DNA of 64,000 nucleotides, taken from Thraustochytrium sp. TN22. Lineage: Eukaryota; Sar; Bigyra; Thraustochytrida; Thraustochytriidae. The stretch covers positions 21,719 through 85,718 of the forward strand of contig JABLUY010000170.1 of assembly GCA_013306675.1 (NCBI GenBank). Reading direction: 5' to 3'. Positions within the stretch are counted from its first letter, which is position 1; each line of letters begins with the position of its first letter. Made by a program: the position numbers and the translations under genes. The notes under the pieces were generated by a model. It was not told the DNA's origin. It did not search any database and was given only the letters and a program-made list of their open reading frames with translations. Positions 1-64,000 of this stretch are shown here, in pieces.

Positions 1-85
1 AGAGCATTCATCCATGTGTACTGGTCAGGCAAAGCAGAACAGGCGAAGAACAGGTCAAGAAGGAATTGGCCTCTCCCAGGCGCAC

Positions 86-1213
86 TCACTCAGCGGCACG
101 CTCCTTCTCGCGACGCTCGGCCTCGAGCGTGCCAGCGGGCTGCACCCTGAGCTCAGCGCCGGGCCAGAGGTTGGCGGAGTGCAGGGTGACTTCGTAGAGG
201 TCATCGAGAACCATGACATGCGGTGGGTAGAGGGTGGCGTTGACGAGCTCCCACTCCCCCGAGGCGAGCTTGCCCGGGATAAGGCTGCTGTGATGCGCGC
301 CGAGCCACATGATGATGCCGTTGACGACGTCATCGGAGTTGAAGCGGCGCTCCACGACGGTGTCGCCGCAGAAGACGCGGACGCGCGTGGTGCCGGCGAT
401 GCCGACCTCAGGCTCGATAGGAACCCGATCGGCGAACTCCTGGCGGCGCTCGCGCTCTTCGGCGTTGGCGCTGTTGAGCGACTCCTGCAGGGCGGCTTCA
501 AAGGCGGCGCGGTCGCGCGCCAGGAGGTAGAGCGGATGCTCCTGCAGATTCTCCAGCGCACCCTTGGCCAGATAGAGGCGCGCAGGGTCCTCGGCGCCGC
601 GCAGCACGAGCCAGTCGCCCGTCTGCACGAAGCCGACGAGCTTGAGCAGGTCGTTGCCCGCCGTGCCTGCCGTGCCAACCGTAGCTGTGTACCGGCGATT
701 GGTGATCTTGACCTCGCGGTAGCGGCGCACGCCCGGGTTCTCGATGATGGTCTTGATCATGTAGAGCAGCTGATCCACAGCCTTGGGGAAGCCGGCCAGC
801 TGGCCGCAGACCAGCTCCAGGCGCGTCTCAAAGGTGCGAGGCGAGGTGGGCCGCTCGGGCTCGGCGCCGCGGGTGCTTCCCGAGCGCGCACGGTTGACGG
901 CGCTCCTGATTTGCGTCATGGGGCCGCGCGCCTGGCGCGCCTCGGCCGCTGCCGCGCGCAGCTCGCGCGCGGACTGCTGGTGCGGCGCGGCGGGCGCCGA
1001 CCTCGCCTGCTGCGCCGGCGCGCCGGCGAGCAGCGCGCCCACGGCCGCATCCACATTGCCGTCTGCCTGGCGCAGCGCGAAGAGCGCCGGGTCCGCCTCG
1101 AAGCCCATCTGCACGAGGCGGTCCAGCTTCTGCTGCTCCGCCGCGCTGCGCACGCGCACGCCGCCGGCGTCGCTGCCTCCGCCGCCGCTCAGCCTCCTCC
1201 ACAGCGCGTTCAT
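86..1213 (-). CDS. UBA-PUB-UBX domain protein (UBXN6/UBXD1-like p97 cofactor)
   Basis: The protein (375 aa from the first in-frame ATG at 1213) has three recognisable ubiquitin/p97 modules. A UBA-like helix bundle lies at about residues 31-63 (core LVQMGF). A PUB domain lies at about 129-216 and carries the hydrophobic run LLYMIKTIIENP typical of domains that bind the p97/CDC48 tail. A C-terminal UBX-like beta-grasp lies at about 286-371, where an RRFN-like strand is followed by an AELRVQP-like final strand. By family knowledge such proteins are adaptors of the CDC48/p97 AAA ATPase in ubiquitin-dependent sorting or degradation. The frame stays open upstream of 1213 and encodes a short hydrophobic stretch (about 1230-1275) with no ATG, so a spliced 5' exon is possible and the N terminus is uncertain. 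It is divergent from DPH6. Confidence 0.75.
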   Translation of the reverse strand: MNALWRRLSGGGGSDAGGVRVRSAAEQQKLDRLVQMGFEADPALFALRQADGNVDAAVGALLAGAPAQQARSAPAAPHQQSARELRAAAAEARQARGPMTQIRSAVNRARSGSTRGAEPERPTSPRTFETRLELVCGQLAGFPKAVDQLLYMIKTIIENPGVRRYREVKITNRRYTATVGTAGTAGNDLLKLVGFVQTGDWLVLRGAEDPARLYLAKGALENLQEHPLYLLARDRAAFEAALQESLNSANAEERERRQEFADRVPIEPEVGIAGTTRVRVFCGDTVVERRFNSDDVVNGIIMWLGAHHSSLIPGKLASGEWELVNATLYPPHVMVLDDLYEVTLHSANLWPGAELRVQPAGTLEAERREKERAAE

Positions 1214-1473
1214 CCCCTCGCCGCGCGACGCCTGCTGCCGCAGCACCAGCGCCAGCGCCAGCGCCAGCACGCCGCCGACCGCCGCCTCGATCCTGCCGCG
1301 CTCGCGCTCGTACGCCGCCGCCGCCGCAGCCGCCGCGTCGCGCGCGTGCCTGAGAGCGTGTCCGGGTCGCCCCTGCCTGCGCCGAGCGCCGCCGCCGCGC
1401 CGCGCCGCGCCTGCCGCTGCCTGCCGCTGCCTGCCGCTGCCTGCCGCTGCCTGCGCGGGCCTCGCGCCGCGCC

Positions 1474-1504
<31 letters not shown>

Positions 1505-2478
1505 GCTCTCGCGCTCTCCGCCTCGACGCAGGTTGCGGGTCTGGCGCGCGGCGCGGCGCGGCGCAGGTGCGCGCGGCGAATTCGGCCTGGTTCGCCCGAG
1601 ACGGCGACTCGGCGGCGGTCATGTTCGATCTCATGATCACGGTGGCGGCCGACCCGGACTCCGACTCGGACCTGGAGAGAGTGCGGGTCGTGAGACCCAA
1701 ATTGATTGAAGGTACCTCGCCTAGCTTGAAGCGAGCTGAGCAGGCCCGGCACCGCGGAGAGTGGCGCTGCGCTGGCCATGTGGCTGGAGCGAGAGCGTCG
1801 AGAGTCGCCTTCGAGACCATCCGAGCCGGCGAGCACGCGAGCTCCAACTCTCCCTCCGCGCGTGCCAGGGCCGGGGCCAGGCCGCGGTGGGGTGCTGCTG
1901 GCTGATGGCCGCCACCGGCCACGGCAGGACGACAGACTGAGGCGGGAAGGCGGACGCGGAGAGGCACGTCCTGGTGCTCTGGAGGAGCGACGCGTCGGCC
2001 GAGGGAGGGATCTTCTGTTGTCGCTGCAGAAGCGAGATGAAAGGCCGGGTGAACGGGCTGGTGGATGGCTTGGTCCTCTCGGCGGACTTGGCGGCGAGCC
2101 GGAGGGAAAGAGGACGCCGCGCCGCGCCAGGCCACGTCAATGCAGGCGAAGAAGCACCCCTCGAACAGGGAAGGACGAGAGTTACGAGACGCGACGCAGT
2201 CCGGTCGAGCGAGCGAGCGAGCGAGCGGCCTCGGATGATGTGGAGAGCGCGCGTCGGAGCCTCAGAAGGCCACCACCACTGTCCGTCAGAAGCTCTGGAA
2301 GCCTCTGGAAGAAGACACCGCGGACAGGGTGTGTGGGTAACGTGGGTAACGTCGCAGAAGGCCTCCACACAGAAGAAGGTGCGGACAAGCGCGGACAGGC
2401 AGAGGCCGGATCAAAGCGCAGGCGCCGCAGGGCGAGGCGAGCGAGCAGCGGAACCCTGGCTTGCGCAAGGCGGGCGAA
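1214..2478. promoter_or_regulatory. Divergent intergenic region, UBX gene / DPH6
   Basis: This 1.26 kb interval separates two divergent start codons and should hold both promoters. It contains a GCC/CGG trinucleotide tract at about 1478-1506, direct repeats of a CTGCCGCTGC decamer at about 1411-1452, and a GAGC tetranucleotide run at about 2206-2232. No supportable gene was seen. Part may be an unannotated 5' exon of the UBX gene: a CTCTCAG acceptor-like site reads on the minus strand near 1350-1356. Confidence 0.45.
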
Positions 2479-3252
2479 ATGGGGGAGCAGGAGCGGCCGA
2501 AGAGGTTGCGCGCGGCGGTGTCCTTCACGGGCGGGAAGGACTGCCACTTGGCGCTGGCGAGGGCCAGGGAGCGCGAGGACGTGGAGGTGGTGGGCCTCGT
2601 CTGCTTCAAGCCGCCCGGCGAGGCGCGCTTCAAGGCCCACCCGTTGGCGGTGCAGACGCTGCAGGCCAAGGCGCTGGGGCTGCCGCTGTGGATGGCCGTG
2701 GTGGACGCCAGCAGACACGAAGGCAGCTTCTTGCAGGCGTACGGCGCGGCGCTGCGCGAGCTGCGCGAGACGCACGGCGTGGACTTGGTGGTGACGGGCG
2801 ACATCGACCTGGTGGGGACGAGCAAGACCAACTTTATGACGGATGTGTGCGAGCAGACCGCGTGCGGCGTGGAGTGCTGGCTGCCACTCTGGCAGGTGGG
2901 CCGGCGCGCGGCGCTGGACGAGATGCTGGCGCGCGGCTTTGACATCCGCTTCAGCTGCGTCAAGAGCCCGTTTTTCGACGCCAGCTGGGTCGGTCGGCGC
3001 CTGGACGAGGCCAGTCTGCGCGAGATGGAGGCGCACGAGTCACAAGGCCTTGACCTGTGCGGCGAGAATGGCGAATACCACACGGTCGTGGTGGACGCAC
3101 CGAGCCTGTACAGCGGGACGGAGCGCCTGGTGCCGGCCGAGATCACGCCCGAGGAGCACTTTGCCCTGCCGGGCCAAAAGGAGGGCGAGCGCTGGTGGAC
3201 GGCCGGCCCAAGCCCGTATCAGCTCGCGCCGCGCGAAGCGGCGGCACAGTGA
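2479..3252 (+). CDS. DPH6: Diphthine--ammonia ligase (DPH6/ATPBD4, DUF71 family)
   Basis: This 257-residue protein is a single DUF71/ATP-PPase domain. DPH6 catalyses the last, ATP-dependent amidation step of diphthamide synthesis on elongation factor 2. The PP-loop reads TGGKDC at residues 17-22, where the family usually has SGGKDS. The central conserved block includes VVTGDIDLVGT, and the family signature GENGEYHT begins near residue 195. The protein stops after the ligase domain, so the C-terminal YjgF-like modules found in fungal and plant homologues are absent. The start is the first ATG (2479); the open frame extends slightly upstream without an ATG. It converges with PIG-G, whose stop lies only 150 bp away. 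The Ser-to-Thr and Ser-to-Cys changes in the PP-loop are worth noting but conservative. Confidence 0.85.
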   Translation: MGEQERPKRLRAAVSFTGGKDCHLALARAREREDVEVVGLVCFKPPGEARFKAHPLAVQTLQAKALGLPLWMAVVDASRHEGSFLQAYGAALRELRETHGVDLVVTGDIDLVGTSKTNFMTDVCEQTACGVECWLPLWQVGRRAALDEMLARGFDIRFSCVKSPFFDASWVGRRLDEASLREMEAHESQGLDLCGENGEYHTVVVDAPSLYSGTERLVPAEITPEEHFALPGQKEGERWWTAGPSPYQLAPREAAAQ

Positions 3253-3317
3253 TGTGATCCTCCCAGCCTGGGCGCCAAGATGGGTTCTGACCACTCTAAT
3301 CAAGAGTGGAGAATGTT

Positions 3318-3380
3318 TGCGCTGCACACCACGCGCTGTACACCACGCGCTGCACGCCACGCGCTGCACACCGCGCACGA
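3318..3380. repeat. 14-bp tandem repeat between convergent genes
   Basis: About four imperfect copies of a 14-bp unit (GCGCTGCACACCAC and variants) fill the short space between the DPH6 and PIG-G stop codons. They probably lie within overlapping 3' UTRs. No function is evident. Confidence 0.7.
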
Positions 3381-3402
3381 TGAACAGCAGTTAACTTACC
3401 GA

Positions 3403-6054
3403 CTATGAAGTGAACACATACAGTAGCAGGCCTGCGGCAACTTGAAAAAAGAACAGCATCACCTCGAGCATCCACTTGGGCGCAAAGACGGACCAGATGA
3501 AGAGATGCGTGCGCATCGCCACGAGCACGGCCGTGGCGACGGCAATGCGCCAGGCGGCGCAGGCGAGGAAGACATGATGCGCCGCGGCGGCGGCGTTGGC
3601 GGCGGGGCTCGCGCCTAGCGCGCGAGGACCGGCCAGCGCAAGCACGCGCGCCGCGTTAGCGAGCCCCATGATGGGCCCGGAGAACGTGATCACAAAGGTC
3701 AGCGAGCCCACCAGCGTCTGGCTGTAGTCGGAGAGGCCAGTGTAGGCGCCGCTAATGTCGACGGTGGAGACCACGTGCGAGTTCCCCAGCGCGAAGAAGA
3801 TGCACTGGCCCAGGACCCACTGCAGCAGGACGACCTCGGTGGGCGAGGCGGCGAGCGCGCGCAGGCCCTCGGCCGCGACACGCGTGAGCGTTAGCGCGCC
3901 GCAGATGACGGCCGTCGCCGTGTTGCGGTGCAGGAGCAGCAAGAGCACCTCGAGGCCGAGCAGGCCGACCTCCCAGGCCGCCGCACGGCCCGCGGGGCGA
4001 CCCAGGCGCGCGCCCAGCAGCGCCAGGGCGGCGGCGCACAGGTAGGTGGCTCGGGCGCGCCACAGCTCGGTGAGGCCCAACACGCGCGTCTCGCGCGGCA
4101 GCTCGTACACCTTGAGCGAGAGCAGGAGCACCGTGGCGGCCAGCACACAGACGCCCGCAGCCGCCTGTGCGCGCGAGCTCAGCGCTGCCCGGTGTCTCCG
4201 CAACCGCCAGATCGCCAGGGCGGCGTACGCGACCAGCAGCGCTGACACGACGGGCGGGCTGTAGACGTCCTCCGGCATCACCAGCACGGCGGTGCCCTCG
4301 TCGACAAAGTCGCCCTCGTCAGCCTGGTGCGCCAATCGCGCAAAGTTGATGACCATGAGGCGCTCGCGCAGCACACGCATGAGGACCACCGTGGCTGCGA
4401 GCGCCCGTAGCCCAACCCCTGCCGGGCCCTTGGTCTCCCGTAGCGCAAGCACTAGACGACCGAGAACCCAGGAGAGCCCGAGAAAGTACCAGACCACGTG
4501 CTCGTTCTCGACTGCGGAGGAGCTCGTCAGGCTCAAAGAGTGCACCGCGAGGAGACCCACCAAATGGCGCGCCGGCACCGCGAGCGTGGTCCACGGCACG
4601 GGGCGCGCGAAGCCGACGAGGCAAACCACGGCAAGGACTCCGACTGCGAGGCCGAGTCGGACGGCCTCGGCCAGCTCGTCGGCATCGCCCCCGGCGCTGC
4701 TGCCCAGACGCGAAAGGTAGAGCTTGGTGTGCGCCGCGTCCACGAAGGCCTCCAGGTCGTTGTCTCGCTGCGCGCGCAGCGAAGCGTCCTGCGTCCACGA
4801 CGGAAAGTCGTGGTCCAGGAGCGCCTCGAGCTGGGCGGCGTTCTGCGCGAGCGCCGCCTCGTAGCGCGCCTCGCCATCGGGCAGCGCCGCGAAGGGCTCG
4901 CGAAGGACCCGGCCGACGCTCTTGGCCGGGATGCCGACGTCAAAGAGCGCCCCGAGCGTCGGCACCAGGTCCACCTGCGCCATGTGATGGCGGACGCGTG
5001 GGGGGGCGCCGCCCGCGGCGCCCGCGGCGCCCACGGCGCCCGCGGCCGGGGGCGGCTGCGGGCCAATGTGCGCAAAGAGAAGGAAGGCGCTGGTTTCCGG
5101 CTCCGAGGCGCCACCGTGGTTGCCCACTTTGTTCATGCCGTGGTCGCTGAGCAGCAGGAGCAGCGTGGGGAGCGCCTCGCCTCGCGCGTTGCAGCGCGCC
5201 GGCCCGGCGTCGCAGTCGGGCGTCGCGGCCCGCCGCCGGTCCTGTACCCGCAGCGAGCGGTGCACCTCCTCGAAGGCGCGGTCCATCTCAAGTAGCTTGG
5301 TGCCGAGCTGCGGCGAGAACGGCCCGAGGGTGTGGCCAATGTGGTCGAGGCCGAGGTAGTGCAGCACGACGACGTCCCAGTCGCTGGCCTGCGGCGCGGC
5401 CAGGGTCGGGTCAAAGTCCTCGCCCAGGTGCCGTGTCACGTTCGTGTCCACCTCGGTGTAGTCCTTGGTGAAGAAGCTGCTGGTGCCGTCGTGTCGCGCG
5501 AACTGGTCTGGGTAGAGCTTGAGCCAGGTCTCGTCGCCGTACAGGACGAGGCGGCGCCGCCCCTGGTCGCGCAGGCGGTCCACCAGGTTGTCCTCGCGCA
5601 GGGCCTTGGAGTCCAGGTTGTTCATGACATCGATGAAGCGCGGAACGCCGCCAGTCGTGAGCGCCTTGATGCGCGGCATGGTCACGGTTGGCGTGTTGGC
5701 GTCCGACACGAAGGACGCCGCCAAGGCGCTCTCCTCCTGCAGCAGGCCGCGCACGAACCGCATCTCGGTGCGGTTGTGCACGAAGTCTTCACGCAGCGCG
5801 TCGACGAGCATCACCACCAGCCGCCCGTACGCCGGGCCCGGGCCCTCGCTGGACGTGCCACCATCGTTGATGTGCCGCTGCTGCTGTTGCTGCGCTGCCG
5901 CCGGTGCGCCCGAGCGCTGCGCGGCTGCATGCGGCGCCTCGGACGCGGCAGCGGGCCACGCGGGCAGCTCTAGCGCGAGCACCGCGCACGCCACCCAAAC
6001 CAGCGCGGCCACTTGCGCCGCGTGCAGGACCAGCGTGCGGCCCAGGCCGGCCAT
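3403..6054 (-). CDS. PIGG: GPI ethanolamine phosphate transferase 2 (PIG-G/GPI7)
   Basis: The protein (883 aa from the preferred ATG) transfers phosphoethanolamine to the second mannose of the GPI anchor in the ER membrane. An N-terminal hydrophobic signal-anchor is followed by a lumenal alkaline-phosphatase-like domain. Visible landmarks are VDALREDF, the nucleophile region TPTVTMPRIKALTTG, YGDETWLKLYP, TEVDTNVTRHL, HYLGLDHIGHTLGP and SDHGMNKVGNHGG, all matching PIG-G rather than PIG-O or PIG-N. The C-terminal half is a run of hydrophobic helices. The frame is open to an ATG at 6201, but the ATG at 6054 has A at -3 and G at +4 and places the signal-anchor at the extreme N terminus, so it is preferred. 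A second GPI-pathway gene (PIG-Q) lies about 42 kb away; no functional clustering is implied. Confidence 0.88.
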   Translation of the reverse strand: MAGLGRTLVLHAAQVAALVWVACAVLALELPAWPAAASEAPHAAAQRSGAPAAAQQQQQRHINDGGTSSEGPGPAYGRLVVMLVDALREDFVHNRTEMRFVRGLLQEESALAASFVSDANTPTVTMPRIKALTTGGVPRFIDVMNNLDSKALREDNLVDRLRDQGRRRLVLYGDETWLKLYPDQFARHDGTSSFFTKDYTEVDTNVTRHLGEDFDPTLAAPQASDWDVVVLHYLGLDHIGHTLGPFSPQLGTKLLEMDRAFEEVHRSLRVQDRRRAATPDCDAGPARCNARGEALPTLLLLLSDHGMNKVGNHGGASEPETSAFLLFAHIGPQPPPAAGAVGAAGAAGGAPPRVRHHMAQVDLVPTLGALFDVGIPAKSVGRVLREPFAALPDGEARYEAALAQNAAQLEALLDHDFPSWTQDASLRAQRDNDLEAFVDAAHTKLYLSRLGSSAGGDADELAEAVRLGLAVGVLAVVCLVGFARPVPWTTLAVPARHLVGLLAVHSLSLTSSSAVENEHVVWYFLGLSWVLGRLVLALRETKGPAGVGLRALAATVVLMRVLRERLMVINFARLAHQADEGDFVDEGTAVLVMPEDVYSPPVVSALLVAYAALAIWRLRRHRAALSSRAQAAAGVCVLAATVLLLSLKVYELPRETRVLGLTELWRARATYLCAAALALLGARLGRPAGRAAAWEVGLLGLEVLLLLLHRNTATAVICGALTLTRVAAEGLRALAASPTEVVLLQWVLGQCIFFALGNSHVVSTVDISGAYTGLSDYSQTLVGSLTFVITFSGPIMGLANAARVLALAGPRALGASPAANAAAAAHHVFLACAAWRIAVATAVLVAMRTHLFIWSVFAPKWMLEVMLFFFQVAAGLLLYVFTS

Positions 6055-6379
6055 GCTCGAGATTCGGGTCTGGGATGACAACAAGAGGCAGCTGAGCAGC
6101 CTGAGCTGATGGGAGCTGAGGGCGGGCATCGAAAACAGCGCGAAACGTGCGAGAATGAACTCGTGTGCTTTGGGAGCTCGAGGGGTGGAGTAGAAGTACA
6201 TTCAGCGCCAAGTTGCCATGGGCGATGGCGACGACGCGCGAGGGGCTAGCAGCGCAATCTCTCGCGCCGAGAGCCACAGCGCGTCATCCACGTCTAGGTC
6301 CTGCTCTTCAGGCTCACGCTGACCTCTCGCAGAGTCACCTAGGAGCATGGCCGGATCAGAGGATGACTCATAACTTATC

Positions 6380-8863
6380 TTATTCCGAGTAGGGGCTGGC
6401 AAGATTGCCATCGCTTTCGTTCTCGTTGTGCTCATGACGAGACCTCTTGTAGGACTTCTTCTTGAAGAGGCTGCCCTCGACCTCCTCGATCCTCTTCTCG
6501 ATCTCGCTAATCCTTCTCCTGACTCTGTCTCCGTTGGACCGTTGGTGCTCGATAGTATCTTCTAAGACCTTCTGGAGGGCCGGACCTCCGTCCTTGAGCT
6601 TGAGCACATTGTCCATGTCGCGCTGCAGAGTTGCTACACAGCTCTTCTTTTTCTTCTCCAATGAGCGGATCTCGCTCTTGAGGTCCTTCCTTCTTCTCTT
6701 CTCGCTTCTCCGTGCCTCCTCCTGGGCATCTCGCTTCTCGCGGAGGGCCAACTCCTTCTCGCGAATCGCGAGTTGCCTCTCCTGGACTTTCATTCTATCC
6801 CTTTGCCCCGCCAAGAGGTGCTCCGTGAGGTTGCTGGCCATTGCTCGGGACTCGGCGATCCTGGTTTCGGCCCAACTACGGCCACGTGGCGGCGGCGTCG
6901 GCCTGCCGTCGTCGAGGTCGTCCTCGTCTTCGCCGGACATATCTGCCTCCATGCCGTCCGTGTCGGTCATCAGTCTGTACATCCTGCCCTGTACCCCGTG
7001 ATCTGGCTCGCAAAGGAGCCGAGCTCCGTACCACACAGCTTCCTCGTTGTTCCGGATGCGGCTCTTGACTGCGTTCTCGAAACCGCGCCGGCGGAGGGAC
7101 GGCGCGGCCTGAGGACCATCCTGCTCTTCACCGTCGGCGTCAAATCCACCGTAGTCGCCGTAGCCTTCTCCCTGGCGCGTCGCAGCATCTAGGCGCGCGG
7201 CATTCTGACCGGAGGACGCAAAGAGGGCGGAGACCGTGGTCAGGTCGGTACGGTACGAGCGCCAGACCGCTTTCACATCGGTCATCTTGTTGTCGATCTT
7301 GAACTTGTACGCTCCGATCGGTGGCTCGGAAATGTCAAGGTTCGTGTCAACGCGCGGCTCTGGGGAGAAGTTTGGGTCGTTGACGCGCTCAGCAAGCAGC
7401 TTGAATGGGTTGCGCTTTGCGTGGTAGTCCCTGCGGTGAGTAGGCTTCGCCTTCATCAATCCCTGGAAGATCTCCTCTCCAGTCTCGTCGTTCACCAGCA
7501 CCGCCTCAAGCATCCGGACGAGAGCGACTCCCAAAGACTCGCTCTTCAGTTGCTGATTGCGTCTGGTTCCGTCATCTTCTCCGTTGCCCTCTGCTTCTGT
7601 TGTACTGATCTCCACGAGAGTGCCCCAGGTCTCTCGCTGCGCCGCGTTCCCATCACTCGCCGGCTGGGCGGCCTGCGACGTAGCGCTGCCACTGGGCAGC
7701 AGGCTGCTGCGGAGATGGTCGTTGCAGAAGGAGATGAGCTCCGCGATTGGCGCCGCGTCGGCGCTGCTGACATCTATGCGGAAGGCAAATGTGCCGTCCT
7801 CGGTTCGCTTGAGGAGCGGTGCGAGGTAAAGATAGATCGCGAGCTCCAGCATGGCCACAAGTGATCTGGTCGGATCCGAGTCGGGTGTGGTCTGCTCCGA
7901 GTCAATGAGGCGCCCCGGAAGAAGAACTGGCTGAGACCTGGAACTGACATCGGCGGTTGAATGACCGTAGGCCTCGGCGAAGACGTGACGGAGATGAGCC
8001 GGCTTGCCTCCGCGCTGCCCCCCGCCCTCCAGGTGTTTCAACAGCTCGCCACGCTTACCCGGCACGGACCGCCCAAAAAGGTTTTCGTAGCACTGAGCAA
8101 CTGACCTTGAGATGCACGCGCGGGCTGAGTGGCACTTCAACAGTTCCTTGATCGCCGTGAGGATGTCCGTCACCTCCTTTTTGGCACCACGAAATCTGGA
8201 CCTCATGAATTTCTTGAGGAGCTGTCCGATGCTGTCTCGATCGAGGCTGATGGAGGCCAATCCGCGCGAGATGTAGTCCTCAGTGGCTCTCTTCCAGCGC
8301 TCGTCGTCCGTCATGGGTTCCTCGGATCGCGTGGAACCGTCAAGAGCTCTGCCTGCAGCGCCTCGGCATGCGGCCTCGTCACCGCTGTGAGGGTCCGCGC
8401 TGCGATCGAGGTCTTCGTCGTCCGAAAGTTGGGAGTCGATGGCATTCTGGCTTCGCTCTCCCTCGCCGTCCTCTCGTGCCTGATCAGAGTTCTGGCTGGA
8501 TGGGGCCTGATTGGCTTGAACGATTCGCCCGTCTTGCTCAGCATCATCACCACGCGGCTCCGGGTCTCCTGCAGCCATAGTATCAGAGCTCCTGCTCATA
8601 CTGCTACTGGAGCTGCTGCTGCTAAGGTCGCTTTGGGCATCTCCACCATCACCTGCAGAATGCCCACGACGTTGAGCTTCGCCACGTCCGCGTTCACCTC
8701 TGCGAACACGCCCGGGCTCACACTCAAGGTCACGCTGACGGCCAGGAGCACGCCTAGGCTTGACAAGGCCGTTGCTAGCAAGAGAACCTCCGCCGCCGGC
8801 ACGCGAGCCACCCGGGCGCGCACCACCGCCCCGCGGGCGCGCTACGCGCGTCCGCCTCTGCAT
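6380..8863 (-). CDS. Uncharacterised 827-aa acidic/coiled-coil protein
   Basis: I do not recognise this protein. The first 100 residues are Arg/Gly-rich and then poly-Ser. Residues about 100-190 are acidic and disordered. A globular middle (about 190-560) contains TDDERWKRATEDYISRG, an LLKKF-type helix and a VWRSYRTDL block. The last 170 residues are a strongly charged coiled coil (REKELALREKRDAQEEARRS, then KKRKDL-type basic patches) with an NLS-like KKKSYKRSRHEH near the C terminus. The DNA is visibly richer in A/T than neighbouring genes. The VWRSY region followed by a basic RRRGFENAVKSRIR segment faintly recalls the GCR1_C fold found in some regulators and Crypton elements, but this is only a guess. 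Nuclear localisation is plausible. It is a single exon and tail-to-head with PIG-G. Confidence 0.6.
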   Translation of the reverse strand: MQRRTRVARPRGGGARPGGSRAGGGGSLASNGLVKPRRAPGRQRDLECEPGRVRRGERGRGEAQRRGHSAGDGGDAQSDLSSSSSSSSMSRSSDTMAAGDPEPRGDDAEQDGRIVQANQAPSSQNSDQAREDGEGERSQNAIDSQLSDDEDLDRSADPHSGDEAACRGAAGRALDGSTRSEEPMTDDERWKRATEDYISRGLASISLDRDSIGQLLKKFMRSRFRGAKKEVTDILTAIKELLKCHSARACISRSVAQCYENLFGRSVPGKRGELLKHLEGGGQRGGKPAHLRHVFAEAYGHSTADVSSRSQPVLLPGRLIDSEQTTPDSDPTRSLVAMLELAIYLYLAPLLKRTEDGTFAFRIDVSSADAAPIAELISFCNDHLRSSLLPSGSATSQAAQPASDGNAAQRETWGTLVEISTTEAEGNGEDDGTRRNQQLKSESLGVALVRMLEAVLVNDETGEEIFQGLMKAKPTHRRDYHAKRNPFKLLAERVNDPNFSPEPRVDTNLDISEPPIGAYKFKIDNKMTDVKAVWRSYRTDLTTVSALFASSGQNAARLDAATRQGEGYGDYGGFDADGEEQDGPQAAPSLRRRGFENAVKSRIRNNEEAVWYGARLLCEPDHGVQGRMYRLMTDTDGMEADMSGEDEDDLDDGRPTPPPRGRSWAETRIAESRAMASNLTEHLLAGQRDRMKVQERQLAIREKELALREKRDAQEEARRSEKRRRKDLKSEIRSLEKKKKSCVATLQRDMDNVLKLKDGGPALQKVLEDTIEHQRSNGDRVRRRISEIEKRIEEVEGSLFKKKSYKRSRHEHNENESDGNLASPYSE

Positions 8864-9194
8864 GCTGCGCAGCTGTTTGCAGATTTGCCTTCTCAGTTCT
8901 GCTCAGGCTGTGCCTCACAGCCTCATCAAGATCCTCGACACGAACATCCGCGTTCCTTTCGGCAATCAGTGCAAGTCGGGTTTCTGTGGACTTTCGGCCC
9001 GGATCCAGCTACCCGGAACCCGATTTGGGCGTGAAGCGAGAATGAAGCTTGACGAGAACGAACAAGCCTTCGTCCTCTCCGCCCGCCTCTGTTTTTCTCT
9101 TCGAGAGGCGATGATCCGGTTCGCTTATTTGGCTCGAGTTTGACGATACTGGCACGCACGTTTTGCTCCCCATGTGAATGCCAAGACGACATCA

Positions 9195-9282
9195 GAGCCT
9201 TGCAGGCAGAACGAGAGCATTTGAACGTCTTGCGGGCAGGACGAGAGCATTTGAACGCCTTGCGGGCAGGACGAGAGCATAG
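9195..9282. repeat. 30-bp tandem repeat, about 2.9 copies
   Basis: Consecutive copies of a 30-bp unit beginning CTTGCGGGCAGGACGAGAGC run through this stretch. The first copy carries two substitutions (CAGGCAGAACG). The repeat is noncoding. Confidence 0.8.
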
Positions 9283-9670
9283 CGCATGGCAGAGCGGGCC
9301 TGGTAAAGCTGAAACTGAGACGAATTGCCATTGATGGACTCAAGAGCATGCCTTGTTGCTGCTAAACGTGCGCATGTACCTGGAGGCCGCTGAAAGAAGT
9401 GGAGTGAAGAGCCAAGTAGCCTGTTTTTAGTCCTTTCGCCTCAGATGCGGTCGAAACGAGGCACTTTTTACATGGATGCCCGGCGTGGCAGAGTGCGTCG
9501 TTCTTTTCGATGCGCATATGACGTCTCATGGGCGGGTCAGCTCAGTGCAACGGACGATCTCACTGTGAAGCGACGACATGATCTGGACCTTGTCCGGTTT
9601 TGGTCCTGCAATGACTACCACTCACCTGAACGGAGCTTTTGCTTGCTCAGGCTCAATCTCACTCGAGCTT

Positions 9671-9850
9671 CAGGTCCCTGGAAGACGAGCCATGGTCAGG
9701 TCCCTGGAAGACGAGCCATGGCTGACATGATTGCGGGACTCGGACATCGTCGTTGACGGCTGAGACATGATTGCGAGACTCGGCGGACATCGTCGTTGAC
9801 GGCTGAGACATGATTGCGAGACTCGGCGGACGCATCGTCGTTGACGGCTC
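9671..9850. repeat. Two adjacent tandem repeats (26 bp x2, ~43 bp x~2.8)
   Basis: A 26-bp unit (CAGGTCCCTGGAAGACGAGC plus six bases) occurs twice at 9671-9722. It is followed by nearly three copies of a roughly 43-bp unit containing GACATGATTGCGAGACTCGG. The array lies about 230-400 bp upstream of the exchanger ATG, so it could be promoter or 5' UTR sequence. Confidence 0.75.
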
Positions 9851-10077
9851 GCCGGACTTGAAGCTGGATCACCGCAGCCTCGGCGTGGCTTGTCTGAGGT
9901 CGGCGCGCGTCAAAACCGCCAAGCCGTCGCAGCGCGGCGCAGGGCCGGCGGCAGGCGCGCGCGGACGGCGGGCGGTGCAGCGGGCGGTGCGGCGGGCGCG
10001 GAGCCTGCCAGAGCCAGAGGCAGAGCTAGGTAGAGCCGCGCGGTGGTGTGCAGAGGCGAGCAGGCTCGCCGGGCACG

Positions 10078-11952
10078 ATGGGAGAAACGCTGAGCAAGCT
10101 GTTCGTGCCGCTGCACAGCCTGCCGGGGCTGTACGAGCTGCCGGAGGAGTGCGTGCGGCCGGATGACTTTGGCATCCCGCTGGAGCCGAGCTTTGGCGGC
10201 ATCGTGCAGCTGTTCTTCTTGGCGGCCGTGTACGGGTTCGTGCTGTTCCAAGCGAGCAACATGATCTCGGACGGGAGCGAGCTGCTGCTGCTGCTGCCGG
10301 AGGTTGCGCCCATTGTGGGCAGCGTGGTGATTCCCGTGCTGGGCGCGCTGCCGGATTCGGCGGTGATTTTGTTTTCGGGGCTGGGGGACATCCGCGAGGC
10401 GCGCGAGCAGCTGTCCGTGGGCGTGGGCGCCCTGGCCGGCTCGACCGTGATGCTGCTGACGGTGCCCTGGACGCTGTCGATCGTGGCGGGGCGCGTGAGC
10501 ATAAGCAAGAAGTCGGGCCACTGCCGGTACGCCAAGCCCGCGAACGCGCCGGCCGGGTGGAAGAAGCTGCGCGACAACCAAAAGGACCAGCTGCGGCTCA
10601 CGGGCGTGGAGCCGGACCCGGACGCGATGCGCAGCGGCGCGCGCAACATCGCCATCACGGCTTTCTCGTACGTGATCATCCAGGGCGCCGCCTTCGCATA
10701 CAAGCGCGGGTCGGGGCCGGACCCGGCGCTGGCTGCGCACGAGAAGGTCTTCGCGGCGATCGGGCTCGTGCTGTGCGCGCTGCTCTTCGTGCGGTACCTC
10801 ATCAAGCAGGTGCGCGGGTCGTCGAGCGACAAGGTGCTGCAGGACATTGTGGACGACAAGCGCGCGCGCGCGCTCAAGTCAGGCATGCTGAGTCTGCAGG
10901 GCGCCTTCTTCAACACGCTGTCGTCGGAGCTGGGTGCCGGGCAGGACTCGCGCCTGCTGGAGTCGGAGCACCGCAAGAATCGCTTCGAGAGCGTGGTGCG
11001 CCGGTTCTTTCGCCAGTACGACGTGAACGGCGACGACTCCATCGACGCGAACGAGCTGCAGCTGCTGCTGGCCGACCTGCACATCCAGCACACGCCGGAG
11101 AACCTGCGCAGCTTCATGCAGGAGATGGACACGGACGGCGACGGCCAGATTCACTTTACGGAGTTCCTGGAAAGCATGATCAAGCTCGTCAAGCCGCGGT
11201 CCGCCGGCGACGACGCGGCGCGCGGGCGCGCCTCGTACGGCACGAACGGGTCCACCTCGCGCGCCGACGGCCAGCTGAGCGAGCTCATGCAGCACCACGA
11301 GAACACCTCGCCGACCGCAATGCAGCGTACGATCGAGGCGCAGCGCGATGCCATCGAGCGCGGCGACGCGGACGACGTGGACACGGACAACGGCGCGGTC
11401 AAGGAGGACGAGGAAGAAGAGGAGGAGGACGTGCCCGAGGACCTGGCGGACCTGCCGCCCGAGAAGCAGCGGCGCGCCATCATCATGCGGTCTCTGCGGC
11501 TCATGGCCACCGGCACGGCGCTCGTGCTGCTCTTCAGCGACCCCATGGTGGACGTCATGGGCGAGATGGGCAAGGTCGCCGGCATCCCGTCGTTCTACGT
11601 CTCCTTTATCCTCGCGCCGCTCGCGTCCAACGCCTCCGAGTTCATCGCCTCGTACAACTATGCGCTCAAGAAGACCTCCAAGACTGTCACCATCTCGCTG
11701 ACTTCGCTCACGGGCGCGGCCATCATGAACAACACGCTCTGCCTCGGCGTCTTCCTCGCGCTCGTCTACTTTCGCGGCCTGGCCTGGGAGTTCTCCGCCG
11801 AGACCATTTCCATCCTCTTCGTCGAGGCCGCCATGGTTTTTGTGGCGTACCAGCAGGTACAGACGCTGCGGACCGCCATTTTCGTCTTTTCCCTCTTCCC
11901 GCTCTCGCTCATCATCGTCTACGTCCTCGAAAACGTCTTTGGCCTCGACTGA
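10078..11952 (+). CDS. EF-hand CaCA-family cation/Ca2+ exchanger (NCL/EF-CAX type)
   Basis: This 624-aa membrane protein has the two-halved CaCA layout. An N-terminal repeat (about residues 75-145) contains LPEVAPIVGSVVIPVLGALP and VGVGALAGSTVMLL. A C-terminal repeat (about 508-624) contains FILAPLASNASEFIASYNYA and SLTGAAIMNNTLCLG. The long cytosolic loop carries two canonical EF-hands: D-V-N-G-D-D-S-I-D at about residue 314 and D-T-D-G-D-G-Q-I-H at about 350. An acidic run lies between the EF-hands and the C-terminal half. This architecture matches plant and algal NCL exchangers, which move Ca2+ against Na+ or H+ and sense cytosolic Ca2+. The ATG at 10078 is the first in frame; upstream codons lack ATG. 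The target membrane (plasma or vacuolar) cannot be told from sequence. Confidence 0.85.
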   Translation: MGETLSKLFVPLHSLPGLYELPEECVRPDDFGIPLEPSFGGIVQLFFLAAVYGFVLFQASNMISDGSELLLLLPEVAPIVGSVVIPVLGALPDSAVILFSGLGDIREAREQLSVGVGALAGSTVMLLTVPWTLSIVAGRVSISKKSGHCRYAKPANAPAGWKKLRDNQKDQLRLTGVEPDPDAMRSGARNIAITAFSYVIIQGAAFAYKRGSGPDPALAAHEKVFAAIGLVLCALLFVRYLIKQVRGSSSDKVLQDIVDDKRARALKSGMLSLQGAFFNTLSSELGAGQDSRLLESEHRKNRFESVVRRFFRQYDVNGDDSIDANELQLLLADLHIQHTPENLRSFMQEMDTDGDGQIHFTEFLESMIKLVKPRSAGDDAARGRASYGTNGSTSRADGQLSELMQHHENTSPTAMQRTIEAQRDAIERGDADDVDTDNGAVKEDEEEEEEDVPEDLADLPPEKQRRAIIMRSLRLMATGTALVLLFSDPMVDVMGEMGKVAGIPSFYVSFILAPLASNASEFIASYNYALKKTSKTVTISLTSLTGAAIMNNTLCLGVFLALVYFRGLAWEFSAETISILFVEAAMVFVAYQQVQTLRTAIFVFSLFPLSLIIVYVLENVFGLD

Positions 11953-12672
11953 CGGTGCCAAAAAAGTGCAGTGGCCGGCCTCTTTCGATTTCGAGTCGGA
12001 CGACGTCAACGTAAATAATCAAACCGCCGGACAGTGCCAGTGTCAGTGCCATTGCCAATGCCAGTGCGAGCCAGAGCCGAAGAAAGGGCAGCGAAGCTTG
12101 TTTGAGAGCCTTGTCGTCACGTCACGGTCTGCCAGTCACGTCAGTCAGAGCCGGCAGGTCCAGGATCCACACGCTGCACGCGCTCTTCTCTGCCCTTGCC
12201 AACCCTCAGCCGGCGTCGGCCGTGAAAAAAGCGAAAGGCTCGCCGATCTCAAGGCTCGATCAAGGCTCCTCAAGCTGCTTCTCAGCTGCAGCGCCTCCCT
12301 CGGCGCCGCCACGCTTCGCCAACTGTTCTTGGCTAGCTAGCTAGCTTCAAGTTGGCTTGGCTTGGCTTGGCTTGGCTTGGCCGCAGACAGACTCGCAGCG
12401 TCGTCTCGCCGGCGGGCCCGCGGCGCGACGGCGAGTAGGACGAAGCGGGGCGGACTCGCGCGCGGCGGGTCGACTCAGGCACGATCCTCACTCGCTCAGA
12501 AGCAGGAGCGTCGACCCGAGGCGGCGCCCGAAGGCACGGCCTCGCGTCAGAAACGAGGCGAGGCGAGGCGAGGCGAGGCAGGCGGCGAGGCGAGCGCCGC
12601 GGCAGTCCTCGATTCCTGGCACCGTCGGAGGCGAGCATAGGAAGGAGGGGAGTCGCTCGCGAGGGCGGCGAG
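11953..12672. other. Intergenic region, exchanger to alpha/beta hydrolase
   Basis: No gene is visible. It holds a CAGTGCCA-type direct repeat cluster at about 12032-12066, a GCTAGCTAGCTAGC palindrome at about 12332-12345, a (CTTGG)n pentanucleotide run at about 12355-12380 and a GGCGA run at about 12549-12577. The downstream part should be the hydrolase promoter. Confidence 0.45.
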
Positions 12673-13800
12673 ATGGTGTCGAAGCAGACGCTGGCGATCG
12701 TGGCGCTGGCGCTGCTGGGGCTGGCGAAATACAAGGCGGCGACGCTGCAGAAGCTGATCCTGCTGGGCATCCTCAAGTGGCGCGCGCTGCTCATCAAGGT
12801 TGGGGTGTCCAAGCCGGACTACAAGAAGCTCTTCGGCGATGCGTACAAGCCAGAGGCGAAGCCGTCGGCGGAACTGACGGCGCTGAGCGGGTTCTTCCTG
12901 GAGAATGGCGAGCAGACGACGGAGGAGATGATGAGCACCTCGGAGAAGGTGGAGGCCGGTTCGTCGGCGTTTTACAACTCGTGCCTGCTGGGTCCGTTCA
13001 TGACGTCCAAGCACCAGACCAAGCGTGTCACGCTCGGAGGCGTGCCGTGCGCGTGGGTGTGGCACCCGGACGCCGTGAGCTCCGCCTCGGACAAGACGCC
13101 CGTCATCCTGTATCTGCACGGCGGCGGCTACTTCTCCGGCACCCTTGAGGCCTACGCGTACCCGCTCGGCCAGATGAGCCAACTCACCGGCTTCCGCGTC
13201 CTCTTTGTCGACTACACGCTCTGCCCCAAGGTGCCCATCGCACACGGCCGTGACCAGATGGTGGACGCCTACGCGGCGCTGCTCAATGAGGGCGTTTCGG
13301 CCTCGCAGGTCGCCGTGGCCGGCGATAGCGCCGGCGGCGGCTTCGTCGAGGGCACGCTGCAGGGCATCCGCGACCGCAAGCTCGAGATGCCCGCCTGCGG
13401 CGTCGTCATGAGTCCTTGGGCCGACCTCTCGTGCAGCTACAAGTCCATGCGCAACAAGAACCAGGACGCCCTCTTCCCGCAGCCCGCCTTCTTCTTCACC
13501 CTGGCCAGCAAGGCCGCCGAGCTCGCCCAGAAGCAGGTGGCGCACCCAGAAGTCAGCTTCATCAACGGCGGCTTCCAGAGCTTCCCGCCCATCTTCCTCT
13601 GCGTCGGCGAGACCGAACGCCTGCTCGACGACGCCCTCATCTTCGAGGAGCGCGCCAAGAACGACGGGGTCAAGGTCACCACCGAAATCTCCCCGTACGG
13701 CATGCACATTTACCCGCTCTTTACCGGCTTTGGCGTCCCCGAGTACGAGGCCACCATGCGCCGCATGTGCGACTTTATGAAGACCAACGTCAAGGCCTGA
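12673..13800 (+). CDS. HSL-type alpha/beta hydrolase (esterase/lipase)
   Basis: This 375-aa protein starts with a hydrophobic segment (about residues 8-20) that may be a membrane anchor. The hormone-sensitive-lipase motifs are clear: oxyanion hole HGGG at residues 149-152, nucleophile elbow GDSAGG with Ser219, and His345 in YGMHIY. The position normally holding the catalytic Asp (in a G-x-x-D-x-L context) reads GETERLLDD, so Glu315 would be the acid, a substitution known in some serine hydrolases. It likely cleaves a small ester or acylglycerol; the substrate cannot be inferred. The ATG at 12673 follows a GGCGAG context and is the first in frame. Its stop is 161 bp from the convergent ceramidase stop. 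Confidence 0.85.
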   Translation: MVSKQTLAIVALALLGLAKYKAATLQKLILLGILKWRALLIKVGVSKPDYKKLFGDAYKPEAKPSAELTALSGFFLENGEQTTEEMMSTSEKVEAGSSAFYNSCLLGPFMTSKHQTKRVTLGGVPCAWVWHPDAVSSASDKTPVILYLHGGGYFSGTLEAYAYPLGQMSQLTGFRVLFVDYTLCPKVPIAHGRDQMVDAYAALLNEGVSASQVAVAGDSAGGGFVEGTLQGIRDRKLEMPACGVVMSPWADLSCSYKSMRNKNQDALFPQPAFFFTLASKAAELAQKQVAHPEVSFINGGFQSFPPIFLCVGETERLLDDALIFEERAKNDGVKVTTEISPYGMHIYPLFTGFGVPEYEATMRRMCDFMKTNVKA

Positions 13801-13961
13801 TTCCGACACACGAGACATGAGATCTCACTCTTCGCCCGTACCAAAGACAAGCATCTTGTGCATTTTTCATTCTTGCGTCCGCCGTAGCGTACCCACCACC
13901 GCCTCCGAAACGTCAATCTTTTGCTGCTCCTCGCTAGCTAGCCAGCAAGACACGAAAGACA

Positions 13962-14768
13962 TTATTCTGCCTTGGGCCGCGAGTTCGCGTCCGCAGCCAC
14001 CTCTACCACAACATCGTCCAGGTAGCCGCCCGCAAGCTTGGGCTGCAACTGCAACGCCGAACCACCCGGGTCTGCCTGAAAGAGATGCAGGGCCACCGCA
14101 AGACAGAACGCCTCGTGCAGAGCCACGGCGCACAGCAGGTGCCACCAGGCGTGCAGCTGCGGGTTGATGAGCAGCTGCCGCGTGATCTGCGAGCACAGCA
14201 CGAGATCCGTGACCCAGCACACGCCTGCCACAAGCGTGCAAACGGCCGCGAGGTTAAAAGCGCGCCGAAGACCGGCCACTGCCACCTCCGCGGTCCTGAC
14301 GCGCCGCTTCATCTTGACGATGAGCGCGATCGCCACGCTCACCAGGTGCACCTCTGCGATGGCAAAGCCCGAGACCGTAAAGATGACCAGCGCGATGAGC
14401 GCGCTGTGCACGAGCGCGAGGTGCTGCCGCGGCGAGTCGCTGTGGAGCGCGCTCACGAGCGCCAGCGTCTCAAAGGTCTCGTCCAGCTTCTGCTGCGTCC
14501 ACAGCAGCGTGGCGTGGAAGCCGGCGCTCCACACGCCCAGCTGCAGCACGCAGTGCGCGAGCGCATAGAAGCGCATCGGCAGCCGCAGCCTGCTCGCCGT
14601 CCGCAAGCCCTGCACGCCGGCCAGCACGAAGCCCACATTCGACCACGTGTTGTGGAACTCTGCCACGTACGGGCTCCACTCGTAGTCCTTTTCGCACCAG
14701 TTGATGCTCCCGGTCGACGGGCCCCAGAACCGCCTTGGATCCTCCGAGCCCATGCCCTCGGGCTCCAT
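13962..14768 (-). CDS. Alkaline ceramidase (ACER/YPC1 family)
   Basis: This 268-aa multipass protein hydrolyses ceramide to sphingoid base and fatty acid in ER/Golgi membranes, by family knowledge. The N terminus has the family opening FWGPSTGSINWCEKDYEWSP, followed by AEFHNTWSNVGF. The zinc/catalytic motif SAGFHATL lies near residue 84 and is followed by a helix with QQKLDET in place of the more usual MLDELPM-like segment. The C-terminal conserved HAWWHLL lies near residue 206 and supplies the two zinc-ligand histidines. About six or seven hydrophobic segments are visible. It is divergent from SEC3, with 321 bp between start codons. Confidence 0.85.
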   Translation of the reverse strand: MEPEGMGSEDPRRFWGPSTGSINWCEKDYEWSPYVAEFHNTWSNVGFVLAGVQGLRTASRLRLPMRFYALAHCVLQLGVWSAGFHATLLWTQQKLDETFETLALVSALHSDSPRQHLALVHSALIALVIFTVSGFAIAEVHLVSVAIALIVKMKRRVRTAEVAVAGLRRAFNLAAVCTLVAGVCWVTDLVLCSQITRQLLINPQLHAWWHLLCAVALHEAFCLAVALHLFQADPGGSALQLQPKLAGGYLDDVVVEVAADANSRPKAE

Positions 14769-15000
14769 CCGCGAGAGGAGAAAAACCGCACCAAGTTAGC
14801 AGGCACGCGCAGTGGCGACGAGGCCGCCTGCCCTGGTCGCGGCGACGGTGGCGAGCTCGGAGAGCGTGCAGAGCCCGCGGGCTCGCGCTCGAGCTCGACG
14901 TGCAGCTCGAGCTCGCTGAGACCGAGCCGCGACCAACGTCGAAGAAGAACCCCGCGACCGCGGCCGCCAGAACCCGAGCGGCGGCGGGCGGGCGGCGGCA

Positions 15001-15032
<32 letters not shown>

Positions 15033-15089
15033 AGGCGCTGCTGCTGCGCGCGGCGGCACGCAGAGGTCCCCGTCGCGCGAGTAGGCGGT
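14769..15089. promoter_or_regulatory. Divergent promoter region, ceramidase / SEC3, with CGG tract
   Basis: This 321 bp interval carries both promoters. A (CGG)n run of about eleven units lies at about 14999-15032. No TATA-like element was noticed. Confidence 0.5.
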
Positions 15090-18000
15090 ATGGATGGCGG
15101 CCGCAGCGGCGGCGGCGGCGCCGGGTTCGGCCTGCGGCGCGCGACGCTGGCGGCGCAGCCGGGCGCGGCGCGGCGGCCGGGCGCGCGGCAGCGGCGGTCG
15201 AGCGCCGGCAGCCTGGTGAGCAGCGGGTCGGAGGGCTCGCCGCGGTCCGGGCGGTCGTCCCAGGTGACGGCGGCCTCGGGGCGTCCGCGAGGGGGCAACC
15301 GGCTCGCGCTCTCGTTCACGAGCCGCGCGCAGGAGAATACGACCGACTGGTGGGAGGAGTCCGAGGCCTTGCTGCTGCACAAGCTGCAGGGCGATGTCTT
15401 CCAGGCGCGCAACGAGCAGGTGGTGTTCTTGGCCAAGGCCATGAAGCTGAAAAAGGGCGCCAAGCTCGACAAGGGGGAGCTCAAGCGCCAGCTCTTGGTC
15501 GTCACCAAGTCGCTCTCGGCGAGCAAGCGCACCGACCTCTCCTTGCACGTGCTGACGCTCAAGAACTGGTCGGTGCGCAGCTCGCACTCGCTGCAGTCGC
15601 TGCGGGTGGTGGACGGCGCCCCGGAGCTGCCCTTTTCCTCCAGCTTCCGCGACTCGAGCCTCACGCTCAAGCTGGAGTTCCACGGCAAGACCTTCAAGAC
15701 GCGCCTCTTCTTTGTCATCAAGTCGCTCGGCGACAAGGCTATCACGCAGTACACCCTACTGGAACTCTGCCAGCGCTTCTTCGGCTTTGCGCCAAGCATG
15801 CTCAACGCCAACCTCGCCGAGCTGCAGCTCATGGCCACCGAGGAGCGCTTCCTCAACCGCTGCACGCTCTTCGCACCGGGCGCCAGCGGCTCCGCGGATC
15901 GGCCGACCGGCGGTGCCCAGCGGCCCGAGCGCGAGGGCGCCGGCGGCGACACGCGCGACGAGGTGGACGACGACGACGAGGACGACGAGGACGAGGATGA
16001 GGGCGACCCCGCCAAAGCCGGCCGCAACCAGTCTCAAAAGAGCGGAGGTAGCCGGCGCAGCCGCAACCAGGGGGGCGCGGCGGACGACGAGGAGCGGCCC
16101 GTGGTGGAGCTGCTGAGCGGCGCGGAGCAGGACGAGCTGCTGCGCATCCTGGAGGCCGAGGGCCTGACGGGCGTGGCGACCGGCCGGCTCTCGGAGGAGA
16201 TCCAGCGCCGTGTGCAGGAGCTCGAGGAGGAGACGGGCAGCACCTTGCGGCAGTGGGAGAACCGCGGCGACAGCACGGACTACATCAGCGAAGCCGCCGC
16301 GGCGCGCGGCGAGACGCCCGAGGTCTTCGACCCGATCGCCGTCCTTGTGGAACAGCTGGAGCAGGTGCACGAGCAGCTGAGCGGCATGGACGCCTGGATG
16401 GCCAACTACAACCTGGAGCTCAAGACCATGCGCAAGGACATCCACAAGATCGAGAACCAGAACAACCGCCTGCAAGTGCAGGCACGCAACCACGACAGCC
16501 TGCGTCTGCATCTGGCCACCCTGCTCTCGCACTACGCGGTGAGCCCGGGCGCCGTGGAAGTCATCGACAACCTGGACGCCATCCTGCGCACCGACGCGCT
16601 CAACGAGGTGGAGCGCGGGCTCAAGCCCGCCAGCGGCGCGGCGCCCGCGCTGGAGCGCCTCTGCAACACCGCCACGGAGCTGAGCCTCGCGCTCGCCGGC
16701 AAGGCGCACCTGCGCCACCTGCCGCGCCACGAGCGCGACGACCCGGCGGCGCTCAGCGCCAAAGACGCGCCCTTTCCCGAGGAGCACCACCTGCGCGCCG
16801 TGCAGGAGCGCGTGGCGGAGCTGCACGAGCACATCGAGCGATTCTGCGGCTACGTGCTGTTCTTCATCTCGAACCGCATCAAGAACAACGCGGACTCCTT
16901 CCGCCAGACCATCTCCGCCATCTCGAGCTCCGACCTGGCGCAGCTGCCGCACATCGTGCGCCAGGACACCATGCACCGCACGATGGCGCCGTACCGCGCG
17001 CTCATCGCCGCGCTGCAGGAGCTCGAGGACGACGGCTTCCACAAGGTCGTCCAGGTGTACGTGAGCGATATGGGCGAGGCCTACGGCGACGTCCTGCGCA
17101 ACTTCGCCGGCGTCCTCGGCAAGCTCGCGCTGGAGGCGCCCGAGACCTTTGAGGTGGCGCCGAGCCTCTCGTTGCAGACCAGCGAGGAGGCGCGCATCGG
17201 CGCGCACGAGGAGGAGCGCGAGCTGGCCGCCACGCTCGCCAAGCGCGCCGTGGCCACGGCCTTTACCTCCCAGCGCGGGCTCTCGCTGGCGCGCGCCTTC
17301 GCGCACACGCTGGAGCAGATCGTGCCCATCATCATGGACGAGCAGGACTTCCTCGGCAGCGTCTTTTACAGCATGAACGAGGACGGCGCGAACGCGGCCG
17401 TCCCGGGCGCCGAGAACTTCACCAGCCGCCTCACGAGCGACGAGGCGGTGCGCGAGCGCAACGCCACGCTCGACAAGATCTTCGTCGGCAAGGGCGACAT
17501 CATGACCGGGCTCACCGCCCTCGTGCAGCGCGCCAACACGCGGCGCGACGTGGCGCAGATCGTCCTCATGTACGCCGAGACCGAGGCGCTCATGCTCGAG
17601 TTCGGCAAGCGGTCCAAGTTCCTGCGCGGCCTGCTCATGGACGCGCCCTCCGGCCTGCGCCCGCAGCTCGAGGCGGCGCTGCGCTCGTGGGTCGAGGAGC
17701 AGCGCTCCGCCGTCTCCAACGTGCGCAACACGGAGTTCAAGACGCACCCGGGCGTGCTCTCCGCGCTGCGGCGCCTGCCGCGCCTCGTCGACATGCTCAC
17801 GGCGCTCTGGGACGAGGCCGCCGTGCGCCGCCGCACGCTCTGCCCGCGCGAGACCTATGACTCGCGCTCCACGCGGTTCGCCGAGAACGCGCTCGGCACG
17901 GGCCTCGACCTGCTCACCACCACCGTGCTGCAGGTCGCGGAGCGCCTCTGCGCGGCGCAGGACTCCGCCGCGGACCGCCTGCGCGTGCAGAACTTCCACT

Positions 18001-18485
18001 TCGCCGTCGAGACCCTGCCGTCGCGCGGCGGCACCGCCCTGCAGGCCGTCGCGCTCGAAGCCAGCAAGGAGTTCGAGGCCGCGCTCGACCGCTTCGTCGC
18101 CGCGCTGCTCGAGCGCAACCTCCCGGCGCTCCTCGCCTTCGTGCAGGAGGTCGACGCGCTCCTGCAGTCCTGCGAGCTCGCGCAGCTCGTCTATCACAAG
18201 CCGCGCGTGCAGCTAGCCGCCGTCCTCCAGGCCAACGCCGAGGCCGACCTGCGCGCCGGCCTGCGCTCCATCCGACACGAAGTCGAGGTCCAGCTCTCCA
18301 AAAATCCGCCCGTCTGCGCCATGGTGCTCACTTCCGTGAGAACCACCTTCCTCGACACCTACAAGCGATACGTGCACCTCATCGCCGACGGCTACGGCGA
18401 CATCGTCAAGCCCACACTCGAAGACGCCGCCTCCTTTGCGCGATCCGAACTGGGATCTGCCGGTGGCGACGCAGACGTCGTGTAA
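15090..18485 (+). CDS. SEC3: Exocyst complex subunit SEC3 (EXOC1)
   Basis: The protein is 1131 aa from the ATG at 15090. Exocyst tethers secretory vesicles to the plasma membrane, and SEC3 binds PI(4,5)P2 and Rho GTPases through an N-terminal PH-like domain. That domain is visible at about residues 85-245 (strands ending FKTRLFFVIKSLGDKAITQY). An acidic low-complexity linker (about 290-320) follows. Then comes LSGAEQDELLRILEAEG and the diagnostic Sec3 coiled coil near residue 420 (LEQVHEQLSGMDAWMANYNL, then KDIHKIENQNNRLQVQ). The remainder is the long helical rod. The open frame extends upstream without an ATG that suits the family. The last 278 codons (from 17649) and the 3' flank are duplicated about 10.3 kb downstream (27944-29040). 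Confidence 0.88.
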   Translation: MDGGRSGGGGAGFGLRRATLAAQPGAARRPGARQRRSSAGSLVSSGSEGSPRSGRSSQVTAASGRPRGGNRLALSFTSRAQENTTDWWEESEALLLHKLQGDVFQARNEQVVFLAKAMKLKKGAKLDKGELKRQLLVVTKSLSASKRTDLSLHVLTLKNWSVRSSHSLQSLRVVDGAPELPFSSSFRDSSLTLKLEFHGKTFKTRLFFVIKSLGDKAITQYTLLELCQRFFGFAPSMLNANLAELQLMATEERFLNRCTLFAPGASGSADRPTGGAQRPEREGAGGDTRDEVDDDDEDDEDEDEGDPAKAGRNQSQKSGGSRRSRNQGGAADDEERPVVELLSGAEQDELLRILEAEGLTGVATGRLSEEIQRRVQELEEETGSTLRQWENRGDSTDYISEAAAARGETPEVFDPIAVLVEQLEQVHEQLSGMDAWMANYNLELKTMRKDIHKIENQNNRLQVQARNHDSLRLHLATLLSHYAVSPGAVEVIDNLDAILRTDALNEVERGLKPASGAAPALERLCNTATELSLALAGKAHLRHLPRHERDDPAALSAKDAPFPEEHHLRAVQERVAELHEHIERFCGYVLFFISNRIKNNADSFRQTISAISSSDLAQLPHIVRQDTMHRTMAPYRALIAALQELEDDGFHKVVQVYVSDMGEAYGDVLRNFAGVLGKLALEAPETFEVAPSLSLQTSEEARIGAHEEERELAATLAKRAVATAFTSQRGLSLARAFAHTLEQIVPIIMDEQDFLGSVFYSMNEDGANAAVPGAENFTSRLTSDEAVRERNATLDKIFVGKGDIMTGLTALVQRANTRRDVAQIVLMYAETEALMLEFGKRSKFLRGLLMDAPSGLRPQLEAALRSWVEEQRSAVSNVRNTEFKTHPGVLSALRRLPRLVDMLTALWDEAAVRRRTLCPRETYDSRSTRFAENALGTGLDLLTTTVLQVAERLCAAQDSAADRLRVQNFHFAVETLPSRGGTALQAVALEASKEFEAALDRFVAALLERNLPALLAFVQEVDALLQSCELAQLVYHKPRVQLAAVLQANAEADLRAGLRSIRHEVEVQLSKNPPVCAMVLTSVRTTFLDTYKRYVHLIADGYGDIVKPTLEDAASFARSELGSAGGDADVV

Positions 18486-18949
18486 AGTACAAAAGGACTA
18501 AGACTTGGCAGCAGCAACCCAACACCACGCGCTTCGATCCTCCGGCCTGCATCATTCTTGCGCGAGCGACGAGAGAGCGGCGAGACCAAGTAAGTTAATC
18601 GGCGCTTGTTTGGCGAAGAGAGAGCAGCCATGCCTTGCCAACGTCAACGGCTCGGTCAGCCTTTCTGGAAGACAACTGCAAATGGCGCGAACTACTGGCA
18701 CCGGCACTGCGGTGGCCGTCGGCCGAGAAAACGGTCTCACAGATGCCAGTGGTTTTTTGGTTCAAGTCCTTGGTCACACATGATCAGAGTCAGGAGTCGT
18801 TGCGCACCGGACGAGGCGAGGCGACTCGGAGCCAAGCCGGGCCGGGCGGCAGGCAGGCAGAACAGAATCTCAACGCGAGCAACTACACTGCAAATCTGCA
18901 AGCCAAGGCTTCTCAGCTCGACAACATCGCAAGGGTCGCGCGCGCTGCA
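18486..18949. other. Intergenic region, SEC3 to J-dynamin-DUF4116 copy A
   Basis: The first part (SEC3 3' flank, from GGACTAAGACTTGGCAGCAG) recurs with indels at about 28800-29040. The last 60 bp, just before the ATG of copy A, recur upstream of copy B at about 23523-23583 but not upstream of copy C. No gene was seen. Confidence 0.55.
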
Positions 18950-21865
18950 ATGGCGGAGAGGCACGAGGCGCCTGACTGGGTGCGGGTGGACCTGACGGCG
19001 TACGAGGTGCTAGACTTAGACGGCGGCGCCGAGCACAGCAATGCGGAGGTGAGAGATGCGTACGAGACGATGCTTCGCAACTCCACTGCGCAGCAGGAGC
19101 GCGCGCGTTTTGGCGAGGCCTTCCAGACGCTCGAGACGGAGGCGCGCCGCAATGGCTATCGCCTCGCCTGCAGCATGCGGGATCAGTGGTCCGTGGCCTC
19201 CCAGAATGCCGAAAGCTCCGACCCAGTCGTGCACGGCGGCATCGCCGAGACGCTCTGCGCGCCCGACGCGCCGTACGCGCGCCTGCTGGACGCCGCGCTC
19301 AAGGTGCGCGGGAACTTCGAGCTGCAGCTGCCGCAGATCGTTGTCTGCGGCACGGAGAGCCAGGGCAAGTCGTCCACGCTCGAGCGCATCGCGATGCGCG
19401 ACATCTTCCCGCGCGACCGCAAGTTCTGCACCCGAATGCCCGTTCGCCTCATGCTGCGCACGAGCCGGCACCAGAACCAGGTCATCATTCGGCTCGTGAA
19501 CACCGAGACGGACGAAGTTCTGCGCGCATCGGAGCCGCAGATCTGCACGACGGGCGACCAGTCGGACGAGCCCTTCTCGTCACAGGTCGCGGAGCTCATC
19601 CGAGACTTCATCCGTGCCGAGCACCCGGACGACACGGGGCGCGCCGTGGTCATCGACCGCGAGGTGCAGATCGAGATCCGCGCGCCGGCGGTGCCCACGA
19701 TCGATCTTGTGGACCTGCCTGGCATCGTGCTCGTGCCTGAGCACGCGCGGGAAGCGACGATAGCGCTGACGCGACGCATGCTCGAGCAAGAGCACGTGCT
19801 TGTGCTGGCTGTTGTCTCAGGGCGCTCCGAGTCGCTGCACAACAATGGCATCTGGCCGCTGCTGCGTGAGAGCGGCAAAGAAGCAATCGTCGTGCTCACC
19901 AAGGTGGACCAGGAGGACGGCGACGAGGACTTCGCGGCAAGGCTCGCCCGAGACCCGTCCGTGTTTCCCGACGATGTTCCGGTTCACGCGGTGGTACCCG
20001 TGGTGAACCTTGACACGCGCAAGAAGAACGACGCAGCCGCGCTGCAGCAGTCATACTCCGCCGAGGAAACCACGCTTCGCGCCGTGTGCGAGGCGACCGG
20101 GGTGGAGTACGACCCACGCCAACACGGCATGGCGGGAGTACTGGAAGCGCTCAACGGGATGGTGCGCGAGTATATGCGGGACACGTGGGTCGATGCCGAG
20201 CTGCAGCGGTGCGAGCAGGAGCTCAAGCAACTCTTCACACAGCTGTGGGCGCTCGGCACTGCGCCGCGCGCTGTCAAGGAGAGCGCCCTGCGAGCCGAGC
20301 TCGAGCTTGGTCTCGCGGAGCTCAAGAAGCTCAGAACGTGCGATGTTCTCGCCGCCCTTGGGGGCCTGGGGCTTGAAGACGCGCACCCGCTGCCGGGAAG
20401 CGCGCCATTCATCGAGCGGATGGAGCTGGTCGACGAACTCGAAGCTTCGCTGGTCGCGAACATGGCAGAGACGATCTCGGAGGTGTGGCGCCGCTATAAG
20501 GAGCTCGCCAAGCGTGAGCTCGTGGAGGAGTCCGCGCTGCCGCTGCGCTTGGCTCGCTTCCCGGCAGTCGTAGAGCACGTGGACGGCGTGTTGGATGAAG
20601 CGTTCGACGCGGTGCATGCTCGCGTGGTGGAGCGCGCCACCCGTGTCGCGCGGTCGTGCCTTTCCGCTCTGATGACGGCGAGCGACCGCATTGATGCCAG
20701 ACAGTTCTACGAGGGCCTCGAGACTGGCATCGTGGGTGTTGTTGTGGGCGCCAGCGGACTCACACAAACTCTGCGCGATGCGTTTGCCGGAGGTTTGGGG
20801 GATATTGACCTGCAGGAGGAGCAGGATGCTGCAGCGCAACGTCGGCTGCTCGAGGACCGCATCGATGCGGTCTACGAGACGGCCAACGTGATCATGCATT
20901 TGCAAGACCGCGACGACCTTCCTGACGCTCTTGTTGCCATGCGCTGCCTGAGAGACGGCGGCCGCACGGCGGAGGTAAAGGAGGTGGTCTTGGGACGCAA
21001 CATACCGTCCGCGCTGCGCGACGTGCTCCTGGTCGGAGATACGGACTACGTGGTGGGGTGTCTTGCGAATTATTCTCCGGTGGAGCGGGCGCACAGCATC
21101 GCGAACCTCAGGTCTCGGAGATCCGCACTCAAGCTGATCGAATCCTACGACATGTGGGGGGATGGGAAGTATAATGACTGGGAAGGTTCCCTTTTGAAAG
21201 CGATGCCGAGATGCTCAGAGGTTTGGACTGACCGGCGCTTCATGATTGATGCTGCAGGGCGTCTCGGATATTTGCTGCAATTCACGTCGGATGAGCTGCG
21301 CGCGGACAGGGACTTCATGCTGGAGGCGGTCAAGCAGGACGGCTCGGTGCTCGTATACGCGTCGAAGAAGCTGCGCGCGGACAGGGATGTGGTGCTAGAG
21401 GCTGTCAAGCGGCACGGCTCGGCGCTCCGTCACGCTTCGAAGGAGCTGCGCGCGGACAGGGACGTAGTGCTTGAGGCTGTAAAGCAGCGGGGCTCGGCGC
21501 TCCGTTTCGCGTCGGGGGAGTTTCGCGCGGACAGAAACGTGGTGCTAGAGGCGGTCAAGAAGTACGGCCAGATGCTTCGATACGCGTCGAAGGAGCTGCG
21601 CGCGGACAGGGACGTGGTGCTGGAGGCGGTCAAGCAGCACGGCGCGGTGCTCCTATATGCGTCGCAGGAGCTGCGCGCGGACAGGGGCGTGGTGCTGGAG
21701 GCTGTCAAGCAGGACGGCCGGGCGCTCACAGACGCGTCGGAGGAGCTGCGCGCGGACAAGGACGTGGTGCTGGAGGCTGTCAAGCAGAGTGGAGCTGCAA
21801 TCATCTGTGCTTCTCAGGACCTGCAGAAGGACCCTGATGTACTTGCATCCCGTAATTCTAAGTGA
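18950..21865 (+). CDS. J-like / dynamin-type GTPase / DUF4116-repeat protein, copy A
   Basis: Copy A is 971 aa. Residues about 10-60 resemble a J domain (AYEVLDLD, then EVRDAYETMLRN and FGEAFQTLETEAR), but the HPD loop is replaced by NSTAQQ. A dynamin-family GTPase follows. G1 is GTESQGKSS (134-142); the G2 Thr lies in RKFCTRMPVR; G3 is DLPG (255-258); G4 is TKVD (317-320). Residues about 400-720 are helical and end in a GED-like helix (RRLLEDRIDAVYETANVI). From about 778 there are seven 25-residue DUF4116 units (ELRADRDVVLEAVKQ, then ALxYAS). A dynamin core suggests nucleotide-driven assembly or membrane remodelling; DUF4116 has no known function. The start is the ATG shared by all three copies. 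Copies A and C have the same C terminus; copies B and C are closer at the N terminus. Confidence 0.8.
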   Translation: MAERHEAPDWVRVDLTAYEVLDLDGGAEHSNAEVRDAYETMLRNSTAQQERARFGEAFQTLETEARRNGYRLACSMRDQWSVASQNAESSDPVVHGGIAETLCAPDAPYARLLDAALKVRGNFELQLPQIVVCGTESQGKSSTLERIAMRDIFPRDRKFCTRMPVRLMLRTSRHQNQVIIRLVNTETDEVLRASEPQICTTGDQSDEPFSSQVAELIRDFIRAEHPDDTGRAVVIDREVQIEIRAPAVPTIDLVDLPGIVLVPEHAREATIALTRRMLEQEHVLVLAVVSGRSESLHNNGIWPLLRESGKEAIVVLTKVDQEDGDEDFAARLARDPSVFPDDVPVHAVVPVVNLDTRKKNDAAALQQSYSAEETTLRAVCEATGVEYDPRQHGMAGVLEALNGMVREYMRDTWVDAELQRCEQELKQLFTQLWALGTAPRAVKESALRAELELGLAELKKLRTCDVLAALGGLGLEDAHPLPGSAPFIERMELVDELEASLVANMAETISEVWRRYKELAKRELVEESALPLRLARFPAVVEHVDGVLDEAFDAVHARVVERATRVARSCLSALMTASDRIDARQFYEGLETGIVGVVVGASGLTQTLRDAFAGGLGDIDLQEEQDAAAQRRLLEDRIDAVYETANVIMHLQDRDDLPDALVAMRCLRDGGRTAEVKEVVLGRNIPSALRDVLLVGDTDYVVGCLANYSPVERAHSIANLRSRRSALKLIESYDMWGDGKYNDWEGSLLKAMPRCSEVWTDRRFMIDAAGRLGYLLQFTSDELRADRDFMLEAVKQDGSVLVYASKKLRADRDVVLEAVKRHGSALRHASKELRADRDVVLEAVKQRGSALRFASGEFRADRNVVLEAVKKYGQMLRYASKELRADRDVVLEAVKQHGAVLLYASQELRADRGVVLEAVKQDGRALTDASEELRADKDVVLEAVKQSGAAIICASQDLQKDPDVLASRNSK
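21286..21810 (+). repeat. DUF4116 coding repeats of copy A (7 x 75 bp)
   Basis: Seven imperfect 75-bp units each encode a 25-residue DUF4116 half-repeat. The units differ at many positions (RHGSALRHAS, KYGQMLRYAS, HGAVLLYAS), so this array is older or more diverged than the one in copy B. Confidence 0.85.
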
Positions 21866-22025
21866 TACTCTCTTCTTTTTTGTCTCTCTGCCAGAAGGTG
21901 GAGGACGACTCGTACAACTCGGAGCAGGGCGATCGCCACTTGCAGAGCTCCAAGCAAGCAGGCAGGGGGGCGACGCGTCCGGTTCGCGCGCGTGGAGAGG
22001 CGCGGGCGCGGGGGAGGAGAGCGTG

Positions 22026-23360
22026 ATGTTGGGCCGCGCTGTGTCGGGCGGCACGGACGGGAGCGCTGGGGGTGGTTCGCGGTCGCGCGGATCGGCGCCG
22101 CCGCCGCTCCATGCGAGCAACTCGTTCACGGCGAGCTCGCTCGTGCCGTCCACGGCGGGCGGCGCGGCGGAGGAGGCCGAGCCGCGCTCGAGCTCTGGCG
22201 CGCACCGCATGCGGCTCACCGCCAAGGCCGGCAGCGCGACCGGCAGCAGCGTGGCCAGCGTCAGCAGCGCCCGGCACCAGCAAGGGGGGGCCAAGGCGGC
22301 GGACGAGGACGCTGCGGCCGAGGGCGGGGGCTTGCGGCCGGACGAGGTCGAGGTGCGCCGCCAGGTGTCCGAGGACTTTCGCCACGCCAGCAAGGGCGCC
22401 TACTTTGAGCCCAAGACCTCGGAGCTGCTGGAGCGCAACCTCGGCCGCATCGACTCTGCGATGGAGGCCAACGACATGGCCGCCTTTGGTACGTTTCACA
22501 ACATACACGTGACTTAGCTGAAGCGGCGGCTGATGGGTTGGTGTGCGCTGGCAGGTCACAACAAGCAGGATGTCTTGAGGGGGATTAGCGAGATCCGCAA
22601 GCGACAGGTGGACATTTTCCGCCACCAAATGCACCTCGAGTTCAGGTACGTGCGCAGACGCTGGTCCCTTGGAACGGTCGCTGACGAACGAGCGGGCGAG
22701 CGGGCGGCGCGCAGTCTGTCCATGGACGAGAACGAGGAGGAGAACAGCGACGCGGAGCAAAAGATCTTCTCGTCCGAAGGCTTCTCGGAGGAGTTTCAAG
22801 AAAAGTTCAAGAAGAAGGAGCTCGTCTTGGACGGCATCCACGGGATGTTGCAGGATCTGACCAAACAGCTGCAGGAGGTCAACTCGGCCAGCGTCGCGTC
22901 GTGTCGCACATGGCGGCCGATCCGAGCTTCACGGAGGACGCTCGCCCGCGTGGAGCGGAGGAGGCCGCTGCTGACCTCGGCTTCCGCGACATGTCAGACC
23001 ACGGGTGGGGGCTGCACGCGGAGTGACAGTGACTGGCTTGACTGGCGGACTGACTGTGGAAGTCCTGACATTGGCTATTGCTTTCCTTTCCTGTGTGGAA
23101 TCAACACGCGGACTGGCTGTGAAAGCAACGGCACCGACGATTCTTTTCCTTCGGCATCGACGGTTTCTTTCCTGTTATTTATTATGTGTACCAAATTACA
23201 AAGCACGTGCCGATCACTGTTTGGCACTGCCACCTCACGCGCTTCCATCGTAGCAAGAGCAACCATGGCTGCAAGTAGGTCGAGAGCTGCGCCGCTGAGT
23301 TCATTGCTACGCGAGCGACGGGACAGGGCAGGGACGAGGCAAAGACTGGCTCTGTTCTGA
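22026..23360 (+). CDS. CCDC28-like coiled-coil protein, copy 1 (frameshifted C terminus)
   Basis: This is a three-exon gene: exon 1 22026-22488, exon 2 22555-22645, exon 3 from 22715. Splicing restores one frame through AAFG|HNKQDVLRGI and LEF|SLSMDENEEE. The disordered N terminus is followed by LLERNLGRIDSAMEANDMAA, a linker with an acidic stretch, and a terminal helix (ILDGIHGMLQ-like, then LTKQLQEVN). This resembles CCDC28/DUF4061 proteins; the assignment is tentative. Relative to copy 2 there is a 5-nt duplication (GCGTC) near 22890-22900. After NSASV the frame shifts, so the last ~38 residues are lost and replaced by about 150 unrelated residues to a stop at 23360. It may be a decaying copy. 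The ATG overlaps a TGA as TGATG. Confidence 0.5.
22489..22554 (+). other. Intron 1 of CCDC28-like copy 1 (66 nt)
   Basis: The intron has a GTACGT donor and a GGCAG acceptor and is phase 1. Unspliced, the frame hits a stop at 22515-22517. The equivalent intron in copy 2 is 63 nt. Confidence 0.75.
22646..22714 (+). other. Intron 2 of CCDC28-like copy 1 (69 nt)
   Basis: The intron has a GTACGT donor and a CGCGCAG acceptor and is phase 2. Here it is 69 nt and frame-neutral if retained. In copy 2 it is 65 nt and not frame-neutral, while the flanking exons align exactly, which supports removal by splicing. Confidence 0.75.
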
Positions 23361-23583
23361 GAGTCAAGCGCTCACGCAACGACACCGATTGTAACAGCTC
23401 GAGACACCGGTGACCTTAGTGCTGCAGTGCAGTGCCACTGTGGCAGCTGGTTTTTCTGTTCATGTTCACATCGAGTTGATCAGAACAGATCAGGCCCGGG
23501 GGCCCGGCCGGACGCGTGCAAGGACAAATCTGCAAGCCAAGGCTTCTCAGCTCGACAACACCGCAAGGGTCGCGCGCGCTGCG

Positions 23584-26500
23584 ATGGCGGAGGGGCACGA
23601 GGCGCCTGACTGGGTGCGGGTGGACCTGACGGCGTACGAGGTGCTAGACTTGGACGGCAGCGCCGAGCACAGCGATGAGGAGGTGAGAGAGGCGTACGAG
23701 ACGAAGCTTCGCAACTCCACTGCGCAGCAGGAGCGCGCGCGCTTTGGCGAGGCCTTCCGGACGCTCGAGACGGAGGCGCGCCGCAATGGCTATCGCCTGG
23801 CCTGCAGCATGCAGGATCAGTGGTCCGTGGCCTCCCAGAATGCCGAGAGCTCCGACGCAGTCGTGCACGGCGGCATCGCCGAGACGCTCTGCGCGCCTGA
23901 CGCGCCGTACGCGCGCCTGCTGGACGCCGCGCTCAAGGTGCGCGGGAACTTTGAACTGCAGCTGCCGCAGATCGTCGTCTGCGGCACGGAGAGCCAGGGC
24001 AAGTCGTCCACGCTCGAGCGCATCGCGATGCGCGATATCTTCCCGCGCGACCGCAAGTTCTGCACCCGAATGCCCGTTCGCCTCATGCTGCGCACGAGCC
24101 GGCACCAGAACCAGGTCATCATTCGGCTCGTGAGCACCGAGACGGACGAAGTTCTGCGCGCATCGGAGCCGCAGATCTGCACGACGGGCGACCAGTCGGA
24201 CGAGCCCTTCTCGTCACAGGTCGCGGAGCTCATCCGAGACTTCATCCGTGCCGAGCACCCGGACGACACGGGGCGCGCCGTGGTCATCGACCGCGAGGTG
24301 CAGATCGAGATCCGCGCGCCGGCGGTGCCCACGATCGATCTTGTGGACCTGCTTGGCATCGTGCTCGCGCCTGAGCACGCGCGGGAAGCGACGATAGCGC
24401 TGACGCGACGCATGCTCGAGCAAGAGCACGTGCTTGTGCTGGCTGTTGTCTCAGGCCGCTCCGAGTCGCTGCACAACAATGGCATCTGGCCGCTGCTGCG
24501 TGAGAGCGGCAAAGAAGCCATCGTCGTGCTCACCAAGGTGGACCAGGAGGACGGCGACGAGGACTTCGCGGCAAGGCTCGCCCGAGACCCGTCCGTATTT
24601 CCCGACGATGTCCCGGTCCACGCGGTGGTACCCGTGGTGAACCTCGACACGCGCAAGAAGAACGACGCAGCCGCGCTGCGGCAGTCGTACTCCGCCGAGG
24701 AAACCACGCTTCGCGCCGTGTGCGAGGCGACCGGCGTGGAGTACGACCCGCGCCAACACGGCATGGCGGGAGTTCTGGAAGCGCTAAACGGGATGGTGCG
24801 CGAGTATATGCGGGACACGTGGGTCGATGCCGAGCTGCAGCGGTGCGAGCAGGAGCTCAAGCAACTCTTCACGCAGCTTTGGGCGCTCGGCACTGCGTCG
24901 CGCGCCGTCACGGAGAGCGCCCTGCGAGCCGAGCTCGAGCTTGGTCTCGCGGAGCTCAAGAAGCTCAGAACGTGCGATGTTCTCGCCGCCCTTGGGGGCC
25001 TGGGGCTCGAGGATGCGCAGCCACTGCCGGCAAGCGCGCCATTCATCGAGCGGATGGAGTTGGTCGACGAACTCGAAGCTTCGCTGGTCGCGAACATGGC
25101 AGAGACGATCTCGGAGGTGTGGCGCCGCTATAAGGAGCTCGCCAAGCGTGAGCTCGTCGAGGAGTCCGCGCTGCCGCTGCGCTTGGCTCGGTTCTCGGCA
25201 ATCGCAGAGCACGTGGACGGCGTGTTGGATGAAGCGTTCGACGCGGTGCATGCTCGCGTGGTGGAGCGTGCCACCCGTGTCGCGCGGTCGTGCCTTTCCG
25301 CTCTGATGACGGCGAGCGACCGCATTGATGCCAGACACTTCTACGAGGGCCTTGAGACCGGCATCGTGGGTGTTGTTGTGGGCGCCAGCGGACTCACACA
25401 GACCCTGCGCGATGCGTTTGCCGGAGGTTTGGGGGATATCGACCTGCAGGAGGAGCATGATGCCGCGGCGCAACGTCGGCTGCTCGAGGACCACATCGAT
25501 GCGGTGTACGAGACTGCCAACGTGCTCGTGCATTTGCAAGGCCGCGACGACCTTCCGGAAGCCCTGGTTGCCATGCGCGGCCTGAGAGATGGCGGCCACA
25601 CGGCGGAGGTAGAGGGGGTTGTGTCGGAAGGCATGCTACCGTCCGCGCTGCGCGACGTGCTCCTGGTCGGAGATACGGACTACGTGGCGGAGTGTCTTGC
25701 GAATCGGCAAAATGTAGAGCGAGCACACAGCGTCACGAATCTCAAGTCCCGGAGATCCGCACTCAAGCTGGTCAAATCCTGCAAAGGGGAGAATTTGCGA
25801 GTTTCATCCCTTTTGAAAATGATGCCGAGATGCTCAGATCTTTGGACTGACCGGCGCTTCATCATCGATGCTACAGGGCGTCTCGGATCTTTGCTGCAAT
25901 TCACGTCGGATGAGCTGCGCGCAGACAGAGATGTAGTGCTGGGGGCGGTCAAGCAGAACGGCAGGGCGCTCGGACACGCGTCGGAGGAGCTGCGCGCGGA
26001 CAGGGAGGTGGTGCTGGAGGCTGTCAAGCAGGACGGCTCCGCGCTCGTACACGCGTCGCAGGAGCTGCGCGCGGACAGGGACGTGGTACTGGAGGCGGTC
26101 AAGCAGAACGGCTCAGCGCTCCAGTACGCGTCGCAGGAGCTGCGCGCCGACAGGGACGTGGTACTGGAGGCGGTCAAGCAGAACGGCTCAGCGCTCCAGT
26201 ACGCGTCGCAGGAGCTGCGCGCCGACAGGGACGTGGTACTGGAGGCGGTCAAGCAGAACGGCTCAGCGCTCCAGTACGCGTCGCAGGAGCTGCGCGCCGA
26301 CAGGGACGTGGTACTGGAGGCGGTCAAGCAGAACGGCTCAGCGCTCCAGTACGCGTCGCAGGAGCTGCGCGCCGACAGGGACGTGGTACTGGAGGCGGTC
26401 AAGCAGAACGGCTCAGCGCTCCAGTACGCGTCGCAGGAGCTGCGCGCCGACAGGGACGTGGTACTGGAGGCGGTCAAGCAGAACGGCTCAGCGCTCCAGT

Positions 26501-27837
26501 ACGCGTCGCAGGAGCTGCGCGCCGACAGGGACGTGGTACTGGAGGCGGTCAAGCAGAACGGCTCAGCGCTCCAGTACGCGTCGCAGGAGCTGCGCGCCGA
26601 CAGGGACGTGGTACTGGAGGCGGTCAAGCAGAACGGCTCAGCGCTCCAGTACGCGTCGCAGGAGCTGCGCGCCGACAGGGACGTGGTGCTGGATGCTGTC
26701 AAGCAGAACGGCCGGGCGCTCCAGTACGCGTCGGAGGAGCTGCGCGCGGATGGGGACGTGGTGCTGACGGCGCTCCATTACGCGTCGGACGAGCTGCGCG
26801 CGGACAGGGACTTCATGCTGGAGGCGGCCAAGCGGTACGGTCCGGCGCTCGAATACGCGTCGGAGGAGCTGTGTACGGACAGGGCCATTGTGCTGGAGGC
26901 TATCAAGCAGAACGGTCGGGCGCTCCAGTACGCGCCAGAGGAGCTGCGCGCGGACAGGGCCGTGGTGCTGACGGCGGTCCTTCACGCGTCGGAGGAGTTG
27001 CGCGCGGACAGGGACTTCATGCTGAAGGCGGTCATGCGGAATGGCTCGGCGCTCGAATACGCGTCGGAGGAGCTGCGCGCGGATAGAGACGTGGTGCTGG
27101 AGGCTGTTAAACGGCAGGGCTCGGCCCTCCGTTTCGCGTCGGAGAAGTTGCGCGCGGACAAGGACTTTAGGCTCGAATTCGCGTCGGAGGAGCTGCGTGC
27201 GGACCGGGGCTTCGTGCTCGAGGCGATGAAGCAGAACAGAGGCGCGTTCGGATACGCGTCAGCCGGGCTACGCGCGGACAGGGACTTCATGCTGGAGGCG
27301 GTCAAGCAGGACGGCAGGGTGCTCTATTATGCGTCGAAGAAGCTGCGCGCGGACAGGGACGTGGTGCTGGAGGCGGTCAAGCAGAACGGCTCGGCGCTCC
27401 AGTTCGCGTCCCAGGAGCTGCGCGTGGACAGGGACGTGGTGCTGGGGGCGGTCAAGCAGGACGGCACGCTGCTCTGTTATGCGTTGCAGGAGCTGCGCGC
27501 GGACAGGGGCGTGGTGCTGGAGGCTGTCAAGCAGAACGGCGAGGCGCTCTATCTCGCGTCCCAGGAGCTGCGCGTTGACAGGGACTTCATGCTGGAGGCG
27601 GTCAAGCAGAGCGGCTCGGCGCTCGAACACGCGTCGGAGAAGCTGCGCGCGGACAGGGACGTGGTGCTGGAGGCGGTCAAGCAGAACGGCTCAGCGCTCC
27701 AGTACGCGTCGCAGGAGCTGCGCGCGGACAGGGACGTGGTGCTGGAGGCTGTCAAGCAGAATGGAGCTGCAATCTGGTATGCTTCCAAGGAGCTGCACAA
27801 GGACCCTGATGTACTTGCATCCTGTAGTTCGAAGTGA
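23584..27837 (+). CDS. J-like / dynamin-type GTPase / DUF4116-repeat protein, copy B (expanded)
   Basis: Copy B is 1417 aa, the longest of the three paralogues. The J-like N terminus and GTPase half are nearly identical to copies A and C: G1 GTESQGKSS, G4 TKVD. G3 reads DLLG instead of DLPG at residues 255-258; Pro257 has become Leu through CCT to CTT at 24352-24354. The helical stalk is conserved up to about residue 720. The C-terminal half is an array of about 26 DUF4116 units, at least three shortened in frame (for example DVVLTALHYAS). Eight consecutive units are essentially identical at the DNA level. The C terminus (GAAIWYASKELHKDPDVL) differs from A and C. The start is the shared ATG. 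The 3' flank is joined to a SEC3 fragment rather than to a CCDC28-like gene. Confidence 0.8.
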   Translation: MAEGHEAPDWVRVDLTAYEVLDLDGSAEHSDEEVREAYETKLRNSTAQQERARFGEAFRTLETEARRNGYRLACSMQDQWSVASQNAESSDAVVHGGIAETLCAPDAPYARLLDAALKVRGNFELQLPQIVVCGTESQGKSSTLERIAMRDIFPRDRKFCTRMPVRLMLRTSRHQNQVIIRLVSTETDEVLRASEPQICTTGDQSDEPFSSQVAELIRDFIRAEHPDDTGRAVVIDREVQIEIRAPAVPTIDLVDLLGIVLAPEHAREATIALTRRMLEQEHVLVLAVVSGRSESLHNNGIWPLLRESGKEAIVVLTKVDQEDGDEDFAARLARDPSVFPDDVPVHAVVPVVNLDTRKKNDAAALRQSYSAEETTLRAVCEATGVEYDPRQHGMAGVLEALNGMVREYMRDTWVDAELQRCEQELKQLFTQLWALGTASRAVTESALRAELELGLAELKKLRTCDVLAALGGLGLEDAQPLPASAPFIERMELVDELEASLVANMAETISEVWRRYKELAKRELVEESALPLRLARFSAIAEHVDGVLDEAFDAVHARVVERATRVARSCLSALMTASDRIDARHFYEGLETGIVGVVVGASGLTQTLRDAFAGGLGDIDLQEEHDAAAQRRLLEDHIDAVYETANVLVHLQGRDDLPEALVAMRGLRDGGHTAEVEGVVSEGMLPSALRDVLLVGDTDYVAECLANRQNVERAHSVTNLKSRRSALKLVKSCKGENLRVSSLLKMMPRCSDLWTDRRFIIDATGRLGSLLQFTSDELRADRDVVLGAVKQNGRALGHASEELRADREVVLEAVKQDGSALVHASQELRADRDVVLEAVKQNGSALQYASQELRADRDVVLEAVKQNGSALQYASQELRADRDVVLEAVKQNGSALQYASQELRADRDVVLEAVKQNGSALQYASQELRADRDVVLEAVKQNGSALQYASQELRADRDVVLEAVKQNGSALQYASQELRADRDVVLEAVKQNGSALQYASQELRADRDVVLEAVKQNGSALQYASQELRADRDVVLDAVKQNGRALQYASEELRADGDVVLTALHYASDELRADRDFMLEAAKRYGPALEYASEELCTDRAIVLEAIKQNGRALQYAPEELRADRAVVLTAVLHASEELRADRDFMLKAVMRNGSALEYASEELRADRDVVLEAVKRQGSALRFASEKLRADKDFRLEFASEELRADRGFVLEAMKQNRGAFGYASAGLRADRDFMLEAVKQDGRVLYYASKKLRADRDVVLEAVKQNGSALQFASQELRVDRDVVLGAVKQDGTLLCYALQELRADRGVVLEAVKQNGEALYLASQELRVDRDFMLEAVKQSGSALEHASEKLRADRDVVLEAVKQNGSALQYASQELRADRDVVLEAVKQNGAAIWYASKELHKDPDVLASCSSK
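26074..26685 (+). repeat. Perfect 75-bp coding minisatellite, 8 copies, in DUF4116 array
   Basis: The GTACTGG landmark recurs at 26086, 26161, 26236, 26311, 26386, 26461, 26536 and 26611, exactly 75 bp apart. I saw no substitutions between units. All share the synonymous choices GCCGAC, GTACTG and GGCTCA, whereas neighbouring units in the same gene mostly use GCGGAC, GTGCTG and GGCTCG. Each unit encodes ELRADRDVVLEAVKQ followed by NGSALQYASQ. The number of copies is probably polymorphic. Confidence 0.92.
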
Positions 27838-27892
27838 TACTCTCTTCTTTTGTCTCTCTGCCAAAAGGTGGAGGACTTGTACAACTCGGAGC

Positions 27893-28807
27893 ATGGCGAT
27901 TGTCACTTGCAGAGCTCCAAGCCAGCAGGCAGAAGGCGACGCGTCCGGCCTGCGCCCGCAGCTCGAGGCGGCGCTGCGCTCGTGGGTCGAGGAGCAGCGC
28001 TCCGCCGTCTCCAACGTGCGCAACACGGAGTTCAAGACGCACCCGGGCGTGCTCTCCGCGCTGCGGCGCCTGCCGCGCCTCGTCGACATGCTCACGGCGC
28101 TCTGGGACGAGGCCGCCGTGCGCCGCCGCACGCTCTGCCCGCGCGAGACCTATGACTCGCGCTCCACGCGGTTCGCCGAGAACGCGCTCGGCACGGGCCT
28201 CGACCTGCTCACCACCACCGTGCTGCAGGTCGCGGAGCGCCTCTGCGCGGCGCAGGACTCCGCCGCGGACCGCCTGCGCGTGCAGAACTTCCACTTCGCC
28301 GTCGAGACCCTGCCGTCGCGCGGCGGCACCGCCCTGCAGGCCGTCGCGCTCGAAGCCAGCAAGGAGTTCGAGGCCGCGCTCGACCGCTTCGTCGCCGCGC
28401 TGCTCGAGCGCAACCTCCCGGCGCTCCTCGCCTTCGTGCAGGAGGTCGACGCGCTCCTGCAGTCCTGCGAGCTCGCGCAGCTCGTCTACCACAAGCCGCG
28501 CGTGCAGCTAGCCGCCGTCCTCCAGGCCAACGCCGAGGCCGACCTGCGCGCCGGCCTGCGCTCCATCCGACACGAAGTCGAGGTCCAGCTCTCCAAAAAC
28601 CCGCCCGTCTGCGCCATGGTGCTCGCTTCCGTGAGAACCACCTTCCTCGACACCTACAAGCGATACGTGCACCTCATCGCCGACGGCTACGGCGACATCG
28701 TCAAGCCCACACTCGAAGACGCCGCCTCCTTTGCGCGATCCGAACTAAGGATCTGCCGGTGGCGACGCAAACGTCGTGTAAAGTACAAGTTTCAAACAAA
28801 GGACTAA
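27893..28807 (+). pseudogene. Displaced SEC3 3' fragment with chimeric 5' end
   Basis: From 27944 the DNA is a near-identical copy of SEC3 from 17649 to its end, covering the last 278 codons of the helical rod. Only scattered single-base differences were seen (for example CTC to CTC-preserving changes and ACT to GCT near 28626). Upstream sequence comes from the flank of the J-dynamin-DUF4116 gene. The switch point lies in a shared CGCGTCCGG/CCCTCCGG stretch. An ATG at 27893 opens a 304-aa frame that starts in flank sequence (MAIVTCRAPSQQAEGDASG) and runs into the SEC3 part. Near 28746 one extra base (CTAAGG against CTGGG) changes the last residues. It lacks the PH-like and coiled-coil regions, so any product could not act as full SEC3. 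Confidence 0.8.
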
Positions 28808-29406
28808 GACTTGGCAGCAGCAACCCATCACCGCGCGCTTCGATCCTGCGCGAGCGACGAGACAGCGGCGTCGCGGCGAGACCAAGTATTCGGCGCTTGT
28901 TTGAGAGCAGCCAACGTCGCCCAAGGTCGCGGCGGCCGGGCGGCGGCGGCCTGGCGGCTCGGTCGGCCTTTCTGGAAGACAACTGCAAACGGCGCGAACC
29001 ACTGGCAGTCTGGCACCGGCACTGGCCGAGGAAAAGGATCGATCGCCCGCACTCTCGTTGCTCGACCGATGTTCGGCGCCTCGTGCTTACGTGCCGTCGG
29101 CCGCAGCGACGCAGCTCCACTGAGAAGCAGCCTGCCAGGCCTGCCTGCCTTCCAGCCCGGCACGGACCCACGGAGCACTGCTTGGTCAGGGCTGATCAAG
29201 GCTGTCACGGTGCCAGTGCCGGTGCCAGTGCTTACTTAAAAAATGCCCACACAATCCGACACTGTGAAAGTCATCGAAAGAAAGTGGTGATGGAGTTCAA
29301 AGTTTGCGTCTCGCCTGGCTGATTTATGCTGATGAAAAGAGCACGTGGCCCGGGGTCAGCGTGACTGCAAATCCGCAACGGCGATTCCGAGTCGGAGCGC
29401 GCTGCG
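28808..29406. other. Intergenic region before copy C, partly duplicated SEC3 3' flank
   Basis: About 28800-29040 aligns with indels to the SEC3 3' flank at 18490-18720. The rest (29041-29406) does not match the upstream regions of copies A or B, so copy C may have a different promoter. No gene was seen. Confidence 0.5.
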
Positions 29407-32400
29407 ATGGCGGAGGGGCACGAGGCGCCTGACTGGGTGCGGGTGGACCTGACGGCGTACGAGGTGCTAGACTTGGACGGCAGCGCCGAGCACAGCGATG
29501 AGGAGGTGAGAGAGGCGTACGAGACGAAGCTTCGTAACTCCACTGCCCAGCAGGAGCGCGCGCGCTTTGGCGAGGCCTTCCGGACGCTCGAGACGGAGGC
29601 GCGCCGCAATGGCTATCGCCTGGCCTGCAGCATGCAGGATCAGTGGTCCGTGGCCTCCCAGAATGCCGAGAGCTCCGACGCAGTCGTGCACGGCGGCATC
29701 GCCGAGACGCTCTGCGCGCCTGATGCGCCGTACGCGCGCCTGCTGGACGCCGCGCTCAAGGTGCGCGGGAACTTTGAACTGCAGCTGCCGCAGATCGTCG
29801 TTTGCGGCACGGAGAGCCAGGGCAAGTCGTCCACGCTCGAGCGTATCGCGATGCGCGACATCTTCCCGCGCGACCGCAAGTTCTGCACCCGAATGCCCGT
29901 TCGCCTCATGCTGCGCACGAGCCGGCACCAGAACCAGGTCATCATTCGGCTCGTGAGCACCGAGACGGACGAAGTTCTGCGCGCATCGGAGCCGCAGATC
30001 TGCACGACGGGCGACCAGTCGGACGAGCCCTTCTCGTCACAGGTCGCGGAGCTCATCCGAGACTTCATCCGTGCCGAGCACCCGGACGACACGGGGCGCG
30101 CCGTGGTCATCGATCGCGAGGTGCAGATCGAGATCCGCGCGCCGGCGGTGCCCACGATCGATCTTGTGGACCTGCCTGGCATCGTGCTCGCGCCTGAGCA
30201 CGCGCGGGAAGCGACGATAGCGCTGACGCGACGCATGCTCGAGCAAGAACACGTGCTTGTGCTGGCTGTTGTCTCAGGGCGCTCCGAGTCGCTGCACAAC
30301 AATGGCATCTGGCCGCTGCTGCGTGAGAGCGGCAAAGAAGCCATCGTCGTGCTCACCAAGGTGGACCAGGAGGACGGCGACGAGGACTTCGCGGCAAGGC
30401 TCGCCCGAGACCCGTCCGTGTTTCCCGACGATGTCCCGGTCCACGCGGTGGTACCCGTGGTGAACCTCGACACGCGCAAGAAGAACGACGCAGCCGCGCT
30501 GCGGCAGTCGTACTCCGCCGAGGAGACCACGCTTCGCGCCGTGTGCGAGGCGACCGGCGTGGAGTACGACCCACGCCAACACGGCATGGCGGGAGTACTG
30601 GAAGCGCTCAACGCGATGGTACGCGAGTACATGCGGGACACGTGGGTCGATGCCGAGCTGCAGCGGTGCGAGCAGGAGCTCAAGCAACTCTTCACGCAGC
30701 TTTGGGCGCTCGGCACTGCGCCGCGCGCTGTCACGGAGAGCGCCCTGCGAGCCGAGCTCGAGCTTGGTCTCGCGGAGCTCAAGAAGCTCAGAACGTGCGA
30801 TGTTCTCGCCGCCCTTGGGGGCCTGGGGCTCGAAGATGCGCAGCCACTGCCGGCAAGAGCGCCATTCATCGAGCGGATGGAGCTAGTCGACGAACTCGAA
30901 GCTTCGCTGGTCGCGAACATGGCAGAGACGATCTCCGAGGTGTGGCGCCGCTATAAGGAGCTCGCCAAGCGTGAGCTCGTCGAGGAGTCCGCGCTGCCGC
31001 TGCGCTTGGCTCGCTTCCCGGCAGTCGAAGAGCACGTGGACGGCGTGTTGGATGAAGCGTTCGACGCGGTGCATGCTCGCGTGGTGGAGCGCGCCACCCG
31101 TGTCGCGCGGTCGTGCCTTTCAGCTCTGATGACGGCGAGCGACCGCATCGATGCCAGACACTTCTACGAGGGCCTTGAGACCGGCATCGTGGGTGTTGTT
31201 GTGGGCGCCAGCCGGCTCACACAGACCCTGCGCGATGCGTTTGCCGGAGGTTTGGAGGATATCGACCTGCAGGAGGAGCATGATGCTGCGGCGCAACGCC
31301 GGCTGCTCGAGGACCGCATCGATGCGGTGTACGAGACGGCCAACGTGCTCGTGCATTTGAAAGACCGCGACGACCTTCCTGAAGCCCTTGTTGCCATGCG
31401 CTGCCTGAGAGATGGCGGCCGCACGGCGGAGGTAAAGAAGGTGGTGTCGGGAGGCGAGATACCGTCCGCGCTGCGCGACGTGCTCCTGGTCGGAGATACG
31501 GACTACGTGGCGGAGTGTCTTGCGATTGAAGTACTGGTGGAGCGGGCGCACAGCATCGCGAACCTCAGGTCTCGGAGATCCGCACTCAAGCTGGTCAAAT
31601 CCCGCGACGTGTGGAGGGATAGGGCTTATGATGACTGGGAAGATGATGACTGGGAAGATTCCCTTTTGAAAGCGATTCCGAGATGCTCAGAGGTTTGGTC
31701 TGACCGGCGCTTCATCATTGATGCTACAGGGTGTCTCGGATCTTTGCTGCAATTCACGTCGGATGAGCTGCGCGCGGACAGGGACGTGGTGCTGGGGGCG
31801 ATAAAGCAGGATGACTTGGCGCTCAAATACGCGTCGGAGGAGCTGCGCGCGGACAAGGACTTTATGCTTGAGGTGGTCAAGCAGAGCACGATTGCGCTCG
31901 GATACGCGTCGGAGGAGCTGCGCGCGGACAGGGACGTGGTGCTGGAGGCGGTCAAACTGAACAGTATGGCGTTAGAATTTGTGTCGAAGGAGCTGCGCGC
32001 GGACAGGGACGTGGTGCTGGAGGCGGTCAAGCAGAGCGGCCGGGCGCTCAAATACGCGGAGGAGGAGCTGCGCGCGGACAGGGACGTGGTGCTAGCGGCG
32101 GTCAAGCAGAGCGGCTGGGCGCTTCTAGACGCGTCGGAAGAGCTGCGCGCGGACAGGGACGTGGTGCTGGAGGCGGTCAAGCAGAACCCCGTGGTGTTCG
32201 AAGACGTGTCGGAGGAGCTGCGCGCGGACAGGGACGTGATGCTGGATGCGGTCAAGCAGGACGGCTACGCGCTCGCATACGCGTCGGAGGAGTTGCGCGC
32301 GGACAGGGGCGTGGTGCTGGAGGCGGTCAAGCAGAAGTGCTGGGCGCTCGGATACGCGTCGGAGGAGCTGCGCGCGGACAGAGACGTGGTGCTGGAGGCT

Positions 32401-32787
32401 GCCAAGCAGGACGGCGGGGCGCTCAGATACGCGTCGCAGGAGCTGCGCGCGGATAAGCGCTTCATGCTGAAGGCTGTCAAGCAGGACGGCTACGCGCTCC
32501 AATACGCGTCGCAGGAGCTGCGCGCGGACAGGGACGTGGTGCTGGAGGCGGTCAAGCAGGACAGCGGGGCGCTCCAGTGCGCGTCGGAGGAGCTGCGCGC
32601 GGACAGGGACGTGGTGCTGGAGGCGGTAAAGCAGGAGGGCGGGGCGCTCCAGTTCGCGTCGGAGGAGCTGCGCGCGGACAAGGACGTGGTGCTGGAGGCT
32701 GTCAAGCAGAGTGGAGCTGCAATCATCTGTGCTTCTCAGGACCTGCAGAAGGACCCTGATGTACTTGCATCCCGTAATTCTAAGTGA
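29407..32787 (+). CDS. J-like / dynamin-type GTPase / DUF4116-repeat protein, copy C
   Basis: Copy C is 1126 aa. It has the same degenerate J-like N terminus (EEVREAYETKLRNSTAQQ), dynamin GTPase motifs (GTESQGKSS; DLPG intact; TKVD) and helical stalk as copies A and B. A short acidic insertion (DDWEDDDWED) precedes the repeats. Thirteen DUF4116 units follow, each distinct (QDDLALKYAS, QSTIALGYAS, QNPVVFEDVS, QKCWALGYAS), and the C terminus GAAIICASQDLQKDPDVL is shared with copy A. The sequence immediately downstream leads into CCDC28-like copy 2, as in copy A, suggesting A and C keep the ancestral gene order. The ATG at 29407 is the start of the open frame and supports the same start in A and B. 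Confidence 0.82.
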   Translation: MAEGHEAPDWVRVDLTAYEVLDLDGSAEHSDEEVREAYETKLRNSTAQQERARFGEAFRTLETEARRNGYRLACSMQDQWSVASQNAESSDAVVHGGIAETLCAPDAPYARLLDAALKVRGNFELQLPQIVVCGTESQGKSSTLERIAMRDIFPRDRKFCTRMPVRLMLRTSRHQNQVIIRLVSTETDEVLRASEPQICTTGDQSDEPFSSQVAELIRDFIRAEHPDDTGRAVVIDREVQIEIRAPAVPTIDLVDLPGIVLAPEHAREATIALTRRMLEQEHVLVLAVVSGRSESLHNNGIWPLLRESGKEAIVVLTKVDQEDGDEDFAARLARDPSVFPDDVPVHAVVPVVNLDTRKKNDAAALRQSYSAEETTLRAVCEATGVEYDPRQHGMAGVLEALNAMVREYMRDTWVDAELQRCEQELKQLFTQLWALGTAPRAVTESALRAELELGLAELKKLRTCDVLAALGGLGLEDAQPLPARAPFIERMELVDELEASLVANMAETISEVWRRYKELAKRELVEESALPLRLARFPAVEEHVDGVLDEAFDAVHARVVERATRVARSCLSALMTASDRIDARHFYEGLETGIVGVVVGASRLTQTLRDAFAGGLEDIDLQEEHDAAAQRRLLEDRIDAVYETANVLVHLKDRDDLPEALVAMRCLRDGGRTAEVKKVVSGGEIPSALRDVLLVGDTDYVAECLAIEVLVERAHSIANLRSRRSALKLVKSRDVWRDRAYDDWEDDDWEDSLLKAIPRCSEVWSDRRFIIDATGCLGSLLQFTSDELRADRDVVLGAIKQDDLALKYASEELRADKDFMLEVVKQSTIALGYASEELRADRDVVLEAVKLNSMALEFVSKELRADRDVVLEAVKQSGRALKYAEEELRADRDVVLAAVKQSGWALLDASEELRADRDVVLEAVKQNPVVFEDVSEELRADRDVMLDAVKQDGYALAYASEELRADRGVVLEAVKQKCWALGYASEELRADRDVVLEAAKQDGGALRYASQELRADKRFMLKAVKQDGYALQYASQELRADRDVVLEAVKQDSGALQCASEELRADRDVVLEAVKQEGGALQFASEELRADKDVVLEAVKQSGAAIICASQDLQKDPDVLASRNSK
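31760..32730 (+). repeat. DUF4116 coding repeats of copy C (13 x 75 bp)
   Basis: Thirteen imperfect 75-bp units keep the ELRADRDVVLEAVKQ half nearly constant while the second half (positions about 16-25) varies strongly between units. This constant/variable layout suggests that the variable half is the ligand- or partner-facing surface; that is inference. Confidence 0.8.
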
Positions 32788-32947
32788 TACTCTCTTCTTT
32801 TTTGTCTCTCTGCCAGAAGGTGGAGGACGACTCGTACAACTCGGAGCAGGGCGATCGCCACTTGCAGAGCTCCAAGCAAGCAGGCAGGGGGGCGACGCGT
32901 CCGGTTCGCGCGTGGAGAGGCGCGGGCGCGCGGGAGAGGAGAGCGTG

Positions 32948-33936
32948 ATGTTGGGCCGCGCTGTGTCGGGCGGCACGGACGGGAGCGCTGGGGGTGGTTC
33001 ACGGTCGCGCGGATCGGCGCCGCCGCCGCTGCATGCGAGCAACTCGTTCACGGCGAGCTCGCTCGTGCCGTCCGCGGCGGGCGGCGCGGCGGAGGAGGCC
33101 GAGCCGCGCTCGAGCTCTGGCGCGCACCGCATGCGGCTCACCGCCAAGGCCGGCAGCGCGACCGGCAGCAGCGTGGCCAGCGCCAGCAGCGCCCGGCACC
33201 AGCCAGGGGGGGCCAAGGCGGCGGACGAGGACGCTGCGGCCGAGGGCGGGGGCTTGCGGCCGGACGAGGTCGAGGTGCGCCGCCAGGTGTCCGAGGACTT
33301 TCGCCACGCCAGCAAGGGCGCCTACTTTGAGCCCAAGACCTCGGAGCTGCTGGAGCGCAACCTCGGCCGCATCGACTCTGCGATGGAGGCCAACGACATG
33401 GCCGCCTTTGGTACGTTTCACAACATGCACGTGACTTAGCTGAAGCGGCTGATGGGCTGGCGTGCGCTGGCAGGTCACAACAAGCAGGATGTCTTGAGGG
33501 GGATTAGCGAGATCCGCAAGCGACAGGTGGACATTTTCCGCCACCAAATGCACCTCGAGTTCAGGTACGTGCGCAGACGCTGGTCCCTTGGAACGGTCGC
33601 TGACGAGCGGGCGAGCGGGTGGCGCGCAGCCTGTCCATGGACGAGAACGAGGAGGAGAACAGCGATGCGGAGCAAAAGATCTTCTCGTCCGAGGGCTTCT
33701 CGGAGGAGTTTCAAGAAAAGTTCAAGAAGAAGGAGCGCGTCTTGGACGGCATCCACGGGATGTTGCAGGATCTGACCAAGCAGCTGCAGGAGGTCAACTC
33801 GGCCAGCGTCGTGTCGCACATGGCGGCCGATCCGAGCTTCACGGAGGACGCTCGCCAGCGTGGAGCGGAGGAGGCCGCTGCTGACCTCGGCTTCCGCGAC
33901 ATGTCAGACCACGGGTGGGGCCTACACGCGGAGTGA
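32948..33936 (+). CDS. CCDC28-like coiled-coil protein, copy 2 (intact)
   Basis: The 286-aa product comes from three exons: 32948-33410, 33474-33564 and 33630-33936 (463+91+307 nt, a multiple of three). The Ser/Gly/Ala-rich disordered N terminus is followed by EVRRQVSEDFRHASKGAYFE, then LLERNLGRIDSAMEANDMAA, an acidic segment MDENEEENSD, and the final helix (VLDGIHGMLQDLTKQLQEVN). The arrangement resembles CCDC28/DUF4061 proteins, small coiled-coil proteins linked in animals to BBS/ciliary and TOR complexes; the family call is moderate. This copy keeps the natural C terminus ending in DMSDHGWGLHAE. It converges with DNA2, with stops 147 bp apart. The ATG again overlaps an upstream TGA (TGATG). 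Confidence 0.6.
33411..33473 (+). other. Intron 1 of CCDC28-like copy 2 (63 nt)
   Basis: The intron has a GTACGT donor and a GGCAG acceptor and is phase 1. It is 3 nt shorter than the homologous intron in copy 1. Confidence 0.75.
33565..33629 (+). other. Intron 2 of CCDC28-like copy 2 (65 nt)
   Basis: The intron has a GTACGT donor and a GCGCAG acceptor and is phase 2. Its length differs by 4 nt from copy 1 while the exons stay aligned, so it must be spliced to keep the frame. Confidence 0.8.
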
Positions 33937-34082
33937 CCAGTGACCTTGACTAGCGGACTGACTGTGGAAGTCCTGACATTGGTTTCCTTTCCTGTGTGTT
34001 TTGAAAATCAACACGCGGACTGACGATTGCTTTCCTTCGGAATTGACGGCTGCTTTCCTTCTTTGTATGTAAAGTGTACAAG

Positions 34083-37000
34083 TCAAATGGTGTGGTCACC
34101 TGGGGTAGAAGCGTGTGTCTGGTGACCACTCTCATGTTCATGTTCATTGGCAGCTCGCGGGCGCGGCTCCTTCCCGTCGTAGGTTTTCATCCAGGCGTCG
34201 AGCGCGTCCATGTCGGTGGCCGTCTGCGGCAGGTCGTGCACCCAGCCCTTCTCGCGACAGACCTCAATGAATCGCTTGCAAATGCCGGAGGACTCGAGCG
34301 TGCGCGCGGCGCCGACGACAATGAGCTTGGTCTTGGCTCGTGTGAAGGCGACGTTGAGGCGGCGGTAGTCCTTGAGCAGGCCGCCCACGTCGTTGGTGGT
34401 GTTGGAGCGGACCAACGAGATGATGATGCAGTCCTTGTCGCGGCCCTGGTATCGGTCCACGGTGGCGCACTCGACGTGCTGGAACCTGTCCACGGCGGCG
34501 CTCAGCGCGCGCAGCTGCGAGCGGTACGGCGTGATGATGCCGATCTGCTCCTCGTCGGCGCCGGAGGCGACGAGGCCGGCGACCACGCGCTGCACGACGC
34601 GGGCCTCGAACTTGTTTTCGAGGCGGCCGTGGTGCTTGGTCTGGTGACTCGTGCCGCCCCGGGCCTTGGGGTCCCCTTGGGAGATTTGCGAGACGAGGCC
34701 GGTGCCGCCGGCGAGCGGGCTGGACGCCGCGCGGCGCGCCTCGGCCTCCTGGTTCATCTTGACGCGGCTCTCTTCCGAGCCGTCGACGCCGTCCGTGTTG
34801 AGGAAGGCGACGCTCACGTCGGCCGCCAGGACGTCCGCGAGCCACTGCTTGGTCTGCGTCTGTGACTTGCGCAGGAGCACGGGGTTGACGTGCTCCTCCT
34901 TGGCCCAGTAGCGCGGGAGCGCGAGGCGCGCGTTCGCGACCTCCTCGCTGCCGGCCTTGAGCTCGCCACGGTAGACGAGCTCGTTCGCGACGTACTGAAT
35001 GTCCTCGTTCATGCGGTACTGAAGAGTGAGCTTGACCTCGGCGACGCGGTCGTTGGCCGAGCCGAGGCGCTGCAGCAGCGACTTACTCATGCCCATGCGC
35101 TCCGCGGCAATGTTCTTGACGAGCGGCGGGAGCTGCTTGTCGTCGCCCACAACGACAAACCGCTTGCCGCGGCACGCGGGGCCGATGACAAAGGGCTGCG
35201 TGACCTGGCCGGCCTCGTCGACGATGACAAAGTCAAACTCGCGCCGCTGCACAATGGGCGAGCGCACGCCCATGCAGGTGACGCCGACGATGATGTGGCT
35301 GTCCTCGCGGAGCTGGCCGAGCTCCTCGAGGGACATGCGGCCCACGAGGTCCTCGTGCAGCGCCTTGTCAACCTTCTCGGCCCGGCCAATGCGCTTGACG
35401 GGGAAGTTCCCGGCGTCGTCCTTGATCTTGAGCAGGATGCCGTCCAGCGCACTGTGCGTGTAGGCGCAAACCAGCACGGAGCAGCCCAGGCGGTAGAGCG
35501 TCTGCACGATGAAGCTAATGGTGGTGGACTTGCCAACGCCGGGCAGGCCCTGCACGCACACGTAGTCCTTGGCCGCCAGCACATAGCCGACCATCCTGCG
35601 TTGGTCCTCGTTGAGCTGCGTCAGGTATCGCTGGTGCATGTCCTCCATGACCGGGTCCGCAACGTGGCCGGCCGGCCCGCTCATGGCAAAGGTCGGCCGC
35701 GCGCCCTTGTGCAGGTAGCGGTACGCGTCCTGCAGGCTATCGAACTTGACATTGCCGCTCCACACCTGCTTCGGGAGGTTCTGCTCCTCGCGCAGCGCCC
35801 TCGACGCCAGCCCGCCGTCCGCAGTTCCCTGCTGCGCGCCGCCCCCCTGGAAGACCTCGAAGAGGTCCATGGCGTCTTTGCCGTCGTCCACGAAGCCCGG
35901 CTCGACCAGGTCAATGATGAGTCTGCGGTGCCGCTCGCGGCGTTCCTGCATGAGCCAGTACAGGCTGGTCTTGGAGTCGCGGATGGTGCCGAAGCGCGTC
36001 TCGTCCTTGTCAATGCGCCAGTGCAGCGAGGCGATGTCGCCCTCCTTGGGCAGGTGCACCGGGTTTTCCGCGATGAGCTCCACGGTGTCCTTGGTGAGAG
36101 CGTGGATGGTCCCGAGACCCACGGCGTGCTGCCTGCCTTCAATGCCGATCGTGACGAGCTCGCCCTTTTCAAAGTTGAGCTGCTCGATGGACGGAAACGG
36201 CTCGTCCGTGGGCGCGCGATGGCGCCGGAAGGTGGTGATGAAGCGGCGGGAGAGGAAGGAGACTTCGCGCAGCCGCGTGGACACGAGCTGCATGGACGCG
36301 ATGCAGCGTCCGCGGTTCTCCCGCTCCGGGCCCGTCATGGTCCATAGCTCCCTGTAGCGCGACTCGCTCGTGCAGTTCTCCAGGTGGATCATCTTTGACC
36401 ACTTGCGCAGGTACTCCACGTGCGGCTCCGCGAGCTTGGGCGCGCACTCCTCAAAGTGCTCCTCGCGCAGGCCGCTGGACTCCGGCGTCCCATTCTCCAG
36501 GGCGCGGTGCAGCGTCATGCAGGACGCCTTCTCGTAGCACGTATTGCACACCTGCCGCAGGTTCCCGGCCACCGCGGGCAGCTTAAAGTCCTCAATGTCC
36601 GGGACCTCATCGTCCTCGCCGTCTCCCTTCTTGTGCTCCGTCTCCTGCTTGCCGCCGTTCAGGTGCGTGGCGCTGCTGCGGACGTGCACGGGTGCCGACT
36701 GCTTGACGAAGAGATTGCGCTTCTGCAGCACGGGCGCCACGTGCTCGTGCATGATGGGCACCCAGTTCAGGGACACCTTGTCCGGACGCGGCATCTTGGG
36801 GCTCTCGTTTGGCCCGCCGCGGGAGTCCCGCTCCTTGGTCACGTACATGAGCAGGCCGGCGCCCGCGTCTTCGTCGCTCATGAGGCTGAGCCCGTGATAG
36901 CGATCCTGGAGCATGAGCGAGTACAAGAGCACCTGCGCGTGGTGCTCCGTCTTGCCGTTGCCCGTCTTGAGCTCCACGGCCGCCAAAACCTCCCGAGCCG

Positions 37001-39545
37001 CCGCGTCCCCGGTGCGCCTGAACCGCACCTGGGCCAGCAGGTCCGGGGTGCCAACGATGCCCCACATGCTCGACCAGATCTTCTCCTCGGACGCTACGAA
37101 GCGTACAATGTCCACAGCCACCTTCTTGCGGGGGCCGTGGTCGATCTCGTTGCGCGCGCGAGGGGCCGTCTGCGCCGGCGACGGCACCGACCACGCCGCG
37201 GCTGACGGGGTTCCTTTGCTGCCGCAGCCGCTACTCGCCCCTTCTTCGGCGGCCCTATTCTCGCTGCTCGCGCCTTGCATGAAATTGTCTGCAAAGCTGC
37301 GCAACGCTGGCACCATGTTCCGCAGCGCGCGCCTGGCCTCCTGCGCGGAGCTATTGACGCCAAAGAGCTCCTCTACGAATTCGGGCGCCTTGAGCAGCTC
37401 CTCGATCTCGCTGTCCTCCACCAGGCCCACGGCGTCCTTGTCGCGACGGGACTGGTACGGGAACATGGTGCGTTCCATGAGGCGATGCTTGAGGCGCCCG
37501 TGCACAACGTTTGGGTGCGAGTCGAAGACGCGGATGTGGCCCTTGAGCACCGCGCGCCGCACGCACTCCATCGAGTCCATGATGCTGGTTGGAGACACCA
37601 AAAAGTCCGGCGCCAGCACCAGGTAGTTCTCCTCGTCGTTCACCACGATGCGCACTCGCGCGCCCTTTTGGCGCGGCGTCATGCTCAGGTCCGGGGCACC
37701 GTGTGTCCAGACGATGTTAATGTAGTCGCCCGCCTCGGGCGCCGAGTCAATCCAGTTGCCCTCCACGTAAATGTCTGCCTCCACCTCGCCTGGCCGCGTG
37801 CTGGCCTGGAGGTGGATCGTCATGGGCAGGTCCGGCATGAGCGTGGCCTCCTGAACCTTGAAGCGCGTAAAGCACTTGCCGTCCGGGTTCGCCGACGCCG
37901 AGTACGGTGGCAGGATGCGCGCATGCGCATCCAGGCCACGGTGCTCCGCCTGCTCCATGGCGGCCAACATGTAGTCATCCATTGGGTCCTGCTCCTCGCT
38001 TTCGACCAGCTGCTCTGGAGGTGTCAGCTTGAGGCTACCTGGGCCCGGCGGTATGCTAATCTTGGGAGGGACATGTTTTGATCCAGCGTTGCTGGCCTTT
38101 GCTTCGGCGCTGCTGGTCATTGTCTTCTCGGCCGCCTCGCACATGGCCAGCATTCGGGTCTCCAGGTCATCATCAGCCTCGACATCCATGCGATCCCCAG
38201 ACGGCTGGGCTGCTTTGACATTTTCACGCAGCGCGCCAGAGGGTTTGAGTGCCGCCTGAGCTGCTTTGGCATCTTCATTTTCAGAGCGTTCGAGTGCCGC
38301 GTCAGGCGCACTGGACTTGTCCAAAACATCAGACACGCCGGTCTTGTCGTTCATCGTAGGCGCGCTGGACTCGACGGCAAGAGGGCTCAACTCGGGCTTG
38401 GCAATGGCGGGCGCGCTGGGCCTGGCGGTGTCCGCACGGGACTCGAACATGTCCAGAGCTGCACTGAAAAGCGCGTCTTGGTCTACGCAATGGTCGTGGT
38501 CCGGGCGCACAGCCTCGGGCTTGGCCTGAGGTGGCGGAGAAGCCTGCTGGGACGCTGCGATGGCATCCGACGCAAGCTGGGCCTGGTTCACCGGCACGGA
38601 GCTCAGAGGAGTCCGCTTGACCGGCGCGGACGCCGCCTCCGACTTATTGGAGCACCCTGCAGCTTGCTCCTTGCGGCGTTGGGCAGCCTGACGGCGCTGC
38701 AGAGCCTCCTGCCGCTGCTTCGCGATCTCCTCGGCGGAGCGAACCCGGCTCGGTTTCCGCGGCCCGACAACTTCACCGGCGCCGGATGCCGCAAGGGCAG
38801 ACGGCCCCGCTTTCGTGGCAGGCTGCGAGGCCGACACCCCGGCCAGACCGCGTGGAGGCGCGTGGTATAAGGCCGGCGGGCGCGGCTGCGGCGCGCCACG
38901 AGGCAGAGGCCCGACTGCGCCACGCGGCGGCATGCGAGCCACGGGCCCTCCCCGTGGCGGCATGGTGCCTGCTGGACCGCGTGGCTGTATGCGGACTGGG
39001 CCGGGCGGCCCGCGGGGCGCCATGCGATGCGGACCGAGCGGCCCTCGCGGCGCCCCGCGCCCGCGCAGTGGCATTCGCTGCGGGCGCGCGCCGTCCAGAT
39101 TGCGCTCGAGCTGCGAGAGAAAGTTCTCCATCTTGTCCGGCTGGTCCTCGGTGGCCGCCGTGTTGAGCTGCTCAAAGTGCCTGTCGAGGTTCTTGGCGAC
39201 ATTCTCGCTGTCGTTGACGGCGACCTGACTGAGCTGCTCGTCGTGCAGCCAGGCGTCGAGGCTGTTGCGGTTGTCACGAGCGCCCGAGTCGCCGGCGTCC
39301 AGGGGATCGCCGGCATCCTCGCCGTGCTTGGCACGCTTCGTGCGGCCGTGCTTGGCGCCCTGATAAAGCTCGTCAAGGTCCCGCAGCGCCTCATCGGGCG
39401 GCGCGGGCCGACGCACGATGCGCTTCTTGTCCGTGGACGTCGCTCTATCGTTCCATGTCACGACCGGGCCCTGCTTGGGCGTCGCCCGCGGCGACACGAT
39501 GGACAGCGCGTACTCCTCCTCGTCCATGGCGCTCGCGCCGCTCAT
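34083..39545 (-). CDS. DNA2: DNA2-type ATP-dependent nuclease/helicase
   Basis: The protein is 1820 aa from the ATG at 39545. DNA2 processes Okazaki flaps and resects double-strand breaks. The N-terminal ~600 residues are long, disordered and Pro/Gly/Arg- and Ala-rich. The RecB-like nuclease shows GTPDLLAQV and VELKTGNGKTEHHAQVLLYS (about residues 835-880). Iron-sulphur ligands appear as one upstream Cys (MECVRRAV) and the cluster CNTCYEKASC. The SF1B helicase begins with LNEDQRRMVGYVL and Walker A GLPGVGKSTT (about residue 1333), then VDEAGQVTQP and the C-terminal motifs (IITPYRSQ, TVDRYQGRDKDCIIISLV, LNVAFTRAKTKLIVVG). The open frame extends upstream through Arg-rich low-complexity codons and is not taken as coding. 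It is divergent from the ankyrin gene. Confidence 0.9.
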   Translation of the reverse strand: MSGASAMDEEEYALSIVSPRATPKQGPVVTWNDRATSTDKKRIVRRPAPPDEALRDLDELYQGAKHGRTKRAKHGEDAGDPLDAGDSGARDNRNSLDAWLHDEQLSQVAVNDSENVAKNLDRHFEQLNTAATEDQPDKMENFLSQLERNLDGARPQRMPLRGRGAPRGPLGPHRMAPRGPPGPVRIQPRGPAGTMPPRGGPVARMPPRGAVGPLPRGAPQPRPPALYHAPPRGLAGVSASQPATKAGPSALAASGAGEVVGPRKPSRVRSAEEIAKQRQEALQRRQAAQRRKEQAAGCSNKSEAASAPVKRTPLSSVPVNQAQLASDAIAASQQASPPPQAKPEAVRPDHDHCVDQDALFSAALDMFESRADTARPSAPAIAKPELSPLAVESSAPTMNDKTGVSDVLDKSSAPDAALERSENEDAKAAQAALKPSGALRENVKAAQPSGDRMDVEADDDLETRMLAMCEAAEKTMTSSAEAKASNAGSKHVPPKISIPPGPGSLKLTPPEQLVESEEQDPMDDYMLAAMEQAEHRGLDAHARILPPYSASANPDGKCFTRFKVQEATLMPDLPMTIHLQASTRPGEVEADIYVEGNWIDSAPEAGDYINIVWTHGAPDLSMTPRQKGARVRIVVNDEENYLVLAPDFLVSPTSIMDSMECVRRAVLKGHIRVFDSHPNVVHGRLKHRLMERTMFPYQSRRDKDAVGLVEDSEIEELLKAPEFVEELFGVNSSAQEARRALRNMVPALRSFADNFMQGASSENRAAEEGASSGCGSKGTPSAAAWSVPSPAQTAPRARNEIDHGPRKKVAVDIVRFVASEEKIWSSMWGIVGTPDLLAQVRFRRTGDAAAREVLAAVELKTGNGKTEHHAQVLLYSLMLQDRYHGLSLMSDEDAGAGLLMYVTKERDSRGGPNESPKMPRPDKVSLNWVPIMHEHVAPVLQKRNLFVKQSAPVHVRSSATHLNGGKQETEHKKGDGEDDEVPDIEDFKLPAVAGNLRQVCNTCYEKASCMTLHRALENGTPESSGLREEHFEECAPKLAEPHVEYLRKWSKMIHLENCTSESRYRELWTMTGPERENRGRCIASMQLVSTRLREVSFLSRRFITTFRRHRAPTDEPFPSIEQLNFEKGELVTIGIEGRQHAVGLGTIHALTKDTVELIAENPVHLPKEGDIASLHWRIDKDETRFGTIRDSKTSLYWLMQERRERHRRLIIDLVEPGFVDDGKDAMDLFEVFQGGGAQQGTADGGLASRALREEQNLPKQVWSGNVKFDSLQDAYRYLHKGARPTFAMSGPAGHVADPVMEDMHQRYLTQLNEDQRRMVGYVLAAKDYVCVQGLPGVGKSTTISFIVQTLYRLGCSVLVCAYTHSALDGILLKIKDDAGNFPVKRIGRAEKVDKALHEDLVGRMSLEELGQLREDSHIIVGVTCMGVRSPIVQRREFDFVIVDEAGQVTQPFVIGPACRGKRFVVVGDDKQLPPLVKNIAAERMGMSKSLLQRLGSANDRVAEVKLTLQYRMNEDIQYVANELVYRGELKAGSEEVANARLALPRYWAKEEHVNPVLLRKSQTQTKQWLADVLAADVSVAFLNTDGVDGSEESRVKMNQEAEARRAASSPLAGGTGLVSQISQGDPKARGGTSHQTKHHGRLENKFEARVVQRVVAGLVASGADEEQIGIITPYRSQLRALSAAVDRFQHVECATVDRYQGRDKDCIIISLVRSNTTNDVGGLLKDYRRLNVAFTRAKTKLIVVGAARTLESSGICKRFIEVCREKGWVHDLPQTATDMDALDAWMKTYDGKEPRPRAANEHEHESGHQTHASTPGDHTI

Positions 39546-39665
39546 CGTGCACAGCAGTGGCACGGTTCGACACGGCACGGCTTGGCGCGCCACGACACCA
39601 CACGACCGACAGGCTACACGACGCAGCCCCAGACAGGCCACACAACACGACGCAGCCCCGCTCCC

Positions 39666-39705
<40 letters not shown>

Positions 39706-40221
39706 GCCGCCGCCGCGCCGAAGTGCCGCTGCCGCCGCGGCCGCCGCACCTGCGCGCCCGCTCACCCGCCGCCGCCGCCGCCGCCGCCGCCGCGCCGCCG
39801 CCGCGGGCGCGCGCGCCACGAAGTTGCTCTGCGCCGCCCGGCCCTTCTGAGCCTAACTGTCGCCCTTGGCCGAGCTCTGGTCGCTCTCACGCGGCTCCCG
39901 TTCCCTCGCGGCCGGCCAAAATTTAAAATCGCCTGACCGACCCTGACCGGAACCCTCGCGCATGGGCGCGGTTCTGGCTGTGGGGTTTTGCGAACCTCGC
40001 CGAGTCGAGCCGTTCGTGACGCATGCATTTGTCTTTGTTCATCGTGAGAGTCGCCGCTGGTGGCGCGAGCGGGAGTCGGGTATCCGCGCGGCGCGGAGAC
40101 TCGGAGGCGGCAAAGCTTGCTTGGTGGCGGCTCCGCCGGGAGACGAGAGAGGCCGCGAATGTCGCGGCGGCGGCAGCGGTGAGCGAGCGTGCATGCGAGC
40201 GCGGCGCCCAAGCTCGAGGGG
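39546..40221. promoter_or_regulatory. Divergent promoter region, DNA2 / ankyrin gene, with CCG tracts
   Basis: The 676 bp between start codons contain two long CCG tracts (about 39665-39712 and 39768-39798) and a short direct repeat containing ACACGACGCAGCCCC. No other gene is supportable. Confidence 0.5.
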
Positions 40222-43107
40222 ATGGAGAGCAAGGCGGAGGCGAAGGAAGACGATGGCGCGCTGCAGGCGAACTTGAGCGTGTCGCGCGGCAAAACGCTGG
40301 GGCTGGTGGACGCGCAGCAAAAGCTGCTGGAGCGGCAGCGCATGCAGGAGGAGCGCAAGGCGCGCGCAAGGGAGGCGAGTGCGTGGAACAAGTCGATTCG
40401 CGCGCAGGAGCGCAAGCTGGATGCGTCGCGGGAGGCGGACGCGCAAGGCAGGCCGCGCTGGCAGGCCAAGGACTTTGGCGGCGCGTACCATGAGAGCAGA
40501 ATCGCGAGCAAGTACCCGATCGCGGGCACGGCGATCGAGGTGGAGCGCGCGCGGTCGCGAGGCATTGTCGCGCGCAAAGAGCGCGAGGAGCGCGAGCTGG
40601 CTGAGCTGCAGGAGATGCACAAGCACCGCGCTGTGGCCAAGGGCCGCTTCGCGCAGGCGCGCGAGGACTTCAAGGCGCAGTACGCGGAGCGCGTGTACCT
40701 GCAGCAGGACGTGGCGGAGACGCTCGAGCGGCGCACCGAGGAGCTCGCGCACCTGCGCGAGCGATTCCGGCGCGAGCGCAACGCTTTCGCGCCGCGGCAA
40801 GACGGCCAGCTGGAGGCCTTCATGGAGGCGGTGCGCCAAGGCCGAATGGAGCGAGCGCACCACCTGCTCCAGAGCGGCGCGGTGGAGGTGAATGAGGTGG
40901 GGCCGTTCAACCAGGGCCAGACGGCGCTCATGGAAGCCTGCATGCACGCACGCGTGACGACGGTCCGCCTATTGCTGGATGTGGGCGCCGACCCGAACCA
41001 GCGCAGCGCGCGCGGCCAGGGCACGCTGCACGTGGTGTGGTACCCGGTCGTACAGGAGCCGCGGCCGAGCGGGCTGCATCGCGTGGTGGCGCTGCGCAAC
41101 GTGCAGAGCATCGTGGAGATGCTGCTGCAGGCCGGCGCGGACCCGAACATGGCGGACCCAGCGGGCCAGACCACGCTGCACTACGCGGCAGCGGAGCTGA
41201 GCACGCCGCTGTGCGAGATGGTGCTGCGCGCCGGCGACCCGTCGCTCCTGGACGCGCGGGACTCGCAGGGCCAGACGCCGGCGGAAACGTGCCCGGACAA
41301 GAAGCACGAGGCGTACAAGCTGCTGGCCAACTGGCGCGTGTGCATGAGCGGGCAGAAGCTGAACGAGTTCCAGCGCGCCTGGTTCCAGTACATGAACGAG
41401 CCGGCGGTGGGGCCGCGGCTCGCGGTGCAGCCGAGCGCCGGCATGGTGGTGAACCAGCTGCGGCTGTCGGACTTTCGGCGGCACGCGGCGACGGACCTGC
41501 GCGAGGGCGTCGCGGAGCGGCGGCGCGCCGAGGTGGCTGGGGACCGGCGCAAGTCGACGGCGGGCTTTGGGGAGTCGGAGGACAGCGCCGCGGACCTCCG
41601 GACCGTGGCGGAGTTTGTGCAGCTCGCGCAGAAGCGGTACACGGCCTCGTACCGGGCCAAGTGCGAGGCGGAGCGCCGCAAGGTGAAGCCGTCGGACCGT
41701 CAGCTCACGCTGGTGGAGTATTTGGTCGGCACCGAGGCGCGCAAGCGCGCCAAGGAGCTCGACACGAAGACGCGCACCTCGCAAAAGCGTGCGCGCATCC
41801 TCGAGCGCCGCAAGGCCGTGGCGCACGCGCTGCTGGAGGATCCGTACCGCGGCGGGGCGGAGCGCGTGCGCCGGCGCGACCTCGAGGACGTGCCGCTCGA
41901 GGCGACGGACGACGAGCACATCGCCGCGGACGTCTTGCAGAACAACGTGCTGCGCCGCCCCTGGACCGTCTCGGCGGTGGGCCGCGCGGGCGGCGCCTTT
42001 CACCCTCGCGTGCTGGGCCGCGTCGTGGCCCGCGTGCAGGGCAGCCCGAACAATACCGGCGCGCTGCGCGTGACCGCCTCGCACTACGCGCAGCGGCGTG
42101 CGAGCGTGCAGCGGCTGGCGCGCAAGCTCGGCCGCGAGAAGGACGAGGACGAGGACGACGAGGACGACGATGAGGAGGTCGTCGAGCCAGTACGCGGGCC
42201 AAGCGAGGCGTTGCGAGCCTCGACCGCCGCGGGCGGCGAGGCTTCGGGCAAGAAGACGAGGGGGGCGCAAGCGCCGGCAGGCACGTCGAGCGCCACTGCG
42301 GCGGCGAGTACCGAGAATCCGCGCGAGCGTCTGGCGCGGCGACTCACAGTCAAGCTCTCGCACGTCAAGGAGGACGTCGGTGTACAGAGCGAGCTCGCGG
42401 ACAGAGAGCCAAGGTCCGGCGGCGTGGACGGCCGGCGCGCTGCGAGCCGCAAGCGGGCCGTGGCCCAGGACACCCGCACGATGCGGTCCGTTCAGGCCAG
42501 TGTGGGTGCCGCGCAAAAGCACGAGCGCTTCAATGCCAAAAAGAACCCGCCGCCCAAGCACGTGCCGGCGGCGCTCATGCCGCCAGCCTACAATATGCGC
42601 GAGGTGCTGAGCTCGCTCGCGCTGGACGATGGCGGCAGAGACCGCTTCACGCGTATTGAGGTCGCCAGCGTGCTCACGCTGCTGCGAGCGCGCCTGCCGG
42701 GCGACGCGCTGCCGCTGCACCTGAGCAATGCCATTCTGCGTCACATCCACCCGGACGAGCGCACAGATGCGGGCCGGGTCACCGTGCAGGAGTTGCGCGA
42801 CCAGTTCAGCGACTTTATGCTCAACAAGGAGCCCTTCGACACGACGCCAGTCTTCGATGCGATCGAGAAGACCCTCGACGCGCGGTTCCGCGACGAGCAG
42901 CTCCACGGCTCGCTGCGGCCCTTTCGCGTTTACTCCACCGACGAGCTGCAGCGCCCGGGCCCGTACCTGGCACGGCCGGCCACCACTGACCCGTGGGCCG
43001 GGTCGCATGTCCGCGTCGACCGTGACCAGGTTCTGCGCGATCGTCTGCACGACGAAAACCCTTTGCATGCCTCGGGTTTTCGTGTCTTGCGTTCCAAGCT
43101 CAGCTAA
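40222..43107 (+). CDS. Ankyrin-repeat coiled-coil protein
   Basis: The protein is 961 aa from the ATG at 40222; the open frame upstream begins with GTG. Residues about 25-190 are a highly charged helical region (ERQRMQEERKARAREAS and similar). Ankyrin repeats follow at about 193-370, with clear units QGQTALMEACMHARVTTVRL, LLLDVGADPNQRS, MLLQAGADPNMADPAGQTTL and LLDARDSQGQTPAET. The rest is basic and disordered with an acidic run (DEDEDDEDDDEEVVEP, about 640). A C-terminal ~150-residue region could be a helical EF-hand-like pair (MREVLSSLALDDGGRDRFTR) without clear Ca2+ ligands. Such layouts are common in flagellar or cytoskeletal proteins of protists, but no specific orthologue is recognised. 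Confidence 0.75.
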   Translation: MESKAEAKEDDGALQANLSVSRGKTLGLVDAQQKLLERQRMQEERKARAREASAWNKSIRAQERKLDASREADAQGRPRWQAKDFGGAYHESRIASKYPIAGTAIEVERARSRGIVARKEREERELAELQEMHKHRAVAKGRFAQAREDFKAQYAERVYLQQDVAETLERRTEELAHLRERFRRERNAFAPRQDGQLEAFMEAVRQGRMERAHHLLQSGAVEVNEVGPFNQGQTALMEACMHARVTTVRLLLDVGADPNQRSARGQGTLHVVWYPVVQEPRPSGLHRVVALRNVQSIVEMLLQAGADPNMADPAGQTTLHYAAAELSTPLCEMVLRAGDPSLLDARDSQGQTPAETCPDKKHEAYKLLANWRVCMSGQKLNEFQRAWFQYMNEPAVGPRLAVQPSAGMVVNQLRLSDFRRHAATDLREGVAERRRAEVAGDRRKSTAGFGESEDSAADLRTVAEFVQLAQKRYTASYRAKCEAERRKVKPSDRQLTLVEYLVGTEARKRAKELDTKTRTSQKRARILERRKAVAHALLEDPYRGGAERVRRRDLEDVPLEATDDEHIAADVLQNNVLRRPWTVSAVGRAGGAFHPRVLGRVVARVQGSPNNTGALRVTASHYAQRRASVQRLARKLGREKDEDEDDEDDDEEVVEPVRGPSEALRASTAAGGEASGKKTRGAQAPAGTSSATAAASTENPRERLARRLTVKLSHVKEDVGVQSELADREPRSGGVDGRRAASRKRAVAQDTRTMRSVQASVGAAQKHERFNAKKNPPPKHVPAALMPPAYNMREVLSSLALDDGGRDRFTRIEVASVLTLLRARLPGDALPLHLSNAILRHIHPDERTDAGRVTVQELRDQFSDFMLNKEPFDTTPVFDAIEKTLDARFRDEQLHGSLRPFRVYSTDELQRPGPYLARPATTDPWAGSHVRVDRDQVLRDRLHDENPLHASGFRVLRSKLS

Positions 43108-43409
43108 GTAGTCTCATCCGAGCCACCATGGCCACTGGCAGGTCCGTCCGCGCAGCCACATGACAGGCCACATGACAGTAAAAGGCCACATGACAGTAAA
43201 AGAATAGTTAGCGCCTGTTGATAACGCCACTTGCTCTTGCTTGCTTGCTTGCTTGCTTGCAAGCAACGCTCGCCTCTCTCTGTCTCCCTCTCATTTACGT
43301 TGTAGCTGTGACGTGAGACGACGCTCCCCCCCATTTGTGTCATCGTCGTCTGAGCAGCGTCGGCAGCAAAGCCCAAACCCGTCCAGACATTGCAAACCGC
43401 TGCAGGACC
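43108..43409. other. Intergenic region, ankyrin gene to SDR
   Basis: It contains a direct repeat of GGCCACATGACAGTAAAA (about 43163-43200) and a (CTTG)n/(TTGC)n tetranucleotide run (about 43233-43262). It should include the SDR promoter. Confidence 0.45.
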
Positions 43410-44414
43410 ATGTCGAAGCCTTTCTGCCTCATCACCGTAGGTTGATCGCTTGCACGCCGCCGCGGCGCAGCTGCGCGTGCCGTCGCTGTCCATGGGGATG
43501 GCGCCGAGGATGAAGATTGATCATTGGCTTGACTTGGCTTGGCTTCGCCTGCTGCGACGCAACACGCACGCGGGGCGCGAAGGCAGCCGCGCAGGCGAGC
43601 GAGCGCGAGGACTGACGATGCGAGGAGAGGAGCGCAGGGCGCGTCGAGCGGCATCGGCCGCGCCATCGCCGTGCACATGTCGCGGCAGAACCTGGGCGTC
43701 CTGGCCGTGGCCCGCAGGAAGGAGCAGCTGGAGGAGACCAAGAGCATGGGCGAGGCGGACAACATCGAGATCGTGGTGGCGGACCTGACGACCAAGGAGG
43801 GCCGCGAGTCGGTACTGGAGGCGGTGCGCACCAAGTGCCCGAAGCAGCTCAAGTACGTGGTGCAGAACGCCGGCGTGATCGGCAAGCTGTCGCAGGCGCT
43901 GGACATCGACGAGGACTCGTGGCGGCACGCCTTCGAGGTGAACGTGCACGCGCCGTTCTTCCTGACGCAGGCGCTGGTGCCGGAGCTGGCCGCGGACGCG
44001 CGCGTGCTGCACGTGAGCAGCGGCGCGGCGCACAAGCCGTACGACGGCTGGTCTTCGTACAACGTGACCAAGGCCGCCTTCTTCATGATGTACAGCTGCC
44101 TGCGCGACGAGCTCAAGCCGCGCGGCGTGCACATGGGCAGCTTCCAGCCGGGCATCATCGAGTCCAACATGCAGGAGACCATCCGCGGCGCCACCGCCGA
44201 GCAGACCAAGGTCATCGAGCGCTTCCGCGAGTTCAAGAAGAACCAGTACACCGGCCCGGACAAGCCTCACCCGCCGCCCGCGAACGGCCTCGACGTCGCC
44301 TCCAACGTCGCCTACTTCGTCGACTTCCTCCTCACCAAGACGCCCGAGGACGAGTTCTCCGCGGGCGAGTGGGACATTCGCGACCCCTCGCACCACTCGC
44401 GCTGGACCGAGTAA
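43410..44414 (+). CDS. Short-chain dehydrogenase/reductase (SDR), two exons
   Basis: The 267-aa product has a nine-codon first exon (43410-43436, MSKPFCLIT) joined to exon 2 (43638-44414). The join rebuilds the NAD(P)-binding motif: LIT|GASSGIG, the classical TGxxxGxG. Further SDR landmarks are NAG near residue 86, a Ser in HVSSGAAH, and the catalytic YNVTK (Tyr150, Lys154), then PGIIESNM. It is a classical NAD(P)-dependent oxidoreductase; the substrate is unknown. Without the intron the open frame has no nucleotide-binding Gly motif start, so splicing is required. Confidence 0.85.
43437..43637 (+). other. Intron of the SDR gene (201 nt)
   Basis: The donor is GTAGGT, the acceptor GAGCGCAG, phase 0. 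It exactly splits the TGxxxGxG motif codons (ACC|GGC). It includes a short TTGGCTTGACTTGGCTTGG stretch that could supply a branch-point-like CTTGAC. Confidence 0.85.
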
Positions 44415-45063
44415 ATCCACCTTTCCATTGAAATCCGGGGCGCGCGCGCGCTTCCCCACGTCACGCAACGCTTTGCTGTGCTGTGCTCCTTCAACTTGCC
44501 ATGGTTGCTGCTTGCAGCGCCGCCGCCGCCGCCTGACGCCTGACGCCTGACTCGACCGTTCAAGTTCTCTCTGTTCGAGAGCCAACCTCCGTTCAGAGTC
44601 CGGAGGGAGAACGAATCTGAACGCTGCCAGGTGGCCGCGCGCGCCTCGGCCGGCTTGGACTCCGTCCAGTTCACCTTCGACGCCTCGGGCCCTCGCGACT
44701 CCGAGCAGCGGTACGTTCGGACGGGCGGCGCGGCGCGGCGCGGCGCGGCGCGGCGGCCGGCCGCGCGGCACCGGCGCGGCGGCGGCGGCGCGGCGGCGCG
44801 GCGCGGCGGCGGCGCGGCGGCGGTTGACGCGCAGAGCAACGCGAATCTTGCGGCGGCGGCGGCGCAGCCATTTTGAAATGAAACCCTCGCGGCGGCGCGC
44901 GGCGGCGGCGACTGCGGCGACGGCGGCGCGCGCGAGGCTGGCGGCGGCGGAAGCGGCAGGGCTTGCTTGCGTGTGTGCGCGCGTGCTGCGTGCGTGGAGA
45001 CGGGAAAACTGACTGAGGTTGCGTGGCGCGGTCGCAGAGTCTTTGTTGCAGACAGCAGGCACC
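44415..45063. other. Intergenic region, SDR to SEC61G, extremely GC-rich
   Basis: Much of 44725-44960 is built of GGC/CGG and GCGGC repeats. No gene was found. The 3' part should hold the SEC61G promoter and 5' UTR. Confidence 0.45.
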
Positions 45064-45288
45064 ATGTCGAGCGCCAGCGCGAGCGCGCTCAATGAGAACG
45101 TGATCGAGCCACTGCTCAAGTTCGCCAAGGACAGCAAGCAGCTGGTGCTCAAGTGCACCAAGCCGGACCGCAAGGAGTTCGAGGCGACCGTCAAGTCGGT
45201 GTCGATGGGCTTCCTTGTGATTGGCATGATTGGCTACTTTGTCAAGCTCATCCACATCCCCATCAACAACATTCTGATTGGCTCCTAA
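45064..45288 (+). CDS. SEC61G: SEC61 gamma subunit (protein translocon)
   Basis: This 74-aa tail-anchored protein is the gamma subunit of the ER translocon. The N-terminal amphipathic helix contains [20 protein letters not shown], matching the family's F-x-K-D/E...R-C-x-K-P-D-x-x-E-F block. A single transmembrane segment follows ([20 protein letters not shown]), ending INNILIGS, the usual eukaryotic C terminus. Length is typical of the family (about 68-75 aa). The ATG follows ACC. It converges with PIG-Q. Confidence 0.93.
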
Positions 45289-45371
45289 AACATCTTCAAC
45301 GCTCGCTGAGAAGACGACCTGCCGGGGGGTCCGTCTCTTTTATTCTATCCCTTTGATTGTGTCGTCTAAAG

Positions 45372-47153
45372 TTATCGACCGAGCTGCGGCTCGCGCGGGA
45401 AGGCCACGTCCGAGAGCGCGACGTGGCTGCCGCGCATGATCGAGGCCACGAGGCCACGCTCCGCGCGGCGGCGCGACCAGGCGGCAAAGGGCCCCGCCAG
45501 GCCGAACCAGCGCGCCAGCACGCGGCCGGGCCCGGTGAAGCGGCCGTGCAGCACGAGCGCCGCCCCCCAGGGCTCCAGCGAGGGCCGCAGCTCGAGGCCG
45601 CTGGGCGTGGCCGCCGCGCGCGTGAGCGAGCGCAGCAGCGCGAGCGCCGGCAGCGTAGCGATCATCTTGAGGATCAGCAGCAGCGCCGCGTGCGCCAGCA
45701 CGACGGCGACCCAGAGCGCGGCGAACATGACGTAGTACGCCAGCGTCGTCTGGAAGAGAAACCCGAAGACGATAAAGGCCATGGAGCCCAGCAGCAGCTG
45801 GCCAGTGTCGTAGTCGCCCGTGTCGACGCGCTCGCGCAGCACGTTCTGCTTCTTGCCGCGCATCACCTTCCAAAAGGTGGACATGCCAGCGAGCTGGAAG
45901 CTATGCAGGCGCGCGAAGAAGTTGTACAGGAACTGGATGTGCAGCGTGACGAAGGCGGCTGCGTCGCAGGCCAGCGCGAGGGCCAGCGACAAGCCGCCGC
46001 CCGCCGCCACCAGCACGCCGGCCGCCAGGAGCAGCTGCGGCGAATAGGGCGCCAGCAGCGCCGTGAAGACGTGCCAAGCGTCGATGACCAGCAGCACGGT
46101 GTGGCCCAGCACCTCATCCAGGCGGTGATTGAGCTTGAACCCGAGCGGCGCGTGTTGGCTGAGCAGCCACTGCACGCGCGCGCTCATGGCCTCGGACCGG
46201 AACGCGAAGCCCACCCACTCGTACAGGGCATCGCCAGCCTCGCGACGCCAGAGTGCCAGGCAGGCGCCGAGCAAGGCGCCAAGCCCCACGTCGAGCGCCA
46301 GGCAGAGCGCCGTCTGCCGCACCGCGCCGTCCCGCAAGTCGGCCTCGGGCGCAGCCAGCTGCCTCAGCTGCAGCCCGCGCTGCTCTACGAGGGCGAGCGT
46401 GGCGCTCGCGGCGCAGAGAGGCAAAGGCGGCGCGCCAGGCGCCAGCTTGGTCATGCGCAGCCACGCGAAGGCCTTGCGGCCGCGCACCGGCAGCGGCACC
46501 CTCGCCGCCGCCACGAGGGCCCCGCCGACCGCCGCCAGCACGGGCCATACGGGGCCCGGATGCCGCGGCGGCGCCGCTGGCGCGAGCGCCTCGAGGGCCT
46601 GCTCCAGCGCGGAGACCTCGCCGCCCCCGGCGCCGCTCCGCGCGAGCTCGTATGCCTCCAGCTCGGCGCGGGCCTGGCGCGCCTCGGCGCTCGCCTCCTC
46701 GGCGCACGCGCACAGGCCGTCCAGGCACAGAAGTTCAGGCCGCGCTGCCTCGCGGAGCCGCCATGGCCCACGGCCCTCGAGCGCGACCACCCTGACGTGC
46801 ACGCCGTCCAGGTCCACGTACGGCTGTTGCTGCTGCGCCAGCGCTTCGCCGTTGGCGCCCTCCTGCCCGAGGTCTGCGACGGGCACGACGAGCACGGCTC
46901 GCTGGAGGACGCTTGGCAGGTCGAGGCCCTCGATCGCCGCGGCCTCGATCGCCGCGGCCTCGATCGCCGCGGTCTGCGCAGCGCGGCGGACGGCGCGCAG
47001 CTCGCGCACGTGGCAGTCGCCGTCCTCGTTTGCGCGCAGCACGAGCGCCACGCGCACGGGCGGCGCATCGGCGTGCGCAGCGGCGGCGGCCAGCTCGTCC
47101 CGGCGCGCTAGCGCCAGCGCCAGCGCCGCCCGCGCCGGCGTGGAGCCTGCCAT
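45372..47153 (-). CDS. PIGQ: GPI-GlcNAc transferase subunit PIG-Q/GPI1
   Basis: The protein is 593 aa from the ATG at 47153. PIG-Q stabilises the complex that makes GlcNAc-PI, the first step of GPI anchor synthesis, at the ER. The N-terminal half is Ala/Arg-rich. The C-terminal half is multipass and carries the GPI1 signature: QFLYNFFARLHSFQLAGMST, WKVMRGKKQNVLRERVDTGD and YDTGQLLLGSMAFIVFGFLF. The open frame continues upstream, and an alternative ATG at 47306 would add 51 residues and overlap the YqaJ gene on the other strand. With the chosen starts the two divergent ATGs are only about 40 bp apart. Confidence 0.85.
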   Translation of the reverse strand: MAGSTPARAALALALARRDELAAAAAHADAPPVRVALVLRANEDGDCHVRELRAVRRAAQTAAIEAAAIEAAAIEGLDLPSVLQRAVLVVPVADLGQEGANGEALAQQQQPYVDLDGVHVRVVALEGRGPWRLREAARPELLCLDGLCACAEEASAEARQARAELEAYELARSGAGGGEVSALEQALEALAPAAPPRHPGPVWPVLAAVGGALVAAARVPLPVRGRKAFAWLRMTKLAPGAPPLPLCAASATLALVEQRGLQLRQLAAPEADLRDGAVRQTALCLALDVGLGALLGACLALWRREAGDALYEWVGFAFRSEAMSARVQWLLSQHAPLGFKLNHRLDEVLGHTVLLVIDAWHVFTALLAPYSPQLLLAAGVLVAAGGGLSLALALACDAAAFVTLHIQFLYNFFARLHSFQLAGMSTFWKVMRGKKQNVLRERVDTGDYDTGQLLLGSMAFIVFGFLFQTTLAYYVMFAALWVAVVLAHAALLLILKMIATLPALALLRSLTRAAATPSGLELRPSLEPWGAALVLHGRFTGPGRVLARWFGLAGPFAAWSRRRAERGLVASIMRGSHVALSDVAFPREPQLGR

Positions 47154-47193
47154 GCGGCGGAGTGGGACTGCAGCCGCGCGCCGCGGCTTGACG

Positions 47194-48270
47194 ATGGTTG
47201 CCTCCTCAGGTAGTACCAGACCAGAAGCGCATCCAACGAGGCCCGCTCGCTCCGGCAACGCGCGCGCGGCGCGGGGGAGGGGCGCCGCGCCCGGCGCGCG
47301 GCACATGCCTGCAAGCCCTAGCGCCGCCTGGTCGGCGCTCCCCAGCCGCGGCGACGGCGACGGCGGCGACGGCGACCAGGAGCACCTGCTCGGAGTCGCG
47401 CTTGCCGACCAGGAGAACGAGGACGAGGACGATCTGAGCGAGGAGGAGGCGGTACTGCGGCGACTAGCGCTGGCGCGCGAGGCTCGCGAGCGGCTCAGGG
47501 CGCAGGCGGATTCGCTGCGCGCCGGCATTGTGGCGGCGCGCAAGGAGCAGGCCAAGCTCGAGGACGAACTCTTCGAGGCGCTCACGGGGAGCGGCCTGGT
47601 GCTGTCGACGGTGGTGCAGGGGTCCGAGCAGTGGATGACGGCCCGCATTATCCGCGTCACGGCCAGCCAGTTCGGCGTGGCCTGCGGCGTGAGCAGCTTC
47701 GCGCGGCCCATCGACCTGTGGATGCTCAAGACAGGCCGCGTCGAGAACCCGTTCCGCGGCAACGCCGACACGGCGCGCGGGATCCGCCTCGAGCCCGTGG
47801 CCCTGGAGTGGTATAAAGAGCGCTTCGCAGACGGGAAGGAGGTGCGCGCGACCGGGCACTACGTGTGCAAAGAGGCTTCCTATCTGGGCGCTTCGCCGGA
47901 CGGGCTGGTCGGCGAGGATGGGCTCGTGGAGATCAAGTGCCCACGCAATCAGCCGCATCAATCCGTGCCCGCCGACTACATGGCGCAGGTGCAGGGCCAG
48001 CTGCACATTATTCGACGAAAGTGGTGCGACTTTGTAAGCTACCATGAGACGGAGCCGCCCACAGTGCACCGCGTCCACTACTCCAAGGCATACTGGGACT
48101 GGATGTTCCCGCAGCTGCGGAACTTTTACGTGCACTTGCAGATCGACGATCCGCCAGACGGGCTGCCGGCGAGCGAGCGGCTCGAGGACCGCCAGGCAGC
48201 AGCGAACGCGCTCTGTCGCGTGGAGCGACTTGAGGTGCCGCCGCAGGTGCCACCCTCGAGCGCCCCCTGA
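47194..48270 (+). CDS. YqaJ-type (lambda-exonuclease-like) nuclease domain protein
   Basis: The protein is 358 aa from the ATG at 47194 (A at -3, G at +4); a weaker ATG at 47305 would give 321 aa. After a disordered acidic N terminus (DQENEDEDDLSEEE) and a helical segment, the YqaJ/PD-(D/E)xK fold begins near VQGSEQWMTARIIRVTASQF. An RGIRLEPVALEWYKERF helix follows, then the active-site pair: Asp236 in GASPDGLVGE and Glu246-x-Lys248 in VEIKCPRN, then the Gln-rich MAQVQGQLHI. All expected catalytic residues are present. Related domains occur in phage recombination exonucleases and in many eukaryotic genomes, often linked to mobile or viral DNA. Here it sits alone among housekeeping genes. Confidence 0.82.
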   Translation: MVASSGSTRPEAHPTRPARSGNARAARGRGAAPGARHMPASPSAAWSALPSRGDGDGGDGDQEHLLGVALADQENEDEDDLSEEEAVLRRLALAREARERLRAQADSLRAGIVAARKEQAKLEDELFEALTGSGLVLSTVVQGSEQWMTARIIRVTASQFGVACGVSSFARPIDLWMLKTGRVENPFRGNADTARGIRLEPVALEWYKERFADGKEVRATGHYVCKEASYLGASPDGLVGEDGLVEIKCPRNQPHQSVPADYMAQVQGQLHIIRRKWCDFVSYHETEPPTVHRVHYSKAYWDWMFPQLRNFYVHLQIDDPPDGLPASERLEDRQAAANALCRVERLEVPPQVPPSSAP

Positions 48271-48351
48271 TGGCAATCATGATGTTCCATTTTCAGAATT
48301 TTGATACCCTGCCAACGGCACGACTCCATTCGGATTTCTACTACGATGAGG

Positions 48352-51300
48352 TCAAGTCACGTAGAGGCTGGCGGCGAAGACAATGTCACGCTTGATCATG
48401 CGCGAGGCCTCCTCCATCTTGGCAAAGAGCTCGGCGTCGCCGACGAGCTGTGCGATGGCCCGGACCTCGCGGCAGGTCTCGTCGAGGCGCGTGACAGTGC
48501 GCACGATAAAGCCCTCCTCGAGCGAAGTGAGCGTCATGAGCTGCTTGAAGGGCATGCCGCGCGCCCACTGGTAGACGGCCTCCATGAGCGCAAAGTTGAG
48601 GTTGCGGTCGTCCTGCTGGCTGATTTCAACGCGGTGGAAGCGCTGGATGGACTCAAGGCGGTCCGCGATGGCCTGCATGCGCTCGCGCGCCACGACGAGA
48701 TTGTCGGTGAGCATCGGCTCGTCGTCGCACTTCTTTTGCATGACGAGCGCGGAACACACGGCGGCGCACTCTTCGGGAAGGAGCGGGCCGAAGACGTCGC
48801 CGAGGACCATCTCGGTGAGTACGAGCTCGTCGCAGGTGTTGATCTCGCAGGCGACGCGGCCCTTGAGCTGCACAGCGCGGTCGCCGCTGGACACGTAGCC
48901 GAGGCGCTCGAGCACGTGCAGGCGCGCCTGGAAGTCGGGGAAGAGCGCGAGGTTCTCGTCCGAGATGGCGCGGCGCGCGTCGCGCAGCTTGAGCTCGAGC
49001 GTGGTGACGCGCTTCTGCTTGATGAAGTCCTCCTGCAGGCCGTCGCTGAGGAGGCAGGGCGAGGCTGCGAGCTCCGGCGCAGGCTCGAGCGCGGCGCGCC
49101 AGGCCTGCACGAAGTCAATCTCGGCGGCGCGCAGGTCGCGCACCGGATCGACGGGCGGCGCGGCGGCCATGAGGCCCGGGCCGGGCGGTGCGCCGGCCTC
49201 GTGCAGCGTGCGCGCAAAGGAAGGAGCGACGGCGGCGCCGAGCGCCGCGAGGGCATCCGCGTCGTCTTCGCTGACGTTGGCGCGCGGGACGTCGTCGACG
49301 ACGAGCGAGCTGAGCCAGACGATGTTGCGGAGCTTGACGGTCTCGACGTAAAAGACGAGGCCGTCGAGGACCGCGGCGGCCTGGGCAGGGTCGCGGCGCG
49401 CGCCAAGCACGAGCACGAGCAGGCGGCGGCCGCGCGAGCGCGGCGCGCGCAGGACGCAGGCGGCGCAGAGGCCAGCGACGGAACCCTTGCTGACGAGGAG
49501 CACACGGCCGGGCGGGAGCATGAGCGCGGGCGGCTTGGACCCGAGCACCTCGTCCTGGATGGCGGCGAGGAGCGGGCCGAGGCGCGACTGCATGGCGTAG
49601 GCGGCGCGCTGGAAGGGTGCAACGTTGGGGTCGGCGAGACCGAGCGAGTCGCGGAGCTCTTGCAGCTTGTCCTCGCCGCGCTCGATGATGGCGGCGATGT
49701 CCCGGCCGCCGATGAGCTTTTGCGAGCCGGACTCGGAGAAGCTTCGCTTGATCATGTCGGCGACGCTGAGCTCGGCGGCGCGCAGCAGGCGCAGGATCAT
49801 GGCGTAGGTGAGGCGGAACTGGCTGGTGAGGCGCGAGGCGGTGCCGGTCATCATGCGCGAGAGCACATCCATGGGCTGGAGCTCGCGGCCGGCGCCGAAG
49901 AGCACGACCGTGCCGACGGTGTCGAGGCCGCGGCGGCCGGCGCGGCCGGCCATTTGCGTGTACTCGCCAGGCGTGAGGTCGCGGAACTGGACGCCGTCGT
50001 GCTTGCGCGTGCCGGCAAAGCACACGCAGCGCGCCGGCATGTTGACGCCGATGGCAAAGGTCTCGGTGGCGAAGAGCACCTTGACGAGGCCCTGGGAGAA
50101 GAGGATCTCGACGACCTCCTTGAGGATGGGCAGCAGGCCGCCGTGGTGCACGCCGACGCCGCGCGTGACGAGGTCCTTGACGCGCAGCACCTGCGGCAGC
50201 TCGCGGTCCGAGCCCTGCAGGCGGCTGAGCGCCTGGCGGAAGACGACGTGGATGCGGCCACGCTCCGCGGCCGTGGTGAGCGAGAGCGAGTTGAGCCAGG
50301 ACGCGCGCTCGTCGCACATCTTTTTGCTAAAGGCGAAGACGACCACCGGCAGCAGCTCGCGCTCCTGCAGGTCCTTGATGAGGTAGAGCCAGTTCTGGCG
50401 CTCCGTGCTGGGGTTGAAGCCCTTGCGGCGCGAGGCGGCGGCCTGCTGCTGCTGTTGCTGCTGCTGCTTCTTGCTGGCCGGGTTGGCGCCCGTGCCGCGC
50501 TTCTTCTGCTCCACCTCGACCTCGTCGGCCTGCTTGAGCGCCGCCTTGGCCTTGAGGTAGCCGTCCTTGAGGAAGCGCTTCTTGGCGTCCAGCACCTTGA
50601 AGAGGTGGTCGCCCTTCTTCGCCGGCGCCCAGATCCAGTGCTCGAGCGGGATGGGCCGCTTCTCCGTGAAGACCACGAAGACTCTGCGCTGCTTGATGCG
50701 GCCCACCCAGCCGGCGAACTCGACCGAGTTGGGCGAGGTGGCGCTCAGAAACACGAGCGTCACGTCCGGGCTCAGCATGATGAGCGTCTCCTCCCAGACC
50801 ACGCCGCGGTCCGGGTCGCAGATGTAGTGGATCTCGTCGAAGACCACGGTCTCAATCTCGTTGACCAGGTCTGCGGACCGGTACAGCATGGATCGCAGAA
50901 TCTCGGTGGTGACCACGAGGCAGGACGCCGTCGGGTTGATGCTGACATCGCCCGTGATGAGGCCGACGTTCTCCGCGCCGAAGCGGCGCGAGAAATCGCG
51001 GAACTTCTGGTTCGACAGCGCCTTGATGGGGCTTGTGTAGATGCACTTGGTGCGGTTGCGCAGCGCCAGCGCGATGGCGTAGTCGCAGCACACGGTCTTG
51101 CCGGCCGACGTGTGGGCCGCCACGAAGACCGACTCGCGCCGCTCGATGTGCATGATGGCCTCCTTCTGGAAGCTGTCGAGCTCGAAGGGGAACTCCAGCG
51201 CGGGCCGCGGCACCACCTGGCGGAAGGTGCTCGTGTCCATGGGCCGCGTCTCGACCCACTCCTCGGTCATGGCGCGCAGCTCCGCGGTTCGTTCGCGCAG

Positions 51301-52443
51301 AAAGCCGGGCCCGGCCCCGAAGAGGTCCTTGGTCGCCAGGCGCGTCGTCTCGGCCGTGATCTCGGCCAGCTCCGCCTCGAGCGCCGCGACGTCCGGCTCC
51401 TCCGTCGGCAGCGTCTTCTTCGCCTCCTCCTCCTGCTGCGGCTCCTCGTGCAGGTCCTCCCAGGCGGACGGCCCGAGGGACGCGCGCTTCCTCGAGCTCC
51501 CGGCCTCCTCACCCTGCGAGTCCTCGTCGGCGTCCTCGTCGGCGTCTTGGCCCGAGGCGGCGTCGCCGGCCTCGGTGGTTTCATCGTCCTCGTTGTTCTC
51601 GTCCCGCTCGTCTTCGGTGTCCGAGTCGATGAGGAGCGCATCCGCGGTCTGCAGCAGGCGCCGCCGGCGCTCTTCGGCCTCGGCCTGCCGGGCCGCCATG
51701 CTCTGCACGGGCTCTACCTGGCCGCCCGAGGCCTCCAAGACCTCGTGCGCCAGCGTCTCGAGCGCGGCGTTCTCGTTGTGCGCCTCCTCCCGCCCCGCGG
51801 GCGGGTCCGCGGACGAGAGCGACTGCAGGCTGTCGAAGAGGTCCTCGAAGCCCGGCGGCACGCGGAGCAGGTCTGCCTCCGCGTCGAAGAGCGGCCGCAG
51901 GCTCTGCGCCACCATCTCCTCCCCGTAGTAGATGGCGTTGCGCTGCTGCTGCGAGGCTGGCGTCCTGTCCACCTCTGTGGCATCCTTGGCGGCCACGAGC
52001 CGCTCCAGCACGTCGCCCTGTAGCGAAGGCAGCGACAAGGGGTCGCTCGCGCGCACGTCCACCTCGCGCTCCGCGCCCGCGCCCAGCGAGGCCGGCAGCA
52101 CGAGGCTGAGCGCGAGCCGCCGGCTGCGCGTCGCCTCGTCGTCCTGAGGCACGTGCACCGCCACGAGCCTGCGCCGCACGTCCTCGGGGTCCAGGCCCGG
52201 GTCGTGGCGCAGCACGGCGTCTACGCTCGCCTCCGCGTCCACCACGCTCGTCAGCCGCGCGCTGGTCGCGGCGCGGAGTCGCGCCGCCAGGTCGTAGCCA
52301 TCGCCATCGCTGTCGATGCCCACCACCTCGAAGGCGCCCGCGCTGCTCTGCAGCCGCACCGCGAAGGGCAGCGCGTCGCCCGTCGCCTCTGCCCGCGCGT
52401 CCGCCGCCACCGACGCTGGCAGCCGCGCCGCGAGCTCCTCCAT
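48352..52443 (-). CDS. SKI2: SKI2-type DExH RNA helicase (SKI complex)
   Basis: The protein is 1363 aa. SKI2 feeds RNA to the cytoplasmic exosome in 3'-5' mRNA decay. A divergent N-terminal ~400 residues with acidic low complexity (DSDTEDERDENNEDDETTEA) is followed by FELDSFQKEAIMHIERRESV, Walker A AHTSAGKT (about 442), TSPIKALSNQKFRDF, the DEIH box (about 535), LSATSPNSVEFAGWVG, and helicase motifs V/VI (TFAIGVNMPAR; QMAGRAGRRGLDTVG). An insert of Lys/Gln-rich sequence in the arch-equivalent region precedes the DSHCT C-terminal domain (EINTCDELVLTEMVLGD and LDETCREVRAIAQLVGD). MTR4 is the main alternative; the SKI2-like FTEKRPIPLEHW favours SKI2. Confidence 0.88.
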   Translation of the reverse strand: MEELAARLPASVAADARAEATGDALPFAVRLQSSAGAFEVVGIDSDGDGYDLAARLRAATSARLTSVVDAEASVDAVLRHDPGLDPEDVRRRLVAVHVPQDDEATRSRRLALSLVLPASLGAGAEREVDVRASDPLSLPSLQGDVLERLVAAKDATEVDRTPASQQQRNAIYYGEEMVAQSLRPLFDAEADLLRVPPGFEDLFDSLQSLSSADPPAGREEAHNENAALETLAHEVLEASGGQVEPVQSMAARQAEAEERRRRLLQTADALLIDSDTEDERDENNEDDETTEAGDAASGQDADEDADEDSQGEEAGSSRKRASLGPSAWEDLHEEPQQEEEAKKTLPTEEPDVAALEAELAEITAETTRLATKDLFGAGPGFLRERTAELRAMTEEWVETRPMDTSTFRQVVPRPALEFPFELDSFQKEAIMHIERRESVFVAAHTSAGKTVCCDYAIALALRNRTKCIYTSPIKALSNQKFRDFSRRFGAENVGLITGDVSINPTASCLVVTTEILRSMLYRSADLVNEIETVVFDEIHYICDPDRGVVWEETLIMLSPDVTLVFLSATSPNSVEFAGWVGRIKQRRVFVVFTEKRPIPLEHWIWAPAKKGDHLFKVLDAKKRFLKDGYLKAKAALKQADEVEVEQKKRGTGANPASKKQQQQQQQQAAASRRKGFNPSTERQNWLYLIKDLQERELLPVVVFAFSKKMCDERASWLNSLSLTTAAERGRIHVVFRQALSRLQGSDRELPQVLRVKDLVTRGVGVHHGGLLPILKEVVEILFSQGLVKVLFATETFAIGVNMPARCVCFAGTRKHDGVQFRDLTPGEYTQMAGRAGRRGLDTVGTVVLFGAGRELQPMDVLSRMMTGTASRLTSQFRLTYAMILRLLRAAELSVADMIKRSFSESGSQKLIGGRDIAAIIERGEDKLQELRDSLGLADPNVAPFQRAAYAMQSRLGPLLAAIQDEVLGSKPPALMLPPGRVLLVSKGSVAGLCAACVLRAPRSRGRRLLVLVLGARRDPAQAAAVLDGLVFYVETVKLRNIVWLSSLVVDDVPRANVSEDDADALAALGAAVAPSFARTLHEAGAPPGPGLMAAAPPVDPVRDLRAAEIDFVQAWRAALEPAPELAASPCLLSDGLQEDFIKQKRVTTLELKLRDARRAISDENLALFPDFQARLHVLERLGYVSSGDRAVQLKGRVACEINTCDELVLTEMVLGDVFGPLLPEECAAVCSALVMQKKCDDEPMLTDNLVVARERMQAIADRLESIQRFHRVEISQQDDRNLNFALMEAVYQWARGMPFKQLMTLTSLEEGFIVRTVTRLDETCREVRAIAQLVGDAELFAKMEEASRMIKRDIVFAASLYVT

Positions 52444-55024
52444 CGTGCGGCGGTGGGAAACGTTTGATTGATGTGAGAGCCTGCCATGGAGCTAACGTGT
52501 AGCAAGCGCACAAGAGCGCTGTCATCGAGCTCGTCGCGTACGAGCTCATTGAGCTCAAGCTGCCGATGAGGAAGTTGAAGAGACACCAGCTCAAGCTGCT
52601 GATGACGAAGTCGAAGAGAAAGCCAGACTTGAAGTCGAGCCGTCATCACGCTGCGACGTGTCACGTCGTTCAAGTCGGCTGGCAGCAAGACGACGCACTG
52701 CACAAGTCGCCAAGAGCGGCGTCTGCGCCTGCAGCCTGGCAGAGGAGCAGTGCGACCAGAGCGCAGCTCGCCTCAGCTCACTCGACGCTCGCAGCCGGTG
52801 GCCAGCCAGGCGGCGGCCGGCGGGCGGGGCAGCTGCAAGCCCGTCGTACCTGCACTCATTTGCCCCAATCACCGCAGCCTGGGCCTGGGCCAAAGAGCGC
52901 GGCTCCAAAGATTGCAAACCGCCGCTCGATCGATGGTTGCGGCCAGGCGGCGGCCGACTCGGATGGAACAAAAGGACACGAAGCGAGCCGAAGTAGGAGT
53001 GGAGAGGAACCAAGCGACCCGCCAAAAAGGCCGCGCGGCGCAGCAGCCTGAGCGAGCCTCGCCTCGCCTCGCCTCGTCGCTCACCTGGCGTAACCAAGAG
53101 CCCGCCGTACCGCCGCTGCTCAGTTGCGCGCTCGAGCGCTCGGAACCGCGGGGCACGACGGCGTGGAGCCCGCGCGCCGCCGCTGCCAGCCAGCCGGGCG
53201 CCCGCAGCTCGGCCGACCGACGCCAGCCGCCACGCGCCCAGCCACGCGCCTCTCTGGAACCACGTGCGTGCTGCATTACATTCCCTTACATTCAACAAGC
53301 TCGAAGCGCCTCGAAGCGCCTCGAAGCCTCGTTCGCTGGCCGCCGCGCGTCCCTGGCTTCGCGCTGGGCGCACGCAGGCAGGCTCAGGCTGCGCGGCGCC
53401 GCGCCGGCGGCCAGCTCGTTCGCCTCGCCGGCGCCGCCGCCGCTCCTCCTCCGCCGGCCGGAGCCTCGCGGCGAGCCGCCGAGCAGCCCTCGCGCCGCGC
53501 TAGCTAGCTGCTTCCGAATCGCATCGCGATGATCGCAGCCCGCCCGCCCGCCTCGCGGCCTCCGCCAGCTGCGTCTTGCGCGGCGGCGGCTGGCTGGCTG
53601 GCGAGCGCGCCGGCCCTGTCCGCGGCGCGGCGGAGCTCGACGACGACGAGGCGGGCGGCACGATCTTGGCCGGCGCGGCTCGCGCTTCGCTTCGGACAGG
53701 CCGCCGCCGGGTCGCTTCGAGAGCGGCCGCGCGTCCCTGCAGCGCAGCGCAAAGATGCGCGGCCGCCGCGCAGCGCAGCGCCGCGCCGCGCAGCGCCGCG
53801 CCTCGGGTCCTGTCTGTCCGCGAGCGCCAGGCGCCGCGCTACGCCGCGCTGCACACCGGCCGGCCAGGCCGCCTTCCTGGCCGGCGGCGATCGAGCGGCG
53901 GCGGCGGCGGCCGGCCTGCCAGGCCTGGGGCTGCGGCTGCGCAGCGCCGAGCACGGACCTGGCGCGGCGCGCGAGCCCGCTCGGGTTGGTTTTGAGCCGA
54001 GACGAGAGAGGGTTTGGGATGGGCGCTTGGGCTTGCTTGCTTGCTTGCTTGTTCGCTTGCCTGGAGCGCCGGCCGGAGAGAGAGAGAGAGAGTCCGAGAC
54101 CGAGGGAATAGAGGCGAGGCACGTGCCGGCGCGGCCGCAGAGGGCCTCTGGGCACGTGCCCCCCGGGGCGCGGCGCCGGGCCCCGCAGCGGCGGGCCGCC
54201 CGCCCGGGCCCTCTGCCCCCCGGCGGCGCCCAGAGGCGGCGAGGGGGCGCCGGCACGCGCCGCCGCGCGAGGGAGGGGCCGCAGAGGGGCCGCTGCGGGC
54301 CGCAGCGCGGGGCCGCAGAGGGAGAGGGAGGGAGCGGCGGCGCGCGGCGGCGCGAGCGGCAAATCCGAATCCCGCGACTACAAACAGAGCGACTCGAGGT
54401 ACGTGCCCGAGGCCGGGACGGCGCGCGCCGCGGCGGCGGCGGCGGGGAGGGAGCGAGCGCGGGCCGCGCGGGGCCCCGAGGCGCCGGGCGGCGCTGCTTC
54501 GCTGCGAGCGAGCGAGGCAGGCCTGCAGGCGGCGGCTTGCGCGCGTGCGTCAGGCGGGATGCGTGCAGCTGGCTACGCTAGCTAGCTAGCTACGGGCTAG
54601 CGAGCGGGTGGCACGGGCGAGCGACGCTGGCGAGGCTCGCACCCGACGCGCGCGCGCGCATGCGCTGACGCTTCGGCCGCCCGGAAGCCCCTCCGGACGC
54701 CGCACGCGCATGCATCGCATCCCTCGCGAGCGTGCGCGCGACCAAGCGCGGCTCGGCTCGTCGGTGGCGGAAGCCAGAGAGAGAGAGAGAGAGTGAGGGA
54801 GGGGAGAGGACAGAGGGCCACGGGACCGGGAGCGTGCACTGGGCAGGGGCGCGTGCGCGTTGGCGGACGAGCGGACGAGCGAGCGAGCGAGCGAGCGAGT
54901 GCGTTTGAGACGAGGGACTGACGACAGATTGCGAATAGCAGCAGCAAACCCGCAAGCAAGCAAGCAAGCAAGCGAAGCGCGAGCTGTCCCGAGCTTTCTG
55001 CACAAAAACAACAAAAGGAGCAAG
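52444..55024. other. 2.6 kb low-complexity region with no supportable gene
   Basis: The longest gene-free stretch in the window. It contains a GCCTC run (about 53056-53078), a TCGAAGCGCC repeat (about 53300-53325), GCAGCGCCGCGCC blocks (about 53765-53800), a (TTGC)n run (about 54027-54052), (GA)n runs (about 54077-54094 and 54776-54794), a GCTAGCTAGCTAGC palindrome (about 54577-54592), a (GAGC)n run (about 54874-54899) and a (GCAA)n run (about 54951-54975). The ten bases GCCTCTGGGC near 54146 and GCCCAGAGGC near 54226 are complementary. Open frames here are compositional artefacts. The last few hundred bases presumably include the promoter and 5' UTR of the 77-aa gene. Confidence 0.5.
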
Positions 55025-55258
55025 ATGTCGGACCGCAAGTCTCTGGACAAGCACGTGTGCCTGAAGCGCGGCAAGAGCAAGGCGGAGCTGCGCGCGCAGA
55101 GCAAGGACGAGAAGGAGAAGATCGCGCCCTTTGCCTTTGAGGAGTCGCCCAAGCCGCTCAAGAAGTCGCTCAACCTGGAGCCCAACTCGAGCCGCGTGGA
55201 GATCAACAAGAATGGCGCCGTCATCGCGCCGTTCAACTACACGGATGACGACGAGTGA
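55025..55258 (+). CDS. Small 77-aa charged protein, unknown function
   Basis: I do not recognise this protein. It is hydrophilic, with a basic N-terminal half (MSDRKSLDKHVCLKRGKSKA) and an acidic C terminus (APFNYTDDDE). A central KKSLNLEPNSSRVEINKNGA segment has the look of a short interaction motif. The ATG follows CAAG and a purine-rich leader with ACAAAAGG just upstream, so initiation here is plausible. Its last 35 codons and 3' flank are tandemly duplicated 516 bp downstream (from 55670), and a degenerate older copy of the end lies at about 55469-55500. Such duplication of the 3' end, but not the start, suggests the gene is genuine and the copies are by-products. Confidence 0.55.
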   Translation: MSDRKSLDKHVCLKRGKSKAELRAQSKDEKEKIAPFAFEESPKPLKKSLNLEPNSSRVEINKNGAVIAPFNYTDDDE

Positions 55259-56185
55259 TGGCCGGCGGCCCGCCGTCGCGACGCCTTGCGTCCTGACGTG
55301 ACCACCGTAATATAGAGACGCGCGAGTTCCATGTTGACTTTTATTTGCTTTTTGCCAGAGCCTTGGATTTCGTTTGACTGTGAGCGAGACGCGCTCGACG
55401 TTTGTTGACCCTCGGCAACGGCCGCGCCACCCATTCTCGTCTGACATTGCGCTCCAGCAGATTGTAGTCAACAAGAACGGCGCCATCATCGCGCCGTCAA
55501 ACGGCCCGCCGTCGCGACGCCTTGCGTCCTGCCGTGACCACGCGAGTTCCACGTTGACTTTGGTCTCTGCTTTGCCAGAGCCTTGGATCATCATGTTTGT
55601 TGGGTTTCATTTGAGTAACTAGTACGTTAGACGAGCTCGACGTAGTTGGCCGGGAAGATGCCCTCGGCACCGCTCAAGAAGTCGCTCAACCTGGAGCCCA
55701 ACTCGAGCCGCGTGGAGATCAACAAGAATGGCGCCGTCATCGCGCCGTTCAACTACACGGATGACGACGAGTGATGGCCGGCGGCCCGCCGTCGCGACGC
55801 CTTGCGTCCTGACGTGACCACCGTAATATAGAGACGCGCGAGTTCCATGTTGACTTTTATTTGCTTTTTGCCAGAGCCTTGGATTTCGTTTGACTGTGAG
55901 CGAGACGCGCTCGACGTTTGTTGACCCTCGGCAACGGCCGCGCCACCCATTCTCGTCTGACATTGCGCTCCAGCAGATTGTAGTCAACAAGAACGGCGCC
56001 ATCATCGCGCCGTCAAACGGCCCGCCGTCGCGACGCCTTGCGTCCTGCCGTGACCACGCGAGTTCCACGTTGACTTTGGTCTCTGCTTTGCCAGAGCCTT
56101 GGATCATCATGTTTGTTGGATTTCATTTGAGTGACTGGTAAGTTAGACGAGCTCGACGTAGTTGGCCGGGAAGATGCCCTCGGCA
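55154..56185. repeat. 516-bp tandem duplication (two units) spanning two convergent gene ends
   Basis: Unit 1 (55154-55669) and unit 2 (55670-56185) are nearly identical, with a few substitutions near 55610-55625 against 56126-56141. Each unit carries the 3' end of the 77-aa gene, the convergent spacer, and the last 16 codons of the SH3 gene on the other strand. The intact SH3 gene joins unit 2; the intact 77-aa gene joins unit 1. So 55623-55669 is an orphan SH3-gene tail and 55670-55774 an orphan 77-aa-gene tail. Each unit also contains an internal degenerate duplication of AACAAGAAnGGCGCC with its flank. Confidence 0.9.
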
Positions 56186-58614
56186 CCGGTGGTGAGGTTA
56201 CGGCCGCGCCACCAGTTCTCGTCAATGCGCTCCAGGATCTCAATCGTGTCACTCGCCTGGAACGTAAGGTCCTCGTCCGCCTCGCCGGGGAAGTCGTACA
56301 CTGCAGTGGCCTGCTCGCCGCCGCTCGAAGGGGCCTCCTCGGCAGCAGCAGCAGTAGCAGGCGGCGGCGGCGGCGGCCCGCCGGCATCCGCATCCTCCGC
56401 AGTCGCCTCGGCGCTCAGGTAGTTGCGCGGGATGAGGCCCTCCTCGCCCGTGTCTAGGTTGCGCCCGCGGTACCACTCCTCGATCTCCTCCAGAATCTCC
56501 ACACGGTGGCCCGCCTTGGTCTCCAGGTCGTCCGCCTCCTCCTTGGGGAAGTCGTACTCGGCCACCAACACGCGCCCTCCGCTTGAGGGCCCAGCGGTAC
56601 TCGCCTGTGCAGCCTGTGCGGCCTCTTCCTCGGCGGCCTTGCGCTGCGCGGCCTCTTCCTCCTCAGCGGCCTTGCGCCGCGCCTCCTCCTCCGCCTCCTC
56701 CTCGGCCTTGCGCCTTGCAGCTTCCTCTTCCTCGGCCTTGCGCCGCGCAGCCTCAGCCTCCTCCTCGGCCTTGCGCCGCGCCGCCTCCTCTTCCTCGGCC
56801 TTGCGCCGCGCTGCCTCCTCTTCCTCAGCCCTGCGCCGCGCAGCCTCCTCTTCCTCTTCGGCCTTGCGCCGCGCCGCCTCCTCTTCCTCCGCCTTGCGTC
56901 GCGCCTCCTCTTCCTCCGCGGCGGCAGCAGCGGCGGCGGCAGCAGCACCGTCGTCCTCTGCCTCCTCCTTGTCCTGGGCGCCGTCCGCGGGCTCCACATA
57001 GTTGGCCGGAAAGATGCCCTCCGCATTCGTCCTCGTGTTGCGCCCACGCCACCACTGGCCGTCGAGATCTTCCAGCTTCTCGATCAGGTCGTCCTCGTCA
57101 AACTGCAAATCACCGTCCTCCTCCGCGTCGAACGAGTACACGGCGCGGAACCGGCCGGCGCCTGCGCTGCTGGGCGCCGTGGCGGGAGCGCTCTCGGTTT
57201 GCTTAGCCGCCTCGGATTCCGTTGCAGCCTCGGCTTCCTGGCGCTCACGCTCCTCGCGCTCCTCGCGCTCCGCGCGCTCAGCACGTTCGCGTTCCTCACG
57301 CTCAGCACGTTCACGCTCCTCGCGCTCCTCGCGCTCGGCACGTTCGCGCTCCTCGCGCTCAGCACGTTCGCGCTCCTCGCGCTCAGCACGTTCGCGCTCC
57401 TCGCGCTCAGCACGTTCGCGCTCCTCGCGCTCGGCACGCTCACGCTCCTCGCGCTCAGCACGCTCGGCACGCTCACGCTCCTCGCGCTCAGCACGCTCGG
57501 CACGCTCACGCTCCTCGCGCTCGGCACGCTCACGCTCCTCGCGCTCGGCACGCTCGCGCTCCCCAGTCTCAGCTCGCTCGCGCTGCTCGCGCTCAGCGCG
57601 CTCGCGCTCCTCGGTCTCGGCGCGCTCGCGCTTGACACGCTCCTCGGCCTCGGCACGTTCACGCTCCTCGCGCTCCTCGCGCTCTGCCCGCTCACGCTCG
57701 GCACGCTCGCGCTCCTCGGCCTCGGCCCGCTCACGCTGCTCGCGCTTCTCGCGCTCCTCCCTCTCGGCCTGCTGCCGCGTCTCCTGCTCCTGGCGGTTGC
57801 GCTCTTCCTGCTCGTCCTTCATACGCTGGAGGCGCGCGACCTCGTCAACCTTGGACTGGCGCATGCGCTCAAGCTCGGCGGCACGCTCTTCCTCGCGTTT
57901 GCGGATCATCTCCTGATAGGCGTTGCGGTTGGAACGGCGGTTGGCCGTCATGGCCTCGAGCTCCTTGCGGCGCTCCTCCTCCTCAATCTGGGCGGCGGAC
58001 TTGATGGTCTCCTGGCCGACGCTGTACTCTTCGGCCTGGCGCGACCGTAGAGCCTCCAGCTCGGCCTGGCGCTCCGCCTTGATTTGTTCTTCCCGCGCGC
58101 GGGCCGACGAGAGTGCAGAAATGGACGCATCTTGCTCCGTTTGCTGCCCTTGCTGCTGCTGCTGCTGCTGCTGGGCAGCCCTGGCGTCGGCATCGGCCTT
58201 GGCCTTGGCGTCGGCGTCCGCCTTGGCCTTGGCGTCGGCGTCCGCCTTGGCCTTGGCGTCGGCGTCGGCCTTGGCCTTGGCCTCGGCGTCCGCCTTGGCC
58301 TTGGCCTCGGCTTCGGCCTGAAGGCGCGCGCGGTCGGCGGCCTCTTTCTCCTGGCGCAGACGCTCGGCCTCGGCCTCCTGCTGCTGTTGCTGCTTCTGCT
58401 GCTGCTGCTTCTGCTTCTCCTCGTCGGCCTGGCGCCTGCGCTCCTCGAGCAGGGCCTTGGCGGGCCTGGGCGGCGCGGGGGGCGGCACCGTCACGGCGGG
58501 CGCGCCCATCCAGTCGTCGTCGTCGTCGTCGTCGTCGTCATCACCATGCGCGAAGTCCTGCTCGTCCAGCTGCCGCCGCCGCACGGCCTCCGCGAGCCCG
58601 AACTTGTGCGACAT
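56143..58614 (-). CDS. Triple-SH3 scaffold protein with long charged helix
   Basis: The protein is 823 aa from the ATG at 58614. The first 35 residues (MSHKFGLAEAVRRRQLDEQD) end in a poly-Asp run. A Gln-rich and Ala/Lys/Asp repeat region follows (KADADAKA units, about 98-141), then a helical region (AYQEMIRKREEERAAELERM). About residues 278-461 are an almost uninterrupted EREERERAERE repeat, typical of a stable single alpha helix or coiled coil. Three SH3 domains follow at about 485-540, 678-735 and 768-823, with the hallmarks VYSFDAEEDGDL/VYDFPGEADEDL, WWRGRN and GIFPANYVE. SH3-1 and SH3-2 are separated by an Ala/Glu/Arg helix. It probably links Pro-rich partners such as actin or endocytic factors at a distance. 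The open frame upstream of the chosen ATG is Arg/Gly/Ala low complexity. Confidence 0.8.
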   Translation of the reverse strand: MSHKFGLAEAVRRRQLDEQDFAHGDDDDDDDDDDWMGAPAVTVPPPAPPRPAKALLEERRRQADEEKQKQQQQKQQQQQEAEAERLRQEKEAADRARLQAEAEAKAKADAEAKAKADADAKAKADADAKAKADADAKAKADADARAAQQQQQQQQGQQTEQDASISALSSARAREEQIKAERQAELEALRSRQAEEYSVGQETIKSAAQIEEEERRKELEAMTANRRSNRNAYQEMIRKREEERAAELERMRQSKVDEVARLQRMKDEQEERNRQEQETRQQAEREEREKREQRERAEAEERERAERERAEREEREERERAEAEERVKRERAETEERERAEREQRERAETGERERAEREERERAEREERERAERAEREERERAERAEREERERAEREERERAEREERERAEREERERAEREERERAEREEREERERAEREERERAERAEREEREERERQEAEAATESEAAKQTESAPATAPSSAGAGRFRAVYSFDAEEDGDLQFDEDDLIEKLEDLDGQWWRGRNTRTNAEGIFPANYVEPADGAQDKEEAEDDGAAAAAAAAAAEEEEARRKAEEEEAARRKAEEEEEAARRRAEEEEAARRKAEEEEAARRKAEEEAEAARRKAEEEEAARRKAEEEAEEEARRKAAEEEEAAQRKAAEEEAAQAAQASTAGPSSGGRVLVAEYDFPKEEADDLETKAGHRVEILEEIEEWYRGRNLDTGEEGLIPRNYLSAEATAEDADAGGPPPPPPATAAAAEEAPSSGGEQATAVYDFPGEADEDLTFQASDTIEILERIDENWWRGRNLTTGAEGIFPANYVELV
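57230..57780. repeat. Coding repeat: Glu/Arg-rich single-alpha-helix tract
   Basis: Short units around CTCCTCGCGCTC and CTCAGCACGTTCG recur dozens of times on the plus strand, encoding EREER/ERAER on the minus strand. The local near-identity of units (for example 57355-57430) suggests slippage-driven expansion. Confidence 0.8.
58190..58320. repeat. Coding repeat: ~24-bp KADADAKA units
   Basis: Five to six imperfect copies of a 24-bp unit containing GGCCTTGGCGTCGGCGTCCG encode KADADAKA/KADAEAKA on the minus strand. An adjacent CTG run (58151-58172) encodes poly-Gln, and a GTC run (58512-58540) encodes poly-Asp. Confidence 0.8.
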
Positions 58615-59256
58615 GCCGCGCTCGTACCGGTTCGTCTGCTGCTCTCGGATCCTGAGGCGCAGCAAGCCGCGCCGCGCGCCCGCTCGCCTGCTCGCCCGCT
58701 CGCCGCTCGCCCGCCCGCCCGCTCGCCCGCCCGCTCGCTCGCCGGGCCGCCGGGTCGCCGCGCTGCGCGGGGGCCGCGCGTCGCCTGCCGCCGCGCGCGT
58801 CTCGGCTTTGGCCGCCCGGCGGCGGAGGCGACCGAGTCGTGCAGTTCGAGCGCGGCGGCGCTGACTCTGCCGGGGCCGCTGGCACTTCAACCGAAGAACT
58901 TGGGAAGCCGGTCGATCTTCCCAGACTTCAATCGTCAGACACAATCGCAGCCAAGATGATTTGAGGAGCGAAGTTCAACGAACCACAGAACCCACTCCGG
59001 GTCGCTCCGGGCGAAAGAGCGGGCCCTCGAGGCGGTGTCAAGGTGGCAAGGTTAGCGCGAGAATGGAGCAGGAGCCGGAGAACAGCGCGGGTGGGGCTCC
59101 GGCTTTCGGCGACGTCTTGGGATGGGAGCCGCAGGGGGATGGATGGCTTGGGAGGCCTCTAACCAACACTTGGGATCGTGATGCGTGGGTTAGGCTTTGA
59201 CAGCACTGCACATGGAGAACAAAAGACAAGTCTACCTTTTCATGCGTGGTTGATGA
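58615..59256. other. Intergenic region, SH3 gene promoter side
   Basis: It holds a GCTCGCCCGCC-type repeat (about 58680-58745) and no supportable gene. A short frame at 58961-59200 has no recognisable features and is not called. Confidence 0.4.
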
Positions 59257-59970
59257 TCATTCCTTGGTCGGGCGGGGAAGCTGGACGCGGTCCTGCGTGT
59301 AGTCGAGGGCAGGGCCGCCACGGTTGGTGGAGAAGAAGAGGCCGTGCAGGACGAATGCGATAAAGGCAGACACCGTGATCTTGGTCTTGCCCTCGGCGAG
59401 CGGCGTGGCGCCCTTGGCGTCCTCTGTGGCGATGACCTTTTCGTCGCTCTCCAGGCCAAAGACGGCCGGCTCGTCGAGGTTTTTGGCCATGAGCGAAACA
59501 AAGTTGATCTTCTCCGCAGTATTGAAGAGCGGCGTGCCGCAGCAGCCGGCAAAGATGCGCAGCGAGGCGGACTTGGGCTTGACCTTGGCGATCTTGAGCT
59601 GCTCGACGCCGGAGGTGATGCGCACGTTGGGCTTGTAGGTCATGACGAGGCCGGTGGAGCCGTCCGCGTCTACCGGCGACGGATGGCCGAGCTTGGTGCT
59701 CTGCTCCTCGGCCCACTCCGCGAACTGGCGGCAGCTGTTGCAGTAGCAGCGCGCGCGCATAACGTCCTCGCGGCGGCCCTCCACGACGCCGTGCACCTTG
59801 CCGCAGCGGCAGCTGAAATCCGTCGACGCGCGCGGGGACTTGGACCGCACGTAAAGCCGCCACGCGACGGCGCTCGTCAGCAGCACGGCCGCCACGGCCG
59901 CAGTCGTTGCCATGGGCCGCGTGTCAACGTGGGACTTGGCATGTTCCACCGCCGTCTGCAAGTGCTCCAT
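59257..59970 (-). CDS. Membrane-anchored GFA/DUF6151-like zinc protein, paralogue 1
   Basis: The 237-aa protein starts at the ATG at 59970. An N-terminal hydrophobic helix (TAAVAAVLLTSAVAWRLYV, about residues 20-40) anchors it. The rest is a GFA/Mss4-like zinc fold: SCRCGKVHG, RCYCNSC and GCCGTP provide the Cys ligands, with an SGVEQL strand between. Family members (DUF6151, relatives of glutathione-dependent formaldehyde-activating enzyme and CENP-V) are mostly uncharacterised; enzymatic activity is not assured. It is followed in tandem, same strand, by a paralogue at 60566-61321 with the same layout. An in-frame extension upstream lacks features and is not taken. Confidence 0.72.
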   Translation of the reverse strand: MEHLQTAVEHAKSHVDTRPMATTAAVAAVLLTSAVAWRLYVRSKSPRASTDFSCRCGKVHGVVEGRREDVMRARCYCNSCRQFAEWAEEQSTKLGHPSPVDADGSTGLVMTYKPNVRITSGVEQLKIAKVKPKSASLRIFAGCCGTPLFNTAEKINFVSLMAKNLDEPAVFGLESDEKVIATEDAKGATPLAEGKTKITVSAFIAFVLHGLFFSTNRGGPALDYTQDRVQLPRPTKE

Positions 59971-60043
59971 GCTGGTCGAGCTCAGCGACCTCGGCGACGG
60001 GTGCGTCGGGAGGCTGCGCCGCGCGCGGCTTGCTTGTTGCGGC

Positions 60044-60077
<34 letters not shown>

Positions 60078-60565
60078 TTAGCGTGGTGTTGCCGGACTGC
60101 CGATGGTTCTCTGTTGCGCCAAAGATGCCTGTCCACTGCAGGTTGAGAAGCTTCTTCGTTCCGCTCCGCCCGCGAGTTCCAACTGCAAATAGTAACCCTG
60201 GGCGCGGTGCGGCGCGGTATACATACACCATGCTCATTGTTCTTTTCTCTTCGCCGCTCTCCGCCCGCCAAGTATTTGTCAGGCTCCACATCAGAGTGCA
60301 TCGCAGCAGCAGCCAAGATCGTCAAGGTGAGAGAAAAGATCGCCGCAGCGAACACGCACAGCACAATAGATAAAAAGCATCATCTTCGGGACAGGGAAAT
60401 ACATGCGCAGCCTTGGCCACCAGCCAGGCAGGCAGGCAGGCAGTTAGGAGAAGTCGTCATCGCTGTGAATGGAGTGGTCCGAGCACAATAGATAAAAAGC
60501 ATCATCTTCGGGACAGGGAAATACATGCGCAGCCTTGGCCGCCAGGCAGGCAGGCAGGCAGGCAG
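59971..60565. other. Region between GFA-like paralogues, with repeats
   Basis: It holds a (GGCT)n run (about 60043-60078) just upstream of paralogue 1, and an orphan duplicate of the 3' end of paralogue 2 (60362-60483). No other gene was seen. Confidence 0.5.
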
Positions 60566-60605
60566 TTAGGAGAAGTCGTCATCGCTGTGAATGGAGTGGT
60601 CCGAC
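60362..60605. repeat. 122-bp tandem duplication of a gene 3' end (two units)
   Basis: Units at 60362-60483 and 60484-60605 are nearly identical, including CACAATAGATAAAAAGCATC, a (GGCA)n run and the sequence encoding the last 12-13 residues of paralogue 2 (SDHSIHSDDDFS). Only unit 2 is connected to the intact gene. Confidence 0.9.
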
Positions 60606-61321
60606 TCGTGGTAGTAGAGCTTGAACTCTTCCTGCGCGTAGTCAAAGTCAGGGCCGCCCGAGTTGCGCGAGAAGAGCAGGCCGTTGAGAAGGAACTTGAG
60701 GAACTTGTCCATGCTGGCCTCCGGCTTGCCCTCGGCCAGGACGGCGGGCTTGCGCGCGTCCTCGAGACACATGCAGACCTCGTCTTCCGGGTGGCCGAAG
60801 ACGTCCGGGTTGTCGAAGTTGTTGGCCATGAGCGCGACGTAGTTGAACCAGGCGGCCGTGTGGCAAATGGGCGTGGCGCAGCACCCGGCGAGGAAGCGGT
60901 AGGTGGTCGAGGTCGGGATGACCTTGGCCACCATGAGGTTGCTCATCCCCGTGTCGATGAAAACGTTGGGCTTGTAGGTCATGAGGACGGCCGTGGAGCC
61001 GTCCTTATCCATGCGGATGGGCTCGTGGCCGCCGAGCGCGCTCTCGCGCTCGCACCACGCCGCGAAGCGCCAGCAGCTGTCGCAGTAGCAGCGCTGGCGC
61101 ACGACGTCCTCGGCGACGGCCTCGACGCGGCCAGTCACCTTGCCACACCTGCAGCGAAAGGACGAGCCGACGCGTTTGCACATGGCGCGCCGGCGTAGCT
61201 CACGCTGGTACAACGCCATGACCGTGGCCGCCAGCCCCACGAGCGCCGCCAGCGACAGCAGCCGCCAGTGCCAGTGCGACTCCACCGGCATGGTGCACGT
61301 CTCCCACAGGGTCTCCAGCAT
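60566..61321 (-). CDS. Membrane-anchored GFA/DUF6151-like zinc protein, paralogue 2
   Basis: The 251-aa protein starts at the ATG at 61321. Its N-terminal hydrophobic helix (LLSLAALVGLAATVMALYQ) and zinc-fold motifs (FRCRCGKVTG, RCYCDSC, LAGCCATP) parallel paralogue 1. Both also share MTYKPNV and a C-terminal LNGLLFSRNSGGPDFDYAQ-type block. The C terminus is acidic and His/Ser-rich. Divergence between the two is substantial, so this duplication is old, unlike the 122-bp one at its 3' end. The open frame upstream of the ATG begins with TTG and is not used. Confidence 0.72.
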   Translation of the reverse strand: MLETLWETCTMPVESHWHWRLLSLAALVGLAATVMALYQRELRRRAMCKRVGSSFRCRCGKVTGRVEAVAEDVVRQRCYCDSCWRFAAWCERESALGGHEPIRMDKDGSTAVLMTYKPNVFIDTGMSNLMVAKVIPTSTTYRFLAGCCATPICHTAAWFNYVALMANNFDNPDVFGHPEDEVCMCLEDARKPAVLAEGKPEASMDKFLKFLLNGLLFSRNSGGPDFDYAQEEFKLYYHESDHSIHSDDDFS

Positions 61322-61877
61322 CTTGGACGGCCGCGCGTGCGAGCGCACGAGCGAGCGAGCGCGCAAGCGAGCGAGCGAGCGAGCGAGCGATGCAGTCCGA
61401 GCGTGCGCCCGGGCGAGTGCGCCGCTGCACGCGGGCGGGGCCTTTGGCTTTTGCTCGCCTCGCCTCGGCCCTCGGCGCGGCGTCGGCGCTTGCTCTAGCT
61501 AGAGCTAGCTAGGACGGCGGGCGGTCCGCTTCCCGCTCTTCCCGGAGACCGCGAACGAGAAGGCTGCGCGCACTGCGCCGCGCTGCGCTGCACTGGCACA
61601 GCGGCAGAGCAACGAAGCATCCACCGAGTCGGCGCGGCGCGACTCGGACGAGGCGGCGAGGCCACGAGGCGGTCGTGGCGCAAGGTTGACTTCGGGCAGC
61701 CATACGTGCCCCACCAAGGCTTCGCTGTCATTTCCACGAGCATGGTCATTGTGTCTCTTCATGTGCAAGGGCTAAAAACAGGGCGCTTGGCTGCAGCGCT
61801 TGAACTGCTACGCATGAGCTGTCAAACTCGGCTTGGCTTGCGCTGCGTCTGCGCTGCGTCGATGCTGCGACGTTCGC
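61322..61877. other. Intergenic region, GFA-like paralogue 2 to AIG1-type GTPase
   Basis: It holds a (GAGC)n run (about 61347-61390) and a CTAGCTAGAGCTAGCTAG palindrome (about 61495-61512). No gene was seen. It should contain the promoter of paralogue 2 and the 3' UTR of the GTPase. Confidence 0.45.
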
Positions 61878-63896
61878 TCACATGAGCAAGCAGCCTACCT
61901 GGGTGGAGGCTGGCGAAAAGCCAGCGAGGGTGGCGATTTTGTCCATGTGGTTGGAGTCTCGCGCACGAAAATTGCCGACTGAGATGCGCTGGCAGTGGCT
62001 GGAGGCCATGTCGGTGAATAGATTGGACATCTCCTTGCGCTTCTCGACGTCGAGGCCGATGCGCTCGAGCTGGGTGATTTTGTCGTCGCGAGCCTCGACG
62101 AGACGGCGCGCGACGCGACCGAGTGTGTCAGAATCCTCCTTGAGGAAGGAGATGCGCTCGACGGAAACCTCGGTGGAGCCTTGGCGCAGGCACTGGATGG
62201 CCTTCTCGCGGTAGTGATGGTAGAGGCGGACAATATAGGGCTCGAGCTCGCCGTCCTCCATGTCTGCGATCTGCAGCATGTCTAGGTTGTAGGCCCAAAC
62301 GACCCGGGCCTCGAAGAAGGAGAGAAAGGTGCCCATCTTGGAGAAGGCGCCTGCGTCCTCGTCATTGTTCATGGCGTCCAGGATGTAGCGTGTGTAGGCG
62401 GCGTACATGTCGGCGTAGGAGGGCGGCTCCTCGTCGATCTCCTCCACGGAGGCGGCGCGGCGCCAGCGGCGGCACCAGGCACGGAGCGGGCGGTTCCACT
62501 CGACCTGGACGGCGTTGGTGTTCCATTTGGTGAAGACGAGAAAGCAGGACTGGCGCATCTCGCCGAAGAGCTCCATGAGCGTGAGCTCGTTGGCCATGGT
62601 GGCGGGCGTGGCGCGCGTGTTGGTGTCGAAGGAGATGAGCACGTTGTTGATGATGCGAAGCTTGCTGATGGACTCTGTGGCCATCATGATCTTGGACAGG
62701 AGCTCCGTGTCGGAGACCGAGGTGTCGGCGCCCAGGCCCTGCGTGTCAATGAAGCTCACAAAGTGGTCGTCCGAGATGTAGCCGTCGTTCATCTCGCACC
62801 CTCGCGTGCCCTGCGCTTGCGCGCCGCTCACGCGGCACGCGTTGCGGTTCAAGAGCATGTTGAGCGAGCTGCTCTTGCCCTGGCCTGTGCAGCCCACCAC
62901 GATCAGGTTGAACGCCAGCTTCTTGCCGGCATTGCGCCGCGCAAGCAGGACCTGGTCCCGCTCGTACTTGGCCTTTTGCAGCTCCACCTTGAGCGACTCC
63001 CGGGCGCGCAGGGTCAGGCCTGCCGCGTCGGGCCGCACCTCCAGCTCCTCCACTTGCCGGGCCAGGCTGGCGATGCGCCGCTCCAGCTCCTGCAGCGCGT
63101 CCTCCTCCTTGCACTCCTCGGCCAGCTCGCCCACGCCGGCAGCGCTGCCGCTCGTGCCGCTGGCGGCGGCGCTGCCCTGCTGGGGTGCCTCGTCCGGACT
63201 GGCCTTGCCGCCGCCACTGCCACCGCTTTGAGTCGACTTTACGGCCGCCGCTGCCTCCGACTCCTCCACGCTGCCGTCCTCCTCGCCCGACGCCAAGGTC
63301 TCCAGCGCCTCGCCCAGCACGCGGTCCTCCTCGTCCTCCAGGTCCGAGCTCTGCACGGTGGCCTCCGACAGCCGTCGTGCCGGCGGGGCCATTGCCGCCG
63401 CTGTTGCATCTCTTGGCTCATCCGAAGCGCCCCCCTCAGACTCCTGCCGCTCCTGGTCCTGGTCCTGGTCCGCGGACAGCTCCAGCAGGCCGGACGAAAC
63501 GGGCGGCGCCTGCGGCGCGGGCGCTGCCAATGAAGGCCCGGTCGCCGGCAGCGCCTCGAGTAGCTCGCGGGCCGCGAGCAACTCCGCAGCCGCGCGTAAG
63601 TCGTCCACGTCTTCCAGGCCCTCGCTCAGCTGGCCATCTTCGTAGAAGCGCAGCACGGCGTCCAGCTTGGGCGCAACGCGCGCCGCCGCTTCGGGGCCGC
63701 CTTCCAGCACGTCCTCGAGCCGCACCACGAGCGGCTCTTGCTGCTCTTGCTGCTGCGAAGCGGCGCGCGCAGCGCCCCCCGCGGCGCGGTCCTCCGCCAG
63801 GCGCAGCGCCGCGTCGAGGCGCGAGCCCTGCGCGCGCTCGAGGGCGGCCCTGGAGGTTGTGAGGGCCAGCCCACCGCACAGCACCTCCACCGTCAT
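61878..63896 (-). CDS. BTB/T1-like + AIG1-type GTPase with C-terminal CaaX box
   Basis: The 672-aa protein starts at the ATG at 63896. The first ~115 residues resemble a degenerate BTB/T1 (KCTD-type) fold: VEVLCGGLALTTSRAALE, then PKLDAVLRFYEDGQL. A disordered acidic linker follows (about 130-265) and a coiled coil (ALQELERRIASLARQVEELE). The GTPase has G1 GCTGQGKSSS (about 334), the AIG1-like GTRGCEMNDG switch, G3 DTQG (about 382) and a G4-like FTKWNT where the usual Asp is Asn. A C-terminal helical region ends in CLLM, a canonical CaaX box whose Met favours farnesylation. AIG1/GIMAP GTPases act at membranes and in immunity in plants and animals; a membrane-anchored regulatory role is inferred. 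Confidence 0.72.
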   Translation of the reverse strand: MTVEVLCGGLALTTSRAALERAQGSRLDAALRLAEDRAAGGAARAASQQQEQQEPLVVRLEDVLEGGPEAAARVAPKLDAVLRFYEDGQLSEGLEDVDDLRAAAELLAARELLEALPATGPSLAAPAPQAPPVSSGLLELSADQDQDQERQESEGGASDEPRDATAAAMAPPARRLSEATVQSSDLEDEEDRVLGEALETLASGEEDGSVEESEAAAAVKSTQSGGSGGGKASPDEAPQQGSAAASGTSGSAAGVGELAEECKEEDALQELERRIASLARQVEELEVRPDAAGLTLRARESLKVELQKAKYERDQVLLARRNAGKKLAFNLIVVGCTGQGKSSSLNMLLNRNACRVSGAQAQGTRGCEMNDGYISDDHFVSFIDTQGLGADTSVSDTELLSKIMMATESISKLRIINNVLISFDTNTRATPATMANELTLMELFGEMRQSCFLVFTKWNTNAVQVEWNRPLRAWCRRWRRAASVEEIDEEPPSYADMYAAYTRYILDAMNNDEDAGAFSKMGTFLSFFEARVVWAYNLDMLQIADMEDGELEPYIVRLYHHYREKAIQCLRQGSTEVSVERISFLKEDSDTLGRVARRLVEARDDKITQLERIGLDVEKRKEMSNLFTDMASSHCQRISVGNFRARDSNHMDKIATLAGFSPASTQVGCLLM

Positions 63897-64000
63897 GGCT
63901 GGCGCTCGCCGCGTGCTTCGCGCGGCAGCCAGGAGCCGCTGTGCGCGCCGCCGGGGCGCACCGCGCCCGCCGCCGCCGCCCGCGCCGCCGCCGCCGCCGC
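63897..64000. promoter_or_regulatory. 5' flank of the AIG1-type GTPase gene, CCG-rich
   Basis: The last 100 bases contain CCG repeats (about 63964-64000) like those at other 5' ends in the window. They are cut by the window edge. Confidence 0.35.

Follow-up and report, generated by a model that had tools for sequence, protein, structure and literature searches.

The repeat domains of fungal NLRs are described in three papers as combining a conserved core with near-identical repeats, exchange and a few hypervariable positions on one face (PMC1805685, PMC4986451, PMC2873952), and one of these sources sets a criterion of high internal conservation for NLR repeats at 85% identity over 100 aa (PMC4986451). 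Little of protist immunity, or of how protists tell self from non-self, has been charted. Mx, a dynamin-like GTPase of immunity, targets via stalk loops. We analyzed a window of 64,000 nucleotides (the whole stretch of DNA under study) from Thraustochytrium sp. TN22, in which three genes join a J-like N terminus, a dynamin GTPase and an array of DUF4116 repeats. No description of this architecture was found in the open-access literature, judged mostly from listings, in agreement with an earlier reading of the sequence alone (hereafter the sequence-only reading) that knew of no system on record with the same order of domains. PMC12699882 was considered as a description of the architecture and rejected, since the dynamin passages of that paper are unrelated.

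Three tandem genes and their setting

The genome that holds the window comprises 37.9 Mb in 453 contigs; the window is positions 21719-85718 of the contig labelled C78, and GC content ranges from 60 to 74% across the window. The three genes were found to be tandem open reading frames, none of them interrupted, with ATG codons at 18950, 23584 and 29407. The span of 18950-32787 given by the sequence-only reading runs from the copy 1 ATG to the copy 3 stop codon (32787), and its description of three paralogues that fuse J-like, dynamin GTPase and DUF4116 array parts was confirmed by Pfam matches, motifs and profile-profile comparison. The genes and a duplicated flank are as follows.

18950..21865, + strand: copy 1 (J-like domain, dynamin GTPase, helical region and 7 DUF4116 units), 971 aa
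23584..27837, + strand: copy 2 (same domain order, 26 DUF4116 units), 1417 aa
29407..32787, + strand: copy 3 (same domain order, 13 DUF4116 units), 1126 aa
27944..28847, + strand: duplicate of the Sec3 3' end and flank, upstream of copy 3 (source 17649-18541, 98.0% identical)

By Pfam, the neighboring genes encode Sec3 (exocyst) upstream and a DNA2-type helicase-nuclease downstream; an Rfam scan of the window gave no match. The duplicated Sec3 3' end before copy 3 is, by its sequence, the footprint of a tandem duplication. As a separate observation, a polyunsaturated fatty acid synthase of the PfaA type is encoded in full length in the genome (2539.7 bits with frame neighbors, cut-off 1010.1), which points to a thraustochytrid; the model exceeded its cut-off in none of 14 control genomes.

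GTPase domain and helical region

Dynamin_N was matched above the gathering cut-off in copies 1, 2 and 3 (E of 4e-18, 5.7e-16 and 1.2e-17, respectively), and the model (PF00350) was over its cut-off at all nine loci of the family described below.

19337..19903, + strand: Dynamin_N of copy 1 (Pfam stretch)
23971..24537, + strand: Dynamin_N of copy 2 (Pfam stretch)
29794..30360, + strand: Dynamin_N of copy 3 (Pfam stretch), with motifs G1-G4 in the family alignment
24352..24354, + strand: codon in G3 of copy 2 that gives DLLG in place of the DLPG of the other eight paralogues (alignment)
30586..31566, + strand: predicted helical region of copy 3 (BSE/stalk-like), with long helices in low-confidence models

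The full set of dynamin GTPase motifs noted earlier could be read from the paralogue alignment as G1 GTESQGKSS, G2 Thr161, G3 DLPG and G4 TKVD, the DLLG of copy 2 still conforming to DxxG. By profile, the closest solved relatives were 6def (Vps1, E 1.5e-20) and 3w6n (DRP1, E 6e-18), followed by dynamin-1; Mx was matched far behind at E 2e-6, and GBP was not among the 51 hits listed in this search of solved structures. Among these hits, the closest homology is not to Mx or GBP, Vps1/Drp1 and dynamin-1 ranking far above Mx. With the prokaryote library of PADLOC, only weak matches were obtained: LeoA at E 0.043 for the first 718 residues of copy 3, LeoA at E 2.8e-4 for one paralogue on C21 (the best of these weak matches), PtuA at 0.014 and a CARF model at 0.037.

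For the helical stalk proposed for the segment between GTPase and array, long helices were present in low-confidence models only, and Pfam Dynamin_M and GED were not matched at the family loci, and the profile of the region, compared to the PDB, found no dynamin or solved stalk, leaving it without a detectable homologue of known structure. For the GTPase and helical half, AF2 gave ten-residue pLDDT means of 22-52 in one model and a mean of 39.0 in another, values for which the input of window sequences alone is the probable reason.

J-like N terminus

Pfam DnaJ did not match the N terminus of any family member. The J-like domain was instead delimited by hhalign against DnaJ domains of the same genome.

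29407..29631, + strand: J-like domain of copy 3, without HPD (hhalign against the genome's own DnaJ domains)
18950..19174, + strand: equivalent in copy 1 (as for copy 3)
23584..23808, + strand: equivalent in copy 2 (as for copy 3)

When the nine family N termini were aligned against 10 of the genome's own DnaJ domains (those of 30 DnaJ loci that gave a clean HPD-centered segment), hhalign returned a probability of 94.7 and a score of 42.8 over 56 columns, compared to at most 17.2 among 50 column-shuffled controls and 7.3 for the reversed profile. The J-like N terminus of the sequence-only reading is therefore borne out by a score well over that of shuffled controls. The HPD motif is missing from all nine N termini, as the hhalign gap takes out the HPD loop together with the last part of helix II; lacking HPD, the domain is unable to drive Hsp70 by the usual route. 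The RPT model PF13446, which we take to be a J-clan relative, gave matches under its cut-off at four of the nine loci. In the profile search of the PDB, DnaJ chains appeared at E 0.2-1 only. A genome search with the J-like domain of copy 3 gave nine matches at E <=1, one per family locus and none elsewhere. The J-like domain probably serves as a private module for protein-protein contacts or for regulation.

DUF4116 arrays

DUF4116 (PF13475) was matched above the gathering score in copies 1, 2 and 3 (E of 2e-72, 1.1e-270 and 3e-132, respectively). The unit used here is the 25-aa repeat; the Pfam model spans 49 positions, or about two units.

21290..21862, + strand: array of copy 1, 7 units and a partial one
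25909..27834, + strand: array of copy 2, 26 units (23 of 25 aa and three of 18, 18 and 15 aa) and a partial end unit
31762..32784, + strand: array of copy 3, 13 units and a partial one (AF2 pLDDT mostly >80)
26059..26658, + strand: run of eight 75-bp units in copy 2 that encode the same protein sequence, each 0-1 nt from the first

With this unit, the earlier counts of 7, about 26 and 13 are correct, each with a partial end unit in addition, although the exact number is uncertain because near-identical arrays can be miscounted in assemblies. The eight identical units of copy 2 extend over 200 aa, which places this copy beyond the 85% over 100 aa set for NLR repeats in the passage of PMC4986451.

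The structure prediction suggested in the sequence-only reading was informative for the array, which AF2 resolved alone among the parts of the protein (pLDDT mostly >80), but not for the low-confidence GTPase and helical half. The array was modelled as a regular solenoid with three helices per 25-aa unit (positions 1-4, 7-16 and 18-23), in agreement with the alpha-solenoid earlier predicted for DUF4116 in a passage of PMC8078820. With the full model as query, Foldseek listed a designed protein as its single match under E 1e-3; weak matches to importins, AP2 and PUF are generic alpha solenoids and were not taken as homology. The repeat profile found nothing better than E 0.19 among PDB sequences, and Pfam matches to AfsA, SpoVR_C and DUF1667 within the repeats were dismissed as chance hits on repetitive sequence.

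A nine-locus family with probable exchange between copies

A genome search with copy 3 identified nine J-dynamin loci (three on C78, four on C21 and one each on C23 and C95), and thus the family had been undercounted at three copies. Three weaker matches lay on C321, C397 and C82, that on C321 being a plain dynamin-type ORF. DUF4116 tails were found at five of the nine loci, namely the three of the window, one on C21 and the one on C95, where the dynamin and DUF4116 parts are in different frames and the first piece alone entered the family alignment. Three loci are without a tail (two of those on C21 and that on C23, where the genes stop near the would-be array start), and one C21 gene has a different tail; evidently, tails turn over between paralogues. 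A DUF4116 array without dynamin was also present in a 291-aa frame on C417. Four of the seven inner branches of the family tree are open, and a single clade of DUF4116-bearing members was left undecided.

When compared in 150-nt windows, the three window copies were 94-100% identical to residue 600, 92-95% at residues 601-650 and 88-93% at residues 651-700, before the array. Copies 1 and 3 share their flanks (98.0% upstream, with the duplicated Sec3 3' end, and 93.1% downstream, with the array end), whereas in the core it is copies 2 and 3 that match best, with the highest identity in 8 of 14 windows and a tie in two more, a mosaic that suggests exchange between the copies. The cores are homogenized while the arrays differ in content and unit number. 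The GTPase dN/dS between window copies was 0.05-0.20, by which measure the dynamin core is under purifying selection. Linker dN/dS values were set aside, since the copies are of unequal length in this stretch and had been compared site by site. Prokaryote genomes and IMG/VR yielded no J-dynamin relative, copy 3 giving a DUF4116 match only, an absence that is weak evidence because these scans rest on few peptide patterns.

Variable positions in the 25-aa unit

Five of the 48 window units are not 25 aa in length and were dropped, and identical units were collapsed, leaving 36 distinct units of 43. Among these, position 19 takes 14 residues and position 22 takes 13, while positions 6 and 11 are invariant. 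Positions 19 and 22 share one short helix of the model (positions 18-23). A separate profile scan of the window supplied 39 distinct 25-mers, for which the ratio of pN to array-wide pS was 2.09 (1.64-2.80) at position 19, 1.87 (1.42-2.56) at position 22 and 1.44 (1.14-1.83) at position 17, the bootstrap intervals being rough because the units are not independent. By this measure, variation in the unit is concentrated at positions 19 and 22, followed by 17, where it exceeds the array-wide silent rate. A stricter parsimony test with site-specific silent counts over the 36 units gave p 0.02 for position 19, uncorrected for 25 sites, and no significance for positions 22 (p 0.59) and 17 (p 0.68); when applied to copy 3 alone, no position was significant (p 0.15 for position 19). 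The support that this selection test lends to the variable positions is marginal.

Within the same genome, position 19 alone exceeds the silent rate in the C21 array (1.23), position 22 (1.04) not doing so and position 17 (0.57) lying below it. The variability profile of the window correlated with that of the C21 array (rho 0.49, p 0.013) and did not correlate significantly with that of C417 (p 0.16).

The same unit in bacteria and viruses

In a DUF4116 cluster of Mycoplasmopsis cynos, positions 19 and 22 were the most variable, with pN over array-wide pS of 2.09 and 1.67, respectively, and values above 1 also at positions 1, 8 and 9; the variability profile correlated with that of the window (rho 0.63, p 7e-4). 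No significant correlation was detected for an E. coli plasmid array (p 0.21), and that of a Fusobacterium phage array, with 2 units only, was unused.

The best 80 of 101 matches in viral contigs provided 79 loci with DUF4116 arrays. Arrays that shared >=30% of their units with an earlier array or had <5 distinct units were dropped, which left 46 arrays, or 24 in a strict control that stepped by exactly 25 aa and was run because the viral units had been picked by profile. Among the 46 (from the best 80 of 101 matches), positions 19 and 22 were each in the top five variable positions in 38 arrays and position 17 in 30. In the strict-period control, drawn from the same best 80 of 101 matches, position 19 was in the top five in 21 of 24 arrays and position 22 in 19, and both together in 17, compared to 3.3% by chance. 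Residues in 186 viral units (again from the best 80 of 101 matches) were mostly Y/W/L/F at position 19 (106) and mostly E/Q/K/R at position 22 (132). A dynamin profile run in six frames at E <=10 found no match in the 79 loci (best 80 of 101 matches), which reach <=2 kb beyond the match. Among the viral loci listed, the first unit comes within about 10 residues after a Met in 24 of 25. Viral DUF4116 arrays can also sit in tandem gene clusters.

Recognition, scaffolding or neutral turnover

The reading that we favor, tentatively, is that the window family may consist of recognition or defence GTPases with a variable DUF4116 recognition surface, working by dynamin-like assembly. A recognition receptor is preferred because the conserved core, near-identical repeats, exchange between paralogues and a few hypervariable positions on one face are hallmarks of fungal NLR repeats. 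The GTPases would probably be cytosolic, with the C-terminal solenoid as the variable surface; unit after unit, the side chains at 17, 19 and 22 would lie along one strip of this solenoid and would bind ligands that vary, with foreign or competing proteins as the likeliest candidates. The bound ligand may relieve inhibition or concentrate the proteins, after which the GTPase and helical region would assemble, in the manner of dynamins, on a target or membrane, with the J-like domain probably in the private role proposed above. Of possible purposes, defence or non-self recognition appears the likeliest, by inference. The variable recognition surface of the sequence-only reading gains from the variation at positions 19, 22 and 17, of which 19 and 22 lead in the Mycoplasmopsis and viral arrays as well.

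Two other explanations were weighed. The genes could be ordinary trafficking or organelle-dividing dynamin paralogues, duplicated in one lineage, with the DUF4116 tail as a scaffold for self ligands such as an adaptor or cargo. Solenoids commonly act as scaffolds, and this explanation also accords with a GTPase closest to Vps1/Drp1 rather than Mx/GBP, with strong purifying selection on the core and with the adjoining Sec3 (exocyst) gene, although eukaryotic neighbors say little; we consider it rather unlikely, as a self ligand needs neither hypervariable positions nor expansions of near-identical units that differ between tandem copies, and four of the nine paralogues have another tail or none. 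Alternatively, the arrays may carry little specific information, with 75-bp units that expand and drift as a minisatellite under neutral turnover and with positions 17, 19 and 22 exposed and merely unconstrained. The homogeneous 75-bp tandem units, the copy 2 units shortened to 18, 18 and 15 aa, the mostly non-significant test with site-specific silent counts and the variation of the same positions in unrelated arrays, as expected of merely exposed ones, all fit such turnover. Relaxed constraint would, however, bring pN to equal pS, whereas at positions 19 and 22 the window and M. cynos both gave a pN of 1.7-2.1 times the array-wide pS, with intervals above 1, and the viral residues at these positions (best 80 of 101 matches) are non-random; neutral turnover is thus judged improbable.

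Beyond the recognition GTPase that we favor for the window family, a wider and more doubtful proposal is that DUF4116 might be a general hypervariable recognition repeat of phages, bacteria and protists, with positions 17, 19 and 22 as the variable strip of its 25-aa three-helix unit, mounted here on a dynamin that would replace the STAND NTPase in an undescribed class of receptor. Independently of the receptor reading, this widespread repeat, so far unassigned, gains a testable role, positions 17, 19 and 22 being its predicted binding code across protists, mycoplasmas and viruses.

Comparison with known systems

Like the Vps1/Drp1 branch of the dynamin family, the window proteins carry a GTPase domain with G1-G4; they differ in the added N-terminal J-like domain and C-terminal DUF4116 array, and in having no Pfam match to Dynamin_M, PH or GED. 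With Mx and other immune dynamin-like GTPases they have in common a dynamin-type GTPase and a putative target-binding end, but their GTPase is nearer to Vps1/Drp1 than to Mx and the putative binding end is a repeat array. The J-domain profile of DnaJ proteins aligns with the family N termini by hhalign; by contrast to DnaJ proteins, these N termini are without the HPD loop and hence are not canonical Hsp70 co-chaperones. The 25-aa unit is common to the window arrays and the DUF4116 array proteins of bacteria and viruses (PHROG 31839), and positions 19 and 22 vary most in M. cynos and in the majority of viral arrays (best 80 of 101 matches), whereas the viral loci differ from the window genes in having no dynamin-profile match (79 loci, best 80 of 101 matches).

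Compared to fungal NLRs, the window family differs in its parts: its engine is a dynamin and not a NACHT or NB-ARC domain, neither of which was matched by Pfam at E <=1 in the window proteins, and its repeat is DUF4116 and not WD, TPR or ANK. The likeness to fungal NLRs (HNWD, het-d and het-e, and the TPR and ANK NLRs) lies in a conserved NTPase core, near-identical repeats, concerted evolution in a small family and a few hypervariable repeat positions. If the favored reading is true, a dynamin with a tail that evolves like an NLR recognition domain would represent a new receptor design.

Neighbouring genes in the window

The tandem array of J-dynamin genes (J-like domain, dynamin GTPase, helical region and DUF4116 array) was found to include a duplicated segment of Sec3, and two further domain genes were detected in the window.

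17649-18541: Sec3 gene, 3' end; a duplicate of this segment lies at 27944-28847 (98% identity)
56143-58944, minus strand: ORF encoding several SH3 domains in 933 aa
61878-63896, minus strand: 672-aa ORF for an AIG1/GIMAP-like GTPase (E 3.6e-10 to the Pfam AIG1 model)

The duplicated Sec3 3' end lies between J-dynamin copies 2 and 3. By the ORF at 61878-63896, a second class of GTPase is present in this window; the AIG1/GIMAP-like class includes immune members in plants and animals.

J-dynamin paralogues elsewhere in the genome

L028, 557-3547, plus strand: J-dynamin paralogue with a tail unlike the others
L031 (contig C95), 572-3762: J-dynamin locus with coding parts in two reading frames

The tail of L028 opens with a charged stretch, possibly a coiled coil, and continues into a domain without a Pfam match. 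L031 carries a few DUF4116 units together with a proline-rich tandem repeat, and its two-frame split may reflect an intron or a frameshift.

DUF4116 genes of viruses, phages and a mycoplasma

Viral contig L080, 1971-4461: tandem cluster of three DUF4116 genes
Viral contig L111, 1042-3711: tandem cluster of four DUF4116 genes
Phage contig L034, 4195-5870: DUF4116 gene region, lysis genes upstream of the DUF4116 gene
Mycoplasmopsis cynos stretch L075, 7158-17077: four neighbouring DUF4116-array genes, the fourth incomplete at the stretch end

The clustered genes of L080 and L111 begin alike (MINENST... and MIDE.ST...), and a phage-type helicase/primase gene adjoins the L080 cluster. On L034, an ORF without a Pfam match immediately precedes the DUF4116 gene; the relatives of this contig are Fusobacterium phages (all four phage matches, identity up to 96% over part). 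The Mycoplasmopsis cynos arrays reach 55% identity to the protist DUF4116 array, and their variability peaks at unit positions 19 and 22, as in the protist array.
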